DNA of 64,000 nucleotides, from contig NZ_CP041188.1 of assembly GCF_006517235.1 (NCBI RefSeq), positions 2,480,001-2,544,000 on the forward strand, written 5' to 3'. Shown here piece after piece: positions 1 through 64,000 of the stretch (its first letter is position 1; every line of letters starts with the position of its first letter). The DNA is from Pseudarthrobacter sp. NIBRBAC000502772. Lineage in GTDB: Bacteria; Actinomycetota; Actinomycetes; Actinomycetales; Micrococcaceae. The translations under genes and the position numbers were made by a program. The notes beneath the pieces are model-generated. The model ran no database searches. It had not been told where the DNA came from and worked only from the letters and a program-made list of their open reading frames with translations.

Positions 1-647
1 TTCAGCACGATCTCAGAGCCGGGCTTGTAGGAGTCGACGGTGTACGGCCCCGAGCCCGCGTCGATACCGGCGTCAAAGTACTTCTCGTCCTTTGCCGATG
101 CCGCCAGCGCCTTCGGGGAAACGATCCAGGCACCGTATGTGGAGGAAGCAACGAGGTCCATCGGGGCGGCGTACTTGAGGTTTATCGCGACTGTAGTGTC
201 GTCAGGCGTCTCAACGCTCTCGACCGGTGCCCAGATAAACGATGCAGCTGCCCGCTCCCTGGCGGCATCAATGCTGGCCTTGACGGCAGCAGCATCGACA
301 GGCTCGCCGTCATGGAAGGTCGCACCCGAACGGATCTTAAAGGTCCATGCCTTTCCATCTTCGCTGGAGCTCCAGGACTCGGCGATGGCCGGCTTGAATT
401 CTTCGGCCGAACCTTCCGGGTTCTTCCATAGCAAAGGCTCGTAGATGTTTCCCATGTACAGGGCCTCGGTTGAAAATGAACGCACCGGGTCCCACGTGGT
501 AACGGCGGCAGAGGCGGCCACGGAGAATACATCCGGGTCCGAAGATACCTTCGGAGCCGGCGTGCAGCCCGCTGAGCTTAAGGCAAGAACAACTGTGGCG
601 GCCGTAGCGAGGACGGTCCGAGCCGGGTGTGGAAATGAGAGTTCCAA
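1..647 (-). CDS. ABC transporter peptide/nickel-type substrate-binding lipoprotein, 3' end outside window
   Basis: Extracellular solute-binding protein family 5 (oligopeptide/dipeptide ABC importer). Reading the minus strand from a TTG at 647, an N-terminal hydrophobic stretch (TVLATAATVVLALSSAGC) ends in a lipobox cysteine, so the protein should be a membrane-anchored lipoprotein. It is followed by typical family features: NIYEPLLW, WTFKIRSGATFHDG, and near the window edge GSGPYTVDSYKPGSEIVL. The start is supported by AAGGAG six bases upstream of the TTG. The frame stays open to base 1, so about 215 N-terminal residues of a roughly 500-residue protein are present and the permease and ATPase genes should lie beyond the edge. 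It faces the LysR regulator at 752, which is its likely controller. The substrate cannot be told from this part. Confidence 0.85.
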   Translation of the reverse strand, partial: MELSFPHPARTVLATAATVVLALSSAGCTPAPKVSSDPDVFSVAASAAVTTWDPVRSFSTEALYMGNIYEPLLWKNPEGSAEEFKPAIAESWSSSEDGKAWTFKIRSGATFHDGEPVDAAAVKASIDAARERAAASFIWAPVESVETPDDTTVAINLKYAAPMDLVASSTYGAWIVSPKALAASAKDEKYFDAGIDAGSGPYTVDSYKPGSEIVL

Positions 648-691
648 CAGAGACTCCTTGAAGAAGGGGTGGGAAGTGTGACGAGTCTAAC

Positions 692-724
692 TAGGTATAC
701 CTATGCCTGGGAAATGCCTATAAT
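692..724. promoter_or_regulatory. Divergent promoter region: palindrome plus perfect -10 hexamer
   Basis: Between the binding-protein gene (minus) and lysR (plus) lies the perfect 12-bp palindrome TAGGTATACCTA at 692-703, and a perfect TATAAT hexamer at 719-724, 28 bases before the lysR GTG. The palindrome overlaps the position where the -35 element for that -10 would lie, so binding there would be suited to LysR autoregulation and control of the divergent transporter. The operator role is inferred. Confidence 0.45.
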
Positions 725-751
725 GAGTAAAATCCATACCTTGGAGGCATA

Positions 752-1639
752 GTGGACTTGAGGCACCTGACGTATTTCCTGAGCATCGTTGATGAAGGAT
801 CCATCAATGCTGCGTCACGCTCTTTGATGGTGGCCCAACCATCCTTATCCCGGCAGCTTCGCTCCTTGGAGCAGGACCTCGGGCTCACCCTCTTCGATAG
901 ATCAGGAGCAAAATTATCGCTGACCGCGGCGGGCGCTGCGTTTCTGCCCATCGCCAAGGACCTGGTTACCCGCGCCGCGCAGGCCAAATCATCCGCACGG
1001 GCGATGGCCGGAGGTTCGGTGCAGCGGCTTACGATAGCGGCAGCCTCTGCCACCATCGTCGACATCATCGCCCCCTTCATTGTCTCGGAAGGGCCCGATG
1101 GAATCCTGACCAATGTTGTCGAGGCGACCCCTGAGTTTGTCTACTCGGCGTTGCAGGAGGGTAAGGCTGACTTTGCTCTGGGAACAAAGCCGCCACCATC
1201 CGAGCTCGAAGCGGTTGTTGTTGGCAGGGCGTTCCTTTGGGCACAGTGCAACGCCAAACACCCTCTTGCCGGGAGGGTGAAAATCAGCCTCCAGGAACTC
1301 GTCCAGTGGCCTCTCATAACGATGACAGCTGATTTTGGTGTTCGCACGATGTTCGATGATGCAGTTAGCACTGAGCGCCTCACCTACAGGGCCGGATTTG
1401 AAGTACGCTCCGCCGTGGTGGGCCAAGCCTTGGCAGCCGCTGGCAAAGGCGTTTGCGTGCTCTCGGATGATCCGAATTTCGGGGTGCACGCCATGCCCAT
1501 CACTCATCGCGGGGAGGACCTGGTGTTCACTCTTTTCGGCGTCTGGAATCCGCTGCATTTCGCCGCGCCTGCGATAAGGGAATGCCTGCACAACCTTTCA
1601 CGTTTCACCTCGGAGCTATACCCGGCCGCCCGACTATAG
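752..1639 (+). CDS. LysR-family transcriptional regulator
   Basis: A full-length LTTR of 295 residues. The N-terminal winged HTH is clear (MDLRHLTYFLSIVDEGSINAA and QPSLSRQLRSLEQDLG, residues 1-60), followed by a linker helix and a LysR substrate-binding domain from about residue 90. The GTG start at 752 follows GGAGG at 743-747. It is divergent from the family 5 binding-protein gene, which fits the usual LTTR arrangement of a regulator next to its target. The inducer is not evident. Confidence 0.9.
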   Translation: MDLRHLTYFLSIVDEGSINAASRSLMVAQPSLSRQLRSLEQDLGLTLFDRSGAKLSLTAAGAAFLPIAKDLVTRAAQAKSSARAMAGGSVQRLTIAAASATIVDIIAPFIVSEGPDGILTNVVEATPEFVYSALQEGKADFALGTKPPPSELEAVVVGRAFLWAQCNAKHPLAGRVKISLQELVQWPLITMTADFGVRTMFDDAVSTERLTYRAGFEVRSAVVGQALAAAGKGVCVLSDDPNFGVHAMPITHRGEDLVFTLFGVWNPLHFAAPAIRECLHNLSRFTSELYPAARL

Positions 1640-2087
1640 GAGGGATGCAATCCTAGACTCTCGGCCCTGGTGGTTGAGCAGCCTCTCGAACTCTGAGTGC
1701 TAAAAGCTCACGCGATTCGCGGGGGCTTGGCTCCGGGACCAAGTGGCCATCGACGGGAGCTCACGAAGCTAGTTCCACTCCCCACAAAGCGCCGATACTG
1801 CACATTTCGTGAACTGGGGGAGTGGTCGGCCAGCCACTGTTCGCACGCGCAGGAGGCTGGGTGCGAGAGCGTGGCTAGTCTTCCTTGGCTTCTTCCAGGA
1901 CCGTATCCGCGCCGACACGACTCCAGCCGCGGTCGCCGACCGTCCTGTAGTTAGGTCCGGATGCAGCGACATCCTTTGGGGTCAACGACCTCGAGGACTG
2001 CATCGCCGGAGCATACCGACGCACCGAGGTGCGCGCCCGTCGAATGGTGCCCTTTAACCTGGATGTGTCCATTGTTGCTCGGGGGAG
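1640..2087. other. Region without recognisable gene
   Basis: About 450 bases between lysR and the tetR stop. Short open frames on both strands have no recognisable domain, good ribosome binding site or consistent codon use. It may be decayed coding sequence, but nothing can be named. Confidence 0.5.
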
Positions 2088-2705
2088 TCAGCTGAGCTGC
2101 AAGTTGTTGCCGGTGGTGGCTTTTACCATGTTCGTCGCGTAGCTGATGAGGAATTCGTACTCGTCTTCCGGTGTCAGGTCGCCGAGAAGGACGTCCATTA
2201 CGAGGCCGTCCTCGAGGGCTACGAAGCTCCGGGCCAGGAATCCTGTCGGCGCCGACAGGGTGAAAGCATCCTCCTGCGCACCTCGTTCCAGAATCCTTTT
2301 GTAGAGGTTCGTTTGGCGCTCCACAAACGCCATCTGCTGTCGAGCAGCTGCTTCGTTGCGCAGATAAACCGGGATGAGTTCCACGAGGATCCGGGAAGCG
2401 GTTTCGCTTTCGCCGGGCCAAGGTATGCCTGAATGGATGCAGGCCCGCAGTTGGGCTTCAGGCTCACTTTCAGCCTGGATGCGGGCCTCCCGGCGGTCAC
2501 AGTACTCCGTAACGCCTTGATGAAAGACCTCGCTGAAGAGCTCGTCGACGTCCCGGTAGTAGTACAGCACCGCAGCTGGGGTGACGCCGGCTTCGTTTGC
2601 AATGTCAGAAAGGCGGGCCGCCGATGACCCTCTGTCCAGGAGGACTCGTCCAGCTGCTGCTACGAGTTGATCCCGGCGTTCTGTCTGATTCCGTGGTCTT
2701 GCCAT
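2088..2705 (-). CDS. TetR-family transcriptional regulator
   Basis: A TetR/AcrR-type repressor of about 205 residues. The N-terminal HTH is typical (RDQLVAAAGRVLLDRGSSAARLSDIANEAGVTPAAVLYYYRDVDELF) and the variable C-terminal ligand domain follows. The ATG of MARPRN at 2705 was chosen because the HTH begins directly after it; a GTG six bases upstream is possible, and a longer frame exists to 2750 but lacks family similarity. It is divergent from the nitrilase-permease pair, its likely target, over an AT-rich region with TTAATTAA repeats. The ligand is probably an amine, amide or nitrile handled by that pair (inference). Confidence 0.88.
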   Translation of the reverse strand: MARPRNQTERRDQLVAAAGRVLLDRGSSAARLSDIANEAGVTPAAVLYYYRDVDELFSEVFHQGVTEYCDRREARIQAESEPEAQLRACIHSGIPWPGESETASRILVELIPVYLRNEAAARQQMAFVERQTNLYKRILERGAQEDAFTLSAPTGFLARSFVALEDGLVMDVLLGDLTPEDEYEFLISYATNMVKATTGNNLQLS

Positions 2706-2759
2706 GGTCACAATGCTTTCACACTCACCTCGAAGTGAGCCTTGACACACCCTGGTTCG

Positions 2760-2790
2760 TTAATTAATCTTTAATTAATTGTTAGTTAAT
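2760..2790. promoter_or_regulatory. AT-rich repeat cluster, candidate TetR operator
   Basis: The tetR-nitrilase intergenic region has TTAATTAA at 2760-2767 and again at 2771-2778, then a related GTTAGTTAAT at 2781-2790. These self-complementary AT-rich words stand out in GC-rich DNA and lie where a TetR dimer could block both divergent promoters. Binding is inferred. Confidence 0.45.
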
Positions 2791-2820
2791 GAATGCTCCC
2801 ACGCTAGGAATGCCACCGTC

Positions 2821-3164
2821 ATGACCCGACTTCTCCCTCTAGCTCTTGTGCAATCACCTGCTGAGTCCTTGACTGATTTTGCTGCTGGTCTCGAGCGGAA
2901 GGTCAAAGCGCATGCGGTCGCCGACCTTTTCGTTTACCCGGAGCTCCACTTGAACACGGTAGATTCTCCGGGCCCTGCGGACCGGCAGGCCTACATGGAA
3001 GCCTCGGCCGAACCTCTCGATGGCCCGCGCGGCCGTACCCTTGCCGAGCTTGCTGGAGACCTTGGGATCTGGCTTTTGCCTGGCAGCGTGCTCGAACGTG
3101 GTACGGACGGGCACATTTACAACACCGCCGTTGTCTACTCTCCACAAGGAAAGGCTGTGGCTAG
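2821..3164 (+). pseudogene. Nitrilase-superfamily amidohydrolase, 5' fragment (split by IS1380)
   Basis: N-terminal 114 codons of a carbon-nitrogen hydrolase. It contains the first catalytic residue, the Glu of the VYPELHLN motif, and continues to AVVYSPQGKAVAS, where the next part of the family, the YRK lysine motif, is replaced by insertion-element sequence and a stop at 3180. The start is ATG 2821 (MTRLLPLALVQSP) with AGGA upstream. The rest of the gene resumes after the element at 4888. Joining 2821-3164 to 4888-5443 gives 900 bases, exactly 299 codons plus a stop. The substrate is unknown; the adjacent PuuP-like permease suggests a polyamine derivative or other amine/amide. Confidence 0.88.
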
Positions 3165-4883
3165 CCTCGATTTTTCATGATGGTCGGTGACCGTCGCGGA
3201 TTTGTGCCAGCGGCCGATGCGTGGTTGTTTTCTGTTTTCGGGCAGGCTGGTGTGGCCTGTTGGTTCGCCTGGTTTGGCGCCGGTTCCACTTCCGGTGATG
3301 GGGCTGCTCGTCGGGACGGGATGAGTGCCCGGCTCAGCCGGTAGAAGGAACGAGCCCTTTGGTGAGGCGGGCGGTGTTCTCCAGGAGAAGTTTCAGGAGG
3401 TCTTTCTCCGGCGCTGATTCCGGGAGCAGGAGCTGGTTGCGGCGGGCGCGGGTGATGATTTTCCCTGCGGTCGCGAAGAGCCGGTAGCGCCAGCGTTTGA
3501 TGTCCCAGGCCTTGGCCCGGTGTCCGTCCGGCAGGGCAGCGAGCTGGAGCCAGGACACGAGGTTGAAGGCCAGTGCGGCGATGTTCGCCCAGGCCTGGTT
3601 CGCGGCGAAATCGAAGAACGGCAGCTTGCCCAGGCCGGTGTTTTTCAGGGTTTTGATCCGGTTCTCGCACCGGCCGCGGGCCCGGTGCCTGGCGTCGAGG
3701 AATGGTCCGTGCCAGCGTGGTGAGTTGGTCAGGAACGCGGTGATCCGGTGCCCGTCCGTGTCGAGCAGGGTCGGCTGCGCACCGGGGTGCAGCGGCTCGG
3801 CGCGGAGGAACAGTTTCGTGCCGGGCGGGTAATCGGTGAGCGGGATGACGTCGGTGGCGTTGATGACCCACGCGTCCGTCCGGTCGTTTCCAGTCTGGTC
3901 TAGGGCCGGCTGCCAGTACTCTTTGTCGCTGATCCAGTCGATCATGTGTGCCTTGCCGAACGGGAGGGTATAGCTGGTGGAGAACTGCACGCCGAGGCTG
4001 TGGAGGTGCCAGAGGAACTTCCTCGAGGCCCCGGCGCTGTCGGTGCGGACCAGGACCTTCTCCCCGGCCAGGGCCCCGGTTCCGTCGTAGAAGCTCTGGG
4101 GCAGTTGGGTTGTGGCGGTGTGGAAGACCCGGATGTGGTCCTCGGCGCTGTTTGCTCCGGCGTTGCCGGGCCGGAGCACGGCGGCGAGGATTTCCCCGGC
4201 TCCGTTGCCGTTACCGTAATCGGCGCTGGCGATGAACGGGGCGAATCCGTAGCCGCCTTTGTAGGTTCCGGCGACGTTTTCCTTATCGGAGTGTGAGGTC
4301 ACCAGGGTCGCGTCGATGTCGATGATGAGCGGGTCCGCGGCTGTTGCGGTCAGGGCCGGGTTCCGGTTCCCGGCGGCGTTCCAGGCGCGGGTGCGCAGTT
4401 CCTGGGTGAGGGTCTCGAATCCGTAGCTGAACAGTTCCGGGTTTGCCACGGTGCGTTCGAAGAACCGGGAGACGGTAGCGTTCGAGGGCAGCTGACCGAA
4501 GGCCCCGGGTGAGGAGCGCAGGATGTCCAGGTCCGATGCGTGTTCGCCTCCGGCGGCGAGCATCGCCGCGAGGGACCCCACCAGCCGGCCGGGCCGGTGT
4601 TTCGCGCCGGAGGGAACGAACTGGCCGAGTCTGTCTTCGCACAGCCTGCCGAAACCCAGGGCGTCCATGAAGCCGGTGAGGACCGAAACTCCGGCGTGGG
4701 AGATCAGCGACTGGCCGGTGAAACTGACCGGCAGGGACGGAAAAACAGCGGTAGACTTCTGCATCGAAAGGGTGCTCCCTCGCTCGGCAAATAACGGTCT
4801 CGACAACCACTATTTTCCCAGTTCAGAGCACCCTTTCCCTGATTAACACGCCAACCCCACGGACCCGCCATGAAAACCCCGGG
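3165..4883 (-). mobile_element. IS1380-family insertion sequence, complete
   Basis: The element is 1719 bp, bounded by a CTAG direct repeat at 3161-3164 and 4884-4887. The ends are imperfect inverted repeats: CCTCGATTTTTCATG on the left and CCCGGGGTTTTCATG (reverse complement) on the right. A 4-bp duplication and about 1.7 kb length are usual for IS1380. It carries one transposase and is inserted inside the nitrilase gene in opposite orientation. Because the flanking bases also match (GCTAGC shared), the exact cut could shift by one or two bases. Confidence 0.88.
3334..4764 (-). CDS. IS1380-family DDE transposase
   Basis: DDE transposase of about 476 residues. Candidate catalytic residues are Asp in DIDATLVTSHS, Asp in VRTDSAGASRKF, and Glu in ARGRCENRIKTLKNTGL; this last motif is characteristic of the IS1380 group. 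The frame is intact, with the normal C-terminal RWRYRLFATAGKI region, so the element may still be active. ATG 4764 (MQKSTAVFPSLPVSF) is preferred, with AGGGAG upstream; a TTG at 4806 would add 14 residues. Confidence 0.92.
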   Translation of the reverse strand: MQKSTAVFPSLPVSFTGQSLISHAGVSVLTGFMDALGFGRLCEDRLGQFVPSGAKHRPGRLVGSLAAMLAAGGEHASDLDILRSSPGAFGQLPSNATVSRFFERTVANPELFSYGFETLTQELRTRAWNAAGNRNPALTATAADPLIIDIDATLVTSHSDKENVAGTYKGGYGFAPFIASADYGNGNGAGEILAAVLRPGNAGANSAEDHIRVFHTATTQLPQSFYDGTGALAGEKVLVRTDSAGASRKFLWHLHSLGVQFSTSYTLPFGKAHMIDWISDKEYWQPALDQTGNDRTDAWVINATDVIPLTDYPPGTKLFLRAEPLHPGAQPTLLDTDGHRITAFLTNSPRWHGPFLDARHRARGRCENRIKTLKNTGLGKLPFFDFAANQAWANIAALAFNLVSWLQLAALPDGHRAKAWDIKRWRYRLFATAGKIITRARRNQLLLPESAPEKDLLKLLLENTARLTKGLVPSTG

Positions 4884-5443
4884 CTAGCTACCGAAAGATC
4901 TTTCCCTGGAAACCCTACGAGACCGTTTGTTCCGGCAAGGATTTCGTGGTCTTCGATATGAGCGGCTATGGCCGCGTCGGTTTGTCGATTTGCTACGACG
5001 CGTGGTTCCCCGAACACAGCAGGCACCTGGCGTGGATGGGGGCAGAGCTCGTCCTCAACGTTGTCCAGACCCCGACCAACGATCGTGTGCAGGAAGTTGT
5101 TATCAGCCAGGCCAACGCAATCGTCAACCAGAACTTCGTCGCAAGTGTGAACGCAGCGGGCCCGCACGGGGTCGGCCGTAGTCTCCTGGTTGACCCTGAA
5201 GGCCGTGTGCGAATCTCTGCTACGGGGCCCGAAGACGCAACTTTGGTCGATGTCATCGACCTGGATCAGGTAGCAAATGTCCGTCAGCATGGCACCGCGG
5301 GCGTCACCCGCCCCTGGGACCAGTTCGCTGAAAACGACGACACCATTCCATTGCCGCTCTACGCGGGCCAGCTTGATCCCCGCCTCTGGCGGCAGACCAA
5401 CTCCCCGTCAACCCCGACCAACCTCAGCACTGCCCCAGCCTAA
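4884..5443 (+). pseudogene. Nitrilase-superfamily amidohydrolase, 3' fragment
   Basis: C-terminal part of the interrupted nitrilase. It resumes at SYRKIFPWKPYET, which holds the catalytic Lys, then has the nucleophile Cys in VGLSICYDAWFPEHSRHLAWMGAE, and later NQNFVASVNAAGPHGVGRSLLVDPEGR. The frame has no other disruption, which implies a recent insertion. The segment lacks the catalytic Glu and so cannot work alone. An internal ATG at 4946 could start a 165-residue peptide. The stop at 5443 is 10 bases before the permease ATG, so the two genes were an operon. Confidence 0.87.
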
Positions 5444-5453
5444 GGAAACCCCC

Positions 5454-6881
5454 ATGTCCGCTGAGAACATAAAACTCACCCCCAAGCTTTCCCTGCTGTC
5501 GGTGGTCGTGTTCGGCTTGGCCTATATGGCCCCGGGAATCGTGATGTCGATCTTCGGTGTGATCTCCTCCACCAGCGACGGAACAGCCCCGACAGCATTC
5601 GCCCTCGCCACTGCCGCCATGCTGCTGACGGCTCTCAGCTACGCGAAAATGGCCAAGATCTTTCCGAACTCTGGATCGGCCTACGTGTATGCGCGACGGC
5701 TGCTCGATTCCCGCGTTGGCTTCCTTGTCGGGTGGGCAATCCTCCTCGACTACCTCTTCCTTCCCACCGTGGCCTGGCTCTTCCAGTCGTTCTACCTCGC
5801 AGCACAGTTTCCCGACATCCCCGTCTGGGCCTGGCTCGCTCTGAACGCAGGACTGACAACGATCATCAACGTCACGGGCATCGTGCTCACCGACCGTGTC
5901 AACAAGACCCTGACCCTTCTGGTCGTTACCCTCATTGGCATTTTCATCGCCTACTGTCTGGCCTACCTCGGGGGAAATCCGACTCCGTCGTTCACGGACC
6001 CCTTCTGGAACAATGCAACCACGGTCGGCAGTGTCGCTGCCGCGGCTGCCATCGCTGCCTACGCATTCCTGGGATTCGACGCCGTCAGCACACTCAGCGA
6101 AGAAACCAAAGACGCCAAACGCAACATTCCCCGGGCGATCCTCCTGACCGTCCTCGTCGGCGGAATACTCTTTGTCCTCGTCTCCTACATCATGCAGCTC
6201 GTTCACCCTGGCGGAGACTTCGAGGAAGCAGCGACCGCGGCATACGCCCTGCAGGTTCTCGTCGGCGGGCAGTTCTACGCCAACATCACCAATATCCTCT
6301 TCATCGTCGGTGGGTTCGCGTCCGGGCTCGCCATCCAGGCCAGCACCAGCCGACTCCTCTACGTCATGGGCCGCGACGGAGTCCTACCCCGACGGCTCTT
6401 CGGCCGCCTCAACCCCCGAACCAAAACGCCAATCTTCAACCTGGTCCTCGTCGGTGCCGTGGCCATGCTGGCACTGAACATCTCCTTGGAAATCGCAACC
6501 TCCTTCATCAACTTCGGGGCCTTCCTGGCATTCACAGCCGTCAACCTCTGCGTCATCGCCTACTTCATTCGAAGCCGCCGACAAGACAAAAAGCTATCGA
6601 TCATTGGTTTCATCGTCCTACCAATCCTGGGCGCCGCCGTCGACATTTACCTGCTTACCCAGCTGAGTCCTATCGCGATCACCATCGGCTGCTGCTGGAT
6701 CGGCCTGGGCATGCTCTACCTCGTCTTCCTCACCAAAGGATTCCGCAAGGAACCACCAGAGATGCGTCTCCAAGACCAAGAGGGCCAGCCGGACGAACCC
6801 ACTAATGTTCAGCATCCATACGGGGACCACACATTGTCAACCAAGCACAGCGCCGCACAGGCGCCGCCCACCGAAATCTAA
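5454..6881 (+). CDS. APC-superfamily permease, PuuP (putrescine importer)-like
   Basis: Integral membrane amino acid/polyamine permease, 475 residues with about 12 hydrophobic helices. It resembles the putrescine importer PuuP in the stretches VGFLVGWAILLDYLFLP and FLGFDAVSTLSEETKDA, and has the usual first-helix region VFGLAYMAPGIVMSIFGV. Start ATG 5454 has AAGGAA at 5442-5447; an upstream in-frame start at 5277 would lie inside the nitrilase gene. It follows the nitrilase by 10 bases and is likely cotranscribed, so the IS insertion upstream probably reduces or alters its expression. Polyamine uptake is an inference from family resemblance. Confidence 0.85.
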   Translation: MSAENIKLTPKLSLLSVVVFGLAYMAPGIVMSIFGVISSTSDGTAPTAFALATAAMLLTALSYAKMAKIFPNSGSAYVYARRLLDSRVGFLVGWAILLDYLFLPTVAWLFQSFYLAAQFPDIPVWAWLALNAGLTTIINVTGIVLTDRVNKTLTLLVVTLIGIFIAYCLAYLGGNPTPSFTDPFWNNATTVGSVAAAAAIAAYAFLGFDAVSTLSEETKDAKRNIPRAILLTVLVGGILFVLVSYIMQLVHPGGDFEEAATAAYALQVLVGGQFYANITNILFIVGGFASGLAIQASTSRLLYVMGRDGVLPRRLFGRLNPRTKTPIFNLVLVGAVAMLALNISLEIATSFINFGAFLAFTAVNLCVIAYFIRSRRQDKKLSIIGFIVLPILGAAVDIYLLTQLSPIAITIGCCWIGLGMLYLVFLTKGFRKEPPEMRLQDQEGQPDEPTNVQHPYGDHTLSTKHSAAQAPPTEI

Positions 6882-6893
6882 CCCCCGACGAAC

Positions 6894-6936
6894 CACAAGT
6901 ACGGGCCAGGCACCAGTGCCCAGGCCCGTCCTTGTG
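6894..6936 (+). terminator. Long hairpin after the permease
   Basis: Nested inverted repeat 12 bases after the permease stop: CACAAG (6894-6899) pairs with CTTGTG (6931-6936), ACGGGCC with GGCCCGT, and GGCAC with GTGCC at the tip. There is no T-run afterwards, which is common in high-GC actinobacteria. Confidence 0.65.
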
Positions 6937-7189
6937 TGTGGCGTGTGCAATCTCGAGAAGTGGGACCTTGTCAGGGTCATCGCCGCCGTTCCCTTTGTCA
7001 CGAAGGGCGCTCTCCAAGGACTTACAGTTTCAGTGCAAGTTCGGGGGTAAACTCCCGGCCCCGAAGAATCTGACCGGGCGAATCTGCCATCGCTGAAAAC
7101 CATTTCTTCGTCCCAAAGAGCCGATTCCCTACGTGCCCACATCATGAGCATCAAATCAACGACGATATAAAGAGCAACTCAGGAGTCAA

Positions 7190-7414
7190 ATGATCATCAC
7201 GATCGAGGCCGGCCGCTACTTCCACATCACAGGTGAATCTCCGACGGAAATCGCAGACAGTATCAATACGGCTGTAGAGATGGCCCGTGATCAGTCGACG
7301 AGTGACGGATGGAAGGGCATTCTCGTAACTCGCCACGGACCTGACAAGTACACGGTGAACCTCAGCGCTGATGTTCCCTACGGAGTAACGGTGGAACGGG
7401 ATGTTCAGCAGTAA
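7190..7414 (+). CDS. Small conserved hypothetical protein
   Basis: A 74-residue soluble protein (MIITIEAGRYFHITGESPTEIADS...). ATG 7190 follows AGGAG at 7181-7185, and codon use is coding-like. It has no signal peptide, membrane helix or recognised catalytic motif. The strand-like start followed by a helix (PTEIADSINTAVEMARD) suggests a compact alpha/beta fold. It stands alone between the permease terminator and a poorly coding stretch. Function unknown. Confidence 0.7.
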   Translation: MIITIEAGRYFHITGESPTEIADSINTAVEMARDQSTSDGWKGILVTRHGPDKYTVNLSADVPYGVTVERDVQQ

Positions 7415-7452
7415 CAAGCCTTAAAAGTGGGGACGCCGAAATCAACAACACA

Positions 7453-7722
7453 ATGTTAATTGGCCGCCGTCAGCCCCCAGACAGGATCCACTACAAGTAT
7501 CCCGGTCCCAAGGAAATGGAACACCTTCGGGTGAACGAGTTGGCGTTTCTCGTTCTGGTCCTCAATGTTTCGAGCGCGGCAGAGCTCGATGAGGCACTCG
7601 AGAATGCTGTCTCGCCGCCCGTCCTTCCGCGCAAGTTTCGCCTACGAACCCATCAAATCTGGGCCGGCCGAGCTGTCAGATCGGAGCCCGGCGACGGCGC
7701 CAACTCCAGCCGGTTGGGGTAA
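7453..7722 (+). CDS. Doubtful small ORF
   Basis: An 89-codon frame starting MLIGRRQPPDRIHYKYPG, with a possibly genuine central part (MEHLRVNELAFLVLVLNVSSAAELDEALENAV) but a low-complexity tail and no clear ribosome binding site before ATG 7453. It may be a decayed gene. No function can be given. The remainder of 7415-7949 shows nothing recognisable. Confidence 0.25.
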   Translation: MLIGRRQPPDRIHYKYPGPKEMEHLRVNELAFLVLVLNVSSAAELDEALENAVSPPVLPRKFRLRTHQIWAGRAVRSEPGDGANSSRLG

Positions 7723-7949
7723 GCCAAGCCGACCAGCCGCCTCAACCCTTACCAAGTCCTTGAGTGCAATCGAAGCGCTTTCAGTGTCTCGGAAGGTCGC
7801 AAGAAGTCCCGAGCAGCTGCCTGCCGGCTGAGAGATCCGCGCATGCGTGCGGGCCGTAGACTGAAAATCAGGCGATCGGACTGCCGCGGCACCCGGTCAC
7901 CGGCCGGTACGCTCCGGCAGCGCGTCGCCCGACGGAGAGGACCTCAGCG

Positions 7950-8342
7950 ATGGAACCGACCTATGTGATCGCCGAGAGCGCCCCGGCGCCTGTGGGCCCC
8001 TACTCCCAAGCGTGCGGTATGCCAAATGGTCTGCTGTTCCTCTCGGGTCAGACGCCCATCGACCCGCAGACCGGGCAGCTGATCAGCGGCGGCATCGAGG
8101 AGCAGACGGCACGCGTCTTCGACAACCTCGGCCTCGTCCTCGAGGCGGCCGGCAGCAGCTGGCGCCATGTCGTCAAGGTCAACGTCTTCCTCGTCGACAT
8201 GGACGACTTCGCAGCGATGAACGCCGTGTACGCAAGGTACTTCGACGGCCAGTACCCCGCGCGCACGACGGTCGCAGTCGCCGGGCTCCCGCTCAGGGCG
8301 CGCGTCGAGATCGAACTGCAGGCGATGCGCCGCGTGGGGTGA
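7950..8342 (+). CDS. RidA/YjgF-family enamine/imine deaminase
   Basis: A 130-residue RidA-superfamily protein, full length. RidA enzymes hydrolyse reactive enamine/imine intermediates released by PLP enzymes. Visible family features are PVGPYSQA near the N terminus, GLLFLSGQTPIDPQTGQL, and the conserved Arg in YPARTTVAVAGLPL, which contacts the substrate carboxylate in active deaminases. ATG 7950 is preceded by GGAGAGG. A second RidA-like tail lies at 10003-10194 ahead of a PLP lyase, so the region as a whole suits clean-up of PLP-derived imines. Confidence 0.92.
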   Translation: MEPTYVIAESAPAPVGPYSQACGMPNGLLFLSGQTPIDPQTGQLISGGIEEQTARVFDNLGLVLEAAGSSWRHVVKVNVFLVDMDDFAAMNAVYARYFDGQYPARTTVAVAGLPLRARVEIELQAMRRVG

Positions 8343-8539
8343 TCCAAACGCACGACCACCTCGATACGCTCGCTCCCGAGATCGTCGACACAGCCAGAGA
8401 AGCCCTCCCCATCGGCAACTAGCCCTGCGCTCTTTGGCGTGCATCGGGTGTCTTCGCCGCGGCGTGCTGCCGGCCCGGGCGAGGGTTTTCTTAATCAGGC
8501 GGGCTAGTGCAGCCTCGAGATGCTCGAAGGCCTGCTGCT

Positions 8540-8850
8540 CACCTCGCCCAAACACCGCCCAATCACCGCACCGTGCAACGCGACACAATGCTCTTTCAAG
8601 GCCAGCGCTTTCTCGCCCCAACCCTTGGCCCATTCGTCGGACACACCGTGACGATCCGCTGTGCCCGCGACATCTTCGAAATCCACGTCTACAACCACGA
8701 CACCTTCATCTGTATCGCCATCGACGAAGCCCGCCCCAATCTCCGGCTCAGCCTTCGGGACAGCGAACCCGCCCGCAGAGCCCGTCCTCGCGAGCTTCGC
8801 CGCACCGTCAACGAACGGATACCCGTCCTCGTTACCCGTGACCATTATCA
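8540..8850 (+). pseudogene. Remnant of Mu/TniA-type transposase C-terminal domain
   Basis: One frame reads TVQRDTMLFQGQRFLAPTLG, then FVGHTVTIRCARDIFEIHVYN and TFICIAIDEA. This matches the beta-barrel C-terminal domain of Mu-like DDE transposases (typical pattern FQGxRYxxPTLxxYVGxxVTIRYDPRD). The usual YDPRD has become CARD. Just upstream a different frame reads MLEGLLLTSPKHR, which would precede RTVQRD in such proteins, so a frameshift is likely. No catalytic DDE domain is present. Confidence 0.6.
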
Positions 8851-9092
8851 TCCCGTGAAACAGCCCTGCGCTTGTTGTCGAATTAAGTGCGTTCTAGAGT
8901 TTGACCGAGCTTTGCTCTGCAAGGTTCATTTTTGAGGGCTGTTCACCGCTCCTGCCTCTTGGGCGCACGATAAACGAGGCACCAACCAGGATCAGTGAGC
9001 GGCGTGGTCTGGGATCCGCGGAGCCGTTGCGAAGGGTGCTATGCCCATGTCTCGGTAGATTCGCTCGGGCGCAAACAATTCCCCTGAGACCG

Positions 9093-9560
9093 CTACCAAG
9101 GCAACGTGGCGGACCGCCGAAATGTCCTGGAGTGGATCTGTGGAACCGCTGCGATCCCGGCCACGTATTTGCCGAAGAAGTTCATGTAGAGAGCTGCGGC
9201 CGTGGTGTCTGCCACGGCGCTGGTCACCCATAGGATCCAGTAGAACCAGCCAGACAGGAACGCAGTCTTCTCTCCGAAGAACTCCCGGGCGTAGGAGACG
9301 AATGGCCCTGACGATGCCCTGTGAAGCACGAGCTCCCCGAGGGCACGAAGGATCAGGAAGGCAAAGACACCACAGATGGCGTAGGTGATGAACAGGGAAG
9401 GCCCGGCGGCCGCAAGCCTGCCGCCGGCCCCCAAACGGGCCCGGTGCCGATCGACCCGCCGAGTGCGATCATTTGGATCTGCCGGGATTTCAGGCCCCTG
9501 TGGCCGAAATCTTCGGCATGCAGAATGCTCTCGGAAGAGCGGGCGTGGCCATCGTCCAAT
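9093..9560 (-). pseudogene. Amino acid permease (AAT family) N-terminal remnant
   Basis: Two minus-strand frames join to an amino acid permease start: [18 protein letters not shown] around 9450-9500, then in a shifted frame [43 protein letters not shown] and [18 protein letters not shown]. This is helices 1-4 of an AroP/CycA-type transporter. The frame breaks near 9430, and similarity ends near 9110 at [13 protein letters not shown], so most of the transporter is missing. Confidence 0.7.
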
Positions 9561-9996
9561 ACGGGTTGTTGAGTGGGCTTCGGGGGCCTTTCTGGGGAGG
9601 GGAGAGGCGCCAGGGTTGTTAGCTACCGGCGCCGGCTGGGATGTTCATCCCGCATGTTTACCTGCCGCCGAGGCAATACTCATCAGCGAGCAACGACTGT
9701 GGATGAACTGGTCGCCCGCACACAAGGGGCTTTGTCGTGTGGCATAGAAGGTCGTTGACATCCTCCGCGCATTCGAAGCAATGTCGAGGATTTCAAATCG
9801 CAGTTGAGATTATGCCCTATGTCCACCCCGCGAAGTAAGCAAGATTTCATCGCAAGGTTGAATTTCGCCCCGGCAAGCCGAGTTCCAAGCCAAATATCTG
9901 TTGCTTTGGGCACAATTTGTGTAATAGTTGATTCATCGAACAACTCAGTGTTGAATCTGCTGGCAGGAGTGCCGGTGCCCACGAATTACTGGAAGG
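9561..9996. other. Region without recognisable gene
   Basis: About 440 bases between the permease remnant and the RidA tail. No frame shows a known domain. It presumably includes the deletion that removed the N-terminal part of the RidA-like gene downstream. Confidence 0.4.
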
Positions 9997-10002
9997 TTGC
10001 CC

Positions 10003-10194
10003 ATGGCCCAGCCCGTCTTTTCCCCTGCTCTCTATGTCGGGGCTCAACGCGATGCGCCGGTGGTCATTGACGCGGCCTCCAGGACCATCCTCCACGGCCT
10101 CGGTGAGAGAGGCCATCATGCCCGGTTTGCCCTCGGCTTAGCCTGGCTTCCCCTTGGCGCCTGTGTCGACGTGGAAATGACCGTCCAATGTTGA
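10003..10194 (+). pseudogene. RidA-like C-terminal remnant coupled to the downstream lyase
   Basis: A 63-codon frame ends in [30 protein letters not shown], which matches the C-terminal strand-helix-strand of RidA/YjgF proteins (R-SxGV-LPLGA-VEIE type). The N-terminal half of the family is absent. GGAAGG at 9991-9996 lies seven bases before ATG 10003, so it may still be translated. Its stop overlaps the lyase start in ATGTTGA, suggesting the tail survives as a leader for translational coupling. Confidence 0.5.
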
Positions 10195-11435
10195 ACACAT
10201 CGAACGGATCAGCCCTCGCAACACCCGTTACCGCTCACTGGAATCCCCTCGAGGACCTCACACTTGAGCAGCTGCGGCGGCGGGGGAGCATGAAATGGGC
10301 AACGTACCCGGCCGATGTGCTGCCATTGTGGGTTGCCGACATGGATGTCCGGCTGGCCCCGGCCATCGCCTCCGCGCTTCATCAAGCGATCGATGACGGT
10401 GACACCGGCTATCCTGCAGGAACCGGCCTCGCCGAAGCCTTCAAAGGTTTCGCGGCCCGCCGGTGGCAGTGGAACGATATTGATCTGGACAGGGTTGCCA
10501 GAATCCCCGATGTGATGATGGGGGCGGTTCAGGTCCTCCGACTCGTCACCGAACCCGGTGACGCGGTGGTCGTAAACACCCCTGTATATGCCCCCTACTT
10601 CGCTTTCGTGCCCAACGACGGACGAAAGATTGTTGAAGCGCCGCTCGGAGACGAAGGCCGGATCGACCTTGACGCCCTCAGCGAGGCGTTCCAGCGCGCA
10701 CGCGCATCCAGCCAGAATGTCGCCTACCTCCTGTGCAACCCGCACAATCCAACCGGGACCGTGCACACCGCGGAAGAACTACGTGGCGTTGCCGAACTCG
10801 CGCGCCGACACGGAGTCCGGGTTGTGGCCGACGAAATCCATGCCCCGCTCGTGCTGCCGGGTGCCACCTTCACGCCCTACCTGAGTGTTCCCGGCGCTGA
10901 AGATGCCTTCTCGCTGACCTCCGCGGCCAAGGGATGGAATCTTGCCGGGCTCAAAGCCGCCCTGGTGGTTGCAGGTCCGGAAGCTGCCGCGGACCTGCAC
11001 CGCTTGCCTGCGGAAGTCATCCTCGGCTCCAGCTATCTCGGAGTCATTGCCCACACGGCCGCCTTCACAGCCGGGGAAGAATGGCTCGACAGCCTCATCG
11101 CCGCCCTGGCTGTCAACCGGGGCCTGCTCACCCAGCTGACCACGGAACATCTGCCGGAGGTCACGTTCAAGGCACCTGAGGCGACCTACCTGGCCTGGTT
11201 GGATTGCCGTGCTCTTGGATTTGAGATCGAAGAAAAGACCGAAGGCATCGCCTTTGCCAGCGATCTGGCCGGTCCGGCGAAAATGTTCCTTGACGAAGGC
11301 CGAGTCGCGGTAAGCTCAGGCCACATCTTCGGCAGCGGTGGATCCGGCCATGTCCGCTTGAATTATGCGACTTCCGGGGCCATCCTCAGTGAAGCCCTCA
11401 GGCGAATGGGACAAGCAGCCCACACCGCCCGGTGA
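10188..11435 (+). CDS. MalY/PatB-type PLP-dependent C-S beta-lyase (aminotransferase fold)
   Basis: Fold-type I PLP enzyme of 415 residues. The group cleaves cystathionine or related cysteine conjugates to pyruvate, ammonia and a thiol. Signs are [10 protein letters not shown] near residue 45, the PVYAPYF region, [21 protein letters not shown] (PLP-pyridine Asp), and the Schiff-base Lys in [17 protein letters not shown]; an Arg near the C terminus in [10 protein letters not shown] binds the carboxylate. No ribosome binding site is obvious before ATG 10188, consistent with coupling to the RidA tail. RidA proteins detoxify the 2-aminoacrylate such lyases release. Confidence 0.88.
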
Positions 11436-11474
11436 TGATTCAGGGTCCTGACCGAACGAAAGGACGGCTACACG

Positions 11475-12248
11475 ATGCGTCTAACACCGACAGGCGTCGC
11501 TCCGCCAACCCAGGCTCTTCAGGGGATGGACTCCGAGACGATCAACACCGTCCTGGAGCTCCTGGTTGCGCCGCTCCAAGCGGCTCTGCCGCAACCCACC
11601 GAGGTGGTACTGCACGACCTACAGCGCATCCCGAACACGGTCAGGGCCATCGCCGGAGACGTTACCCGTCGCCGGATCGGGGACCCGCCCACCGATAAGC
11701 TCCTCGAACGGCTGGCTGTCGGAGACTATAGGCACGAGATCGGCTACCGCTCCCAACTGCCGGACGGGCGCATCCTTCAAAGCACCACCATCATCTACAC
11801 CGACCGGAACGGCCATGCGGCGGCCGCGCTCTGCCTGAACGCCGATGTCTCGGCATGGGTCTCCGTGCGTACGGTGATGGACCGCTTCGTCCTCGGGTTC
11901 GACGGCACCTCCGCCCATCCGTCCTCCCCGGACCGGGACCGGCCATCCCCTGACGGGCCGCGAGGAACACGCGACAGCGAGTACTTCCCGCACAGCGTTG
12001 AAGAACTCAGCGCCCGCCTGGTGGACGCCGCTATCGCATCCGTCGGGGTCCCTGTTATAGAGATGCGCAAAGAACAGAAAATACAGGTCGTCGCCGAACT
12101 GGAACGACGCGGCTTCTTCTTGGTCAAACAGGCCGCAGAGAGCGCCGCGGCTGCCCTGTCCGTCACCCGCTTCACCATTTACAACTACCTCAACCAGATC
12201 AGCGGCACCGCCGAAGAAATTAGCGACACCGCTGCGGAAACTGCTTAG
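11475..12248 (+). CDS. YheO/DauR-like PAS plus HTH transcriptional regulator
   Basis: A 257-residue protein with an N-terminal YheO-like PAS region (EVVLHDLQRIPNTVRAIAGD; GRILQSTTIIYTDRNGHAAAALCLNADVS) and a C-terminal HTH (VVAELERRGFFLVKQAAESAAAALSVTRFTIYNYLNQI). This is the layout of DauR, the D-arginine utilisation regulator, and its relatives, which often sit beside RidA and PLP-enzyme genes. ATG 11475 follows AAAGGAC. It likely regulates the lyase directly upstream; the ligand is probably an amino acid (inference). Residues about 140-170 form a Pro/Arg-rich linker. Confidence 0.85.
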   Translation: MRLTPTGVAPPTQALQGMDSETINTVLELLVAPLQAALPQPTEVVLHDLQRIPNTVRAIAGDVTRRRIGDPPTDKLLERLAVGDYRHEIGYRSQLPDGRILQSTTIIYTDRNGHAAAALCLNADVSAWVSVRTVMDRFVLGFDGTSAHPSSPDRDRPSPDGPRGTRDSEYFPHSVEELSARLVDAAIASVGVPVIEMRKEQKIQVVAELERRGFFLVKQAAESAAAALSVTRFTIYNYLNQISGTAEEISDTAAETA

Positions 12249-12279
12249 CCGGAATCGGCTCCCCATGAAGGGTGGGACG

Positions 12280-13275
12280 CTATGGCATGCCCAAAACAGG
12301 CCGCTGTCTGGTGTATTGACCTGAGAGGTTAGTAACACGGCTGATTGGTGGCTGACCTTTGAGTGAGGTGTGGCCTCGATGATGATTGTAGTGATGGAGC
12401 CAGTCGGCGAAGGCAGCAACACGCTCGGCCTCTGATCGGTAAGGATGGGCGTAGGCCCATTCGTCGAGCATGGTGCGGTTGTAGCGCTCGACTTTGCCGT
12501 TTGTCTGCGGCCTGTACGGGCGGGTGCGTTTGTGTTTGATCTCCGGGCCCAGCGCGTCTTTGAACGCGGAGGAACGGTAACAGGAGCCGTTATCTGTCAG
12601 GACCCGTTTCACAGTGACCCCGTGGGATTCAAAATAGGTGTTGGCGCGTTCCCAGAATCCGGCTGCGGTTTCCTTCTTCTCATCGGTCAGGATCTCGGTG
12701 TAGGCGAGCCTGGAGTGGTCATCGACGGCGTTGTGCAGGAACGCGTAGCCCGGGCGCCGGTTGCCCGCGGTGCCGGTCTTGTTGCGCGTGCCGGCAGCCC
12801 TGCCAAGGCTACGGTGGCCGCCGCCGTCAGGGATCCGGCCGAGTTTCTTGATGTCGACGTGGACCAGTTCCCCGGGGCTGTGGTGCTCGTAGCGGCGGAT
12901 CACTCTGCCCGTGGCGCGGTCCAGCCAGGACAGCCTGGCCAGCCCGAACCGGGAGAGGACCCGGTGCACCGTGGAGGGATGGATGCCCAGTAAAAAGCCG
13001 ATCCTGGCCGGCCCCCACCGGCGGTTCACCCTGATCGCGATGATCCGGCGCTCCCGCCGCACGGAGGTCCGTCGCGGCGAGCTGGCGGGCCGACTGGAAA
13101 GGTCTTCCATCCCGTCCTCCCCATGGGCCCGGTAACGAACGGCCCAGCGCGCCGCTGTCGTAACAGACACCTGGAATCGTTCAGCCGCCCGGCGAAGGGG
13201 CCACCCGTCCTCGACCACGCACCGGGCCAGCCGGAGCCTGCCCTTCGGCGTCAGGAGCGCGTTAGCATGGGACAT
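12280..13275 (-). CDS. IS481-family transposase
   Basis: A 331-residue transposase with an N-terminal HTH (CVVEDGWPLRRAAERFQVSVTTAARWAVRYR) and an rve integrase core. Candidate DDE residues are Asp in ELVHVDIKKLGRIPDGGG, Asp in VKRVLTDNGSCYRS, and Glu in TNGKVERYNRTMLDEWA. The frame is intact. The inverted repeat encodes GQYT near the C terminus, so about the last ten residues and the stop at 12280 lie outside the element in flanking DNA; the stop depends on the insertion site. Confidence 0.92.
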   Translation of the reverse strand: MSHANALLTPKGRLRLARCVVEDGWPLRRAAERFQVSVTTAARWAVRYRAHGEDGMEDLSSRPASSPRRTSVRRERRIIAIRVNRRWGPARIGFLLGIHPSTVHRVLSRFGLARLSWLDRATGRVIRRYEHHSPGELVHVDIKKLGRIPDGGGHRSLGRAAGTRNKTGTAGNRRPGYAFLHNAVDDHSRLAYTEILTDEKKETAAGFWERANTYFESHGVTVKRVLTDNGSCYRSSAFKDALGPEIKHKRTRPYRPQTNGKVERYNRTMLDEWAYAHPYRSEAERVAAFADWLHHYNHHRGHTSLKGQPPISRVTNLSGQYTRQRPVLGMP

Positions 13276-13383
13276 TGAAGACCTCCTTGTGGATCGGACT
13301 CTTAGACAAGCCCCACTCCACTCGGAGGTCTTCTTCTTGTCACCTATCCACGCCGAGCGTTCCTAACGTCCGTGGTCAATACA
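12312..13383 (-). mobile_element. IS481-family insertion sequence
   Basis: A 1072-bp element whose ends share TGTATTGACC (12312-12321, and reverse-complemented at 13374-13383), followed by partly matching GTTAG/AAC blocks. It carries a single integrase-type transposase. The flanks (GTCTGG left, TCTAGG right) show no perfect target duplication. It separates the DauR-like gene from the Xre/nucleotidyltransferase pair. Confidence 0.82.
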
Positions 13384-13550
13384 TCTAGGCCATTCCCCGG
13401 CGCATCTCGCCACGCCGATAACCGACGATATGTCCGTCGTCTGGTGGCGGGAATAGGCGGTCCGTTGGCGTCAGGATGGAACGAGTGTGCTATTGCCCCT
13501 GAACCCATAGACTTCTGCTTGGATTATCGATTGCTCGACGGGCTGGTGTT

Positions 13551-14111
13551 TCATTTGTTGGTTTCGGACTGGAGCGTGGTGGCCGCGTCGAGGGCGTCGT
13601 CGACGACGATGAGGTAGTTGTCGCGTCCGGCGGCGAGGGGGATGGAGTGTTCGCCGTATTTGTCGTAGGCGAGGTCGACGGCGTCGGCGGCGTTGGTGAT
13701 GTTGAGTCGGCGCAGGAGCCGGGCGATGTCGAGGGTGTCTTTGTCGCGTTCGGCGGCGATTTTCATGGCCAGGAGCGTTTCGGTGTCGGCGGCCTGGATG
13801 GTGAGTCCGTCGGGCTGTTCGAGGTCGACCCAGGTGGCGTTCTCGGGGACGAAGGCTGACGCGTTGGTGTTGAGCCAGTCGGGCGCGAGGTCGTAGTGCG
13901 CGGCCATTTCAGCGACGACGGCGTGGATGATGGTTGGGTCGGCGTAGCTGGCGTCGATGTCTGCTGTCGGGCGGTTACCGATGCCTTGGAGGATGAGGGC
14001 GGCACCGCCGACTAGCTTGATATCGCCGTGGGCGCCGGCGGCCTGCAGGCGCCTGCCGAGTTCATGGAGGAGGGCCCGGATTTGTGTGGCGGTGAGTTCT
14101 CCGCCGGCCAT
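13551..14111 (-). CDS. DUF6036/AbiEii-like nucleotidyltransferase-fold protein, candidate toxin
   Basis: A 186-residue protein with a minimal nucleotidyltransferase-like core: IKLVGGAALILQGIGNRPTADIDASYADP gives the GG-A motif and a (T)xDID-type metal-binding pair, and the C-terminal half is helical (ETLLAMKIAAERDKDTLDIARLLRRL). Proteins of this group occur in AbiE-like toxin-antitoxin and abortive-infection modules. The ATG at 14111 lies inside the 3' end of the upstream HTH gene, overlapping by 100 bases, so translation is coupled. The toxin role is inferred from family and pairing. Confidence 0.7.
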   Translation of the reverse strand: MAGGELTATQIRALLHELGRRLQAAGAHGDIKLVGGAALILQGIGNRPTADIDASYADPTIIHAVVAEMAAHYDLAPDWLNTNASAFVPENATWVDLEQPDGLTIQAADTETLLAMKIAAERDKDTLDIARLLRRLNITNAADAVDLAYDKYGEHSIPLAAGRDNYLIVVDDALDAATTLQSETNK

Positions 14112-14728
14112 GCGGTGGCCAGGCTGCGTTCGCGGATGAAGACGTTCAACGCGGCGAGTTCCGGGGGTGTTTGGGCGCGGGTGAGTTCTTTCATGGGTTC
14201 CCGGATGGTGCGGTAGGACTCCGCTGGCAGCCAGGCCGCGTCGAGGGACTTGATCCGTCGCGTCCAGGATGGCGCGGGTTGGCCGAGGCGGTGTGCGGTG
14301 TAGTTGGTGATTCCGGCGAGGGCTGCTGTCCAGTGCGGGTCTTTGAGGCGGGGGCTGCGTTGGAGCAGCGGCTTGCCGGCGGTGAGGGATGCGGTGGCGT
14401 AGTCGGCGAGCATTTTGATTGCGAACTCATAGTCCCGTTCGGCGATGAGGCGCGTGAATGTTGTCGCGTAGTCGCGCCGTGCCGGGTCGAAGTCGCTGCC
14501 GCGGGGGAAAGGATCCGTAGCGGCCAAGGTCAGGCCGAGGGCGGCCATGACGGCCAGGGTTTTGCCGAGTTCGGCGCGGTCGTGGCCGGCTTCCAGATCG
14601 ATGAGGAACTTCCGTGACACTCCGGCCATATCGGCAAGGGTTTGCTGCGACAGTCCGCGGTGTATGCGGCGGGCGCGGATGATGGCGCCGGCTTCTGCGG
14701 GGGTCTCAATGGTACTTTCCAATGTCAT
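14012..14728 (-). CDS. HipB/Xre-type HTH protein, candidate antitoxin-regulator
   Basis: A protein of about 238 residues. Residues 10-70 form an Xre HTH (IIRARRIHRGLSQQTLADMAGVSRKFLIDLEAGHDRAELGKTLAVMAALGL), close to HipB-type antitoxins. A second helical domain follows (SWTRRIKSLDAAWLPAESYRTIREPMKELTRAQTPPELAALNVFIRERSLATA). ATG 14728 was chosen because GGAAGG precedes it and the HTH begins nearby; longer upstream frames look non-coding. The last 30 or so residues read in a second frame over the nucleotidyltransferase start and look non-native, so the original stop may have been lost. The perfect palindrome 22 bases upstream suggests autorepression. Confidence 0.75.
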   Translation of the reverse strand: MTLESTIETPAEAGAIIRARRIHRGLSQQTLADMAGVSRKFLIDLEAGHDRAELGKTLAVMAALGLTLAATDPFPRGSDFDPARRDYATTFTRLIAERDYEFAIKMLADYATASLTAGKPLLQRSPRLKDPHWTAALAGITNYTAHRLGQPAPSWTRRIKSLDAAWLPAESYRTIREPMKELTRAQTPPELAALNVFIRERSLATAWPAENSPPHKSGPSSMNSAGACRPPAPTAISS

Positions 14729-14750
14729 CGCATCCCTTCCACCGTCCATT

Positions 14751-14770
14751 ATGTCACCGAATGGTGACAT
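14751..14770. promoter_or_regulatory. Perfect inverted repeat upstream of the Xre gene, candidate operator
   Basis: ATGTCACC and GGTGACAT (8-bp arms, 4-base spacer GAAT) lie at 14751-14758 and 14763-14770, just upstream of the HTH gene start. Such dyads are typical operators of HipB/Xre antitoxins that repress their own operon. Binding is inferred. Confidence 0.6.
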
Positions 14771-15084
14771 GTGCATTTCCGAGCGGTGCTCGGGGATCAG
14801 CTGGCTCGTATGGGGGATGCCAGCATCAGTGCATGCTATTGATCGGTGAAGGTCAGCTTCGGTCGAGCGGATCATGGGATTGCCGAAGGGAGGTGCAGCC
14901 GACATGAGAGGTTGGATGCCGGCCTGGTTTTGTACGCGGGAGCTGCTGCCTCCGGGCGTGCCTACGGTGGTGTGTTCAGGCCTGGGTGGAGCCTCGGATT
15001 GCCAGTCGGGAGACAGAAGAACCGCATCCCTTTCGTTACGGGGTGCGGTCCTTGGTCTGAAAGTTCTGAAGTGACGAAAATGGT

Positions 15085-15103
15085 GTGTGTACAACGTACA
15101 CAC
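15085..15103. repeat. Perfect inverted repeat in noncoding DNA
   Basis: GTGTGTAC-AAC-GTACACAC, with outer CGAAAA/TTTTCG arms partly extending it. It lies in a gene-free stretch between the Xre gene and the tRNA fragment. It could be a protein binding site of a lost element; no function is assigned. Confidence 0.5.
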
Positions 15104-15195
15104 TTTTCGCTTCGGATCGGGTTGTATATCGGCCGGACTGGGCCGGATTGCTAATGTTTTCTGGACTTCCCAGTGTTTACAAGGGTTGGAATGCA

Positions 15196-15217
15196 GTTCG
15201 AGTCCCACCTCGGGCAC
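15196..15217 (+). other. tRNA 3'-end fragment, candidate attachment site
   Basis: The sequence reads as a T-loop (TTCGAGT), the 3' T-stem CCCAC, and an acceptor 3' strand CTCGGGC followed by A. The bases upstream cannot form the T-stem or any other tRNA arm, so this is only the 3' end. An integrase that uses a tRNA 3' end as its attB leaves such a copy. The matching 5' acceptor would be GCCCGAG; the isotype cannot be fixed here. Confidence 0.55.
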
Positions 15218-15223
15218 AGCATG

Positions 15224-15246
15224 ACCCCCCGTCAGAGGGGTTTTTG
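15224..15246 (+). terminator. Rho-independent terminator after the tRNA fragment
   Basis: ACCCC (15224-15228) can pair with GGGGT (15237-15241), followed by a T-run (15241-15245). This is a normal tRNA terminator, supporting the view that the fragment is the true 3' end of a tRNA locus. Confidence 0.65.
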
Positions 15247-16395
15247 CTTTAATGTGTGGACATTGACCCTCCTCGGGTCCCTCTGACGCTGTCCGCGGTC
15301 TGTGCCTGGCGCCGCGGGGGCCTATTCGGTTGTCTGGGTGGCGGGGTCAGGCCTTGGCTGGTGGGCCCTCCGCCTGCCGGAATCTAGGCTGTGTGGCGTC
15401 CTTTCTTGCTGTTCCGCTGGCCAGTTGTTGGTCCTCATTCATGGCCACGAGTTGCGTTGACGACATGATCAAGCCGAAAATCTTCGAGGATCCTCCTCGG
15501 ATAGCTGCTTGCTGCGAGCCAGGGCTGAGGGCGCTCATCGGGTGTTTGTCCGGCCAAAGAGGGTGTGCACATTGTGCACGGGCCGCTTTTCGACCTGCAT
15601 TTTGGTCCCTTCCTCCTGGTTCTGCAGACATCACTTCATGCAGTTCTCTGTTGCAGGCGACATGACCTTGCGGCCCAGACCGTCGGTTTCGTAGGACGTT
15701 CCGGGTTCAGCGGGAACCTCTTTGGGGTATTTATGGCTGGCCTACGATCCGTGGGCAGAGTCCAGGTGTGTGGGATCCGGACTCTTCTTCCGGGGGCCGT
15801 CCTGGTTTGGTTGATTCCGTTGACGCCACCGATGTTTCTGTCAGATTTCGGCGTCGTTCTGATATCGGAGTCACCGCTGGGTTTGAGGGTCCGGAGTGCA
15901 ACTTGGGGAACCGGGAACGGTTCAAAGTTTCGCGAGGAAATAAGCGACGGAGGAGCGCCGAACGAAACTTTGGATCGTGAGCGGCGCACAGCGCCCTGAT
16001 TGCGTGCAGGACCCGCCCAGCGATGATGGGGATCAGAATGACGTTGCCTCTGGTGGTTCATGGAGGTGCGGGAGCAAGGCGGCACGATTGACAGAAGCGC
16101 GGACGCGGGATCTCTAGGGTGGATAGAACTCGAACAACTGGAAGGAACTGGCGACACAGCTTGACAGGCGGATCCGCCATACGGCGATCGAAGCGGTACG
16201 ACCATCCGGCGACGCGGAGATGGAACGATTCATTCGAGCGCCACTCAACGTCGTCCGTTTAACACGGAACGGGCCTCGTGAAGAGAATCAACGTCGTGAT
16301 TCGGACGTGGGATTGTTACCAGGAACAGAGAAAGCCAGAGCCTCTCCGTTGCGAGCGTGGGAGACCCTGGCGGCTTGTGCAGCCTTTCCGCTGAA
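15247..16395. other. About 1.15 kb without recognisable gene
   Basis: No frame on either strand shows a domain, a convincing ribosome binding site or consistent codon bias; several overlapping open frames of 100-190 codons look like GC-rich shadows. The only clear structure is the dyad GTGCAC-ATT-GTGCAC at 15565-15579. Possibly eroded genomic-island DNA next to the tRNA fragment. Confidence 0.5.
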
Positions 16396-17877
16396 CTAGC
16401 TGGCGTAAGGGTCAGCTACGCCTATGTATTGGGTGTAGAGGTATTCCTCGATGCCTTCGTGGCCGCCTTCGCGGCCGAGCCCGGATTGTTTGATGCCGCC
16501 GAAGGGTGCGGCGGCGTTGGAGATGACGCCGGTGTTGAGGCCGAGCATGCCGGTCTCGAGCCGTTCGCCCATCCGGATGCCGCGGTTCAGGTCGCGGGTG
16601 AAGACGTACGCCACCAGCCCGTACTCGGTGTTGTTCGCGAGCCGGACGGCCTCGTCCTCGGTGGTGAAGGTGATGATCGGGGCGACGGGTCCGAAGATTT
16701 CCTCGGACAGGATGCGGGTGCCTTCGGTGACGCCAGTGAGGATGGTGGGCTCGTAGAAGTAGCCCGGGCCGTCCACGGGTCGGCCGCCGATCACGGCGGC
16801 GGCGCCGGAGTCGATGGCGTCCGTGACGAGTTCGTGGACTTTGTCCCTGCTCTTCGCATCGATCAGGGGACCGACCTTGGACTCCGGCTCCGTGCCGCGG
16901 GCCGTCGTCATGTCGGCCATTTTCACGGCGAATTTTTCGATGAATTGGGTTGCCACGGACTTGTGGACGATGAACCGGTTCGCGGCGGTGCAGGCCTCGC
17001 CCATGTTCCGCAGCTTGGCGAGCATCGCTCCGGTGACGGCGGCGTCGATGTCGGCGTCTTCGAAGACGATGAACGGGGCGTTGCCGCCGAGTTCCATCGA
17101 GGTGCGCAGCACGGTTTCGGAGGCGTCGGCGAGCAGGCGGCGGCCGATCTCGGTGGATCCGGTGAAGGAGAGCTTGCGGAGCCGGGTGTCCTTGATGAGC
17201 GGACCGGTGGTGGCGCCCGCGGTGGTGGACGGGATGACATTCAGGACACCGGCGGGCAGTCCGGCTTCCTGCATGAGCGCGGCGAGGAGCTGGGAGGTCA
17301 GTGGTGTGAGTTTGGCGGGTTTGAGGATCATGGTGCAGCCGGCGGCGACGGCGGGGGCGATCTTCCGGGTGGTCATGGCCAGCGGGAAGTTCCACGGGGT
17401 GATCAGCAGGCAGGGACCCACGGGCTTCTTGGTGACCAGGAGCCGGGATTTGCCCTCCGGGGAGACCGAGTAGCGGCCGGAGGTGCGGACGGCTTCTTCT
17501 GCGAACCAGCGCAGGAATTCGGCGGCGTAGGTGACCTCGCCTCGGGCCTCGGCCAGTGGTTTGCCCATTTCCAGGGTCATGAGCAGAGCGAAGTCCTCGG
17601 CGCGGGCGGTGACGAGCTCGAAGGCGCGGCGCAGTATCTCCCCGCGTTCACGCGCCGGAACCTTCGCCCAGGTGCCCTGCGCGGCAGCGGCCGCGTCCAG
17701 GGCCGCGAGGCTGTCGTGGACTCCTGCGTCAGCGATGGCCATGAGGGCCTTGCCGGTGGCGGGGTCTTCGACGTCGAACGTCTTACCCGACGCCGCCGGG
17801 CGCCACTGCCCGTTGATTAGGAGCCCGGTCGGAACAGAGGCCAACAGCGGATCCTCTTGGTTATGGGTTATGGACAA
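16396..17877 (-). CDS. gabD: NAD(P)-dependent succinate-semialdehyde dehydrogenase (GabD-like)
   Basis: An aldehyde dehydrogenase of 493 residues, closest in appearance to succinate-semialdehyde dehydrogenases, which oxidise the semialdehyde to succinate in GABA and related catabolism. Visible are the cofactor region ITPWNFPLAMTTRKIAPAVAAG, FTGSTEIGRRLL, the general-base Glu in MELGGNAPFIVFEDADID, the nucleophile Cys in GEACTAANRF, and the C-terminal PFGGIKQSGLGREGGHEGIEEYL. The start is a TTG at 17877 with GGAA upstream; no better start precedes the conserved LLINGQW. No GABA transaminase is adjacent, so the physiological aldehyde may differ. Confidence 0.88.
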   Translation of the reverse strand: MSITHNQEDPLLASVPTGLLINGQWRPAASGKTFDVEDPATGKALMAIADAGVHDSLAALDAAAAAQGTWAKVPARERGEILRRAFELVTARAEDFALLMTLEMGKPLAEARGEVTYAAEFLRWFAEEAVRTSGRYSVSPEGKSRLLVTKKPVGPCLLITPWNFPLAMTTRKIAPAVAAGCTMILKPAKLTPLTSQLLAALMQEAGLPAGVLNVIPSTTAGATTGPLIKDTRLRKLSFTGSTEIGRRLLADASETVLRTSMELGGNAPFIVFEDADIDAAVTGAMLAKLRNMGEACTAANRFIVHKSVATQFIEKFAVKMADMTTARGTEPESKVGPLIDAKSRDKVHELVTDAIDSGAAAVIGGRPVDGPGYFYEPTILTGVTEGTRILSEEIFGPVAPIITFTTEDEAVRLANNTEYGLVAYVFTRDLNRGIRMGERLETGMLGLNTGVISNAAAPFGGIKQSGLGREGGHEGIEEYLYTQYIGVADPYAS

Positions 17878-17981
17878 TTGTTTTCCATCATCCAGTGGGT
17901 GGCATCGCGCCTAGGGCGCATGAAATGGGCGATGGCCAGTCCGCCGCCGAGGGAGTATGCGCACACCTGGCCAACGGGTGC

Positions 17982-18758
17982 TCAGCTGCGCATGCTAAGG
18001 GGCAGCTCCGGCGTCGCTGCCTGGGTGTTGCCCAGGGACTGCAGCCGCGTGGCCACGACACTTATCTCGGCGATATTGGTACGGGGTGGCAGGCTAACTG
18101 CGCAATATGCCGCCTCGGCAACGTCGTCCGGATGGACTGCCCAGTCTCTGACCTCCCGGGGTGGCGGGCTCGGACGCAGGTCAAGGATGGGGGTGTCTAC
18201 GATTCCAGGCAGGATGCTGCACACCCGGATGCCGTTACCGTGCTCGTCCCGGGAGGCGCCTCGGGCGAGACCCAGAAGTGCGGACTTCGACGCCCCGTAA
18301 GCTGCACCACTGTGGTCGGGCCAGCTCGCAGCAATACTCGAGATTATGACGACGTCGCCGTGCTTTTCACGCAACTGATCCAGGGTAGCGGACAACAGGG
18401 TGAAAACTCCGTAGACGTTGATCTTCATGATGTGATCGAAGCTTTCGTCGTCAAGCTCCGCGAAGCGCCGGCGCGGAACGTTAGTGCCGGCCGCGCAGAT
18501 GAGGGTGTCGATGGGATCCTCGACTGAGAGCCGCTGGGCGAGGGCCCGGGCCCCGGCCGTGTCCGAGACGTCCAGGGCATGCGCCACAAACTGTCCGCTG
18601 AGAAGATGTTCAGGGCTTACCGCATTCAGGGCTTCCTGCCGACGGGCTACGCCATGTACCCGGGCGCCGGCTGCTAGGAACCGGCGGACTACGCTGGCAC
18701 CGATTCCGCTGCTGGCCCCCGTGACGAGGGCCACCCGGCCCTTAAGATTTCTCTCCAT
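17982..18758 (-). CDS. Short-chain dehydrogenase/reductase
   Basis: Classical SDR of 258 residues. The NAD(P)-binding TGASSGIG lies at residues 14-21, CAAG follows (ICAAGTNVPRRRF), and the catalytic Ser and YxxxK are in IISSIAASWPDHSGAAYGASKSAL. The ATG at 18758 is preceded by GGAGG. It is divergent from the MHS transporter across a shared operator-like dyad at 18861-18874, so it probably belongs to the same sugar or polyol pathway. The substrate is not evident. Confidence 0.9.
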   Translation of the reverse strand: MERNLKGRVALVTGASSGIGASVVRRFLAAGARVHGVARRQEALNAVSPEHLLSGQFVAHALDVSDTAGARALAQRLSVEDPIDTLICAAGTNVPRRRFAELDDESFDHIMKINVYGVFTLLSATLDQLREKHGDVVIISSIAASWPDHSGAAYGASKSALLGLARGASRDEHGNGIRVCSILPGIVDTPILDLRPSPPPREVRDWAVHPDDVAEAAYCAVSLPPRTNIAEISVVATRLQSLGNTQAATPELPLSMRS

Positions 18759-18855
18759 GATTTTCCTCCAAAAGTTGAGAGCCGTGGTCGCAGTTCTCTG
18801 CCTCGTTGCGTCCGTGACCCGGCCGTGGGACTTCCCGACCGATCTAAGTTATCAC

Positions 18856-18874
18856 TTGACAGACAATATGTCCG
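18856..18874 (+). promoter_or_regulatory. -35 box with overlapping dyad operator (motif copy 1)
   Basis: A perfect TTGACA at 18856-18861 overlaps AGACAATATGTCCG at 18861-18874. The latter is one copy of a 14-bp motif (GGAC-N6-TCCG type) found at five or six promoters of this window, and lies between the SDR (minus) and the MHS transporter (plus). Repression by an IclR-type protein is inferred. Confidence 0.5.
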
Positions 18875-19027
18875 CATGGTGATGTTGAGCCTAGATGGTG
18901 TGCCCCTCCGGCACCCTCCAAGTTCAGGAGTGGTCTGGATCCTCTGCTGCGGCAAGACAGATCAATTCGTGCTTGGTATCAACCGAGTCAAGCCACTGCG
19001 CGTGGCTTTCCAACGCGGGAGCATTCA

Positions 19028-20329
19028 ATGACGATTGTTGAGCAGAATCCAGCCCAACCCCAGACAGCCCCCGGACGCATCCGGCTTCAACGTAAATCCT
19101 TGCTCGCCACGGGCGTAGGTAACCTGCTCGAATGGTTCGACTGGACCATTTACACGGTTGCGTCCGTATACCTGGCGGGCAGTCTCTTTAACTCCGGCAA
19201 CCCGATGTCGTCACTCCTCAGCACACTGGCTGTCTTTGCCGTCGGCTTCCTCATGCGGCCCATCGGTGGACTCGTTTTTGGTCCCCTGGCCGATAAATGG
19301 GGACGTCGTAAAGTGCTGCTCACCACCATGTTCCTCATGGCTGGTGCGAGTTTGGGAATTGCCCTGATTCCGTCCTACGCGTCGATCGGCAGTTGGGCCT
19401 CCTTCCTGCTGCTTGTGGCACGACTGGTCCAGGGCTTTGCCCACGGCGGAGAGGCAACGACGTCGTACGCATATATCGCGGAGATTGCCCCGCCCAAGCG
19501 ACGCGGCCTGTGGTCCAGCACAGTCTTCATAGCCGTAGGCTCCGGCTCCCTACTCGCTACCTTCTTCATGGCACTCCTAACTGGCGTCCTCAGCAAAACT
19601 GAAATGATGGAGTGGGGATGGCGGTTACCCTTCGCCGCTGGAGCCTTGCTCGCAGTGGCTGCATTGTGGTTGCGCCGGGGCATGATGGAAAGCGAGCACG
19701 TGGCCACCGCCCCCGGCGGCAGCGCGGCAACGCCATGGAGTCCCCGACAAGTCTTCCGGGCCGGGGTCAAGCTGTTCCTGTACGAGGCAGGCTCCACTTT
19801 GACCTATTACACCTGGGTGACCTCGGCGGCGATCTATGCCATTGGCGTCAAGGGGATGGATCCGGGTCAGGCTTTCTTCATGAGCGTGATCGCACAAGTG
19901 GTGTACATTGCGTTCCTGCCGGTTTCGGGATGGATCTCGGACCACTGGGGCCGCAAGGCAACGACCCTGATCTCCCTGGTCGGTATTGCAGCCACCGTTT
20001 TCCCCCTATGGGGTCTGATGTCGAGTGAGCCTTGGACGTTGCTGGTGGCTCAGACTGTCGGACTGTTGCTGGTTGCGTTCATCACAGGGTCTAAACCAGC
20101 CGCCATCTCCGAGCAGATCCCGACACGATACCGTACCCGCATTTTCGGAGTCTCAATCTCACTGGGTGTTGCTGTCTGCGGCGGAACGGCGTCCTACCTG
20201 AGTACATGGTTGTACTCGATCGGATCTGGTTGGATATTCAACGTCTACGTCATCGCTGTCGCAGCTGTATCCAGTGCTGTCGTTCTTACTTGGAAAAACA
20301 ACAAAGGCGTCCCATTGGATCAGATTTAG
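19028..20329 (+). CDS. MHS-family (metabolite:H+ symporter) MFS transporter
   Basis: A 433-residue major facilitator protein with about 12 membrane helices. The start of helix 1, GVGNLLEWFDWTIYTVASVY, and the helix 2-3 loop GPLADKWGRRKVLLTTMFLM are characteristic of MHS symporters (KgtP, ShiA, ProP group), which take up organic acids, polyols or compatible solutes with protons. ATG 19028 has GGGAG upstream. It is followed by an alcohol dehydrogenase (76-base gap), so the pair likely imports and oxidises one compound. Confidence 0.9.
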   Translation: MTIVEQNPAQPQTAPGRIRLQRKSLLATGVGNLLEWFDWTIYTVASVYLAGSLFNSGNPMSSLLSTLAVFAVGFLMRPIGGLVFGPLADKWGRRKVLLTTMFLMAGASLGIALIPSYASIGSWASFLLLVARLVQGFAHGGEATTSYAYIAEIAPPKRRGLWSSTVFIAVGSGSLLATFFMALLTGVLSKTEMMEWGWRLPFAAGALLAVAALWLRRGMMESEHVATAPGGSAATPWSPRQVFRAGVKLFLYEAGSTLTYYTWVTSAAIYAIGVKGMDPGQAFFMSVIAQVVYIAFLPVSGWISDHWGRKATTLISLVGIAATVFPLWGLMSSEPWTLLVAQTVGLLLVAFITGSKPAAISEQIPTRYRTRIFGVSISLGVAVCGGTASYLSTWLYSIGSGWIFNVYVIAVAAVSSAVVLTWKNNKGVPLDQI

Positions 20330-20405
20330 CTCGCCCGTTTACCGCTTTACGTTCCCGGCGTCGCCCATGGCGCGCCGGGAACTTTCGTTTCCGGAAGGAT
20401 TCATC

Positions 20406-21437
20406 ATGAGCATATCTACCAAGTCGCTGCCCCTCCCGACGTCGGCGCCCGCCGCTGTCCGTACTTCCCTGCAGCCCCGCAGCATCCGCGTATTCGAACA
20501 GGACCTCCCAGTTCCTGGCCCTGGCGAGGTCCTGGTCCGGACCGAGTACTGCGGACTGTGCGGATCCGACCTGCATATCTGGAATGGCGATGACGGGTAC
20601 GACTGGGTACGTTGCGGCACCGTGCTGGGACACGAGATTGTGGGAACTGTGGTCCGAGTAAACGGATCGTCAGCAATTGTGCCAGGGACACGCGTTGTCG
20701 CGGTGGCGCAGTCTGGTTGCGGCGACTGCCCGGCCTGCGCATCGGAGTATGCCAACGGCTGCGCCCATAGGCTCACCTTGGGCCTCTCGCAGGACGGCGG
20801 GGCGGCCGGCTTTGTCCGCATCCCGTTTGCGCAGCTGATCCCGGTACCTGAACACATACCTGCGCTGACCGCGGTTCTCACGGAACCACTGTCGGTGGCA
20901 GCCCGGGCCGTGGCCAGCCGCGGGCTCGTCACGCATGCCGACACCGTGGTGGTCAGCGGCCCAGGCACGATCGGCATACTTGCGGCTCTGGTGTGCAAGC
21001 ACCTCGGCGCACGCGTTGTACTCAAGGGGCCGGAACGCGACGTTGCTGCACGCTCCGGACTGGCGGCGCAGCTTGGTCTTGAGTTGGTGGCGGAGCTGCC
21101 GCCCGGCTACCGGCCGAACGTCTGGATCGAAGCGGCTGGCGCCGCCGCGGCACTGGACGACGCCGTCCGCGAGCTGTCTGTCCTGGGCCGTCTCGTGGTG
21201 GTCGCTTTGTACGGCTCCCCTCCGGTGGTGGCGGCCAACGATGCCGTGCGTAAGGAACTGAACATCATCACCAGCTACAGTTCACATCGCGCTGACTATC
21301 AGCTTGCCCTCCGCATTCTCCAGGAACGACCCGACCTGGGCGATCTCCTGGTGGACGTGGTGCCGCTTCGGAATATTGCTCTGGCATTCGAGAAGGTGGG
21401 TCGAGGAATAGCGCCGAAAGTAGCCGTCGCGCCCTAG
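20406..21437 (+). CDS. Zinc-dependent alcohol/polyol dehydrogenase (MDR family)
   Basis: A 343-residue medium-chain dehydrogenase. Catalytic zinc ligands are in EYCGLCGSDLHIWNG and VLGHEIVGTV; the structural zinc lobe has four cysteines (GCGDCPACASEYANGC). The nucleotide-binding motif is VVVSGPGTIGILAALV. ATG 20406 follows GGAAGGA. It lies downstream of the MHS transporter and probably oxidises the imported polyol or sugar acid to a keto form. It ends at a strong bidirectional hairpin. Confidence 0.88.
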   Translation: MSISTKSLPLPTSAPAAVRTSLQPRSIRVFEQDLPVPGPGEVLVRTEYCGLCGSDLHIWNGDDGYDWVRCGTVLGHEIVGTVVRVNGSSAIVPGTRVVAVAQSGCGDCPACASEYANGCAHRLTLGLSQDGGAAGFVRIPFAQLIPVPEHIPALTAVLTEPLSVAARAVASRGLVTHADTVVVSGPGTIGILAALVCKHLGARVVLKGPERDVAARSGLAAQLGLELVAELPPGYRPNVWIEAAGAAAALDDAVRELSVLGRLVVVALYGSPPVVAANDAVRKELNIITSYSSHRADYQLALRILQERPDLGDLLVDVVPLRNIALAFEKVGRGIAPKVAVAP

Positions 21438-21570
21438 GGGCACGAAAATAATGGTCCTTGGGGCTCCGCGGCCAGCGGGCTCAGGACATGTGCAGGCACG
21501 GATCCGGCTTTGCCGTGGAAGGACGCATACGGGTAGTGCTTGCCGCGATCCAGCTATCGGCGAGGACGCA

Positions 21571-21606
21571 CGAAAGGCGGGCGGAACCAGTTCCGCCCGC
21601 CTTTCG
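21571..21606. terminator. Bidirectional terminator hairpin
   Basis: A perfect 17-bp stem (21571-21587 with 21590-21606, starting CGAAAGGCGG) with a 2-base centre sits between the convergent alcohol dehydrogenase (plus) and SDR (minus). Confidence 0.85.
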
Positions 21607-21636
21607 ACGATGGCCTTGACTCAGCTGCGCTAACAG

Positions 21637-22404
21637 CTAACTGAACGTTCCATCGATGGTGAGGCCGCCGTCGATCTTGATTAGCTCCCCATGGACAAAG
21701 GATGCGTCGGGGGACAGAAGGAACGCGATGACCGAGGCGATTTCCTCGGGTTCCGCGAGCCGGCCCAGGGGAGTGCGCCCGATGAGGGCCGTTTCACTAA
21801 GGGTTCCGTTTCGCAGGCCACTGCGGACCATCTCGGTGTTGACGTATCCAGGCGCCACTGCATTGACGCGGATGCCGTGGCGACCCCATTCAACCGCCAG
21901 GGTTCGTGTCAGGCCGAGCATGCCAGTCTTGGCGGTGGCGTATGCAGTCCGGCCTGGCAGCCCCAAGGTGGAACCAACTGAACCTATGTTGACAATGGAG
22001 CCACGCGCGGCCTTGAGCATCGGATAGAAAGTTTTGGCCATGAGCATGGAACCGGTCAGGTGAATGTCCAGGAGTCGGCGCCACTGGGCGATGTCGAGTG
22101 CCTCGGCCGGCTGCCGGAGGATATTTCCCGCACAGTTGACCAAACCGTCGATCCGTGCGGTTTCGTCCGCGACAGCCGCATGGAGGGAATCGACGCTTAC
22201 CTCGTCGGCAACGTCCACACCGAAGCCCAAGTGCGCGGAGCCCACCGGGTATTGCCTGTTGAGTTCCTCGGCGAGATCCTTGGCAGGTCCTTCATTGAGG
22301 TCGGCCACGATAATGCGCCAGCCGCGACTGGCGAGAGTGTTTGCCGCTTTCGCGCCGATTCCTTGCGCGCCGCCTGTAATCAGGGCGGTAGTGGGAGCGT
22401 TCAT
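21637..22404 (-). CDS. Short-chain dehydrogenase/reductase
   Basis: A classical SDR, 255 residues: TALITGGAQGIGAKAA near the N terminus, NCAGN, catalytic Ser in VNIGSVGSTLG, YATAK (AYATAKTGML), and RVNAVAPGYVNTEM. The ATG at 22404 has AAGGAG upstream. It is the last gene of the operon transketolase N - transketolase C - PfkB kinase - SDR. It likely interconverts a polyol or keto-sugar for the kinase and transketolase (inference). Confidence 0.9.
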   Translation of the reverse strand: MNAPTTALITGGAQGIGAKAANTLASRGWRIIVADLNEGPAKDLAEELNRQYPVGSAHLGFGVDVADEVSVDSLHAAVADETARIDGLVNCAGNILRQPAEALDIAQWRRLLDIHLTGSMLMAKTFYPMLKAARGSIVNIGSVGSTLGLPGRTAYATAKTGMLGLTRTLAVEWGRHGIRVNAVAPGYVNTEMVRSGLRNGTLSETALIGRTPLGRLAEPEEIASVIAFLLSPDASFVHGELIKIDGGLTIDGTFS

Positions 22405-22440
22405 TATTGTTGCTTCTCCTTGAACTATATGTGTGACGGC

Positions 22441-23538
22441 TCAGTAATGGTTGAGGCGGAAGGTAGCATCAGGCTCCTGCACGGTGACGTCAGGAGTTCC
22501 GTTAAGGCTTTGGAGCAGGGTTGTCGAACAGGCGACAGCCAGTGCTCCCCAGGCCGCGGATCGTGCCAGGGCGGCGGAAAACGCTATGGTCCAGGGACTT
22601 CCGCCGTTACCATCCGTGATGGTGCTTCCTTCACTTAGGAAGCCCGCCAGGGCCGCGTCGCCGGCGCCGGTGGTGTTGATAACCGGGGCTGTTGGAACGC
22701 GGGCCCATCGGACACCGTTCGGGCAGACCCCGATCAAACCGTCGGCGCCCATGCTGGCGAGGACCGTGCCGACTCCTGCGTTAACGAGTTCCCGGGCTGC
22801 CGCTACAACGTCCCCGAGAGTCGACAATTGGCGCCCGGCGACGGACTCCAATTCCGGTAGGTTAGGTTTCACTAGGTCAACCAGGCCGCTCGTAGCCCAG
22901 CGACCCAGGTCGGCACCGTTGACATCCAGACATACTTTGACCCCAAGCTGCTGGACCTGCGCTAGCAGCCATCGAAGATCCACAGGGTTCCCGTCGGTTG
23001 TCATGGGCAGGGCTCCCGCCACGACCAGCCAGTCGGCGTCCAAAGTGCGGAGCTCATCCAGGGTGGCCTCGCACACGGACCGCCATTCGGCCTCCGGCAG
23101 GAGTCCTGGCTTCTGATTGGCGTTAGTGGTGGATCCGTCCGAGGAAACCAGCACGGTGTTGATGCGCGTGGGAGGCGACACGAGAACCGTGCGGATAAGC
23201 TCGCCCTCCCGGCGCATGAGTTCCAGCCCGGAAGGATCCTTGGCCGATACCGGCGCGACCGCGCGGGTGAGGTTACCGGCCAGCCGCAGGGTGCGGGCGA
23301 CGTTGATGCCGTTTCCACCCAAGTACTGCTCGACAGTGAGCGCCCGGTTGACGGTCCCGGGCACCAAATCTTCAAAGAAGTAGACACGGTCCACCACCGG
23401 GGACGGAGTCAGTGTCACCACGACCTGCCGTCTGCCGACAGTCTCTTGCTCTGACTCCTTCCCGGTTCGGCGGGTGCTGAGCGCCCCGTGCCGGGCGGCT
23501 TCTCCTGCGCGGCTGGTCTTTTGAGTGATGAGGCTCAT
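22441..23538 (-). CDS. PfkB-family sugar kinase (1-phosphofructokinase/tagatose-6-phosphate kinase type)
   Basis: A ribokinase-fold kinase of up to 365 residues. GNGINVARTLRLAGN is the sugar-binding GG-N region of FruK/LacC-type members, and NTTGAGDAALAGFLSEG carries the catalytic Asp and anion hole. LTPSPVVDRVYFFEDL aligns with the usual FruK N terminus, so the first 35-40 residues before it form an unusual basic extension; the start at 23538 has only a weak ribosome binding site and a later GTG may be used. Placed 20 bases after the transketolase C subunit, it probably phosphorylates the ketose that becomes the transketolase donor. Confidence 0.85.
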   Translation of the reverse strand: MSLITQKTSRAGEAARHGALSTRRTGKESEQETVGRRQVVVTLTPSPVVDRVYFFEDLVPGTVNRALTVEQYLGGNGINVARTLRLAGNLTRAVAPVSAKDPSGLELMRREGELIRTVLVSPPTRINTVLVSSDGSTTNANQKPGLLPEAEWRSVCEATLDELRTLDADWLVVAGALPMTTDGNPVDLRWLLAQVQQLGVKVCLDVNGADLGRWATSGLVDLVKPNLPELESVAGRQLSTLGDVVAAARELVNAGVGTVLASMGADGLIGVCPNGVRWARVPTAPVINTTGAGDAALAGFLSEGSTITDGNGGSPWTIAFSAALARSAAWGALAVACSTTLLQSLNGTPDVTVQEPDATFRLNHY

Positions 23539-23558
23539 AGGGATCAGCGTCCCGTTGG

Positions 23559-24491
23559 CTAGTCGTCGGCCAGGGCGTGGCTGACTTGCTCAGCGACGCG
23601 CACTGCCGAAAGCCCGTACTTGTCGAGCAGGTACGCGTTTGGAGCGGATTCGGACCAGGCGTCTGCCAAGCCAAGTCGGGTGACAGTCTTGCCAAGCGTG
23701 GTGCCGGTGACGAGCTCGCTAACGAGCCCGCCGAGTCCTCCGATAATGCTGTGCTCTTCGATGGTGAAGATCGGGGCAGGCCCGGACAGGGCCGTCAACA
23801 GGGCCGCCTCGTCCAGGGGCTTGAGACACGGAACATGCACGACGCGCGTCTCGATTCCCTCTGCCGCCAGCAGGCCGGCAGCATCCATCACTCGGGAGCT
23901 CTGGACGCCCGTGGAGACCAGGATGGCACCGTCGCCCTCGCGCAGGATATGGACTGCCCCCTGGACAAAGGAATAGCCAGGGTTAAAGACGTCGGCGACG
24001 GCGTCCCGGGCAAGCCGCAGGTATACCGGGCCCTCGTGTTCCGCCGCCCACCGGATTGCTGCCTCGGCTTCCACGGCATCGGCCGGGGCGATTACGGTCA
24101 TGCCCGGCATGGCCCGCATGATGGCAAGGTCCTCGATGTCCTGGTGCGTCTTGCCGCTGCTGCCGTTGAGCAACCCTGCGTAGGAAGCGGCAATCTTCAC
24201 CGGCGCACCGGTCTGAGACACCAGCATGCGAATCGGATCGAGGGCGCGGTGGGTCAGGAAGACGCCGAACGTGGACAGCCATGGTCGGAAGCCCAACGTA
24301 GACAGACCGAACGCTACACCGACCATGTTCTGTTCCGCTATACCGATTTCGAAGAAGCGGTCCGGGAAGGCGTCTGCGAAAAGGTCGGCTTTGGTTGATG
24401 TGGCGAGGTCCCCGTCCACGACGGCCACCCGCAAGTCCGTACGGGCGAGGTCCACAAGGGTCTGTCCCCAAACGTCGCGTTGCGCCTTCAC
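23559..24491 (-). CDS. Transketolase, C-terminal subunit
   Basis: A 310-residue separate pyrimidine-binding plus C-terminal subunit. It contains IGIAEQNMVGVAFGLSTLGFRPW (the Glu activates thiamine diphosphate), then GAPVKIAASYAGLLNGSSGKTHQDIEDLAIMRAMPGMTVIAPADAVE, and a transketolase C domain (GVQSSRVMDAAGLLAAEGI...). GTG 24491 overlaps the stop of the N-terminal subunit as GTGA, with GAAGGAG upstream, indicating 1:1 translational coupling. Split transketolases are typical of dedicated catabolic loci; the best-described cases use apulose-4-phosphate or sulfofructose. Confidence 0.93.
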   Translation of the reverse strand: MKAQRDVWGQTLVDLARTDLRVAVVDGDLATSTKADLFADAFPDRFFEIGIAEQNMVGVAFGLSTLGFRPWLSTFGVFLTHRALDPIRMLVSQTGAPVKIAASYAGLLNGSSGKTHQDIEDLAIMRAMPGMTVIAPADAVEAEAAIRWAAEHEGPVYLRLARDAVADVFNPGYSFVQGAVHILREGDGAILVSTGVQSSRVMDAAGLLAAEGIETRVVHVPCLKPLDEAALLTALSGPAPIFTIEEHSIIGGLGGLVSELVTGTTLGKTVTRLGLADAWSESAPNAYLLDKYGLSAVRVAEQVSHALADD

Positions 24492-25381
24492 TTTGCTTCT
24501 CCTTCGAATGTCTGGCCGAGCTCTGCTGCTGCGGTGGTCAGCTGGTCCTTAGTGGCCACGCCGTTATGCCACTTGTACGTGCCTTCGGCGAACGACACAC
24601 CCTTGCCCTTCGTCGTCTTAGCGAGAATCACCGTTGGTTTGTCGGATCCGCGCAGTTCCCGGACGCGATCGAATGCTGCCTGAATCTCGTCGAAGTCGTG
24701 GCCGTCGATGTTGATGACGTTCCAGCCGAAGCTGCTGAAGACTCCTGTCAGGTCCACTCCGGCCCACGGATTGGAGCGATCGAAGCGGTCACCTTCTTCC
24801 GAGACCGGCCAGCCGTATTGCTGGAGCCCGTTGAGATCGACGACCGCGGTCAGGTTGTCCAATTTGAAGCGGCGGCATGTGTGGACTGCCTCCCAGACCA
24901 TGCCTTCTTCGAGTTCGCCATCACCCAGCATGACCCAGGTGTGGAAATCGGCGCCCAGCCGCTTTGCGGCCAGGGCCATTCCGGCGCCCGCCGACAGACC
25001 CTGGCCCAAGGAGCCGCTGGATGAGTCGACGCCCGGCGTCAGTTTCATGTCGGGGTGTCCCTGCAGCCGGGAACCGCCTTGATCAAAGGTGGCCAGTTCC
25101 TCCACCGGGAAATACCCGCGCAATGCCAGTACGGCGTATAACCCGATGGCGCAGTGGCCCTTAGAGAGGATGAAACGGTCCCGGGACGGTTCCTGTGGGT
25201 TGCGCGGGTCAACGGAAAGCTCGTTGAAATAGAGGTAAACGAGCAGGTCCATCGCCGAGAGCGGGCCACCGATGTGGCCGGCCTTGGCGTCCGCCACCGT
25301 CTGGAGGACGTGCCATCGACCGCGGGAGGCCAGTTCTTGGAGTTCGGCGGTCGTCGCACGAATTTCTTGTTTGGTTGACAT
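24488..25381 (-). CDS. Transketolase, N-terminal (thiamine diphosphate) subunit
   Basis: A 297-residue thiamine-diphosphate-binding subunit: GHIGGPLSAMDLLVYLYF, FILSKGHCAIGLYAVLALRG, GSLGQGLSAGAGMALAAK, and the metal and diphosphate motif MLGDGELEEGMVWEAVHTCRRFKLDNLTAVVDLNGLQ. ATG 25381 has GAGGA upstream. First gene of the four-gene operon. Just upstream lies GGACTGGTTGTCC (25439-25451), related to the locus-wide dyad motif. The separate subunits and nearby kinase suggest a special ketose phosphate rather than the central pentose phosphate pathway. Confidence 0.93.
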   Translation of the reverse strand: MSTKQEIRATTAELQELASRGRWHVLQTVADAKAGHIGGPLSAMDLLVYLYFNELSVDPRNPQEPSRDRFILSKGHCAIGLYAVLALRGYFPVEELATFDQGGSRLQGHPDMKLTPGVDSSSGSLGQGLSAGAGMALAAKRLGADFHTWVMLGDGELEEGMVWEAVHTCRRFKLDNLTAVVDLNGLQQYGWPVSEEGDRFDRSNPWAGVDLTGVFSSFGWNVINIDGHDFDEIQAAFDRVRELRGSDKPTVILAKTTKGKGVSFAEGTYKWHNGVATKDQLTTAAAELGQTFEGEAK

Positions 25382-25438
25382 GACATTGTCCTCATTGATC
25401 GTAGTCAGGAAGTCGTGAGTAAGAGATTACCGTTATGC

Positions 25439-25452
25439 GGACTGGTTGTCCA
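25439..25452. promoter_or_regulatory. Dyad motif upstream of the transketolase operon (copy 2)
   Basis: GGACTGGTTGTCCA: GGAC and GTCC arms spaced by five bases, 58 bases before the transketolase N start. It matches the consensus in its arms but less in the centre than the other copies. Confidence 0.4.
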
Positions 25453-25467
25453 TTGAATGAGAAGAAT

Positions 25468-26499
25468 CTAATTGTTGCTGCGCACGATCACCTTGACTGC
25501 CCCGGCGGCGGAGCGCGCCTCCGCAAATGCATCGGCAACGGCCTCGAGGGGATATTCGGATATCGGGACTCCCGCGAGTCCAAGTGCCCGGTTTCCGATG
25601 AGCTGCACGGATTCGGCGAAATCGGCCGGTTCGTAAACCCGGACGCCGATGATTTCCTGCTCGGCAAAGGCGAGCTCACGCAGATCGATATTGGCCGGTC
25701 CGTGGTGCACGGCGACGATCACGATGCGTCCCCGAACCGGCGCCGCCTCCGTTAGTGCCGGCGTGACACTGGAGTGCCCGGCGCAGTCAAACACAACGTC
25801 CGCCGTGGCCTCGCGATTTTCGCGAGCGACCGGAGAGTCCTGCGGAGCAAGGGCCCTGAAGCCGAGTGCCTCAACAATGTGCCGGCGCTGCTCACTTGGC
25901 TCGACAAGGAGCACATCCTTGGCGCCGCGAAACCTCGCCACGAGGGCCACCAGGATTCCTATCGGCCCGGCACCGAAGATTAGTACCTTCTCTCCCGGTG
26001 CCATCCGCGAGCGACGGACGGCGTGGACCGCCACGGCCAGGGGTTCGGCCAGAGCCGCTTCGGTCGCCGGCGCGTCGGCGGAGAACGCGAAGAGGTTCGA
26101 CACCGGAACGGCCAGGACTTCAGTCATGGAGCCCGGGACGTCGATGCCCAGGAGGCGCAGGTTCCGGCAGACATGCCCCAGCCCTTTTAGGCAGGCACCG
26201 CACTGACCGCAAGGCAACAGTGGATTGACAGCGACCCTCGTGCCCGCGGGAATTCCGCTCCCGCCTGGTTCCTCCAGAATGCCGGTGATCTCATGCCCCA
26301 GGATGAGTGGCATTGCGGCACGGGGATGGCGGCCGTCAACAATTGGAAAGTCGGAACCGCAGATGCCGGTGTATGACACGCGGACCAGGGCTGCGCCGGG
26401 GCCCGGACTGGGTTTCGGGACATGCTGGACCTCGAAATGGTGGGCGGCGGAAAGAACCGCGGCCCGGATTCCGGTGGTGAGGGTGGTTGAGGGCGACAT
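25468..26499 (-). CDS. Zinc-dependent alcohol/polyol dehydrogenase (MDR family)
   Basis: A 343-residue MDR enzyme: catalytic zinc site SYTGICGSDFPIVDG and LILGHEITGI, structural zinc lobe PCGQCGACLKGLGHVC, and cofactor motif VLIFGAGPIGILVALVARFRGAKDVLLVEPS. ATG 26499 follows AAGGAG. It is divergent from the first IclR gene across a copy of the dyad motif, so IclR-type control is likely. It resembles sorbitol/threonine-type dehydrogenases and probably oxidises a polyol to the ketose used by the kinase and transketolase (inference). Confidence 0.88.
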   Translation of the reverse strand: MSPSTTLTTGIRAAVLSAAHHFEVQHVPKPSPGPGAALVRVSYTGICGSDFPIVDGRHPRAAMPLILGHEITGILEEPGGSGIPAGTRVAVNPLLPCGQCGACLKGLGHVCRNLRLLGIDVPGSMTEVLAVPVSNLFAFSADAPATEAALAEPLAVAVHAVRRSRMAPGEKVLIFGAGPIGILVALVARFRGAKDVLLVEPSEQRRHIVEALGFRALAPQDSPVARENREATADVVFDCAGHSSVTPALTEAAPVRGRIVIVAVHHGPANIDLRELAFAEQEIIGVRVYEPADFAESVQLIGNRALGLAGVPISEYPLEAVADAFAEARSAAGAVKVIVRSNN

Positions 26500-26562
26500 C
26501 GACTGCTCCTTTGAATGTCCGAACTGTTCTTTGGGGCTAGCCTCTTCAAGCTACCACCAAGT

Positions 26563-26576
26563 GGACGCAATATCCG
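26563..26576. promoter_or_regulatory. Dyad motif between alcohol dehydrogenase and IclR gene (copy 3)
   Basis: GGACGCAATATCCG, 12 of 14 bases identical to the copy at 57734. It sits in the divergent intergenic region, suited to control both directions. A half-site ATGTCCGC also occurs at 26663-26670 just before the IclR start. Confidence 0.55.
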
Positions 26577-26686
26577 CACGGTGATAACTCGGAACGCAGC
26601 GGGGTGGAATGTTCCAAATCTTGCGTCTTGGTACCCCGATACGTATCGTGACTCATGAATGAATGTCCGCTACGTGAGAGGTTCCA

Positions 26687-27502
26687 ATGTCGGAAGCAGT
26701 CGACCCCAGCGGTGGAATGAACCTGGTGACAAAATCCGCCCTGGTCCTCCAAGCCATAGCGGATGCCGGCGAACTCTCAGTGAATGAACTCGCCGAACGC
26801 ACCGGGGAGCCCGCCAGCTCCCTGTATCGGCTCCTCTCAACGCTAGAAATGATCGGATGGGTCGAGCCTGGGTCACGTCGAGGGAAGATGCGCCTGGGTC
26901 TCGGATTTGTCAGGCTCGGTGCCAGGCTGGAGTCGCAGCTGGATCTGCGCGAACTCGCCAGGCCCGAGCTCGAGAGGCTCCACGCAGAAACCGGTCAGAC
27001 TGCGTTCCTCTGTATCCGAAGAGGGCTTCGTGCCGTGTGCATCGACCGAATTGACGGCCTCGATGTCCAGATACACAACCTGAGGCTGGGCGAGTCAATG
27101 CCTCTGGGGCAGGGGGCCGCGCCGCGTGCCATTCTGGCATTCGAATCTGCCGATATCGTTGAACGCTACCTCCGGGAACTGCCGGATGATCCCCTGTTCG
27201 GACCAGTGGCCCCGAGCCCCGAAAGCCTGCGGGAAAAACTTTCAGAAACGGCTGCTGCTGGAGTGGCCGTGGCCCACGACGATTGGGGCCAGGGAATCGG
27301 GGGGGTTGGCGCGCCGATCTTCAACCACAAGGGTTCAGTGGTGGGCGCGCTGTCCATCAGCGGGCAGACGCATCGCGTATTCCACAGCGGCTACGATCTC
27401 GTCGCAAGCGTCAAATCGGCGGCCGATACCGTCAGTCGCGCACTGGGCGCATTGCGCGCCACGGAAAGCGCCCCGGACCTCCACGAAAGAAGGGCAGTCT
27501 AG
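26687..27502 (+). CDS. IclR-family transcriptional regulator 1
   Basis: A full-length IclR protein of 271 residues: N-terminal winged helix (SALVLQAIADAGELSVNELAERTGEPASSLYRLLSTLEMIGWV) and a C-terminal effector domain (LERLHAETGQTAFLCIRRGLRAVCIDR; GAAPRAILAF; GVGAPIFNHKGSVVGALSISG). ATG 26687 follows GAGAGG. Its stop shares one base with the start of a second IclR gene (TAGTG), so the two are co-translated. It most likely regulates the transketolase-kinase-dehydrogenase locus via the dyad motif. Confidence 0.93.
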   Translation: MSEAVDPSGGMNLVTKSALVLQAIADAGELSVNELAERTGEPASSLYRLLSTLEMIGWVEPGSRRGKMRLGLGFVRLGARLESQLDLRELARPELERLHAETGQTAFLCIRRGLRAVCIDRIDGLDVQIHNLRLGESMPLGQGAAPRAILAFESADIVERYLRELPDDPLFGPVAPSPESLREKLSETAAAGVAVAHDDWGQGIGGVGAPIFNHKGSVVGALSISGQTHRVFHSGYDLVASVKSAADTVSRALGALRATESAPDLHERRAV

Positions 27503-28242
27503 TGGCCGCGAAACCGATCCGCGTCATGGCAAATAGCGCCGATCTGCTCAATGCGCTGGCGGACCGCGGTCCGCTGTCGGTGGTGGACATCGCCGATGAA
27601 CTATCGATGCCCCGTCCCAGCGTGTACCGGTTGCTGGATGCCCTCCAACACGTTGGCCTCATAGGGCTGCGGGACGATGGCCGTGCCCAGTTGGGAACTG
27701 AAATTCTGCACCTTGCCGACGCTGCTGTTGAGGGTATCCCGGAAGTACGCGCTGCCCGCCCGGCGATGGCCCGCCTGAACGAACAGACCGGACAGACGGT
27801 GTACCTTTGTGCCCTCCGCCATCAGATGGTTGCGTGCCTGGATTGGGTTAAGGGTACGAAGGTCACTCTCCTGCTCCTCAATCCCGGAGGAACCCTTCCA
27901 CCGCATGCGGGCGCGGCCTCACGTGCCATCCTGGCCTGGGATGAGCCGCTTCGATGGCATGTAACTTCGGCGGCCCCGTTGCAGAAACTCACCCCACATA
28001 CCCTCGTAACAGCACACCAGATTGAAGCAGATGCCGTGCTCACCCGCGACCGTGGCTTCAGTATCTCCGACGAGGACGTCACTATCGGAGTTGCTGCTTT
28101 GGGCGTGCCATTGTTTGACACCCGGGGCGAATTGCGTGGGGCGTTGTCCGTCGCCGGGCTCCGCGACGATATCGTCCCGCATCAGGACGAGTACGGGGCG
28201 TTGTTGAAGGAAGCTGCGGCGGAGATTTCGGCCGCGATCTAG
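27502..28242 (+). CDS. IclR-family transcriptional regulator 2
   Basis: A second IclR protein, 246 residues from GTG 27502, with winged helix (ADLLNALADRGPLSVVDIADELSMPRPSVYRLLDALQHVGLI) and IclR effector domain (MARLNEQTGQTVYLCALRHQMVACLDW; AGAASRAILAW; VAALGVPLFDTRGELRGALSVAG). The longer frame reading from 27283 is a shadow of the first IclR gene. Tandem overlapping IclR paralogues differ clearly in sequence, suggesting a heteromeric or two-signal switch (inference). Confidence 0.92.
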   Translation: MAAKPIRVMANSADLLNALADRGPLSVVDIADELSMPRPSVYRLLDALQHVGLIGLRDDGRAQLGTEILHLADAAVEGIPEVRAARPAMARLNEQTGQTVYLCALRHQMVACLDWVKGTKVTLLLLNPGGTLPPHAGAASRAILAWDEPLRWHVTSAAPLQKLTPHTLVTAHQIEADAVLTRDRGFSISDEDVTIGVAALGVPLFDTRGELRGALSVAGLRDDIVPHQDEYGALLKEAAAEISAAI

Positions 28243-28514
28243 GGGAGCGCCGCCGTCGGGCAGAGGACGAATTCGTAGCCTTCGCTTATGTCGAACAGTC
28301 GCCGCAGGTTGACGCCTTCGGCCTTCAGCCACACTTTTCGAAAATCCTCGCTGACGACCTCGACAACCCCTGAGTGGACCTCAGCACCATCGCGCTCTAT
28401 TTTGACGTGATCGCCAGGTTCGGGTCTGTAAACGGCCGCTAAGCTTGGGCCGCAGTCAGCAGGCTCAAGAGGAACTTGGCCCGTCATCAGGCGACCGCAC
28501 AATGGCTCGGCCAC
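28239..28514 (-). CDS. Small conserved hypothetical protein (beta-barrel-like)
   Basis: Up to 91 residues; the core GDHVKIERDGAEVHSGVVEVVSEDFRKVWLKAEGVNLRRLFDISEGYEFVL resembles short all-beta hypothetical proteins common in Arthrobacter. It is convergent with IclR 2, overlapping its stop by four bases. The start is unsure: GTG 28514 or ATG 28487, neither with a good ribosome binding site. No function is known. Confidence 0.5.
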   Translation of the reverse strand: MAEPLCGRLMTGQVPLEPADCGPSLAAVYRPEPGDHVKIERDGAEVHSGVVEVVSEDFRKVWLKAEGVNLRRLFDISEGYEFVLCPTAALP

Positions 28515-28980
28515 GTGCTGTGGTGTTCCCGATCATCCGATGCCATCGCATAGCCGGAGATGTCCAGTTGAGCCGTAATTGGCTGGCCAACAGAGCCCTG
28601 GAACAGATACTTCCTCAGCGCAGCTCCTGGGGCGTCAGGGACAATTCGCGGGTTGGAGCCATTCATTTAGTATTCCGTCCGACTTGAAGGATGCCTGCAA
28701 GGTGATTCCTGGCAACTATTATCGTACAATGGACGTAGTATCCGTTCCATGAGACTCTATATTTTCCTTCGATCCAGATGATCTCGCAGTGGCACTTTTG
28801 CCGGAGCTCCTTGCTTCCCGGCACGCCTCGGCCGGCATCATCTCCAGGACGAGGGACTAGGTAGAGAGAGGCGCTTAATGAACAATTGTCAGTGCGAGGC
28901 GCAATCTGAGGCGTTGCCATCATGACCACGTGCAAGATGATGGGAGCAGCTGCCGCCCTTGGGACGGAGAGGTGACTGCC
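28515..28980. other. Intergenic region upstream of the HAD gene
   Basis: About 465 bases with no recognisable coding region. The noticeable element is GGACGTAGTATCCG at 28731-28744 (listed separately). The rest is featureless. Confidence 0.5.
28731..28744. promoter_or_regulatory. Dyad motif upstream of the HAD gene (copy 4)
   Basis: GGACGTAGTATCCG, 12 of 14 bases identical to the copy at 26563. It lies 236 bases before the HAD gene start, so a long leader or an unseen promoter would be needed. Confidence 0.45.
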
Positions 28981-29760
28981 GTGAATCCTGTGATGAACAG
29001 TCGGGAGGATCCTTCGGAGTTTCGCCGTGCTTTCGGCTTGTGGCAGCCGCGCGGCGTGGTCTTTGACTGTGATGGGCTGCTGATGGATACCGAATCATTG
29101 TGGATGCTGTCCCAACGTAGCGTCAGCGAGAGCCACGGGGTCCTGTTTGACGCCGAATTTCAACGCAAACTGGTCGGCCTTCCAGCGAGCCGAATCGGGC
29201 CGCTCATTGCCGGTCGTGCGGGATCAGATCCGGGCAGGGTCATTGATCAGTTACTACGGGTGAACATAACCATGGTCGCTCAATCTGCTGCGCCAATGCC
29301 AGGCGCGCGGCGTTTTGTCGCCGCCGCCTCCTTGCGTGTGGCTACCGCAGTGGCCAGCAACTCGGCACGTCGCATACTGGATACCACGTTGCTTCGTGGG
29401 GATTTCGGCGCAGGTTTCGACATCACGGTATCGGCCGACGAGGTCGCGCATCCGAAGCCGGCCCCCGACGTCTATCTCGCCGCAGCAGACGCCCTGGACC
29501 TGGATCCGAAGGATTGCCTTGCGATTGAGGATTCCGAGGCCGGCGCCGCTTCAGCACGCTCCGCCGGAATGAAGGTTATCGCCATTCCCACTCCGGGCCA
29601 GCAACCTTGGGCGCACCTGACTCGTGACTCGCTTGAGGCGTCCGACCTCCTAAGTTGGGTCGAGGAGTGGCGGCCAACGACAGCGCCAGGACAGAGTTCC
29701 AAGCCCGCCCGCCTCACCGGGAGCACCGCGGAACCCTGGAACCCGAAAGCGACTGGGTAG
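28981..29760 (+). CDS. HAD-superfamily hydrolase (beta-phosphoglucomutase/sugar-phosphatase type)
   Basis: A 259-residue HAD subfamily IA protein. Motif I is VVFDCDGLLMDTESLW (nucleophile Asp, then DxD), motif II is the Ser of VASNSARRI, Lys is in DEVAHPKPAPDVYLAAADALD and motif III acidic residues in CLAIEDSEAGAASARSAGM. Sugar phosphatases and phosphomutases of this group act on hexose or pentose phosphates. GTG 28981 is preferred (GGAGAGG upstream); an ATG at 28993 is possible. The C-terminal 30 residues are Pro/Thr-rich. It probably dephosphorylates an intermediate of the adjacent sugar pathway. Confidence 0.85.
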   Translation: MNPVMNSREDPSEFRRAFGLWQPRGVVFDCDGLLMDTESLWMLSQRSVSESHGVLFDAEFQRKLVGLPASRIGPLIAGRAGSDPGRVIDQLLRVNITMVAQSAAPMPGARRFVAAASLRVATAVASNSARRILDTTLLRGDFGAGFDITVSADEVAHPKPAPDVYLAAADALDLDPKDCLAIEDSEAGAASARSAGMKVIAIPTPGQQPWAHLTRDSLEASDLLSWVEEWRPTTAPGQSSKPARLTGSTAEPWNPKATG

Positions 29761-29985
29761 GCGTTCCAATGCCGTATCGGGGGTCTCCGGCCGAGGCGAG
29801 CTGGTCCGTGCACACGCCGACCTCGCGGCCCCTCGTTTGAGAACCCATCCTTCGCTTCTGGCGGGACCGGCCTGTCCACCAGGGTCAGTGCGACGCAGGC
29901 CTGGTCCAGCAGGCCGAGCGAAACCCGATCAGGCCGCTGCACCAGCCTGGCGGAAGAATTCTGAAGACGGCCAGCCAGTGTCCCA

Positions 29986-30915
29986 TCAGCCAGCGTGTTG
30001 TGCAGAGTCAGAGGGGCTGGTTCGTGACTGGCGAATTGCGCTTTGGTAAGTCTGCTTGAGATGTTCAACTGTCGCGTCATAGTGCCTGCTGGCATAGGTT
30101 GCGTACAGGATGTCGATGACGAGCAACTGCCCCCACTTGCTCGTCACGGATTCCCCGTAGAGTTCCCCGCCACTGGGGACGGTGGCCGTATAGAGCACAA
30201 CGTCCGCGTAATTGCGCAGCGGGGAACCTTCGGCTCCGGTGATGGCAATGGTCGCCGCACCACGTTGCCGAGCGAGATGCATCGCATCGATGATCGGGGT
30301 GCTGCGCCCGGAGTCGCTGATGCCGATCAGCAAATCACCGGGTCCAATGATCGCTGCCAGCATGACCTGAATTGTGGTGTCGCGGTAAAGCATGCATTTC
30401 TTGCCGGCACGGGTGAAGCGCATGACTGCTTCCTCGGCGGCAATGCTGGACGACCCCATGCAGCTGAAAATCACGGTGTTCGACGCATCGATCAGGTCTA
30501 CAGCCCGCTGAATTGCCTCAACATCCTGCCGTTGACCGGTGCGCCGCAGGGACTGGACGCTGCTGCGCTCGACCTTTCCCGCGATCTCAGCGGCTGTGTC
30601 GCCGCGGTTGACGCCTTCGTATACGACCTCAGAATCTGCCGTGCGGGCACTCGTGGCAGCCTTGGAAATAAACGTGGCTTCGGCCAGGCCCAGCAGCATT
30701 GATTTGTAACCGTCAATGCCCAGTTCCTTGACGAATCGGGACACCGTGGACTCACCGACCCCGGCTGCCACAGCCAGTTCCGAGATGGTCATGGTTTGCG
30801 CTTGCTCCGGGGACTTCAGCACCGCTTCTGCGACCTGGCGGAGTGAAGGCGGGAGGTACGGCAGCCGCCCCGAGATCCGGTGCAGCAGTCCGCCGCCGGT
30901 GATGGTCTCCGTCAT
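29986..30915 (-). CDS. RpiR/MurR-family transcriptional regulator
   Basis: A 309-residue RpiR protein with an N-terminal HTH (YLPPSLRQVAEAVLKSPEQAQTMTISELAVAAGVGESTVSRFVKELGIDGYKSM) and a C-terminal SIS domain that binds phosphosugars (IFSCMGSSSIAAEEAVMRFTRAG; DLLIGISDSGRSTPIIDAMHLARQRGA). ATG 30915 has GGAG upstream. It is the last gene of the ten-gene minus-strand operon starting at 39739 and probably senses one of its phosphorylated intermediates. Its likely operators are the inverted repeats between that operon and glmS. Confidence 0.92.
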   Translation of the reverse strand: MTETITGGGLLHRISGRLPYLPPSLRQVAEAVLKSPEQAQTMTISELAVAAGVGESTVSRFVKELGIDGYKSMLLGLAEATFISKAATSARTADSEVVYEGVNRGDTAAEIAGKVERSSVQSLRRTGQRQDVEAIQRAVDLIDASNTVIFSCMGSSSIAAEEAVMRFTRAGKKCMLYRDTTIQVMLAAIIGPGDLLIGISDSGRSTPIIDAMHLARQRGAATIAITGAEGSPLRNYADVVLYTATVPSGGELYGESVTSKWGQLLVIDILYATYASRHYDATVEHLKQTYQSAIRQSRTSPSDSAQHAG

Positions 30916-30937
30916 ATTGCAGTCTCCGGTCTAGTCC

Positions 30938-31897
30938 CTAGGTGGCGAGGGCGTGAAGCAGGTTGTCCACAGCGGCCTGTGTGGCCCGGTCCACGCTTTC
31001 CTTAGTGTATCCACCGATGTGCGGCGTTGTGATGACCCTCGGGTGCGTAATCAGCCGGCTGGGTGCAGGGGGTTCGGAACTGAACACGTCGGTGGCCAGA
31101 TACTCGACCTGCCCGGAGTCGAGAGCCTGTAGCAGCGCCTCGTCGTCGATCAGGGATGCCCGCGCAGTGTTGATGACGCCGGTACCCCATTGGAGCAGCC
31201 GGATTGCCGCGGCTCCGAGAACCGGTTGCCCGGACGGCGGAGTGTGCAGCGATATGACGTGGCTCGATGACAAAACACGCTCCCGTGGTGCCCATGAGAA
31301 GTCGGGCGAAGGAGCGAACGATGTCACGGGATATTCGTCGAAGGCAATCACCTTCATGCCTAGTCCAAGCGCCATCGTCGCAACCCGCCGGCCGATCTGG
31401 CCGCATCCGATCAGACCAAGGACTTTCCCTGACACTTCATTGCCGGGCCGGCGGTTCCATTGGCCCGACTTCAGCTGGGCATCGTGCCAGGGGATGCTGC
31501 GGCTCCCGGCCAGAATCAGTGCGATGGTAAGTTCCGCTACTCCCTGGGAGTTGGCGCCTGGCGCGGTGAGTACGTTGATCCCCAGACGCTCGGCCGCTTC
31601 GACATCGATCGAATCCACGCCGACGCCGTTCCGGGAGATGGCTTTCAGCCGAGTAAGGTCCTCCAGTACCTGTCCGGAAAGGCGTTCGGTGCCCGCAAGG
31701 TAGCCGACGCACTGCGACACGCCGGCGCGGATCTGATCTTCATTGGGCACTGCACCGGGAGACGGATAAACCAGTTCGTATCCTGCGCGTTCCAGCTTCT
31801 GCAGGGCAGGGTGCCCCCCGTCTGACAAGGAGCGGGGGGTCACTGCAATGCGGCCGTTGCGGCCTGGCTCGGTGAGGTTCAGCGAAGCCATGGACAT
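30938..31897 (-). CDS. D-isomer 2-hydroxyacid dehydrogenase (SerA-like)
   Basis: A 319-residue NAD-dependent enzyme: KAISRNGVGVDSIDVEAAERLGINV, cofactor motif VLGLIGCGQIGRRVATMALGLGMKVIAFDEY, and catalytic His in TPHIGGYTKESVDRA with Arg in VINTARASLIDDEALL. It resembles phosphoglycerate/hydroxypyruvate dehydrogenases. ATG 31897 overlaps the upstream stop by one base (TGATG). Within the operon it would reduce or oxidise a 2-hydroxy acid formed in the pathway, for example after aldolase cleavage (inference). Confidence 0.88.
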   Translation of the reverse strand: MSMASLNLTEPGRNGRIAVTPRSLSDGGHPALQKLERAGYELVYPSPGAVPNEDQIRAGVSQCVGYLAGTERLSGQVLEDLTRLKAISRNGVGVDSIDVEAAERLGINVLTAPGANSQGVAELTIALILAGSRSIPWHDAQLKSGQWNRRPGNEVSGKVLGLIGCGQIGRRVATMALGLGMKVIAFDEYPVTSFAPSPDFSWAPRERVLSSSHVISLHTPPSGQPVLGAAAIRLLQWGTGVINTARASLIDDEALLQALDSGQVEYLATDVFSSEPPAPSRLITHPRVITTPHIGGYTKESVDRATQAAVDNLLHALAT

Positions 31898-32487
31898 CAG
31901 GCCTGCCAGCGTGGGTTGTCAATGAACTCCGCCTTGCCATCGCGCTCCACGCATAGTTTCCGGAAGCCCTTGGTTTCAATGGTTCCGTAGTCGTGTCCGG
32001 CGTGCCCGGGGAATGCGAAGAATGTGACCAGGGGCTCCGTGGCGGAGACGTTGATGCTTCGGTGGGCGTAGCGCCGCGGAACGTACACGGCCTGGCCGGG
32101 CGTGAATTCGGCAGCCTGCCAGTCACCTTCGGGGTTCTCCATCAGCATGTAACCGCGGCCGCTCAAGCAGTAGTAGATCTCCGCCGTGTCCAGGACTTCA
32201 TGGAAGTGACCCTTGGTCATGTGGTATTCGTCGCCTACTTTTCCCGGATAGGTGATGCTGGTCCCGTAGGCAACGTCGCCGCTGGTCGAGGGCACACCCA
32301 TGTCGAAGAACTCGTAGACAAGTGTGTCCTCCTGGGCGAGCTGGGCGTCCGCGGCTTCCTGGTCGGCGTACATATCAGCCATTGCTGACAGTCGGCGCTG
32401 CAGGGGGGCCTTGGTGGTTGACAGTCCGGTGGTGACATTGAAGTCGGTGACTACTGCTTTGACGGTGGTTGCGGGGGAGGCGTTCAT
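31897..32487 (-). CDS. Cupin-type phosphoglucose isomerase
   Basis: A 196-residue cupin of the cPGI family, which interconverts glucose-6-phosphate and fructose-6-phosphate with a bound metal. The motif GDEYHMTKGHFHEVLDTAEIYYCLSGRGYMLMEN supplies the metal ligands (HxH, Glu) and TKGHFH signature; the last His is in YVPRRYAHRSIN. The start overlaps the upstream AroE-like stop (ATGA). Archaea use this as their glycolytic isomerase, whereas actinobacterial copies occur in sugar operons; here it may act on a related ketose or aldose phosphate. Confidence 0.88.
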   Translation of the reverse strand: MNASPATTVKAVVTDFNVTTGLSTTKAPLQRRLSAMADMYADQEAADAQLAQEDTLVYEFFDMGVPSTSGDVAYGTSITYPGKVGDEYHMTKGHFHEVLDTAEIYYCLSGRGYMLMENPEGDWQAAEFTPGQAVYVPRRYAHRSINVSATEPLVTFFAFPGHAGHDYGTIETKGFRKLCVERDGKAEFIDNPRWQA

Positions 32488-33446
32488 GAGGGGTTCTCCT
32501 TCTGGGATACGGTGTGGGCAATGTCGGAAAGACGGTCGAAATCCGCTCCCTGGGTGGGTATGTCGATATCGAATACGTCGGCGATCACTCTGGTCCAGCC
32601 ATGAATGAAGTAGACCCAGCCGTCTTCGACCCGGACCTGGAGCTCCGGGTGTTGTGCACGGGCCTGATCCAGGAAGACGAGGTCTCCGCGGTAGTTGAAA
32701 TCCCAGGCAATGGCCCCCTGGGGGAAAATGACGCCGTCCGTCAAGGGCGAGCCCGGACGGTCCTTTCCCAAGCCCGTGGCGTTGATGATCACCGATCCAG
32801 GGGATGCGTTGGCGACGACTTCATCATTGGTCGATCCAGCTGTGGCCTGGACGTATGTGATCGGCAGCGCGCTCCCGAGCCGGGCGTGCATGGCCTGCAT
32901 TTCCTCGAGCCGCAGGTTCCGGCGATTGGTGACGATGATCTTTTTGGGTCCCGGCAGGCCGGCAGCGGCCCGCTTATGCAGATACAGTGTGAGGGCCAGC
33001 GAGGAGCCGCCCGCGCCGAGCAGCACCAGGTCCGCTGACGAGTCTTCCCAGTAGTTCTCGGGAAGGATGGCTTCCAGGGACAGGCCGCTGGTGACGGCGT
33101 CCATAGCATTGCCCCACAACAGTGGGGACCGTTTGCTGATGCTGCTGATTTCATGGAGAAGCTGTGCGTCAGGGCCAAATTCGTCGAAGAGGTCCCGGGC
33201 TGCGCTGACGATGTCCAGCTTGTGGGTCGTCACGAGTGCGCCGAGCGACATTGGGTCGGATTTTATGAATCCGACGACGTCCCGGTAGGCCTCCGGCGGA
33301 GCACCCAAAGGAAGGTCGATGCCCTTGAGGCTGGCGTCAAGGTCGAGCTCTTTTGCCCACGCCGGGAAAACTTTCATGATGGAGGATTTGTTTGTCGTGA
33401 CACCGATGAAGTACATCGTCGGTTCGACGGCGGGCAGTAGCGTCAC
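32484..33446 (-). CDS. AroE-like (shikimate/quinate dehydrogenase family) NAD(P) oxidoreductase
   Basis: A 320-residue protein in two domains. The substrate-domain pattern GALVTTHKLDIVSAARDLFDEF includes the catalytic Lys of shikimate dehydrogenases, and ADLVLLGAGGSSLALTLYLHKR is the nucleotide-binding turn; VIINATGLGKDRPGSPL is also typical. Length exceeds AroE (about 270-290) and the cofactor loop IIVTNRRNLRLEEM is NRR, usually suited to NADP. GTG 33446 has AGGAGCG. It is in a sugar operon, not with aromatic biosynthesis, so it probably handles a cyclic or open sugar derivative (inference). Confidence 0.83.
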   Translation of the reverse strand: MTLLPAVEPTMYFIGVTTNKSSIMKVFPAWAKELDLDASLKGIDLPLGAPPEAYRDVVGFIKSDPMSLGALVTTHKLDIVSAARDLFDEFGPDAQLLHEISSISKRSPLLWGNAMDAVTSGLSLEAILPENYWEDSSADLVLLGAGGSSLALTLYLHKRAAAGLPGPKKIIVTNRRNLRLEEMQAMHARLGSALPITYVQATAGSTNDEVVANASPGSVIINATGLGKDRPGSPLTDGVIFPQGAIAWDFNYRGDLVFLDQARAQHPELQVRVEDGWVYFIHGWTRVIADVFDIDIPTQGADFDRLSDIAHTVSQKENPS

Positions 33447-33455
33447 AGGGCGCTC

Positions 33456-34985
33456 CTAGGGATTGGTGGTAGATGGGGTGGCGGGTTCGTGCTCTTCCCA
33501 GTTGCAGGCGCGGGTGACGGCCTTTTGCCACCCGGCGTACAGGGCAGAGCGTTTTTCTTCAGACATGTCCGGGGTGAAGGCCCGGTCAAGTGCGAATGTG
33601 TCACGCAGTTCGTCTTTGCTCGCCCAGAACCCACAGGCAAGGCCCGCCAGAAGCGCGGCTCCGCGTGCCGTGGATTCGACTTGCCGGGGACGGAGGACCG
33701 GGACGTTGACCATGTCGGCCTGGAACTGCATGAGGAAGTTGTTCCGCACCGCACCGCCGTCGACACGGATTTCGGAGACGGGGAGTCCGGCATCGGCCTC
33801 CATGCAATTGATGACGTCCTTGATCTGGAACGCAATGGATTCGAGCGTGGCCCGGATGATGTGGTTGCGGCTCGAGCCACGGGTGAGTCCGAGGATCGCG
33901 CCGCGGGCATACGGGTCCCAGTACGGCGCGGCCAGGCCGGTGAACGCGGGAACAACGTATACCCCGCCGGAATCCTCCACCCGCATTGCGGCGTACTCAC
34001 TGTCGGCCGAATCATAGATGACCCGGAGCTCATCCCGTAGCCATTGGATGGACGCCGCGGCCACGAAAATCAGTCCTTCAAGCGCATATTCAACTTCGCC
34101 GTTGATTCCCCAGGCAATGGTGGTCAGCATTCCGTTCGCCGAGCTGACTGGTTTGTCGCCGGTATTCATGACCAGACTGGCGCCGGTGCCGTAAGTCGCC
34201 TTGACCATGCCGCGGTCGAAGCACGCCTGCCCGAACAGAGCCGCCTGCTGGTCTCCGATTGCCGAGGCGACCGGGATATGGGCGCCCGCAAAGATTCCGT
34301 CGCAGGTGTGTCCGTAGACTTCGCTGCTTGGCCGGACGTCGGGGAGCATTAGACGGGGTACGCCCAGCTCACCGAGGAGTTTGTCGTCCCAGTCCAGGGT
34401 GTTGATGTCGAAGAGCATCGTCCTCGCCGCGTTGGAGTAATCGGTGACATGCGCGGCCCCGGCAGTCAGGTTCCAAATGATCCAGCTGTCGATGGTGCCG
34501 AAGCACAGCTCGCCGGCCTCCGCACGGGCCCGTGCACCGGGGACGTTGTCCAGGATCCACGCGATTTTGGTGCCGGAGAAGTAGGCGTCGATGACCAGCC
34601 CGGTCGTGGACCGGACATGCTCCTCCAGACCCTTCTCTTTGAGGCCGTCGCATACTCCGGCCGTGCGCCTGTCCTGCCACACGATGGCGTTCATGATGGG
34701 CTTGCCCGTGTCCCTGTCCCAGACGACTGTGGTTTCACGCTGGTTCGTGACGCCGATCGCACCGATGTCGTGCGGATCGATCCCGGCTCCCTGAAGGGCA
34801 CGCCGTGCCACGGCCAGTTGTGTATTCCAGATTTCCATGGGATCGTGTTCCACCCACCCCGGCTTGGGGTAGATCTGGGTGAACTCCTGGCTCGCTTCGC
34901 CTACGATCTCTACCTTTGAGTCATAGATGATTGCCCGGATACCGGTTGTCCCGGCATCCAGCGCCATGATGTACTTCGTTGTCAT
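33456..34985 (-). CDS. FGGY-family kinase, glycerol kinase-like
   Basis: A 509-residue FGGY kinase with strong glycerol-kinase features: [104 protein letters not shown] and [18 protein letters not shown]. It therefore may phosphorylate glycerol, but FGGY kinases in such operons (erythritol, threitol, xylitol) share these motifs. The context of polyol dehydrogenases, not glpF or glpD, favours a different polyol. ATG 34985 lacks a strong ribosome binding site. Confidence 0.87.
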
Positions 34986-35030
34986 CGCCGGTCCATTTCT
35001 GTGTGCGTTGCGGATTCGAGGTGCAGCGCT

Positions 35031-36080
35031 TTAGTTCGATTCGAAGAGGATCATGGCCTTCATCCCTTGGCCTGATCCGGCGTAGTCCATGGCCTTTTCG
35101 ATGTCATCCAGTGTGAACGTCTGGCTGATCAGTGGCGAGAGGTCCAGCCTGCCCTCCCCGACGAGGCTGAGGGCTGATGCATAATCGGAATTGCTGGAAC
35201 CCGTTGTACCGGTCAGAGTCAAGCCCTGGTAGTGGACCCGGTTGGTGTCAAGGGCAACAGGTTGCGCTTTGCCGAGTCCGGCAAAGAAATTGACTCTTCC
35301 GTGCGTTGCCAGCAGGTCGACGGCCTGAGCCTGTACCTCGGGCTTGGAGACGCAGGTCAGGGCAACATCAACTCCCAGACCACCGGTTTCCTCGGCCACG
35401 ACAGTGGCCAGGTCGCGTTCGGTGAGGTTGACCAGCACATCGGCGCCGAGAGTACCCGCGAAGTCGAGCCGCGGTTGCCGGTTGTTCGAAACGATGACTT
35501 TCCGGGCGCCGTAGAGCTTTGCCAGCATGACGTGACAGGCCCCGATGGGTCCGGCACCCATGATCAGCACGGTGGAGTCCGGTCGGACATCAAGTTTGCT
35601 GACCGCGTTGTAGCAGCACGAGAGTGGTTCGACCAGTGCGGCCTCGGCATAGCCCACAGTCTCCGGCAGATGGAACACGTTGCCTCGGTTGAGGGCAAAG
35701 CGGGGTATCCGGACGTACTCCTGGAAGCCCCCGTCCATGGTGATGCCGAAGGCTTCATAGGAGGGGCACATGTTGTTCAGCCCAACGAGGCAGTTGGGGC
35801 ACGTTCCGCAGCCGACGTTGGGCGTGACACTGACGCGGTCTCCGACGGCGTAACCAGTGACCTCGCTGCCCGCCTCCACAATCTCGCCGGCAAACTCGTG
35901 CCCAAGAACACGCGGAGTCCCTTCCGGAAGCTTGAAATGCCCGTTGGCGGCAATCCGACGGTCTGTGCCGCAGATCGAAGCGGCCCGGACTCTGATGATG
36001 ATGTCTCCCGCGTCGGCTGTCGGTCTGGGGATGTCATCGACCGTGATATTTCCGGGGGAGTGAAGCCGTGCGGCTTTCAT
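35031..36080 (-). CDS. Zinc-dependent polyol/sugar-phosphate dehydrogenase (MDR family)
   Basis: A 349-residue MDR enzyme: catalytic zinc site AASICGTDRRIAANGHFKLPEG and VLGHEFAGEI, structural zinc lobe GCGTCPNCLVGLNNMC, Glu in ALVEPLSCCYNAV, cofactor motif TVLIMGAGPIGACHVMLAKLYGARKVIVSNN. ATG 36080 overlaps the previous stop (ATGA) and has AGGAAGAGG upstream; the longer frame to 36293 is a shadow of the neighbouring gene. Ends GMKAMILF as in galactitol-1-phosphate/threonine dehydrogenase relatives. Confidence 0.88.
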   Translation of the reverse strand: MKAARLHSPGNITVDDIPRPTADAGDIIIRVRAASICGTDRRIAANGHFKLPEGTPRVLGHEFAGEIVEAGSEVTGYAVGDRVSVTPNVGCGTCPNCLVGLNNMCPSYEAFGITMDGGFQEYVRIPRFALNRGNVFHLPETVGYAEAALVEPLSCCYNAVSKLDVRPDSTVLIMGAGPIGACHVMLAKLYGARKVIVSNNRQPRLDFAGTLGADVLVNLTERDLATVVAEETGGLGVDVALTCVSKPEVQAQAVDLLATHGRVNFFAGLGKAQPVALDTNRVHYQGLTLTGTTGSSNSDYASALSLVGEGRLDLSPLISQTFTLDDIEKAMDYAGSGQGMKAMILFESN

Positions 36081-37144
36081 GATGTGCGTACCTCTTCCTG
36101 CGCCTCGGCGGCCACGGCGAAGAGCACCTTGTTGTACCAGATGGAGCGGTCCGTAAGACGGCGGAACACGGCCGGTGCTTCGCCCAGGGGGCGGACGTGG
36201 CTGATCAGTTCGTCCACGTGCAGGTCGCGGCCGAGGTGGGCGATGACCATGTCCCATTCGCTGCGGCCCTTCGGGGTGACCTTGGCGTTCCACGTCCCGT
36301 ACAGTCTCAGTTCCCGCCGAAGTAGGGACGAGACTGTGTCCTTGGCCAGGTGCAGGTCGCCACTTAGGTCACCGAGCAGGACGACTTGTCCCTGGACCGA
36401 GGCTGATTCAATGGCCTGGATGAGCGCTTTCGGGTTGCCGGTGGCCTCGACAACGATCTGCGGGCCCCAGCCGTCCGTGGCTGCTCGGGCAAGATCTGCG
36501 GTGTCGCCGGTCTTGGCGTCAATGGTTTCGAAACCGAGCCGCGACATGGTCTCGAGCTTTCGGTCGTCGATGTCCGCCACCAAGACGCGGGAGCAACCAA
36601 GGATTCGCAGCCATTGAGCGGCCAGGGCGCCGATCGGGCCAGCCCCAATCACGAGGGCGGTGGCATGGGTTGGGATCTGCACTTTAAGCATTGCGTGCAG
36701 GGCCACCCCGGCGGGCTCGACCATTGCCGCGTGCGTCAGGGGCATGTCGTTCGGAACCCGGAAAATGCTTTGTTCGGGAACCCACATCCGTTCGGACATT
36801 GCCCCGTGACGTCGAGACCCGAAGTAGTCGTATCCGGTGCCGAGAGCGTATTCGCCGATTTCGGACATGGGATCCCCGTGCCTGTGCAGCAAAGGGAAGA
36901 CGGCCGCCCGGTCCCCGGCGCTCAGGTGGGGGCTGTCGGGGGCTTCCTCGACGATGGCCGAAAATTCATGTCCGAGCACCAGAGGGTAATGATAGGCCTT
37001 GCCGTGTCCGTAGCGCAGGACGTCTGATCCGCAGACGCCGACGGCGCCGACACGGATCAGGACAGGGTTTTCGCCGACCGGTTCCGGCTCCGGAATGTCC
37101 GCATATTCAAGGTCGTTGAGTCCGTTGAGGATTGCAGCCTTCAT
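36077..37144 (-). CDS. GatD-like alcohol dehydrogenase lacking the structural zinc cysteines
   Basis: A 355-residue MDR enzyme. Catalytic zinc ligands are kept (VGVCGSDVLRYGHGKAYHYPLVLGHEFSAIVEE; MVEPAGVALHAM), as is the cofactor motif ALVIGAGPIGALAAQWLRILGCSRVLVADID. The structural lobe is unusual: where relatives have four cysteines it reads FPLLHRHGDPMSEIGEYALGTGYDYFG, with no Cys. It resembles galactitol-1-phosphate 5-dehydrogenase in start (MKAAILNGLNDLEY) and end. ATG 37144 is 6 bases after the SDR stop. Confidence 0.85.
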   Translation of the reverse strand: MKAAILNGLNDLEYADIPEPEPVGENPVLIRVGAVGVCGSDVLRYGHGKAYHYPLVLGHEFSAIVEEAPDSPHLSAGDRAAVFPLLHRHGDPMSEIGEYALGTGYDYFGSRRHGAMSERMWVPEQSIFRVPNDMPLTHAAMVEPAGVALHAMLKVQIPTHATALVIGAGPIGALAAQWLRILGCSRVLVADIDDRKLETMSRLGFETIDAKTGDTADLARAATDGWGPQIVVEATGNPKALIQAIESASVQGQVVLLGDLSGDLHLAKDTVSSLLRRELRLYGTWNAKVTPKGRSEWDMVIAHLGRDLHVDELISHVRPLGEAPAVFRRLTDRSIWYNKVLFAVAAEAQEEVRTS

Positions 37145-37150
37145 GGCAGC

Positions 37151-37990
37151 TTAGACCTCCATGCCGTAGCGGTGGGCCTTGTGCGTGGGATAAAGCGCGA
37201 TCTGGGGGATGGTGACGTCCGGGGTGCGGGTGGCAACGAACAGGGTGATTTCGGCAACGTTGTCCACTTCGATGCAGCTGGCGTGGATACCTTCCTCGAT
37301 TTCCTTCTTGTCGAGCCAGCCGTCGATGTAGGCCGGGACGTCGCCGTCGTACAGACCCTTGTCGATGATCTCGGTCATCGGAGTCTTGACATGGGAGGGG
37401 TTGATGACAGTGACGCCGATCTTCTTGTCTTTGCCCTCCAGGAGGATGTTCTTGCTGAACCCCATCAGACCGTGCTTTGAGGCGCGGTAGGGGCTGTGGC
37501 CCGGGCCGGAGGCAACACGGGCGGAGGACGATCCCATGTTGATGATGCGGCCGCCGTTTTCCTGCTTCTCCATGATCCGGAAGGCCTCCCTGCACATCAG
37601 GAAGACAGCGGTCAGGTTCGGAGTCATGGTCTTGTTCCACTCATCCAGGGTGACGTCGACGACGGGCGGCGCCAGTGAGTCACGACCGGCGCTGTTGACG
37701 ATCAGGTCTACACTTCCCCAGTTGGTTTTGGCCCACGCGAACAGGTCGACTACGGACTGTTCGTCGGTGACGTCGGCGAGAATGGAATGGACGTCCCCGC
37801 GGCCGTAGCCGCGGATGCTTGCGGTGACCTTCTCGAGTCGTTCTTCGTCGATGTCGACCAGGAGGACCTTGCTTTCGTTGGCTGCGAAGATCCGGGCGAC
37901 GGCTTCGCCGATTCCGGAAGCTGCGCCGCTGATGATGGCGACTTTGCCGGCCAGGGCGACTCCGGTCTGGGGGACGTATGTTTCGCTCAT
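37151..37990 (-). CDS. Short-chain dehydrogenase/reductase
   Basis: A 279-residue SDR with KVAIISGAASGIGEAVAR, DVTDEQSVVD, NSAG, catalytic Ser in INMGSSSARVASG, and YRASK (SPYRASKHGLMGF), then TVINPSHVKTPMTE. ATG 37990 has AGGAG upstream. The C-terminal extension (TPDVTIPQIALYPTHKAHRYGMEV) is longer than in minimal SDRs. It is third in the RpiR-controlled operon and likely oxidises a sugar or polyol intermediate. Confidence 0.9.
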   Translation of the reverse strand: MSETYVPQTGVALAGKVAIISGAASGIGEAVARIFAANESKVLLVDIDEERLEKVTASIRGYGRGDVHSILADVTDEQSVVDLFAWAKTNWGSVDLIVNSAGRDSLAPPVVDVTLDEWNKTMTPNLTAVFLMCREAFRIMEKQENGGRIINMGSSSARVASGPGHSPYRASKHGLMGFSKNILLEGKDKKIGVTVINPSHVKTPMTEIIDKGLYDGDVPAYIDGWLDKKEIEEGIHASCIEVDNVAEITLFVATRTPDVTIPQIALYPTHKAHRYGMEV

Positions 37991-38045
37991 TGTGATTTCT
38001 CCTGTTGGTTTTTGAAACTGTGGTGGTGAGGTTTGGGGGGCCTGC

Positions 38046-38714
38046 TTAGGCCCGGGTTCCCGCCGTGTGGGAGCGAGGGGAGCTGGCGGCGAGTTCAGCT
38101 GCTTGGCCTGCCTTGGTGGTGATTTCCTCCCAGCGCCGGCCGGTTACGGCATCCTTGGTGGCGATCCAGGATCCGCCGCAGGCGGCCACGGATGGCTGGG
38201 CCAACCACGCTGAGACGGTGTCTGCGGTGATCCCGCCGGTGGGCATGAACGACACGTCCGGGTACGGGGCGCTGAGGGCCTTGACCAGGGGTATGCCACC
38301 GATGGCCTCGGCCGGGAAGAGCTTGAGTAAACGCAGCCCAAGGGACCGCGCCGCCTCGATTTCTGACGGCGAGGTGACGCCTGGAATGATAGGGATGGAG
38401 CGTTGCCTGGCCCGCTCCACGACCGAGGCGTTGAGCCCCGGGGAGACGATGAAGTGTGCACCGGCGTCTGCTGCTGCGTCGACGTCTTCTTCGGACAGGA
38501 TGGTCCCGGCCCCGACCAGCAGTCCTGGGACGTTGTCCACCATGCGGGCGATGGCGTCGGCCGCGACGGGGGTTCTGAAGGTGATCTCCGCGACGGGAAG
38601 GCCCGCGTCGACAAGTGTCTTGCCCAGCGGAATTGCGTCGTCTGCATATTCGATTTCGATGACGGGCACTATCGCGAGTTCGCGAAGTCTCTGGAGCAGG
38701 TCCTCGGCGTTCAT
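38046..38714 (-). CDS. KDPG/KHG aldolase-family protein
   Basis: A 222-residue class I aldolase, which cleaves 2-keto-3-deoxy-6-phosphogluconate-type acids into pyruvate and an aldehyde phosphate. Motifs are VPVIEIEYADDAIPL, the catalytic Glu region VAEITFRTPVAADAI, GAGTILSEEDVDAAADAGAHFIVSPG, and Schiff-base Lys in LRLLKLFPAEAIGG, with phosphate-binding FMPTGGI and GSWIATKD. ATG 38714 overlaps the lactonase stop (ATGA). It implies that the operon makes a 2-keto-3-deoxy acid phosphate. Confidence 0.92.
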   Translation of the reverse strand: MNAEDLLQRLRELAIVPVIEIEYADDAIPLGKTLVDAGLPVAEITFRTPVAADAIARMVDNVPGLLVGAGTILSEEDVDAAADAGAHFIVSPGLNASVVERARQRSIPIIPGVTSPSEIEAARSLGLRLLKLFPAEAIGGIPLVKALSAPYPDVSFMPTGGITADTVSAWLAQPSVAACGGSWIATKDAVTGRRWEEITTKAGQAAELAASSPRSHTAGTRA

Positions 38715-39739
38715 GCCGTTTGCCTTCTTTCGTTCTGCGGGATGTTGGCTGTCCGGGCGGGGGTGATGTGGTAGGCCTGTCCGAGGGACGGGAGCGTCCA
38801 CTGCACGTCGCCGGCTAAGCGCGTGAGCTCCTGTGCCGCGACGCCGGGGTCTACTGTGTTGAAGTCAAAGAGGCCGAAGTGGTGCCCGACGACGGCCGGG
38901 ATGTCCGCCGCCGCGCACAGTTCGAGGGCTTCATTTACCGTGAAGTTCCCTGGCACCCCGTTCTGAAGCCGGTGGCTGTCCCTGCCGTTGATGGGGAGCA
39001 GCGCAAGGTCGACCCGCATGTTGCGGAGGAGTTCTGCCTGGCCCTGGTAGGGGACGCAGTCGCCAGAGTGGTATATCTTCACGCCTGCGATGTCGATGAT
39101 GTAGCCCAGGAAAACGGAATCCCCGTTGATGTCGGTTTCCAGATCTTCGTGGGCTGCCGGGACGACGGTGACGCTGATGTCGCTGGCTAGTTCCACGCTG
39201 CTGCCGGCTGTGACCGGAATCAACAGCTCGACGGGGATGTGCCGGTCCATGGCCACCTGGGTTCGTGCCCTGGGGGCAAGGAAGAAAGGACGGTTCCTCG
39301 TCTGCAGGGCCCGGACGGTCTCCGGATCCAAATGGTCAGTATGGGCGTGGCTGTGAAGGACAGCCTGTATGCCCACCATCTGTTCCGGGTCCACAGGGAC
39401 TGGATGAAGGCGAGTGTGCGGGAAGATGGTCCCCGCGTATTTGGTGGCGAGACTGTCCGAGAGATAGGGATCAATGAGTATCCGGCGTCCGTCGTGTTCC
39501 AGAGCAAATCCGGCCTGGCCCAACCACCAGAACCTGACGTCCCCCGATGGAGCGGCGGCAGCGGTGAGGTAGTCTGCAGCCGGTCCGTCGGGAATTAGGC
39601 GGACCAGAGGGAAGTTCACAGGGTCACCATCCGCTTCGGAGGGAACGGTCGGTTCGTCCACGTCGATCACGCCGCCATCGGAGGCTGCCGCGTGTGCGAC
39701 GGTGACACGGTGGCGCTGTTCCCCGGAGAAGTTTGCCAC
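38711..39739 (-). CDS. UlaG-type metallo-beta-lactamase-fold hydrolase (sugar lactonase candidate)
   Basis: An MBL-fold protein with the metal motif VLHSHAHTDHLD (HxHxDH), preceded by WWLGQAGFALEHDGRRILIDPYLSDSLA; later ligands are VVPAAHED, YHSGDCVPYQG and VVGHHFGLFDFN. This matches the UlaG (L-ascorbate-6-phosphate lactonase) group. The start is uncertain: GTG 39739 (342 residues) or GTG 39670 (319 residues); longer frames run into the glmS promoter region. First gene of the ten-gene operon. A lactone-hydrolysing role fits with KDPG-type aldolase downstream. Confidence 0.85.
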   Translation of the reverse strand: MANFSGEQRHRVTVAHAAASDGGVIDVDEPTVPSEADGDPVNFPLVRLIPDGPAADYLTAAAAPSGDVRFWWLGQAGFALEHDGRRILIDPYLSDSLATKYAGTIFPHTRLHPVPVDPEQMVGIQAVLHSHAHTDHLDPETVRALQTRNRPFFLAPRARTQVAMDRHIPVELLIPVTAGSSVELASDISVTVVPAAHEDLETDINGDSVFLGYIIDIAGVKIYHSGDCVPYQGQAELLRNMRVDLALLPINGRDSHRLQNGVPGNFTVNEALELCAAADIPAVVGHHFGLFDFNTVDPGVAAQELTRLAGDVQWTLPSLGQAYHITPARTANIPQNERRQTA

Positions 39740-39849
39740 AAAGCCGTGACACGCCGTTGTGTGCGATTGAACATTTTCGGTGCCTTTCTGGTGTCCAGTA
39801 AGCGGTCGCCGTTGCCATTGGCGTTGCTCTTGATCACACAGTAGCAAGA

Positions 39850-39889
39850 ATTTTCCGACAAGAAAATAGTTTGGGAAGAAAATTCCCAA
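39850..39889. promoter_or_regulatory. Two inverted repeats, candidate RpiR operators
   Basis: ATTTTC-CGACAA-GAAAAT (39850-39867) and TTGGGAA-GAAAA-TTCCCAA (39871-39889) lie side by side between the lactonase operon and glmS, ending 19 bases before the glmS start. Their placement suits control of both divergent transcripts by the operon's own RpiR protein. Binding is inferred. Confidence 0.55.
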
Positions 39890-39908
39890 CAGATGTAAGC
39901 TGGGGGCC

Positions 39909-41804
39909 ATGTGTGGAATCGTGGGATATGTCGGAAGCGTCAACCAAGACCAGGGCAATATCGGAAATCGTGCCCTGAACGTCGTCCTCGGTGGCTTGAG
40001 CCGCCTTGAATACAGGGGGTACGACTCGGCGGGCGTGGCCGTGCTCGCTGACCGCGGGATCAGCTCCCGAAAGAAAGCTGGAAAGTTAGCGAATCTTGAA
40101 AACCTTCTCCGCTCCAACCCGCTGCCCCCCGCGCAGGTAGCCATAGGCCATACGCGGTGGGCCACGCACGGGGCGCCGACGGACGCGAACGCCCATCCGC
40201 ACCTTGCTGATGATGGCCGATTGGCAGTCATTCACAACGGGATCATCGAAAATTCCGGCCCGTTGCGGAGCTGCTTGACGGCCCGTGGCCACGTGTTTCT
40301 CTCGGAGACCGACACCGAAGTCGCAGCTGCACTACTGGCTGATGTCTACCTCACCCTGGGTGGGGATCAGGCTGGCGGTGATGCTCTGGCGGCAGCCATG
40401 CGCCGTACCTGCGCGGAGCTGGAGGGGTCCTTCACGCTTCTTGCGGTACATAGCAATCATCCCGGACTCATCGTCGCGGCGCGGAGGAATTCCCCGCTCG
40501 TGGTTGGCCGGGGTGAACGCGAAAATTTTCTCGGATCGGATGTGTCGGCGTTCATAGACTCAACCCGCCGCGCCATTGAGCTCGGGCAGGATCAGGTTGT
40601 CAGCCTCACGGCTGACGAAGTGACCATCACTGATTTCCACGGCAAACGTGCTGCCGGTAAGGAATTCGTCGTCGACTGGGACGCCAGTTCGGCCACGAAG
40701 GATGGCCATTCATCGTTCATGGCGAAGGAGATCCAGGAGCAGCCAGAAGCGGTCCGCCGCACTCTCCGAGGGAGGATCGGCGCAGACGGGACGCTGTCTC
40801 TGGGCCAGCTTGGAATCAGTGACGCAGCTCTGGCCGGCGTCCGGAAGATCATCGTCGTGGCCTGCGGTACGGCCTCCTATGCCGGGCAGATTGCGAAATA
40901 CGCCATAGAGCGCTGGTCCAGGATTCCGGTTGAAGTCGACTTTGCCCACGAGTTCCGTTACCGCTGTCCGATGCTTGATGACAGGACGCTGGTGATAGCC
41001 ATATCGCAGTCCGGCGAGACGATGGACACGCTGATGGCCGTGCGGTACGCCCTTGAACAAGGAGCCAAGGTGCTCGCCATCTGCAACACCGTGGGAGCGA
41101 CTATTCCGCGTGAATCCGACGGTGTGTTGTACACGCATGCAGGTCCTGAGGTGGCCGTGGCCTCCACTAAGGCGTTCCTTACCCAGGTGACAGCCGCGCT
41201 CCTGCTCGCTCTCTATCTTGCCCAGTTGCGGGGGACCGGGGACCCGCTGGAAATTTCCGGGGCAATCCTCGAACTAGGAGGCATGCCGGAAAAGATCCAA
41301 CGGGCACTGGCGGCGGAGGAACAGATCGCCGCGCTCGCCGAATCGCTGGCCGATACGACGGCGGTACTCTTCATCGGTAGGCATGTCGGGCACCCGGTGG
41401 CCATGGAGGGGGCCCTGAAGCTGAAGGAGTTGGCGTACATTCACGCCGAAGGCTTTGCGGCCGGCGAGCTTAAGCATGGTCCCATTGCCCTCATCGAGCC
41501 CGGACAGCCGGTCATCGTCATTGTGCCCTCACTCGTGAGGAGTCGGACCCTTCACGCGAAGATGATGTCGACGATCCAGGAGATCAAGGCGCGCGGCGGT
41601 CGCGTCATCAGCGTCTGTGAGGAAGGGGACGCAGTGACTGGGGCGTGGGCGGATGTGGTCGTGGCCGTGCCGGCATCAAACCCGCTCCTGGCGCCACTAC
41701 TAACCACCATCCCGCTGCAAATTTTTGCTGCCAGGCTGGCGGACGCGAAGGGGCTGGACATTGACCAGCCTCGGAACCTCGCCAAGTCAGTCACCGTAGA
41801 ATAG
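39909..41804 (+). CDS. glmS: Glutamine-fructose-6-phosphate aminotransferase (isomerising)
   Basis: A 631-residue GlmS, making glucosamine-6-phosphate from fructose-6-phosphate and glutamine. The glutaminase domain starts MCGIVGYVG with the nucleophile Cys2, followed by LEYRGYDSAGVAV, HTRWATHG, and DGRLAVIHNGIIEN. Two SIS domains carry VVACGTASYAGQIAKYAIERW, AISQSGETMDTLMAVR, ASTKAFLTQVTAAL and ELKHGPIALIEPGQPVIVIVPS. Its placement divergent from a catabolic RpiR operon with shared operators suggests a second, inducible copy, not the housekeeping one (inference). Confidence 0.93.
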   Translation: MCGIVGYVGSVNQDQGNIGNRALNVVLGGLSRLEYRGYDSAGVAVLADRGISSRKKAGKLANLENLLRSNPLPPAQVAIGHTRWATHGAPTDANAHPHLADDGRLAVIHNGIIENSGPLRSCLTARGHVFLSETDTEVAAALLADVYLTLGGDQAGGDALAAAMRRTCAELEGSFTLLAVHSNHPGLIVAARRNSPLVVGRGERENFLGSDVSAFIDSTRRAIELGQDQVVSLTADEVTITDFHGKRAAGKEFVVDWDASSATKDGHSSFMAKEIQEQPEAVRRTLRGRIGADGTLSLGQLGISDAALAGVRKIIVVACGTASYAGQIAKYAIERWSRIPVEVDFAHEFRYRCPMLDDRTLVIAISQSGETMDTLMAVRYALEQGAKVLAICNTVGATIPRESDGVLYTHAGPEVAVASTKAFLTQVTAALLLALYLAQLRGTGDPLEISGAILELGGMPEKIQRALAAEEQIAALAESLADTTAVLFIGRHVGHPVAMEGALKLKELAYIHAEGFAAGELKHGPIALIEPGQPVIVIVPSLVRSRTLHAKMMSTIQEIKARGGRVISVCEEGDAVTGAWADVVVAVPASNPLLAPLLTTIPLQIFAARLADAKGLDIDQPRNLAKSVTVE

Positions 41805-41809
41805 CCGCG

Positions 41810-41893
41810 ATGGCCATAGATAGAACTTTTTGCCGAAACTATGGTCATGACGGGAAATTCCTGCTAATTTGATGCTGTTACCAATGACGGTAA
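41810..41893. repeat. Two inverted repeats between glmS and the ABC module
   Basis: ATGGCCATAG (41810-41819) faces CTATGGTCAT (41839-41848), 9 of 10 pairs, and TTACC (41878-41882) faces GGTAA (41889-41893). The first may be the glmS terminator (a TTTTT lies in its loop, not after it); the second may be an operator for the ABC genes. Confidence 0.35.
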
Positions 41894-41975
41894 TGCCACT
41901 GCAGCACCAACTGGTCCCGGCCGCATAGATCCTGCCGCCAGAGCGCCTGCAGTGCACATTCAGAGAGGGCCCACC

Positions 41976-43142
41976 ATGTTTCAACGGAGAAACCGCTACC
42001 GGGGGAGCGCGGCAGTAGCCGTGCTTGCCTGCCTTGTCGCACTGACCACGGCCTGCGGTCCCGCCCCGGCCAGCCAGACGTCACAGGCAGACTCCGAGGC
42101 GTCAGCGGCGTTCACGGCAAAAGTCACCGCCGACGTCGCAGCTGCAACCGCACCGCAGACCACCACGACCAACCCCGTCCCAGCCAGCGCATCGCTCTCC
42201 AACGGGCCCAAGAAGATCGTGATCATTCCTTGTTCCATGGCCGTGGAAGGGTGCGCGCGGCCGGCCCGTTCAACGCAGGAAGCCTCGCGGCTGCTTGGCT
42301 GGGACGCGAGCATCGACGACCCCGCGAGCGACAGCACCAAGATCTCCGCGGCCATCCAGCGGGCAGTCTCCCGGAAAGTCGATGCCATTGCGTTGACGTC
42401 CATCGACGCCGCTGCAGTTCAGGGTGACATCAAGTCGGCCAGGGATGCAGGCATCGCCGTCACCTGCAACATGTGCGGCAACAAGGATGACCTTTACCAG
42501 TCGCTGATTCCAGCTCTGGACGCAAACAACAAAGCAGGATACCTCTTGGGGGAGTTCGCGTTCCTTGAAGCGCGCAAGCGTTTCAATTCAGCACCGAAAT
42601 TCATCGTCCTGACCGATCCGGAATTCGACACCGTGAAGGCGCGCGTGAGCGGCCTCAAACAGTTCATTGAGGACTGCAAAGCTGCCGGAGCAGGTTGCGA
42701 GCAGGTAGCCGAGAGCTCGTTCCTGGCAGGTGAAATCAGCACCGTCGCGCCAGGGCGCGTTGCCCAGTTGGCCCGCAGCAACCCGCGCTACAACGTGCTG
42801 TTCGCAGGATTCGACGCGGCCATGCTGTTCTTCTCCCAGGGGCTACAGCAGGCAGGGCTGGCTGATTCCAAGAAAGCTTTCGGAATTTCGGTGGACGCCG
42901 ACGTGGCCAATACCGAGATGATCCGCAAGGGGGGTTTCCAGGCGGCGTCCATCGGATTCGCCTTCGGCCGTGCAGGTTACGGCCAGGTGGACAATCTCAA
43001 CAGGATCTTCAGTGGCCAGAAGCCGCAGGACCAGGGCATCACCGGCAAGCTCGTTACAGCGGAGAACGCCCCGGCTTCCGGCGGCTGGGATGGAGACTTC
43101 GACGGAGTCGCCCTTTACAAGGGACTGTGGAAGGTCGGCTGA
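41976..43142 (+). CDS. Sugar ABC transporter substrate-binding lipoprotein (RbsB/PBP type 1), module 1
   Basis: A 388-residue extracellular lipoprotein: basic start MFQRRNRYRGSAAV, hydrophobic stretch, and lipobox LTTACG with the lipidated Cys. A Ala/Thr-rich linker precedes a type 1 periplasmic-binding domain (KKIVIIPCSMAVEGC; DAIALTSIDAAAVQGDIKSARDAGIAVTCNMCG; FKRFNSAPKF... and NVLFAGFDAAMLFFSQGLQQAG). The extra cysteines (PCSMAVEGC, TCNMCG) are unusual and could form disulphides. ATG 41976 has GAGAGG. It starts an SBP-ATPase-permease-SDR operon. Confidence 0.87.
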   Translation: MFQRRNRYRGSAAVAVLACLVALTTACGPAPASQTSQADSEASAAFTAKVTADVAAATAPQTTTTNPVPASASLSNGPKKIVIIPCSMAVEGCARPARSTQEASRLLGWDASIDDPASDSTKISAAIQRAVSRKVDAIALTSIDAAAVQGDIKSARDAGIAVTCNMCGNKDDLYQSLIPALDANNKAGYLLGEFAFLEARKRFNSAPKFIVLTDPEFDTVKARVSGLKQFIEDCKAAGAGCEQVAESSFLAGEISTVAPGRVAQLARSNPRYNVLFAGFDAAMLFFSQGLQQAGLADSKKAFGISVDADVANTEMIRKGGFQAASIGFAFGRAGYGQVDNLNRIFSGQKPQDQGITGKLVTAENAPASGGWDGDFDGVALYKGLWKVG

Positions 43143-43143
43143 C

Positions 43144-44694
43144 GTGAACACCGCCGATTCGCCCCGCACTGTCCTGACGGTGCGGGGCCTGTCCAAGACC
43201 TTCGTCGGACAAAAGGCTCTCGATACGGTGGCCCTGGAGCTGCGCGCGGGGGAAGTACACGCGCTCCTGGGCCAGAACGGCTGCGGAAAGTCGACGCTTA
43301 TCAAATGCCTTGCAGGGTTCCATCATCCCGACGAAGGCGCAGAAATGACCCTCGACGGCGTTCCCGTCACGTTGCCTTTCGAGCCCGCCCAAGCGGCGGC
43401 AATGGGTCTGGTGTTCGTGCATCAGGACCTTGGACTCATTCCGAACCTGTCCATCACCGAGAACTTCGAAGCCTCAAGGAGCTACGGATCGGGGTTGTTT
43501 TCGAGGATCCGCTGGTCGCGAATGCGGGAAAACACCGTTGCGGAACTCGCCCGCTTGGGGCACGCCGACCTCGACCCCAACACCCCCGTGGGGCGCTTGC
43601 CGATCGCGCAACAGACCATCGTGGCGATAGCCAGGGCGCTAAGCTCAGCCGGTGAAGGGGCCAAGGTGCTGGTGCTGGATGAGCCCACGGCTGCTTTGCC
43701 CGACTCGGAAGCTGCGCTGCTCTTCGCCGCCGTCCGGAAAGTGGTTGAAAGCGGCGTGGCTGTGCTCTATGTGACCCATAAACTCGAAGAGCTGGCCTCG
43801 TTCGCGGACCGGGCCACGGTCCTGCGGGATGGCCGGAATATTGAAACCATCGGCATCGCTGACACGGATCGCAAGAGCCTTGTCCGCCTGATCGTGGGGC
43901 GGGACGTCGAGGCTTTGCCCCTCGCCCGTGAGCTGGGGATGCCAGGACGTGAGCTCATGGACGTCCGGGGACTAACCGGAAAACGACTGAAGGATGTCTC
44001 ATTCACGATCCGTGCCGGCGAAATCATCGGCGTCGCCGGGATGCTCGGATCCGGCCGGAGTGAACTCGCCCGTATACTCTTTGGCGCCCAGGAACCCGTC
44101 CGTGGCACCATCACAGTCAAAGGCAGTGAATGCCGGTTCCGGACGCCGAGGGACGCGGTGGCGCGGAAGATCGCACTCATCCCAGAGAACCGTCGTCGGG
44201 ACGGCGGAGTGCTGGACATGAGCGTCGGGGAGAACCTCACCATTACGTCCATCGACCGGTTCTGGCGGCGAGTCAGGCTCTCAACCGGAACGGAACGAAA
44301 GTGGATAGCTCAAAAGATCGGCGAGTACGACGTCAGACCGGCGTCCTCCCAAAGGCTTTTCAAGGTGCTGTCCGGGGGAAACCAGCAAAAAGTGGTCATC
44401 GCCAAATGGCTGGAAACCAGTCCCGACATTGTCATCTTCGACGAACCCGTCCAAGGTGTGGACATCGGCGCCCGCGCGGAGATATTCGACCTCATCAACC
44501 GCGCGGCTGAACGGGGCGCCGCGGTCGTGCTGATCTCTTCCGAGATCGAACAGATGATTGCCCTCAGTCATCGGATCCTCATTCTCCGGCATGGACGCAT
44601 CGTTGCCGAGGAATCAACCGCCGGCCTTACCGCCGGCAAGGTCACGCAGTCGATGTACTTCGACGGCGAACGAACTAAGGAAACAACGTCATGA
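43144..44694 (+). CDS. Sugar ABC transporter ATP-binding protein (RbsA type, two domains), module 1
   Basis: A 516-residue duplicated ATPase. The first half has Walker A GQNGCGKSTLIKCLAGF and Walker B VLVLDEPTAALPDSEA; the second has a degenerate Walker A (GMLGSGRSELARILFG), signature LSGGNQQKVVIAKWL and DIVIFDEPVQGVDIGARAEI. This asymmetry is normal for RbsA/MglA. GTG 43144 is one base after the lipoprotein stop; a longer frame from 42970 is a shadow. Its stop overlaps the permease ATG (ATGA). Confidence 0.92.
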   Translation: MNTADSPRTVLTVRGLSKTFVGQKALDTVALELRAGEVHALLGQNGCGKSTLIKCLAGFHHPDEGAEMTLDGVPVTLPFEPAQAAAMGLVFVHQDLGLIPNLSITENFEASRSYGSGLFSRIRWSRMRENTVAELARLGHADLDPNTPVGRLPIAQQTIVAIARALSSAGEGAKVLVLDEPTAALPDSEAALLFAAVRKVVESGVAVLYVTHKLEELASFADRATVLRDGRNIETIGIADTDRKSLVRLIVGRDVEALPLARELGMPGRELMDVRGLTGKRLKDVSFTIRAGEIIGVAGMLGSGRSELARILFGAQEPVRGTITVKGSECRFRTPRDAVARKIALIPENRRRDGGVLDMSVGENLTITSIDRFWRRVRLSTGTERKWIAQKIGEYDVRPASSQRLFKVLSGGNQQKVVIAKWLETSPDIVIFDEPVQGVDIGARAEIFDLINRAAERGAAVVLISSEIEQMIALSHRILILRHGRIVAEESTAGLTAGKVTQSMYFDGERTKETTS

Positions 44695-45724
44695 CCTCGA
44701 CCCTCGACCCGTCATCTGCCCCATCAACAGCCCGTGAGCCTAGAAAAACCGGATTTCGCATCCTGCGAAGGCGGCAAAATGAGGCGCTGCCATTGTTCTT
44801 CGCCCGGATAGCGCTGCCGCTGCTCCTGATGCTCCTGATTATCGTTTTCTCCCTTGCGGCCCCCGACACCTTTGCAACGGTGGACAACCTCAAAACAGTG
44901 CTGAACCTGCAGGCGGTACTGACAATCCTTGCAATCGGGCTGCTCCTTCCGCTGATCGTCGGAGAACTTGATCTCTCCGTGGCTGCCAACCTGGGCCTCG
45001 GACTGATCCTGGTGACAGGCCTGACTTCACAGCAGGGCATGCCGGCGGTCCCCGCCATGATCACCGCCATTGCGGCCTGCACCGCTGTTGGACTAATCAA
45101 CGGCCTGCTGGTCAGCAAGGTGGGGATCAACTCCTTCATCGTCACTATTGGCATGAGCACCATCCTCACCGGACTTATCGGCGCCTACACGCTCGGGAAC
45201 GTCTTCTACGAGAACATCCCCGAGGAGCTAACCGGGCTCGGGCAAGGCAACCTGCTCGGCATTCCCTTGCCCGTGGTCGTCGCGGCAGCCATAGGGCTGA
45301 TTGTCTGGTACATACTGTCCCAGACGCCCGCCGGGCGCTTTCTGTACGCAATTGGCGGGTCGAGGGATGCCGCGCGCCTCTCCGGGATCGCCGTACCGCG
45401 GTTCACCATTGGAGCGTTCGCTGGGGCGGGGGCCCTGGCCGGAATCGCCGGTGTGATCCAGGCAGGAATCCTCGGAAGCGGCAGCCCAACGGTGGGCCCC
45501 CCATGCTGCTTCCTGCCTATGCCGCAGTTTTCCTGGGCGCCACCGCGTTCCTCCCGGGTACTTTTAACGTGTGGGGCACCATCGTCGCCGTCATAACGCT
45601 CCAGGTCGGCACCACAGGGCTGGCACTCATCGGAGCGCCGTTCTGGATTGAGCCGTTGTTCACCGGAACGGCCCTCATTGCCGCAGTCGCCGCAACCAGA
45701 TTCCTGCGCGGCGAAGCCACCTAG
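44691..45724 (+). pseudogene. Sugar ABC transporter permease (RbsC type), module 1, one-base frameshift
   Basis: BPD_transp_2-type membrane permease. The frame from ATG 44691 runs through VDNLKTVLNLQAVLTILAIGLLLPLIVGELDLSV and AIGGSRDAARLSGIAVPRF to SGSPTVGP at about 45500, then goes out of frame and stops at 45596. The true continuation, MLLPAYAAVFLGATAFLPGTFNVWGT to RFLRGEAT and stop 45724, is in the +1 frame. The break is at a run of six C (45497-45502); one more C would give an uninterrupted protein of about 344 residues. It is either a real inactivation, a sequencing error or slippage. Confidence 0.88.
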
Positions 45725-45776
45725 GCGCTGCATCAAGACCTGAATAAGCCACCACAACAACAAGAAGGCGAAACAC

Positions 45777-46571
45777 GTGAACATCAATCTTGAAGGAAAA
45801 AAAGCGCTGGTTACAGGGTCCAGTCAGGGAATCGGGCTCGCGATTGCCAAGGGCCTCGCGGCGGCGGGTGCCACCGTGACCATCACAGGACGCAATCCGG
45901 AACGGGTGGAGAAAGCCGCCCAGACGGTTAACAATCTCAACCTTCCAGGGACCCTGATACCACTGGCTGTTGACCTCTGCTCGGACGAGGGAACCGCCCA
46001 ACTCTTCGAGGCTCTTCCCGCCGTGGACATCCTGATCAATAACCTGGGCATTTTTGAGCCCAAGTCGTTCTTCGACATCGACGACGACGAATGGATCCGA
46101 TATTTCGAAGTCAACGTCCTCACGGGAATCAAGACTGCCCGCCAGTATCTTCCGGGGATGATGAAGTGCGGCTGGGGTCGAGTCGTATTCATCTCGAGCG
46201 AATCTGCACTGCAAATTCCGCCAGAAATGATGCACTACGGAGCAACAAAGACTATGCAGCTGGGAATCTCACGTGGGCTGGCGGAACTGACCGCCGGGAC
46301 TGGAGTTACCGTCAACTCAGTGCTTCCAGGACCGACCTTCTCCGAGGGCGTATCCGACTTCGTTGTGAAGATGGGCGGTGACTCCCAGCTCTCCGCCCAG
46401 GAACAGACCGACGACTTCGTCAGGGAGCACCGACCGACCTCGCTGCTCCAGCGCGCAGCGACAACAGACGAAGTCGCCAACTTGGTCGTCTATCTCAGTT
46501 CCCCGCAAGCGTCGGCGACCGTTGGCGCCGCCGTTTCCGTGGATGGCGGCACCCGCCGAGCAATCTTCTAA
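45777..46571 (+). CDS. Short-chain dehydrogenase/reductase, module 1
   Basis: A 264-residue SDR: KKALVTGSSQGIGLAIAKGLAAAGATVTITGRN, INNLG (where most have NNAG), catalytic Ser in VVFISSESALQIPPEM, YGATK (MHYGATKTMQL), and VNSVLPGPT. It has a long REHRPTSLLQRAATTDEVANLVVYL tail region as in 3-oxoacyl reductase-like sugar SDRs. GTG 45777 has AAGGCG upstream. A decayed copy of its C-terminal part occurs downstream of the second ABC module (62800-62957). Confidence 0.9.
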   Translation: MNINLEGKKALVTGSSQGIGLAIAKGLAAAGATVTITGRNPERVEKAAQTVNNLNLPGTLIPLAVDLCSDEGTAQLFEALPAVDILINNLGIFEPKSFFDIDDDEWIRYFEVNVLTGIKTARQYLPGMMKCGWGRVVFISSESALQIPPEMMHYGATKTMQLGISRGLAELTAGTGVTVNSVLPGPTFSEGVSDFVVKMGGDSQLSAQEQTDDFVREHRPTSLLQRAATTDEVANLVVYLSSPQASATVGAAVSVDGGTRRAIF

Positions 46572-46615
46572 GAAGCACCCCAGGAGTTCACGGCTCAAGC
46601 GGAGGAGGGGCGCGG

Positions 46616-46648
46616 GAGGGGTGGGCACGGGCGTGCCCACCCCTCTTT
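46616..46648 (+). terminator. Strong rho-independent-type terminator of ABC module 1
   Basis: A perfect 14-bp GC-rich stem (46616-46629 with 46632-46645, GAGGGGTGGGCACG arm) is followed by TTT, 45 bases after the SDR stop. Confidence 0.85.
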
Positions 46649-46688
46649 GCACATACGCCGCAATTGAGCGCTGGGTTAAGCCGCCCCC

Positions 46689-46810
46689 GTGGGATCAGCA
46701 TCTTGCTTGGGCAGAACCGCCGCTCCAAGCGCGGAACTGTCGCCGCCTCTTCTGGCGGAACCCGCACCGGTCTGGCCCCTCACCGCGGTGCCGAACGGGC
46801 GCTCCTCAAG
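46689..46810 (+). pseudogene. Remnant of an ABM-domain (antibiotic biosynthesis monooxygenase-like) gene
   Basis: Two frames together read WDQHLAWAEPP and then AELSPPLLAEPAPVWPLTAVPNG. This matches the C-terminal third of the intact gene at 62438 (WEQHLATAD... AELAPLLAEPANVWPLTAVPIG). The first two thirds are missing and a frameshift separates the pieces. It lies just after the terminator of the first ABC module, the position equivalent to the intact gene in the second module. Confidence 0.7.
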
Positions 46811-47091
46811 TCGACGCTGTAATTCTGCTTCGTCGCGCACCGGAGTTCCGGTGACAGCCCGGGAGCCCAGCCGACGTGTTCAACCGGCAGCACGTCATGG
46901 AGCTCGTGCACGCATCCGAAGTGGCCACTGCCGACCACGAGGACGAGAAATGTCAGCATGTCCAAATTCATGCCCCCGCGGCTAATTCCCATTGGAGAAC
47001 CCGTCTATGGGGAGCAGGAGATCGAGCGTCCACACAGTGGCTTCGCCGAATATTTCGCTACGTCGGATTGACTGGAAGAGGAAGAGTGAAC

Positions 47092-48648
47092 GTGACACGT
47101 ATTGGCATTGTGGCCGAGTTGGGTCGCGAGACGAGGGTGGCGGCGACGCCTGTCACCGTGGGGAAGTTGTTGGAGTTGGGCTACGAGGTTGTGGTCGAGA
47201 AGGGTGCGGGGGAGGCTGCGTCGTTCCGTGATGCCGCCTACGAGGCAGCGGGCGCAATGATTGTGGGCGCCGACGAGGCGTGGGGCAGCGACGTGGTTTT
47301 GCGGATCAATCCGCCCACTGAGGAGGAGATCGGCCGCCTGGCCGACGGTTCCACACTGATCGGCTCATTGAGTCCGGGTTTGCGTCCGGAGCTGGTGGAG
47401 GCACTGGCGGCGCGGCCCATCACGGCGCTGGCGTTGGATGCCGTGCCGCGGATCTCGCGGGCGCAGTCGATGGACGTGCTCAGTTCAATGGCGAACATTG
47501 CCGGCTACCGCGCCGTGATCGAGGCAGCCCACGAATTCGGCCGGTTCTTCACCGGCCAGGTGACCGCGGCGGGCAAGGTTCCGCCGGCTAAGGTCCTCGT
47601 GGCCGGTGCCGGGGTTGCAGGCCTGGCAGCGATCGGTGCTGCGTCCAGCCTGGGTGCGATTGTGCGGGCGACGGATCCGCGGCCCGAGGTGGCCGATCAG
47701 GTGAAGTCCATCGGCGGGACCTACCTCAAGGTGGAGGTCGAGGAGGAGATGAAGTCCGCCGACGGGTACGCCAAAGCCACGTCAGAGGCGTACAACGCCC
47801 GTGCTGCGGAGATCTACTCCGAGCAGGCCCGGGACGTGGACATCATCATCACCACGGCCCTGATTCCGGGGCGTCCTGCGCCGAGGCTGTTGACGGCAGA
47901 GGATGTGGCCGGCATGAAGTCGGGCAGCGTGATCGTTGACATGGCTGCCGGGCAGGGCGGGAACGTGGAAGGCTCGGTCGCCGGGGAACGGGTGGTGACG
48001 GAAAACGGTGTGGTGATCCTCGGTTACACCGACCTTCCGGCCCGGTTGCCGGCCCAGGCCTCCCAGTTGTACGGGACGAACATGCTGAACCTGCTCAAGC
48101 TCCTGACGAAGGAGAAGGACGGCCAGCTGCGAATCGACTTCGACGACGTCGTGCAGCGCTCAGTGACCGTGGTGCGCAACGGGGAGAAGACCTGGCCGCC
48201 GCCCCCGGTCCAGGTCTCGGTCGCACCGACGGCACAGCCGCAGACCACAGCCGCCGAGAGCGCTGCGCCGAAGAAGAAGGAAGGGCTCAGCGCCGCCGGT
48301 AAGGCCGGACTCGTTGCCGCGGGCATCGCAGCGTTGTTTGTGGTCAATACGGTTGCGCCGGCGCCGCTGCCGCAGCATTTTACTGTGCTGATGCTCTCGG
48401 TCGTGGTGGGCTTTTATGTCATCGGGAAAGTGCACCATGCCCTCCACACCCCGCTGATGTCGGTCACCAACGCCATCTCCGGGATTATCGTCGTCGGTGC
48501 ACTGCTGCAGGTGACCTCCGAGAACCCTGTCATGCAGGTTCTCGCTGCGGTCGCGGTCCTGCTGGCCAGCATCAACATCTTCGGCGGGTTCGCTGTTACC
48601 CGGCGGATGCTCGCGATGTTCTCCCGCGGTGACAAGGCACGTTCATGA
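47092..48648 (+). CDS. pntA: NAD(P) transhydrogenase, alpha subunit
   Basis: A 518-residue PntA. The N-terminal domain I binds NAD(H): [80 protein letters not shown]. The C-terminal part is membrane-embedded ([69 protein letters not shown]). With PntB it couples proton flow to hydride transfer from NADH to NADP. GTG 47092 was chosen by alignment of the N terminus; GTG 47086 is also possible after GGAAGAG. Not linked by function to the sugar genes except through NADPH demand. Confidence 0.93.
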
Positions 48649-48695
48649 GCGCCGTACCCGAAGCCGCAGCAGGAATTTTAACGAGGAGCTTTACT

Positions 48696-50120
48696 GTGTC
48701 TGACACCGTCTCCGGTCCATTGACCGCCGACTCCATCGCGGGGGCGGCCTACATCGTCGCAGCCCTGCTGTTCATCCTCAGCCTTGCCGGGCTGAGCAAG
48801 CATGAAAAGGCCCGGGCAGGGGTCATCTACGGCATCACCGGGATGGTCATCGCCCTGGCGGCCACCATCTGGCTGACCCTCCAGGGCGCCTGGGGCACCG
48901 GCCATGGCCTCACCGGATTGGTCCTGCTCCTGGCTGCGGTGCTGGTCGGCGGAGCCATCGGGCTCTGGCGCGCACGCGTGGTGGAGATGACGGGCATGCC
49001 CGAACTTATCGCGCTGCTGCACAGCTTCGTTGGCCTCGCCGCCGTGCTCGTGGGCTGGAACGGCCACCTCGAAGCCCCGGCCCTGTCCCCGGACCTGACG
49101 GCTGTCCATCATGCCGAGGTGTTCATCGGGGTCTTCATCGGTGCGGTGACGTTCACCGGCTCCATCGTGGCGTTCCTGAAACTCTCGGCCCGGATGAAGT
49201 CCTCACCGCTGATGCTGCAGGGGAAGAACGCGATCAACCTCGGTGCCCTCGCCGCGTTCGTTGCCCTGACGGTCTGGTACGTCAACGACTCCCAGCTGTG
49301 GCTGCTGATCGTTGTCACCGTCCTCGCCCTGGGGCTGGGCTGGCACCTGGTGGCCTCCATCGGCGGCGGCGACATGCCCGTCGTCGTGTCCATGCTCAAC
49401 AGCTACTCCGGCTGGGCCGCCGCCGCCGCAGGCTTCCTGCTCAACAACGACCTGCTCATCATCACCGGCGCCCTCGTCGGCTCCTCGGGCGCGTACCTGT
49501 CCTACATCATGTGCAAGGCCATGAACCGGTCCTTCATCTCCGTCATCGCCGGCGGCTTCGGCATCGCCGCCCCCGCCGCGGCCGACGCAGAGTACGGTGA
49601 GCACCGCGAAATCACGGCCCAGGCCACCGCCGAAATGCTGACCAACGCCTCGTCCGTGGTCATCACCCCCGGCTACGGCATGGCCGTCGCCCAAGCCCAA
49701 TACCCAGTCGCTGAACTCGCCCACCAGCTCCGCGAGAAGGGCGTCAACGTCCGCTTCGGCATCCACCCCGTCGCCGGGCGCCTGCCAGGGCACATGAACG
49801 TACTCCTCGCCGAAGCCAAAGTCCCCTACGACATCGTCCTGGAAATGGACGAAATCAACGACGACCTCGGCGACACCTCCGTCGTCCTCGTCATCGGCGC
49901 CAACGACACCGTCAACCCCTCCGCCGCCGAAGACCCGGGAAGCCCCATCGCCGGAATGCCCGTCCTCCGCGTCTGGGAAGCCGAAAACGTCATCGTGTTC
50001 AAACGCTCCATGGCCGCCGGCTACGCCGGCGTCCAAAACCCCCTCTTCTACCGCGACAACTCCCAAATGCTCTTCGGCGATGCCAAACAACGCGTCGAAG
50101 ACATCCTCAAAGCGTTCTAA
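48696..50120 (+). CDS. pntB: NAD(P) transhydrogenase, beta subunit
   Basis: A 474-residue PntB: N-terminal membrane helices ([40 protein letters not shown]), and C-terminal NADP-binding domain III ([110 protein letters not shown]). GTG 48696 is preferred because GAGGAG lies 8 bases before it and the protein then aligns with E. coli PntB; an in-frame ATG at 48645 overlaps the pntA stop (ATGA) and would add 17 residues. Confidence 0.92.
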
Positions 50121-50423
50121 GCGAACGGAGGACGGAGGCGACGGGACGTCGTGTCCGCTGACGGGTTTTCGCCTCCCCGCAAGACCACAGCACGAATACG
50201 ATGGCCGTCGCGACGATCCGGGAGAGGTACCAGCTCTCGGATCACTCGCGCCGGACAATGATTTGGGAACTCGGCACGAACCCGCCGCGTGAGCATCGTG
50301 GCCCGAGACTGGACCGCAGGCCCCGGCCACACACTTTACCTGCAAACCCCAACCGACTGAACAAGCTGCTGCCCGCGGTGGCCATGCCAGCGAAAATTTC
50401 GCAGCAAAGGCGTCGTGAACTCG
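50121..50423. other. Intergenic region between pntB and the LLM gene
   Basis: About 300 bases between convergent genes. GGAGGCG and CGCCTCC (about 50133-50139 and 50170-50176) could pair as a loose terminator. No gene is recognised. Confidence 0.4.
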
Positions 50424-51467
50424 TCAACCGCGAGCAACGCCGTGGGGAGGTTCCGGCGCCTCACCGCTGAAGGCGGGCAGCACATGCTCGGCTATCTCTT
50501 CGAGAGCCTCTTCGACTGGCCGGGAACTGGGACGGAAGTTTAGTGCAACGTGCGCAATACCCGCGCCCTCGAGCTCGCAGAGATAGCTTTGCAGCTGGCG
50601 GCGCCCCAAACGCGCCCCGAACCTGATGGGCTCCGCCGGGGCGTTGGGGTCGTCGAGCAGATCCACCAGCATCGTGGTAATCGCCGGTTTGTACTCGCCC
50701 CCCGGGACTGAGTGTTTCCATTTGTCCGTTACGGGCTTCATGAAATGGGCCGGACGGTGATAGGTCATGTAGCCGTCCATGTTTTCGGCCACCCACTCCG
50801 TGCTCTGCTGGGCACGCCCCACCGCGATCAGCGGAATTGACCCCTCATGTGGTGCCGGAAGGACCTTCATGCTGGCACTCGGGAGTTCAGCGCTGTCGCG
50901 CCAGAGACGCCTGAGCGTACTCACGGCTGTTCGGTACTGTTCGCCGCGCGACTCAAAGTCCACGCCGAAATTCGGATATTCAGCGGGACGGTCCCCGGAG
51001 GCGACACCGAGGATCAGCCGTCCCCCGGACAGCTGATCGACGGTGGCCGCCATTTTCGCAACATGCAGCGGGTGCCGCAGGGGCAGCACGACGGCGGCTG
51101 TTCCCAACAGAATGTTGTCGGTGACACCAGCGAGGAACCCGAGATAGGCAAACGGGTCAAAAACCTGTCCGGCGTCACCGAACTCCGGAATCCACAACGG
51201 CACGTCACGCAGCCACAACGCCTTGAAACCCAGCTTGTCCGCGAGCACTGCCCGCTCGCGATGTTGCTGCAGGTCCGGTATTCCGAAGGTTGAGGTCATT
51301 TTCTTCCCGGCCGGGCCGCGAGCAGCGAAGTCGTTGTCGAGGGGGAGCTCGACCCCCAGGGTCATTCCCCGGCCCTGCCTGCTCAGAACATCTAGTGCGC
51401 GAAACCGCGGCTGACCTGATTTCCGGGCTTGAGTGGATGAGAGGGCGGCCGTACGATCCGAAGTCAT
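50424..51467 (-). CDS. LLM-class (luciferase-like) flavin-dependent oxidoreductase
   Basis: A 347-residue luciferase-fold enzyme using reduced FMN or F420. Typical blocks are ERAVLADKLGFKALWLRDVPLWIPEFGDAGQVFDPFAYLGFLAGVTDNILLGTAAVVLPLRHPLHVAKMAATVDQLSGGRLILGVASGDRPAEYPNFGVDFESRGEQYRTAV, in which GVASGD and RHPLHVAK mark the cofactor region. The first 50 residues are an extension before the usual TFGI start region, so initiation could be later. Substrate unknown. It is convergent with pntB and 29 bases downstream of the MFS gene on the same strand. Confidence 0.87.
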   Translation of the reverse strand: MTSDRTAALSSTQARKSGQPRFRALDVLSRQGRGMTLGVELPLDNDFAARGPAGKKMTSTFGIPDLQQHRERAVLADKLGFKALWLRDVPLWIPEFGDAGQVFDPFAYLGFLAGVTDNILLGTAAVVLPLRHPLHVAKMAATVDQLSGGRLILGVASGDRPAEYPNFGVDFESRGEQYRTAVSTLRRLWRDSAELPSASMKVLPAPHEGSIPLIAVGRAQQSTEWVAENMDGYMTYHRPAHFMKPVTDKWKHSVPGGEYKPAITTMLVDLLDDPNAPAEPIRFGARLGRRQLQSYLCELEGAGIAHVALNFRPSSRPVEEALEEIAEHVLPAFSGEAPEPPHGVARG

Positions 51468-51496
51468 GATTGCTTCCTTGAGGTGGTGAGGTTCCG

Positions 51497-52717
51497 CTAA
51501 ATTGATGCTTCTACGACGGCGTCAGTCGCGGTTTCAGAGGTGTTGTCGCCAATAGTGGCCGCCGTTTTAGAGCGTTTGGCGCTGATTGCGGCGATGGCCA
51601 TCACGCCGAGGCCCAGGAGCGTGATGCCGGCTCCGGCCCAGATCGGCGAGGTGTAGCCGAGGCCGGCGGTGATGGTCACGCCGCCGAGCCAGGCGCCGAG
51701 GGCGTTTCCGACGTTGAACGCGCCGATGTTGGCGCCGGAGGCCAAAGTGGGGGCGCTGTGGGCGTATTTCATGACCCGCATCTGCAGTCCGGGGACCGTC
51801 GCGAAGCCGAAGCCGCCGAGCAGGACGATGGAGGCGATGGTGAGGGGCTGGTTGCCGGCGGTCAGCGCGAACCCCACGAGGACCGCCACGAGCACTGCCA
51901 GGACCACGAGGAGGGTGCGGTCCACGTTTCGGTCCGCGGCCTTGCCGCCCACGGTGTTGCCGATGAACAGTCCAACGCCGAAGAGGATCAGGAGCCAGGG
52001 CACGGTGGAGGCCGCGAAGCCCGTGACCTCGGTGAGGGTGAAGGCAATGTAGGTGAAGGCGCCGAACATGCCGCCGTAGCCGAGGATGGTGACGAGGATG
52101 GACAGCCAGACCTGGCCGGAGCGGAAGGCGCGCAGTTCGCTGCGGAGGCTCCCGGGGGCGGTGTCGCCGCGGCCGGTCTTAGGGACCAGGGTCAGGATGC
52201 CGACGAGGGCCAGGACGCCGATGCCCGTGATGGCCCAGAACGTGGAGCGCCAGCCTGCCGCCTGGCCGAGCATGGTGCCGAACGGAACGCCCAGGACGTT
52301 GGCGGCGGTGAGTCCGGTGAACATGATGGCGATGGCGCCGGCTTTCTTGGTGGGGGCCACCATGTCAGCGGCCACTACTGCCCCGATGCCGAAGAACGCA
52401 CCGTGGGCCAGGGCGGCAACGATCCGGCCGATTATCATCATGGAGTAGTCGGGGGCGAGGGCGGAGACCAGGTTACCGCCGATGAAGAGCACCATCAGCA
52501 CGGCCAGGACTGGCTTGCGCTCGAAGCGGGTCACGGCCGCGGTGAGCAGGAGGGCGCCGACGACGACGGCGAGGGCGTAGCCGGAGATCAGCCAGCCGGC
52601 CGTGGCCTCGCTGACGCTGAAGTCAGCGGCAACCTCGGGCAGCAGGCCCATGATCACGAACTCGGTGAGTCCGATCCCGAACCCGCCGAGGGCGAGGGCT
52701 ATCAGGCCAATAGGCAT
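51497..52717 (-). CDS. MFS transporter, DHA1 family (AraJ/YdhP-like efflux)
   Basis: A 406-residue, 12-helix MFS protein: ALALGGFGIGLTEFVIMGLLPEVAADFSVSEATAGWLISGYALAVVVGALLL in helices 1-2, then TRFERKPVLAVLMVLFIGGNLVSALAPDY. This signature belongs to AraJ/PbuE/YdhP-type exporters of sugars, purine nucleosides or drugs. ATG 52717 faces a MarR gene, the common efflux-pump/regulator pair. Expression is probably induced when MarR binds its ligand. Confidence 0.9.
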   Translation of the reverse strand: MPIGLIALALGGFGIGLTEFVIMGLLPEVAADFSVSEATAGWLISGYALAVVVGALLLTAAVTRFERKPVLAVLMVLFIGGNLVSALAPDYSMMIIGRIVAALAHGAFFGIGAVVAADMVAPTKKAGAIAIMFTGLTAANVLGVPFGTMLGQAAGWRSTFWAITGIGVLALVGILTLVPKTGRGDTAPGSLRSELRAFRSGQVWLSILVTILGYGGMFGAFTYIAFTLTEVTGFAASTVPWLLILFGVGLFIGNTVGGKAADRNVDRTLLVVLAVLVAVLVGFALTAGNQPLTIASIVLLGGFGFATVPGLQMRVMKYAHSAPTLASGANIGAFNVGNALGAWLGGVTITAGLGYTSPIWAGAGITLLGLGVMAIAAISAKRSKTAATIGDNTSETATDAVVEASI

Positions 52718-52768
52718 GGTGAAGCTCCTTCAAAAACTGTACGGAATGGGGTAGGGCGCGTAAGCTAG

Positions 52769-52824
52769 TAGTTGCAGACGCGTTATTTATTGTTGCACAA
52801 GCAGATACCACGCGCAAGCAACTA
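52769..52824. promoter_or_regulatory. Inverted repeat pair in the MFS-marR intergenic region
   Basis: TAGTTGC (52769-52775) and GCAACTA (52818-52824) are inverted across 42 bases, with TTGTTGCACAA (52790-52800), an imperfect dyad, between them. The region is AT-rich for this genome and lies between divergent start codons. MarR binding is inferred. Confidence 0.4.
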
Positions 52825-52881
52825 TTATTTGTTGTGCCCCGCTTCACAGCCGCGGGCACACGATCCGAAGGGAAGTACCAG

Positions 52882-53331
52882 ATGGGCATCAAGGACGACG
52901 CCGTTGAAGTCCGCGCGCAGGGCTGGCGGACCCTCGCAGCCCTGCACGGCCTGATCGAGTCGGAACTGGAACGCTCGCTCCAGGCCGAAGCCCAGCTCTC
53001 CGTCGTCGAATACACGGTCCTCGACGCCCTCAGCCGCCAGGACGGCTGGCACATGCGCATGCAGCAGCTGGCCCGCGCCACCGCGCTCAGCGCCAGCGCC
53101 ACCACGCGGCTGGTAAACAGGCTCGAGGACCGCGGCCTGCTGACCCGCATCCTCTGCGCCGATGACCGGCGCGGCATCTACACCGAACTCACCGACAACG
53201 GAATCAGGCTGCTTGAAGAGGCACGCCCCACCCACGACGCCACGCTGGAACGCGCCCTCGCCGAAGCCCAGACAGTACCCGAACTGGCCCCGCTGGTCGA
53301 CGCGCTACCCAAACTGCACGCATCCGTTTGA
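52882..53331 (+). CDS. MarR-family transcriptional regulator
   Basis: A 149-residue MarR protein. The winged helix reads LSVVEYTVLDALSRQDGWHMRMQQLARATALSASATTRLVNRLEDRGLLTRILCADDRRGIYTELTDNGIRLLEEA, with the DDRRG wing typical of the family. ATG 52882 follows GAAGGGAAG. Divergent from the MFS exporter, which it likely represses together with itself. Confidence 0.92.
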   Translation: MGIKDDAVEVRAQGWRTLAALHGLIESELERSLQAEAQLSVVEYTVLDALSRQDGWHMRMQQLARATALSASATTRLVNRLEDRGLLTRILCADDRRGIYTELTDNGIRLLEEARPTHDATLERALAEAQTVPELAPLVDALPKLHASV

Positions 53332-53611
53332 AATGCGCAAGCTGGGCGAGTTCAATGTGGCTCGAACGGAATTCCGTTAGCACATGAGTAGATTTGAAAG
53401 ACGGGGTTGACTCGAGGTTTGCGATGACAGCTCCGCGGATCGCCGAATCACCCGCAGCGTTGGAGTGCTGGCCGCATAGTAGTTTGCCAAGCGCAGCATG
53501 TGTTCTGGCATTCGGCGATGTCACGGGTACGGACCGTCGGTGCACGGCTTACCGGAAGATAACGGTCCAAGCGTCATCGCCACCGGGGCATACCAACTCG
53601 CCCGAATGTAT

Positions 53612-53647
53612 GATAGCCGCCCCGCTCGTAAGTGCGGGGCGGCTATC
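53612..53647. terminator. Hairpin 1 between marR and SDR
   Basis: A perfect 14-bp stem (53612-53625 with 53634-53647, GATAGCCGCCCCGC arm) and an 8-base loop, without a T-run. Confidence 0.65.
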
Positions 53648-53716
53648 GCGAATCGCCTTCTGGCGTAGGCAACGTTTTCAGCTCGTTGCAGTCAACCGCC
53701 ACCCGCAGAAGTTCCC

Positions 53717-53746
53717 GGCAGTTGCCCGGCGAGCCGGGCAACTGCC
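53717..53746. terminator. Hairpin 2 between marR and SDR
   Basis: A perfect 14-bp stem (53717-53730 with 53733-53746, GGCAGTTGCCCGGC arm) with a 2-base centre, 46 bases from the SDR stop. Probably ends the minus-strand sugar operon. Confidence 0.7.
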
Positions 53747-53792
53747 GCTGTCCGCTACTGACTCCTGGGGCGTGGTGCAGTTTCGTAGTTGA

Positions 53793-54578
53793 TCACATCG
53801 AGGAGTACTCATTGCCTGGCAGGTCGCCGTTGACCGTGTACCCACCATCTACGGCGAGAACTGCACCGGTCGAGTACGACGCCTCTTCCGACGCTAGGTA
53901 GGCGATCGCCGACGCGACCTGTTCGGCCTGTGCGACGGAACCGAGAGGGATACGGCTCTCCAATGCAGAGAGAACCTCGGGCGTGTACATGGGTGTGGTC
54001 AGAGCCGACCACGTGGCGCCCGGCCGTACCGCGTTGACGGTGATGCCGTACTCGGCCCAGTCGGCTGCGAGCGTGAAAGTCAGGGCCTCGATCCCGCCCT
54101 TGGAGGCGGCATAGCCTGCCGAGTCGCGAAGAGAAATCGTGGCGTGGATTGACGATACGTTGACGATCCGACCAGGCTGGCTGGCCGCCACCAGATGGCG
54201 GGCGACGGCGGTAGACATGAGGAATGCCCCGCGGAGGTTGACGCCGATTACGGCATCGAAGTCCTCTACGCTCATCTCAAGCGCAGGCGTGATCTTAAGG
54301 ATGCCGGCGCAGTTGACCAGACAGAAGGGTATGCCCAGCCGGTCGACAACCGCCCGCACCGACCCCTCCACGGAGCGTTTTTCGGAGACGTCAGCGGCGA
54401 AAGGAGCGGCGCGGCCGCCAATCTGATCGATGAGCCTAACCGTCTCATCCGCACCCTCTTGCGAGATATCAAAAACTGCTACCAGCGCACCCTCCGAGGC
54501 GAGCCGCAGGGCTGTAGCACGACCGATCCCTGCGCCTGCTCCGGTAACGATGGCGACTTTTCCCTCGAATCGGTTCAT
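53793..54578 (-). CDS. Short-chain dehydrogenase/reductase (sugar dehydrogenase type)
   Basis: A 261-residue SDR with KVAIVTGAGAGIGRATALRLASEGALVAVFDIS, NCAGI, catalytic Ser in VNVSSIHATISLRD, YAASK (AGYAASKGGIEAL) and VNAVRPGAT. The ATG overlaps the epimerase stop (ATGA). Last gene of the operon SMP-30 lactonase - alcohol dehydrogenase - epimerase - SDR. In oxidative sugar pathways such an SDR makes the aldonolactone that the lactonase opens; that role is inferred. Confidence 0.9.
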   Translation of the reverse strand: MNRFEGKVAIVTGAGAGIGRATALRLASEGALVAVFDISQEGADETVRLIDQIGGRAAPFAADVSEKRSVEGSVRAVVDRLGIPFCLVNCAGILKITPALEMSVEDFDAVIGVNLRGAFLMSTAVARHLVAASQPGRIVNVSSIHATISLRDSAGYAASKGGIEALTFTLAADWAEYGITVNAVRPGATWSALTTPMYTPEVLSALESRIPLGSVAQAEQVASAIAYLASEEASYSTGAVLAVDGGYTVNGDLPGNEYSSM

Positions 54579-55588
54579 GTCTTCACTCCCAGTTGCGCCA
54601 CACCCGTTGCGTCCATCCCGATGGGGATCTCCTTCTGGGAGATCGGCTGCACGCCCAGGGTAAGTTCGATCTGCAGCGTGTCACCGCCGGAGATCTTGAT
54701 CGCGCCATGTTCGCTCTCAAGGGGGCCGAACGGCGAAGTGGTGTGCGGCTCCACTGCGACGATGTGCGCTGTGCCCCACCACGGGTAGCCGCCAGGCGCG
54801 TGGGCTTCTTCCCAGATCCAGAGTTCGGGGAGGATTTCTGCGGGCCACGACATCGTTACCAAGAGATCCGATCCCGGGGATTTAAGCCCGAACCAGCCTT
54901 CGGAGACCGTAGCGTACAGCAGGTCGGCACTGCGTGATCCTGCTGGTGCCAGATTAAAGACCCCGACGCCGTCAACAGGGGAAGCGTCGATCCGAGCGCC
55001 GGGGGCATGCAGCTGCGAGGAGGAAAACTTTTCCGGATGACTCGTCAAGGCGGCGAAGGCGCCGTACACCTGGCCTGACCCCGCAATGGTCTGGGTATTG
55101 AATGCGGGGTGGAAGCCCCAGTGGACCGGCAGTTCGGTGTCGGAAATGTTCTCGACACGAGCGGAGACATGAAGTACTCCGCCATCAAGTCGGAACGTCT
55201 TCGTCAAAGCGAACGGGTACCGCGTGAGCACGGTAGTACACGTCAGCGTCGACTCCGTTTGCTCTACGGTCCAGGGTCGTCGCAGCGCCTCCCCGTGGAA
55301 AGGCAGAGTTGCCCCTTCTACTTCTGTCGCAGGTCCGGCGTTCGGAAAAAGTTCCTGCATGCCGCCTGGGTAGTTGTCGAAGTACGAACGAGGATCAGCA
55401 TCGTAGTCGCCCCGCACAGGCGGCAATCCGCGCGACCTCGGGTTCTGCCAGAGAACTTCGGTCTCCGTCGGGCGCCAGATCACTGAAAGGACATCCGCAC
55501 CGCGCTCAGGGTTGACGGTGACAGCAAGCAGGTCGCTCTCAAGCCGGTAGGTTTGACAGTCGGCATTCCGTGAGATTGTCACCATCAT
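54575..55588 (-). CDS. Aldose 1-epimerase family protein
   Basis: A 337-residue galactose-mutarotase fold protein that interconverts sugar anomers. Features are ERGADVLSVIWRPTETEVLW at the N terminus, FPNAGPATEVEGATLPFHGEAL (substrate Arg/His region), VHWGFHPAFNT (catalytic His), and the C-terminal acidic region IVAVEPHTTSPFGPL with the likely catalytic Glu. ATG 55588 overlaps the dehydrogenase stop (ATGA). An epimerase ahead of a dehydrogenase/lactonase pair supplies the reactive anomer. Confidence 0.85.
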   Translation of the reverse strand: MMVTISRNADCQTYRLESDLLAVTVNPERGADVLSVIWRPTETEVLWQNPRSRGLPPVRGDYDADPRSYFDNYPGGMQELFPNAGPATEVEGATLPFHGEALRRPWTVEQTESTLTCTTVLTRYPFALTKTFRLDGGVLHVSARVENISDTELPVHWGFHPAFNTQTIAGSGQVYGAFAALTSHPEKFSSSQLHAPGARIDASPVDGVGVFNLAPAGSRSADLLYATVSEGWFGLKSPGSDLLVTMSWPAEILPELWIWEEAHAPGGYPWWGTAHIVAVEPHTTSPFGPLESEHGAIKISGGDTLQIELTLGVQPISQKEIPIGMDATGVAQLGVKT

Positions 55589-56619
55589 GCCCAACCGATT
55601 ACGGTTTTGCCCACGCTGCCGTTCGCGAAATCGGCGAAAGCTGCCGGACCGTCTTCGATGTTCGAGATGCGGGTAATGATCGGGTCGAGGTCGACGCTGT
55701 GCTTCTCAACTTCTCTGACAGCTTCCATCATGAGTGGGACGCTGAACACGAACATGCCTCGTAGTGTCACTTGACGCATGATGAGATCGGGAACGGGATC
55801 GATATCGAATCCGGGCCCGAGACCGACGAACACGACGGTTCCCCATGTGCGTACCCCTTCGAGCGCCGCGCGCCGGCCATGGATATTGCCTGAGGTCTCG
55901 ATAACGACATCCGCCCTTTCTGCACGGAGCGTGGAGATGTCGAAATTGTTGGAGTCGTAGACGTCCGTGAACCCGATCTTTGAGGCGAATTTGCGACGTT
56001 GCGGACTCGGGTCGGTCGCGATGGCGTGGAGGCCCAAAGCTCTTGCCCAGGTGAGCACGGCAAGGCCGACAGGTCCGGCGCCGATCACAAGCACCGTTCC
56101 TCCCGGGCGCACCTCGGAACGTTGGATCGCCTGATATGCGGTGGTAGCCCCGCAGGCCAGGAACGCACCGGTGGCGAAGCTCACCGAGTCCGGCAGCACC
56201 ACGGCGTCCTTCGCCGTCACTATGACTTGGTCCTGGCAACCACCTGGCCGGTTGAGGGAGTACACACGTGCGTTTTCGCAGTGCACGTCCCAACCCTTGC
56301 GGCAGGTTTCGCAGGTTCCACACCCGGAGTAGTGCTGAACAGCGACGCGGTCGCCGACGCTTGGGTGGGTGACACCCGGGCCGATCGATGCGACAACACC
56401 GGCTATCTCGTGACCTGGGGTCATTTCGGGGGAGCGCGGCTGGGTGGCGTTCTGCATCTGGTTGTGGGTCATATGGAAGTAGTGCAAATCGCTGCCGCAA
56501 AGGCCGGCGGCCTTCACGTCCAGCACGATCTCACCGGGACCCGCTTCCGGGAGCGCGGCATCGACAACGGAGACGCGGTCCTTCTCGGCGAAGCGCAGGG
56601 CGCGAACGGTTGTGGTCAT
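55585..56619 (-). CDS. Zinc-dependent alcohol dehydrogenase, L-idonate 5-dehydrogenase/sorbitol dehydrogenase-like
   Basis: A 344-residue MDR enzyme: KAAGLCGSDLHYFHM and TPGHEIAGVV (catalytic zinc), GCGTCETCRKGWDVHC (structural zinc), and TVLVIGAGPVGLAVLTWARALGLHAIATDPS. The insert HNQMQNATQPRSPEM between the first zinc motif and GHE recalls idonate/arabinitol dehydrogenases. ATG 56619 lies 14 bases after the lactonase stop. It probably oxidises a sugar, sugar acid or polyol imported by the nearby ABC module 2. Confidence 0.88.
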   Translation of the reverse strand: MTTTVRALRFAEKDRVSVVDAALPEAGPGEIVLDVKAAGLCGSDLHYFHMTHNQMQNATQPRSPEMTPGHEIAGVVASIGPGVTHPSVGDRVAVQHYSGCGTCETCRKGWDVHCENARVYSLNRPGGCQDQVIVTAKDAVVLPDSVSFATGAFLACGATTAYQAIQRSEVRPGGTVLVIGAGPVGLAVLTWARALGLHAIATDPSPQRRKFASKIGFTDVYDSNNFDISTLRAERADVVIETSGNIHGRRAALEGVRTWGTVVFVGLGPGFDIDPVPDLIMRQVTLRGMFVFSVPLMMEAVREVEKHSVDLDPIITRISNIEDGPAAFADFANGSVGKTVIGWA

Positions 56620-56633
56620 GATGATCCTTTCAG

Positions 56634-57542
56634 TCAGGCGGCCGGCGCGTCGACGCGGGCGGCCATGAGGACAGATTCGTTCGTGGTTGTTGGATCGCTA
56701 GTGCCCAAGGTCGGGCTACAGCACAGAAAGAGCGTCCGGCCATCTTCCCCGCCGAGGGCAAGTGAATAGACGCTTAGCTCGCCGACGTCGATCGACTCAA
56801 CGATTTCGCCTTCCGGTGAGACCCGGAGGGCAGCATGGGAGTTTGATGATGCCACCCAGATTGCGCCGTCAGAATCGGTTGCGAGGCCATCGGGGAGAAC
56901 TTCGAGTTCCCGGGTGGCCCTGGCGATGTCGAGGTAGTCGGGAGCTTCGCCGAACTGCTTCCAGGTGCGCCTGGTGCCCAGCTCCGGGCGGCCGTCGGCG
57001 CCGACGGAGCAGTAGAACGCAGATAGGCGGGCCGCAAATGTCTCCGCCACGATGATCTCAGTGCGGTTGGGCGTGAAGACGATGCCGTTAGGGAACACCA
57101 GTCCGGGCGCAATGAGGTCGGCTGTTCCGTCGGGCGACACCCGCACAAGTCCCGTCCGTTGCAGCGAATCGGGATGGGCGTCAGAATTGCCGAAGCTGCC
57201 GACCAGCGCCCAGCCTTCCGGGGTCACCAGCATGTCATTCGCATAGCCGGTGATGAGGTTCCCGAAGCGTGCGTGAGCTGACAGTTTGCGGCCGTCCCAG
57301 CGCATGACTGCACGGTTTAACATCGATGTGACCAGGAGCGAGCCGTCTGGGGAAAACCCCAGTCCGGATGGGCGGCCGGGAACCGAGCACACGGTTTCGT
57401 GGGTGCCCGACGGGTCGAACCGCAGCACCCTCTCCGAGTAGAAGTCGGAGGCGAATAGCGCCCCTTCGTGCCAGCGCGGGCTCTCTAGGAAGCTAAATCC
57501 GGATGCGATTGTTGTCGCTTCCTCACAGGGGGAACGGGACAC
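56634..57542 (-). CDS. SMP-30/gluconolactonase-family sugar lactonase
   Basis: A 302-residue six-bladed beta-propeller lactonase. The first metal ligand Glu is in FSFLESPRWHEGALFASDFYSERVLRFD; further ligand regions are YANDMLVTPEG (Asn), PNGIVFTPNRTEIIVAETF (Asn) and DGLATDSDGAIWVASSN (Asp). Such enzymes open gluconolactone or other aldonolactones. GTG 57542 has AAGAAGG upstream. First gene of its operon, divergent from the dehydrogenase/ABC module 2 over two copies of the dyad motif. Confidence 0.9.
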   Translation of the reverse strand: MSRSPCEEATTIASGFSFLESPRWHEGALFASDFYSERVLRFDPSGTHETVCSVPGRPSGLGFSPDGSLLVTSMLNRAVMRWDGRKLSAHARFGNLITGYANDMLVTPEGWALVGSFGNSDAHPDSLQRTGLVRVSPDGTADLIAPGLVFPNGIVFTPNRTEIIVAETFAARLSAFYCSVGADGRPELGTRRTWKQFGEAPDYLDIARATRELEVLPDGLATDSDGAIWVASSNSHAALRVSPEGEIVESIDVGELSVYSLALGGEDGRTLFLCCSPTLGTSDPTTTNESVLMAARVDAPAA

Positions 57543-57584
57543 CGCTTACACCTTCTTCATCGAAGTGGAATATTTTCATTGGGC

Positions 57585-57598
57585 GGACAGCATGTCCG
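57585..57598. promoter_or_regulatory. Dyad motif near the SMP-30 lactonase start (copy 5)
   Basis: GGACAGCATGTCCG (57585-57598), within the perfect inverted repeat CGGACA-GCA-TGTCCG. It is 43 bases upstream of the lactonase GTG. Candidate repressor site. Confidence 0.55.
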
Positions 57599-57733
57599 TA
57601 ATACAGTACACCTGGAGCGTTTAGCGCGCTCCGCCCGAGTGCGGCGGAGACGTGACCGCCGATTGATCATGGGAATTTAATTTCAACAAAGTCTACGCCA
57701 ATGGTAGTAATTTCTGAAGAGCATGCATAAGAT

Positions 57734-57747
57734 GGACGCTATGTCCG
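57734..57747. promoter_or_regulatory. Dyad motif near the dehydrogenase/ABC module 2 start (copy 6)
   Basis: GGACGCTATGTCCG, the best match to the consensus, 45 bases before ATG 57792 and just after a possible -10 (TAAGAT, 57728-57733). The placement at the transcription start suits a repressor. Confidence 0.6.
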
Positions 57748-57791
57748 ACAAGAGATAAGTCGATCTGAAATCATTCGCGAAGGAGCGAGCA

Positions 57792-58844
57792 ATGCTGAGC
57801 GGTTCCCTTACAGCCACGATGAAGGCCGTCGTATTCGACGAAGGGTCATCCTGGAGCCTGGAGCAGATCTCCATTCCCGTGCCCGGACGGGGCGAAGTGC
57901 TGCTGCGTCCGATACGCGTGGGTGTGTGTGGGACGGACGAACACCTCCTTCATGGAGGCTTCATCGCGAAGTTCCCACTGATACCGGGCCACGAGATCGT
58001 CGCAGAGGTCGCGGCCTATGGCGACGGCACGACCGGCCCGGCCGTTGGCAGCGAAGTGGTCGTAGACCCGACTGTATTCTGCGGCGACTGTCCATCGTGT
58101 AAGAGAGGACAGCCAGGTTACTGCGCCAGTTTCGGATCGCTCGGATGCGACCGCTCGGGCGGCTTTGCAGACTATATGATCGCCAGCGCATCAAAGATCT
58201 TTCCCACGGGCGGTCTCCACGCCGACATAGCAGTGCTGACCGAGCCAACTGCCTGCGCCCTGCACGGAGTCGACGTGCTGGCCCTCAAGCCGGCTTCCGA
58301 CGTGCTGATCTTTGGCGCAGGTCCGACCGGCCTCATCCTCGCCCAACTGCTGCGAATGGCCGGCGCAGCGCGAGTCACCGTCGCCGCCCCCACTGCCTCC
58401 AAGCTCGCCGTCGCACTTAAGCAAGGAGCGAACCACGCCGTTCAGATCGACCGCGCGAATCCGGACGCCGCCGCCGAGGAGTTGCGGCGAATCGCGCCTG
58501 AGGGCTTCGATGCGGTTGTCGAGGCAACCGGATCTACATCGGTACTTGAGCTCGGCCTCAGCCTCACCCGCAACGGCGGCACAGTTCTCGTCTATGGACT
58601 CGCCGGAGAAAACGCCCTCGCAGCTGTGAAACCCTACGAAGTTTTCAGCCGGGAACTCACCATCAAAGGTTCATTTGCCCAGGCCAACTGCATCGGGCGT
58701 GCCCTGTTCGCGCTTCAGTCCGGCCAGATCTCGACTGCCGGGATTGTCACAAGTGTCGTCAATCTCGACCAGTTTCAGACCGCCCTCGATAACCTGCACG
58801 ATTCCGAGCAGATCAAGTCGGTCGTAATTCCCACTCGTCCCTGA
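57792..58844 (+). CDS. Zinc-dependent polyol dehydrogenase (MDR family), module 2
   Basis: A 350-residue MDR enzyme: RVGVCGTDEHLLHGG and IPGHEIVAEV (catalytic zinc), FCGDCPSCKRGQPGYC (structural zinc), TEPTACALHGVD, DVLIFGAGPTGLILAQLLRMAGAARVTVAAP. It resembles arabinitol/sorbitol dehydrogenases. ATG 57792 has AAGGAG 7 bases upstream; an internal ATG at 57819 (MKAVVFDEG) is where many relatives start. First gene of the second ABC operon. Confidence 0.88.
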   Translation: MLSGSLTATMKAVVFDEGSSWSLEQISIPVPGRGEVLLRPIRVGVCGTDEHLLHGGFIAKFPLIPGHEIVAEVAAYGDGTTGPAVGSEVVVDPTVFCGDCPSCKRGQPGYCASFGSLGCDRSGGFADYMIASASKIFPTGGLHADIAVLTEPTACALHGVDVLALKPASDVLIFGAGPTGLILAQLLRMAGAARVTVAAPTASKLAVALKQGANHAVQIDRANPDAAAEELRRIAPEGFDAVVEATGSTSVLELGLSLTRNGGTVLVYGLAGENALAAVKPYEVFSRELTIKGSFAQANCIGRALFALQSGQISTAGIVTSVVNLDQFQTALDNLHDSEQIKSVVIPTRP

Positions 58845-58897
58845 CAACCCACACGAAGCCGTGAGGCAGTTCCAGGACAAAACTTAGGAGCAAGTCT

Positions 58898-59854
58898 GTG
58901 AAAACAACCCGCAAAAACATGATTGCCAACGTCAGTGTTATCGCGGCCGTATGCGTGTTCGGATCGGTCGGACTCACAGGATGCGCAACGGCATCCGGCG
59001 CCGCCGGCGACCGCCCGATGAAGATCGGAGTGACGGTCGCCAACAGCACCAATCCCTTCTTCCAACAGGAATCCAAGACCGCCGAAAGCTACGGCAAGTC
59101 GGTCGGCGCCGAGGTCCTCTCTCAGGTGGCCAATGAAGACGTGCAGACCCAGTCGAACCAGATCGACCAGTTCATCACTGCCGGGGTCAAATTCATCGTG
59201 ATCGACGCCGCCGACACCGACGGCGTCGGGCCGGCCGTCAAACGCGCCGTCAGTGCGGGCATCCCCGTCATCGGCGTTGACAACCAATCCAAGAATGCCA
59301 CCGTCAACATCACCACCGACAACAAACAGGCAGGCGAGATCTCGTGCCGTTCCCTGGCCGACAAGCTGGGCGGCAAAGGCAAAATAGCCATCCTGAACGG
59401 TACGCCGGTGTCCGCCGTTGACGATCGCGTCACCGGCTGCAAAGGCATTCTCGGTCAGTACCCCGACATCAAGATCGTGGCGGACCAGCGGGGTGAAAAC
59501 AGCCGTGACTCGGCATTGCCCATCGCCACAGATATCCTGACCGCAAACCCCGATCTTGACGGCTTCTTCGCTATCAACGACCCGAGCGCCGTTGGTGTGC
59601 AGCTAGCGGCCGAACAGAAGGGCGCATCAGTCGTCATCACGTCGGTCGACGGTGCCAGCTCGGCCACAGACGCGATCGCTGCCGGGGGTCTGATCACCGC
59701 AACTGCTGCGCAGGACCCTGCAGCGCTCATGCGCCAGGCCATTGATCTTGGGATCTCGATCGTGAACGGCAAGGAGCCTGATCAGAAAGTGATCCTCGTT
59801 CCGACGGAACTCGTCGACGCCTCGAATGTCGCCAAGTACAAGCCGTGGGGCTGA
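58898..59854 (+). CDS. Sugar ABC transporter substrate-binding lipoprotein (RbsB type), module 2
   Basis: A 318-residue lipoprotein: MKTTRKNMIANVSVIAAVCVFGSVGLTGCATAS with a lipobox Cys, then a type 1 periplasmic-binding domain (KIGVTVANSTNPFFQQESKTAESYGKSVGAEV; GVKFIVIDAADTDGVGPAVKRAVSAGIPVIGVDN; TSVDGASSATDAIAAGGLITATAAQDP). The pattern resembles ribose/arabinose-type binding proteins. GTG 58898 follows TAGGAGC. Divergent evolution from the module 1 protein is large, but gene order is the same. Confidence 0.92.
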   Translation: MKTTRKNMIANVSVIAAVCVFGSVGLTGCATASGAAGDRPMKIGVTVANSTNPFFQQESKTAESYGKSVGAEVLSQVANEDVQTQSNQIDQFITAGVKFIVIDAADTDGVGPAVKRAVSAGIPVIGVDNQSKNATVNITTDNKQAGEISCRSLADKLGGKGKIAILNGTPVSAVDDRVTGCKGILGQYPDIKIVADQRGENSRDSALPIATDILTANPDLDGFFAINDPSAVGVQLAAEQKGASVVITSVDGASSATDAIAAGGLITATAAQDPAALMRQAIDLGISIVNGKEPDQKVILVPTELVDASNVAKYKPWG

Positions 59855-59860
59855 GAGACC

Positions 59861-61378
59861 TTGACTGACATGCTGGCCCCGCGAGTGGTTGCTCGCCTCC
59901 GGGGAGTGACAAAGTCGTTCGACGGAACAACTGTAGTAAGAAATGTCGACCTTGACTTCCGCTCGGGTGAGGTCCACGTGCTCGCGGGCGAGGACGGCGC
60001 AGGCAAGTCGACGCTGACGAAGCTGCTGGCAGGTATCCATCAGCCCGATCACGGCACGGTAGAGATCAACGGCCAGATGGGACCGTTTGATGTCAAGTCT
60101 TCCCGTACGGCCGGAGTTACGCTCGTCCACCAAGAACTCCTCATTGCGCCCAATCTGACCGTCGCCGACAACCTCGCAATGGGGCAGGAGAACCGCAATC
60201 GGTTCCGCGGCCTCGATCGAACTGCGACTTTGGAGAACGCCCGTGCGCAGCTCGCCCACATCGGCGCGACCTTCCCGGTCACGATGCGAGCGGAGGAACT
60301 TACCGTCGCTGATCATCAGCAGATCGAGATCGCCCGTGCCCTCGCGCAGAAACCGAAAATCCTGATTCTCGACGAGCCGACGTCCGCGCTGTCCTCCGCT
60401 GAGACTGAGCGGCTGCTGCGCATCGTGGACGAGCTTCGCCGAAACGGCACATCCGTTATCTACATCACGCATCGAATGGAGGAGATCGAAGCCCTGGCCG
60501 ATATCGTCAGCATCATGCGCGACGGATCGCTCGTCGAAACGATGCCGAAAGCCGAGGCAACCCCGGATGCGATCGTGCTCAGGATGGTGGGCCGAAAGAT
60601 CGACTCGCTGTTCACCGCGGAGCGACTGGAGCCTGGGAGAGTCGTTCTTCGGGTTGAACAACTCACCAACGGAAAAGACATCGGCCCGATTGATCTTGAT
60701 GTGCGGGCCGGTGAGGTTGTGGGAATCGGAGGCTTGATCGGATCCGGTCGGAGCGAGTTCGTGCGCCTCATCTTCGGAGCCGACAGAGCAAGTTCCGGCA
60801 CCGTCTCGGTCGACGGGTCCCCGGTCAACGTGACCGGGCCGGGCTCGGCGGTACGCGCCGGGATCGCGCTGCTCCCTGAGAGCAGGAAGACGCAGGGGCT
60901 TGTGCTTGACCAATCGATCGCCGCCAATATCGTGCTCGCGAGCCTCGGTCACATCTCCTCTGCTGGAGTCGTAACGCCCGCAGCAGTAAAGCGGGTTGCC
61001 AGCAAAGCGCAGAAACGGTTGGGGATCAAGTCGGCCTCACTCGGCCAAGAGGTGACCACACTCTCCGGCGGCAACCAGCAGAAAGTGCTGTTCGCGAAGT
61101 GGCTGGAGACCAAACCCAAGGTCCTGATTCTCGACGAGCCCACCCGTGGGGTCGATGTCGGAGCCAAAGCGGAGATCTACCAGATCATCAATGAGTGCGC
61201 TCATGCGGGCGTGGCGGTCCTTGTCATCTCGTCCGAACTGCCGGAGCTGATCGGACTCAGCAGCCGCGTACACGTTATGCGCGAGGGCCGGTTAGTTGCA
61301 GAAATCGACGCCCAGAGCCTTACCGAAGAGGCCGTCATGAACCATGCTTTCGGGATCGCCCAAGCGACCCAGGCTTAG
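59861..61378 (+). CDS. Sugar ABC transporter ATP-binding protein (RbsA type), module 2
   Basis: A 505-residue two-domain ATPase: first Walker A GEDGAGKSTLTKLLAGI (Asp in place of the usual Asn of GENGAGKS), ILILDEPTSALSSAE; second half GLIGSGRSEFVRLIFG, LSGGNQQKVLFAKWL and VLILDEPTRGVDVGAKAEI. The start is TTG 59861 or ATG 59870; no clear ribosome binding site separates them. It lies 6 bases after the lipoprotein stop. Confidence 0.93.
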   Translation: MTDMLAPRVVARLRGVTKSFDGTTVVRNVDLDFRSGEVHVLAGEDGAGKSTLTKLLAGIHQPDHGTVEINGQMGPFDVKSSRTAGVTLVHQELLIAPNLTVADNLAMGQENRNRFRGLDRTATLENARAQLAHIGATFPVTMRAEELTVADHQQIEIARALAQKPKILILDEPTSALSSAETERLLRIVDELRRNGTSVIYITHRMEEIEALADIVSIMRDGSLVETMPKAEATPDAIVLRMVGRKIDSLFTAERLEPGRVVLRVEQLTNGKDIGPIDLDVRAGEVVGIGGLIGSGRSEFVRLIFGADRASSGTVSVDGSPVNVTGPGSAVRAGIALLPESRKTQGLVLDQSIAANIVLASLGHISSAGVVTPAAVKRVASKAQKRLGIKSASLGQEVTTLSGGNQQKVLFAKWLETKPKVLILDEPTRGVDVGAKAEIYQIINECAHAGVAVLVISSELPELIGLSSRVHVMREGRLVAEIDAQSLTEEAVMNHAFGIAQATQA

Positions 61379-61399
61379 ACCATTAGGAGACCAGTTACC

Positions 61400-62410
61400 G
61401 TGACCATGTCCCAGCTTCAATCGCCGCCCTCCCCAGTGCTCGACAGAGTCCGTCCGGGGCGAGGCATCGTCCTCGCAGCCCTCTCCCGAAGCGGACTCGT
61501 GGGGATCAGCGCCGCGCTCGTTTTGCTCGTGATAGTCATGGCATTGATCGCCCCGTATTTCTGGAGCGTCAACAACCTGATCGAAGTCGTCCGTCAGGTC
61601 GCGGCGATCGCCATCCTCGCCGCGGGGGGCACATTCGTCATCCTCACGAGCGGGATCGATCTCTCTGTCGGTTCCGCACTGGGTGTGACGGCCATGGTCT
61701 CCATCGTCATGGCCAACTCGGATGCGCCGTGGTTCATCGCGGTCGGCCTCGCCCTTATCGCCGGCGCGGTCATCGGCGCCATCAACGGCCTTTTCACTGC
61801 CCGATTTGCGTTGCCAGCGTTCATCGTAACGCTTGCCGCACTCACCTACCTGCGTGGATTTGTCTACGTTGGCACCGGCGGCACCACCCTCGTTCCGGAA
61901 AACGTGACCTTCTCCTGGATCGGTCAGGGACAAGTCCTAGGCATCCCGATTGCAGCCCTCGTCCTGATCGCGGTGTACGTCCTGGGCTGGTTCCTACTTG
62001 AGCGAACTGTCTTCGGCCGCCAGGTCTACGCGATCGGCGGCAATTCCGAGGCGGCCCGACTGAGCGGCATCCCGGTACGACGGATTATATTCAGTGTTTA
62101 CGTCATTTCCGGTCTCTGCGCCGGAATTGCGGGAGTCATCGTGTCGGCACGGCTTGAAAGCGCCGTTCCTGATCTCGGAAGCGGCTACGAACTCAACGCG
62201 ATCGCAGCAATCGTGCTCGGGGGTACCTCCCTGATGGGTGGCAGGGGGTCATTGATCGGTACTCTCGTCGGTGCGCTGTTCATCGCTGTGCTCTCAAACG
62301 GAATGACCTTGCTGAACGTGCAGTCGTTCTATCAGCAGATCATCATGGGTGCGGTCATCCTCCTAGCGGTCTTTGTCGACCGCCTACGTCGCGGAACATC
62401 CGTCGCCTAA
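61400..62410 (+). CDS. Sugar ABC transporter permease (RbsC type), module 2
   Basis: A 336-residue membrane permease with about 9-10 helices: GGTFVILTSGIDLSVGSALGVTAMVSIVMA, GAINGLFTARFALPAFIVTLAALTYLRGFVYVGTGG, YAIGGNSEAARLSGIPVRRI and VLGGTSLMGGRGSLIGTLVGALFIAVLSNGMTLLNVQSFYQ, all standard for the RbsC/XylH group. GTG 61400 or ATG 61406. Unlike its counterpart in module 1 the frame is intact. Confidence 0.93.
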   Translation: MTMSQLQSPPSPVLDRVRPGRGIVLAALSRSGLVGISAALVLLVIVMALIAPYFWSVNNLIEVVRQVAAIAILAAGGTFVILTSGIDLSVGSALGVTAMVSIVMANSDAPWFIAVGLALIAGAVIGAINGLFTARFALPAFIVTLAALTYLRGFVYVGTGGTTLVPENVTFSWIGQGQVLGIPIAALVLIAVYVLGWFLLERTVFGRQVYAIGGNSEAARLSGIPVRRIIFSVYVISGLCAGIAGVIVSARLESAVPDLGSGYELNAIAAIVLGGTSLMGGRGSLIGTLVGALFIAVLSNGMTLLNVQSFYQQIIMGAVILLAVFVDRLRRGTSVA

Positions 62411-62437
62411 CCGGTTCTTACACCAGCAAAGGACATC

Positions 62438-62749
62438 ATGAATGGACTAGTAGTCGTCGTCAGCCTCAGCCCTGCAAACGGACATCGCGAAAAACTCCTC
62501 GCCGTTTGCCGCAAATACTGGCCCGGTGTGCAGGAAGAACCCGGATGCGAGCTATTCGCCCTCCACGAGGGCCCAGACTCCTTCATGGTTATCGAGCGCT
62601 GGTCGAGTCGCTTGCTCTGGGAGCAGCACCTTGCCACGGCTGATAACGCCGCCCTCAACGCCGAGCTGGCACCGCTTCTAGCAGAGCCCGCGAATGTGTG
62701 GCCGCTAACTGCTGTGCCGATCGGTGACAAGTCGAAGGCAATCCTGTGA
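62438..62749 (+). CDS. ABM-domain (YgiN-like) small protein
   Basis: A 103-residue ferredoxin-like dimeric alpha+beta barrel protein: VVVVSLSPANGHREKLLAVCRKYWPGVQEEPGCELFALHEGPDSFMVIERWSSRLLWEQHLATAD. The family includes quinol monooxygenases and proteins of unknown role in sugar operons. It follows the permease by 27 bases and is presumably cotranscribed. Its relative near module 1 is a decayed fragment (46689-46810). Confidence 0.87.
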   Translation: MNGLVVVVSLSPANGHREKLLAVCRKYWPGVQEEPGCELFALHEGPDSFMVIERWSSRLLWEQHLATADNAALNAELAPLLAEPANVWPLTAVPIGDKSKAIL

Positions 62750-62799
62750 TTCCTAGCGACGCGTAAGGCTAGGTCCGTACCCGGTCCACGCGAGATCAC

Positions 62800-62957
62800 G
62801 GACTACTTGGTCAGGAAACATAGGCCGACATCGCTACTTCACCGCGCGGCCAGGATAGAGGTAGTCGCCCAAGATGGTCGTTTCACTAGACCGGGCCTCG
62901 GGCCATCAGAGGGCGCGGTATCCGCCGGTGACTGGACCCGGCGCGCGATGTTGAACC
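62800..62957 (+). pseudogene. C-terminal remnant of an SDR related to the module 1 SDR
   Basis: One frame reads DYLVRKHRPTSLLHRAARIEVVAQ and later GAVSAGDWTRRAML. The intact SDR at 45777 has DDFVREHRPTSLLQRAATTDEVAN and GAAVSVDGGTRRAIF at the same spacing. The N-terminal two thirds are absent and the middle has diverged, so it is nonfunctional. Confidence 0.65.
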
Positions 62958-63136
62958 GCCGTGAGGCCCGACCGAGCTGTGGAGTGCGCCGGTACAAACA
63001 CCTAGAAGGGAGCCAGGGCTCAGCGCCGGCACCTTCCAATTCCGGTCCTGGCCTTACTCTCGGGCGGCATGATCCTGGTTTCGCGAAGTCCATTTTCGTC
63101 AGCTAATTACTGGAGAGGGCGGCCAGGAAGCGGGCG

Positions 63137-63340
63137 TTGATTTTGCCGGACGGGAAGAAATGGGATGCTCAAGATTTCGCCGCCAATCCCAAGGACTGGA
63201 GGACGCGTCATAGGTGCCATCTCACATGCCTTGGCTGCGGCTCCCGCGCCTTCTTTCGGCACACTTCCAGGCGTGGGAGCCAGCATCCTTTGATGCTCGG
63301 CCACGTCGGTGGACCTGCCCCTCATTGCCTACAGCCACGG
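63137..63340 (+). CDS. Possible 5' fragment of a zinc-finger-like hypothetical gene
   Basis: From a TTG at 63137 (AGGAAG upstream) the frame reads MILPDGKKWDAQDFAANPKDW, then HRCHLTCLGCGSRAFFRHTSRRGSQHPLMLGH. The C-x2-C with AFFR resembles the N-terminal zinc-binding element of CoiA-like and related proteins. Similarity fades after about residue 65 although the frame continues to 63694 as a shadow of the GH15 gene. Probably a truncated gene. Confidence 0.3.
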
Positions 63341-63399
63341 CGTCTTCAAGTACCTGCAGTAACGGACCCGGCTTGCGTCGGCCGGCACAGGACCGAAGC

Positions 63400-64000
63400 T
63401 CAATGTTTGGGATGCAGGCTGAGGCGGTCCACGCCGTGCATGGCGTCTGCCGCTCGCACTAGGGTCAGATGGGAGAAGGCTTGTGGAAAGTTTCCCGCCA
63501 TCCGCTTTTCCTTCATTGAATATTCTTCGCTGAGCAGGCCCAGCTCGTTGGCGAGCCCGGCCAGCACGTCCATCAGGTTCCTGGCGTCGGCCCAGCGGCC
63601 TGACCGCGCGTACTGTTCTACTAGCCAGAAGGAGCATGCGAGGAACGCATGTTCTCCCGGTTCCAATCCGTCTACTCCTGTTTCGGTGCGGTAGCGCATC
63701 AGCAGGCCCTCGGCAGTGAGCAGCTCCTTTTCCAACTGGTCAACCGTACCGAGCATGCGCTCATCGTCGTAGGCAAGGAAGCCAACCTGCGGCAAGGCCA
63801 GCAGAGCAGCGTCCGTCTGCCGACCGCCGTAGGTTTGGGTGAAGGAGTTGAGGTCCCGGTTGAATCCGAGATCCATGATTTCCGCGGCCAATCCCTCACG
63901 GAGTTGCTTCCAATGCTCTGCCGGTCCAGCTAGGCCATGATCGCGAACAGCCCGCACTCCGCTGTCAAAGGCGGCCCACATCATCACCCGGGAGTGGGTG
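63400..64000 (-). CDS. Glycoside hydrolase family 15 protein (glucoamylase/trehalase-like), C-terminal part
   Basis: The minus strand reads THSRVMMWAAFDSGVRAVRD at the window edge, the usual HSxVMxWVAxDR block of GH15, then FTQTYGGRQTDAALLALPQVGFLAYDDERMLGTVDQLEKELL, RYRTETGVDGLEPGEHAFLACSFWLVEQYARSG, where Glu of EPGEHAFLACSFW is the likely catalytic base, and a normal C terminus FPQAFSHLTLVRAA. About 200 C-terminal residues are present; the start lies outside. Likely glucoamylase or actinobacterial GH15 trehalase. Confidence 0.88.
   Translation of the reverse strand, partial: THSRVMMWAAFDSGVRAVRDHGLAGPAEHWKQLREGLAAEIMDLGFNRDLNSFTQTYGGRQTDAALLALPQVGFLAYDDERMLGTVDQLEKELLTAEGLLMRYRTETGVDGLEPGEHAFLACSFWLVEQYARSGRWADARNLMDVLAGLANELGLLSEEYSMKEKRMAGNFPQAFSHLTLVRAADAMHGVDRLSLHPKH

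Follow-up and report, generated by a model that had tools for sequence, protein, structure and literature searches.

Several described routes resemble parts of the locus reported here. The Entner-Doudoroff route (Zwf-Pgl-Edd-Eda) takes in a hexose 6-phosphate, passes through a lactone and a lactonase step, and yields pyruvate and glyceraldehyde 3-phosphate. In the Thermotoga inositol pathway (IolG-IolM-IolN-IolO) the ring is opened by a UlaG-like hydrolase. The D-altritol/galactitol and tetritol pathways use kinases and polyol dehydrogenases, and the altritol route finishes at fructose 6-phosphate. According to PMC12780249, the tetritol routes finish at erythrose 4-phosphate. We describe a ten-gene operon of the soil bacterium Pseudarthrobacter sp. 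NIBRBAC000502772 located in a 64,000-nucleotide stretch of DNA (the window). Like the Entner-Doudoroff route it has an Eda-type aldolase, and its predicted reactions would share the same entry, lactone step and products. However, none of its ten genes belongs to the Zwf, Pgl or Edd family; AroE-fold and UlaG-fold enzymes are present instead, and a 2-hydroxyacid dehydrogenase takes the place of the dehydratase. The operon resembles the altritol/galactitol and tetritol pathways in the type of its entry enzymes and in Rbs-type importers, whereas neither of those routes is known to have the lactone step and Eda-type aldolase predicted here. With the inositol pathway it has in common an IolM-like dehydrogenase and, in some related clusters, an IolG-like Gfo/Idh protein, but these scores fall below the cut-offs, and we know of no counterpart in that pathway of the kinase, phosphoglucose isomerase (PGI), SerA-like and AroE-like enzymes. 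A preliminary description of this DNA held that the gene set fits no standard pathway, and we likewise found none that uses it.

The ten open reading frames lie in a row on the minus strand and form a real, single unit, which opens with the UlaG-like gene (start 39619) and closes with the RpiR regulator gene (end 29986). The genes had been described as joined by 1-4-base overlaps, which is so for four of the nine junctions, while the other five are gaps of 55, 6, 45, 9 and 22 bases. Gene order was compared in 80 contig loci anchored on the AroE-like gene, with up to 10 kb on each side. Five loci have all ten genes on one strand and in unchanged order, two further loci keep the order of nine and have a divergent RpiR homologue, and six alphaproteobacterial loci carry a rearranged set of all ten. 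Because the ten-gene order repeats across loci, the grouping goes beyond chance. This recurrence bears out the earlier claim of one ten-gene operon with its own RpiR, and the neighbourhoods in relatives did not split it into separate known operons. A core of AroE-like, cupin PGI, SerA-like and UlaG-like genes is found together in 41 of the 80 loci, also in alphaproteobacteria, spirochaetes and planctomycetes, and in some loci with other entry genes. By record titles the core spans at least four phyla (Actinomycetota, Pseudomonadota, spirochaetes and planctomycetes), and its substrate is therefore probably common in nature. The core holds two families that public records name otherwise, as shikimate dehydrogenase and glycerol kinase.

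The locus is very probably an RpiR-controlled phospho-sugar catabolic operon, and we tentatively propose the following order of reactions. The substrate would be a hexitol or ketohexose with no direct entry into glycolysis, with the operon inducible through its own RpiR. The dehydrogenases SDR, MDR1 and MDR2 (and SDR2 in some genomes), together with the GlpK-type kinase, would convert it to a hexulose 6-phosphate, which the cupin PGI would turn into an aldohexose 6-phosphate. The AroE-fold enzyme, presumably with NADP, would oxidize this to a 6-phospho-lactone, the UlaG-like enzyme would open the lactone, the phosphoglycerate-dehydrogenase-like enzyme would oxidize C2 to give a 2-keto acid, and the Eda-type aldolase would release glyceraldehyde 3-phosphate and a C3 acid. 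Since the operon holds no dehydratase, the best fit would be a 3-deoxy sugar such as 3-deoxyfructose (derived from 3-deoxyglucosone), leading to KDPG and then pyruvate. No protein of the window genome exceeds the Edd cut-off, its one IlvD/Edd-family protein scoring 247 against 708 bits. It speaks against the dehydratase-free reading that Edd was found over the cut-off in 14 of 30 operon genomes, some of the 16 without it being incomplete metagenome assemblies; the search was made with Edd models, and enolase-superfamily dehydratases fall outside it. If the deoxy-sugar reading is true, bacteria convert dehydrated (Maillard-type) sugars straight to KDPG. The complete reading, in which a widespread, dehydratase-free, Entner-Doudoroff-like route for 3-deoxyhexoses combines a new specificity in the GlpK group of FGGY kinases, an AroE-fold enzyme for Zwf and an inducible second GlmS that shields the synthesis of amino sugars from analogues of fructose 6-phosphate, is unlikely to hold in every part. 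The oxidoreductases beyond the core are more than a simple 3-deoxyfructose route requires. Some alphaproteobacterial clusters encode psicose-3-epimerase-like TIM-barrel proteins (131.7 bits, cut-off 300), which suggests a substrate with a C3 hydroxyl and thus argues against a 3-deoxy sugar. It also counts against the proposed reactions that the operon GlpK passes the glycerol-kinase cut-off and retains the other glycerol contacts, and that 38 of the 80 loci have no aldolase gene in the compared stretch.

The AroE-fold oxidoreductase (32484..33446, minus strand) is predicted to be a (phospho)sugar dehydrogenase. A Pfam search at E 0.001 matched no family, and the best NCBIfam shikimate dehydrogenase model gave 35.7 bits against a cut-off of 413. 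Its predicted structure (pLDDT 90.3) has the fold of shikimate/quinate dehydrogenases and of 5-ketofructose reductase, with 14-23% identity to the structural matches (AroE and the Gluconobacter reductase), and Ser16, Asn86 and Gln244, which we take to be shikimate-site residues, are not kept. Because the sugar-acting relative of this fold is by name a keto-sugar reductase and not a C1 dehydrogenase, the C1 step that we assign to the enzyme may be one of at least two options. Public records name the family shikimate dehydrogenase.

The FGGY kinase (33456..34985, minus strand) scores 713.6 bits with TIGR01311 (equivalog cut-off 590.35), yet the operon kinases form a clade of their own, separate from canonical GlpK (support 100/99). 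Judged from sequence, this clade is a glycerol-kinase paralog that travels with the operon. PMC3245297 gives the GlpK signature residues, including Phe270, and reports the group as remarkably unchanged through evolution; the kinase matters because the operon clade has nevertheless lost this glycerol-contacting Phe. It is missing in all 26 operon kinase rows (20 distinct sequences; Ser in 18, Thr in 7 and Ala in 1) and present in 12 of 12 canonical rows. The window protein has Ser at this position and retains the motifs of the other four signature residues (Arg83, Glu84, Tyr135 and Asp245). It is 50% identical to the canonical GlpK encoded elsewhere in its own genome; a canonical copy is also found in eight of the eight genomes examined. 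A kinase gene adjoins the AroE-like gene in many clusters, and other clusters carry XylB-like kinases (two tested, both below the XylB cut-off). The operon-type kinase is named glycerol kinase in the public record. The family labels of the preliminary description thus stand overall, save that the glycerol site of GlpK is changed and the "AroE" protein has no Pfam match.

The predicted phospho-lactonase LacB (38711..39619, minus strand) is a UlaG-like hydrolase of the metallo-beta-lactamase fold with 302 amino acids, its start being set by comparison with locus L008; the PF12706 match (E 9e-30) was computed from a start 18 bases further in. The best Foldseek matches of its AlphaFold model (pLDDT 89.7) are 3bv6 and UlaG 2wyl/2wym (query TM 0.69-0.74), and the metal-type His/Asp positions show 93% conservation or more across 52 loci, in agreement with a UlaG-like fold and site. 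With the UlaG L-ascorbate-6-phosphate lactonase model PRK11709 it reaches 46.7 of the required 306 bits. The Eda-type KDPG/KHG aldolase gene (38046..38714, minus strand; PF01081) overlaps lacB by 4 bases, and its product scores 251 bits with TIGR01182 (cut-off 156), the top Eda-like match in the genome. All 42 loci with an aldolase match have the Lys and Glu motifs, and 36 of them PTGG[IV]; the gene is absent from the compared stretch in the other 38 of 80 loci. The cupin PGI homologue (31897..32487, minus strand) gives 101.7 bits with PF06560 (cut-off 20.7) and 169.7 bits to PDB 4lta. H94, H96, E103 and H142, presumably metal ligands, are each kept by 93% or more of 66 sequences. It resembles archaeal cupin phosphoglucose isomerase in family and in these residues, and differs in being bacterial and within a catabolic operon, with a predicted activity. 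The SerA-like D-2-hydroxyacid dehydrogenase (30938..31897, minus strand; PF02826/PF00389) scores 214 bits with TIGR01327 (cut-off 454); its best PDB matches are 3-phosphoglycerate dehydrogenases, and hydroxypyruvate/glyoxylate reductase models match far below cut-off (GhrB, 109 against 492 bits).

Three putative entry oxidoreductases are encoded on the minus strand. SDR (37151..37990; PF00106) is 69-97% identical within clusters of the window type, its matches in other loci being only 26-36%, and its best solved relative scores 117 bits. The zinc-type dehydrogenase MDR1 (36077..37144) is polyol-phosphate dehydrogenase-like: its best NCBIfam model is galactitol-1-phosphate 5-dehydrogenase PRK10309 (191.7 bits, cut-off 550), and it matches PDB 4a2c at E 3e-45. 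MDR2 (35031..36080), also of the zinc type, overlaps MDR1 by 4 bases; it matches best the scyllo-inosose 3-dehydrogenase IolM (NF041097, 228 bits, cut-off 450) and gives 223-225 bits with Tdh models.

The RpiR-family regulator (29986..30915, minus strand) combines HTH_6 (PF01418) and SIS (PF01380) domains, and its best NCBIfam model is HexR (145.9 bits, cut-off 296). Two elements are conserved in a four-genome alignment: the palindrome TTGGGAAGAAAATTCCCAA (39871..39889), an operator candidate, and GGAAAATTCTTGCTA (39842..39856, minus strand), which overlaps a -10-like box. A pattern built from the conserved operator-like sites matches once in the window, with 0.10 matches expected. The conserved palindromes lie between the operon and a divergent second glmS (39909..41804, plus strand; TIGR01135, 732 bits, cut-off 418, over model positions 1-607, thus full-length), which belongs to a clade of its own (support 97/100). 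Each of four Arthrobacter-group operon genomes has two GlmS proteins over the cut-off; in the compared stretches (up to 10 kb on either side) glmS was found only at L008 and L009 and at none of the other 78 loci. Since the divergent second copy and the palindromes are both conserved, glmS is probably co-regulated with the operon, in line with the earlier view of an inducible-looking glmS paired with it. The second copy may be protective, keeping glucosamine 6-phosphate supplied when phosphates resembling fructose 6-phosphate accumulate.

How far other substrates would account for the locus can be judged from these data. A less likely alternative keeps the proposed order of reactions but starts from an ordinary, rare ketohexose or hexitol of the altritol, allitol or iditol series. 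The 2-keto-aldonate 6-phosphate would then not be a deoxy compound and the aldolase would free hydroxypyruvate and glyceraldehyde 3-phosphate, or the SerA-like enzyme would itself reduce hydroxypyruvate. The several polyol-type dehydrogenases, the C3-epimerase-like proteins of some clusters, the distant GhrB match and an alphaproteobacterial binding protein close to PDB 4ry9 (388 bits), whose ligand we take to be D-talitol, all point this way; the aldolase motifs, however, are KDPG-type, Eda enzymes prefer pyruvate, and two TIM-barrel neighbours tested matched no hydroxypyruvate isomerase model at E 1e-35. The IolM match of MDR2 would suit a cyclitol (inositol-like) route with oxidation by IolG-like or SDR and IolM-like enzymes, UlaG-like ring opening, then phosphorylation and cleavage, as would a Gfo/Idh protein in spirochaete and planctomycete clusters (one tested, 276 bits to inositol 2-dehydrogenase) and a protein of the inositol monophosphatase family encoded in clusters of the Shinella/Rhizobium type. 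Such a route is quite improbable: both scores are below the equivalog cut-offs (IolM 450, IolG 355), the ten window genes include no Gfo/Idh gene, the cupin belongs to the PGI family, has that family's metal ligands conserved and is not IolB, and a kinase often adjoins the AroE-like gene.

It is very unlikely that the kinase simply takes glycerol from a glycosyl-glycerol while the other enzymes take the sugar half, as its TIGR01311 score and four retained signature motifs might suggest; the loss of Phe270 in every operon row, the canonical GlpK elsewhere, the XylB-like kinases of other clusters and the absence of a glycosidase among the ten genes argue otherwise. Least probable is an amino-sugar pathway, or rerouting of fructose 6-phosphate through glmS, both hinted at earlier. 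In its favour, four Arthrobacter-group genomes have a conserved glmS facing the operon, with shared operator-like sites, but the compared stretches of the other 78 of 80 loci are without glmS and GlmS works in the biosynthetic direction. The amino-sugar hint was not borne out, as no amino-sugar deaminase, deacetylase or aminotransferase was present among the annotated window genes or the examined representatives of recurrent neighbour families; rerouting would be at most indirect, via the possible protective second glmS.

In the window strain the operon's own importer has been deleted. The scar (39648..39789, minus strand) retains the ribosome binding site and opening codons of the gene for the missing binding protein, and after these a fragment of the former ATPase gene, as shown by three colinear blocks against L008, L134 and L135. 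A second, Rbs-type importer lies downstream of glmS on the plus strand and consists of a sugar-binding lipoprotein (41970..43142; PF13407), an ATPase (43180..44694) and a permease (44691..45596; PF02653). The lipoprotein and ATPase have homologues of 54% and 57% identity, respectively, in the Agromyces operon L045, and three-frame translation compared with the L045 permease located a frameshift near the 3' end of the permease gene. Beyond it lies the short-chain dehydrogenase SDR2 (45777..46571, plus strand; PF00106), whose cluster of relatives is represented in 10 of the 80 loci.

The ten consecutive open reading frames on the minus strand (29986-39619) of the window (C1:2480001-2544000; genome size 4.80 Mb) were confirmed and assigned to families in the order UlaG-like hydrolase (LacB), KDPG aldolase, SDR, two zinc-type MDR dehydrogenases (MDR1 and MDR2), GlpK-type kinase, AroE-like protein, cupin phosphoglucose isomerase (cPGI), SerA-like D-2-hydroxyacid dehydrogenase and RpiR. 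The divergent position of glmS (39909-41804) also stands. The preliminary description had the genes joined by 1-4-base overlaps, which applies to four of the nine junctions; with corrected starts, the other five have gaps of 6-55 bases. The ten genes very probably constitute a phospho-sugar catabolic operon, of which no published account was found among open-licence papers.

The kinases of the operons in actinobacteria and alphaproteobacteria form a single clade (support 100/99) separate from the canonical GlpKs, and a canonical GlpK is additionally present in 8/8 operon genomes examined, the genome of the window also carrying both. Phe270 belongs to the GlpK signature and contacts glycerol (PMC3245297). 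At this position, the operon kinases have Ser in 18, Thr in 7 and Ala in 1 of 26 rows (20 distinct sequences), whereas Phe is found in 12/12 canonical rows; three further positions differ in the column comparison, and a larger substrate is predicted for the operon kinase. The cPGI matches a solved glucose-6-phosphate isomerase with 169.7 bits, and its residues H94, H96, E103, and H142 are kept in 93% or more of the 66 sequences. UlaG-type proteins are the nearest structural relatives of LacB, and for the SerA-like enzyme the closest matches are 3-phosphoglycerate dehydrogenases, which oxidise a phosphorylated 2-hydroxyacid. In the aldolase, the Schiff-base Lys and the Glu motif are present in all 42 loci with a match, and PTGG[IV] in 36 of them.

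In the proposed chain, phosphorylation by the kinase would be followed by isomerization, C1 oxidation, lactone opening by the lactonase, C2 oxidation and aldol cleavage, so that each core enzyme would be used once; from the chemistry, a dehydratase would be unneeded if the sugar were a 3-deoxy sugar. This order of reactions is put forward tentatively, at somewhat below even chances, and the full case with a 3-deoxyhexose as the substrate is unlikely.

Classical Entner-Doudoroff use of the aldolase was rejected for this genome because no Edd over the cut-off was found: the single IlvD/Edd-family protein lies far under it, and the best Eda match in the genome is the operon aldolase. Yet Edd over the cut-off is present in 14 of 30 operon genomes and absent in 16 (some of these 16 are incomplete metagenome assemblies), in a survey that covered the genomes of 30 of the 42 loci with the aldolase and was confined to Edd among the dehydratases. 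When 85 neighbourhoods were searched by tblastn with a Marinovum query for an Edd-family gene near the operons, the sole match was the query's own locus. As its family scores were under the cut-off, an inositol pathway is retained as no more than a rival. The amino-sugar substrate that the pairing with glmS had earlier hinted at is placed last among the readings, no amino-sugar catabolic gene being present among the proteins annotated.

For the distribution of the operon, an AroE-like alignment was scanned against one genome per species, and the best 80 of at least 573 loci were used (L-numbers denote loci of relatives); co-occurrence was counted as tblastn presence in the same stretch, not as adjacency. 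All ten genes in identical order were found in 5 of these 80 best loci, from Arthrobacter (L008), Paenarthrobacter (L009), a Leifsonia metagenome assembly (L012), a Microbispora metagenome assembly (L016), and Streptomyces (L017). L011 and L014 have nine genes in order and a divergent RpiR homologue, and six alphaproteobacteria have all ten genes in a changed arrangement. The AroE-like, cPGI, SerA-like, and LacB genes occur in one stretch in 41/80 loci, and together with the aldolase gene in 31/80; these counts are probably underestimates because many loci are short metagenome contigs. Elsewhere, the entry enzymes are replaced by XylB-like kinases and Gfo/Idh dehydrogenases, or by SDRs, a glycerol-dehydrogenase-like enzyme, and DeoC. 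Of the 121 genomes examined in the genus, that of the window included, six carry an AroE-like gene, three of these genes at 50-55% identity; among the five other carriers, L134 and L135 have all ten genes and L136-L138 are incomplete. The operon is thus an accessory island.

The divergent glmS is common to L008, L009, L134, and L135 (66-75% identity; L135 was judged to cover the contig of L009), and glmS was not found in the stretches around the other 78 of the 80 contig loci. The Arthrobacter-group operon genomes G000, G001, G016, and G079 each have two GlmS over the cut-off, one adjoining the operon; G009 and G010, which belong to the same genus but lack the operon, have one each, and the Streptomyces operon genome G002 has two, neither on the operon contig. 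The four operon-side copies form one clade (support 97/100). No riboswitch or glmS ribozyme was matched in Rfam at E 0.1 (window 26000-52000).

The interval that separates glmS from the operon contains two elements shared by four genomes: a GGAA-N5-TTCC palindrome (39871-39889) and a second copy (39842-39856) that overlaps a -10-like box; these elements are putative RpiR operators. The IolR site, GGAA-N6-TTCC, resembles the palindrome. When the window and 85 loci were scanned with stringent forms of the palindrome, only two sites emerged, one in the window and one in L009, each within the glmS-operon region. The looser GGAA-N5-TTCC pattern also occurs at window positions 13096 and 55022 and, in L134, L135, and L136, at places outside the regulatory region. 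Related palindromes precede the operons of L011, L014, and L045, and no clear relative was seen in the chosen upstream stretches of L012, L016, L017, and L036. Scans for sigma-70 promoters and for terminators were not above shuffles.

Compared to L008, L134, and L135, the window retains the regulatory region together with the beginning of the binding-protein gene, then skips about 2.6 kb into a later part of the ATPase gene, of which about 90 bases are followed by a second, smaller gap before lacB. The window has thus lost the importer of the operon, leaving a scar at 39648-39789 (binding-protein gene start, then the later ATPase gene piece). A second Rbs-type importer and SDR2 lie downstream of glmS, and a homologue of this importer (54-64% identity) is found inside the Agromyces operon L045. 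The frame of its permease gene (44691-45760) breaks near 45.49 kb and the remainder continues in another frame; either the pathway is losing its uptake in this strain, or the break reflects an error in sequencing. In the alphaproteobacterial cluster L066, a binding protein (7525-8532) is closely related to PDB 4ry9 (388 bits), whose ligand is presumably D-talitol.

Downstream of SDR2 and in the same direction are the pntAB transhydrogenase genes (46876-50120), which possibly balance NADPH from the pathway. A neighbouring sugar operon (21637-26499, minus strand, and 26687-28242, plus strand) contains an SDR, a PfkB-type kinase (under the cut-off), a split transketolase, an IolM-like MDR, and two genes resembling, by eye, IclR-type regulators.

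Among the relatives, a longer UlaG-like hydrolase (434-447 aa) occurs in the alphaproteobacterial loci L089 (14458-15801), L023, L024, L027, L028, L033, and L042; a domain search, made for the L089 protein, identified its additional segment as a low-molecular-weight phosphatase domain (PF01451). In L038 and L045, a second AroE-like gene adjoins a second UlaG-like gene at the cluster edge, which suggests that the two enzymes act as a pair. L089 also has an ordinary, Pfam-recognised shikimate dehydrogenase homologue (1749-2555) within a polyol importer/dehydrogenase cluster. An SMP-30/gluconolactonase-type protein in the planctomycete-type cluster L061 (4356-5609; family f49, also in L040 and L044) hints at lactone chemistry in such clusters.
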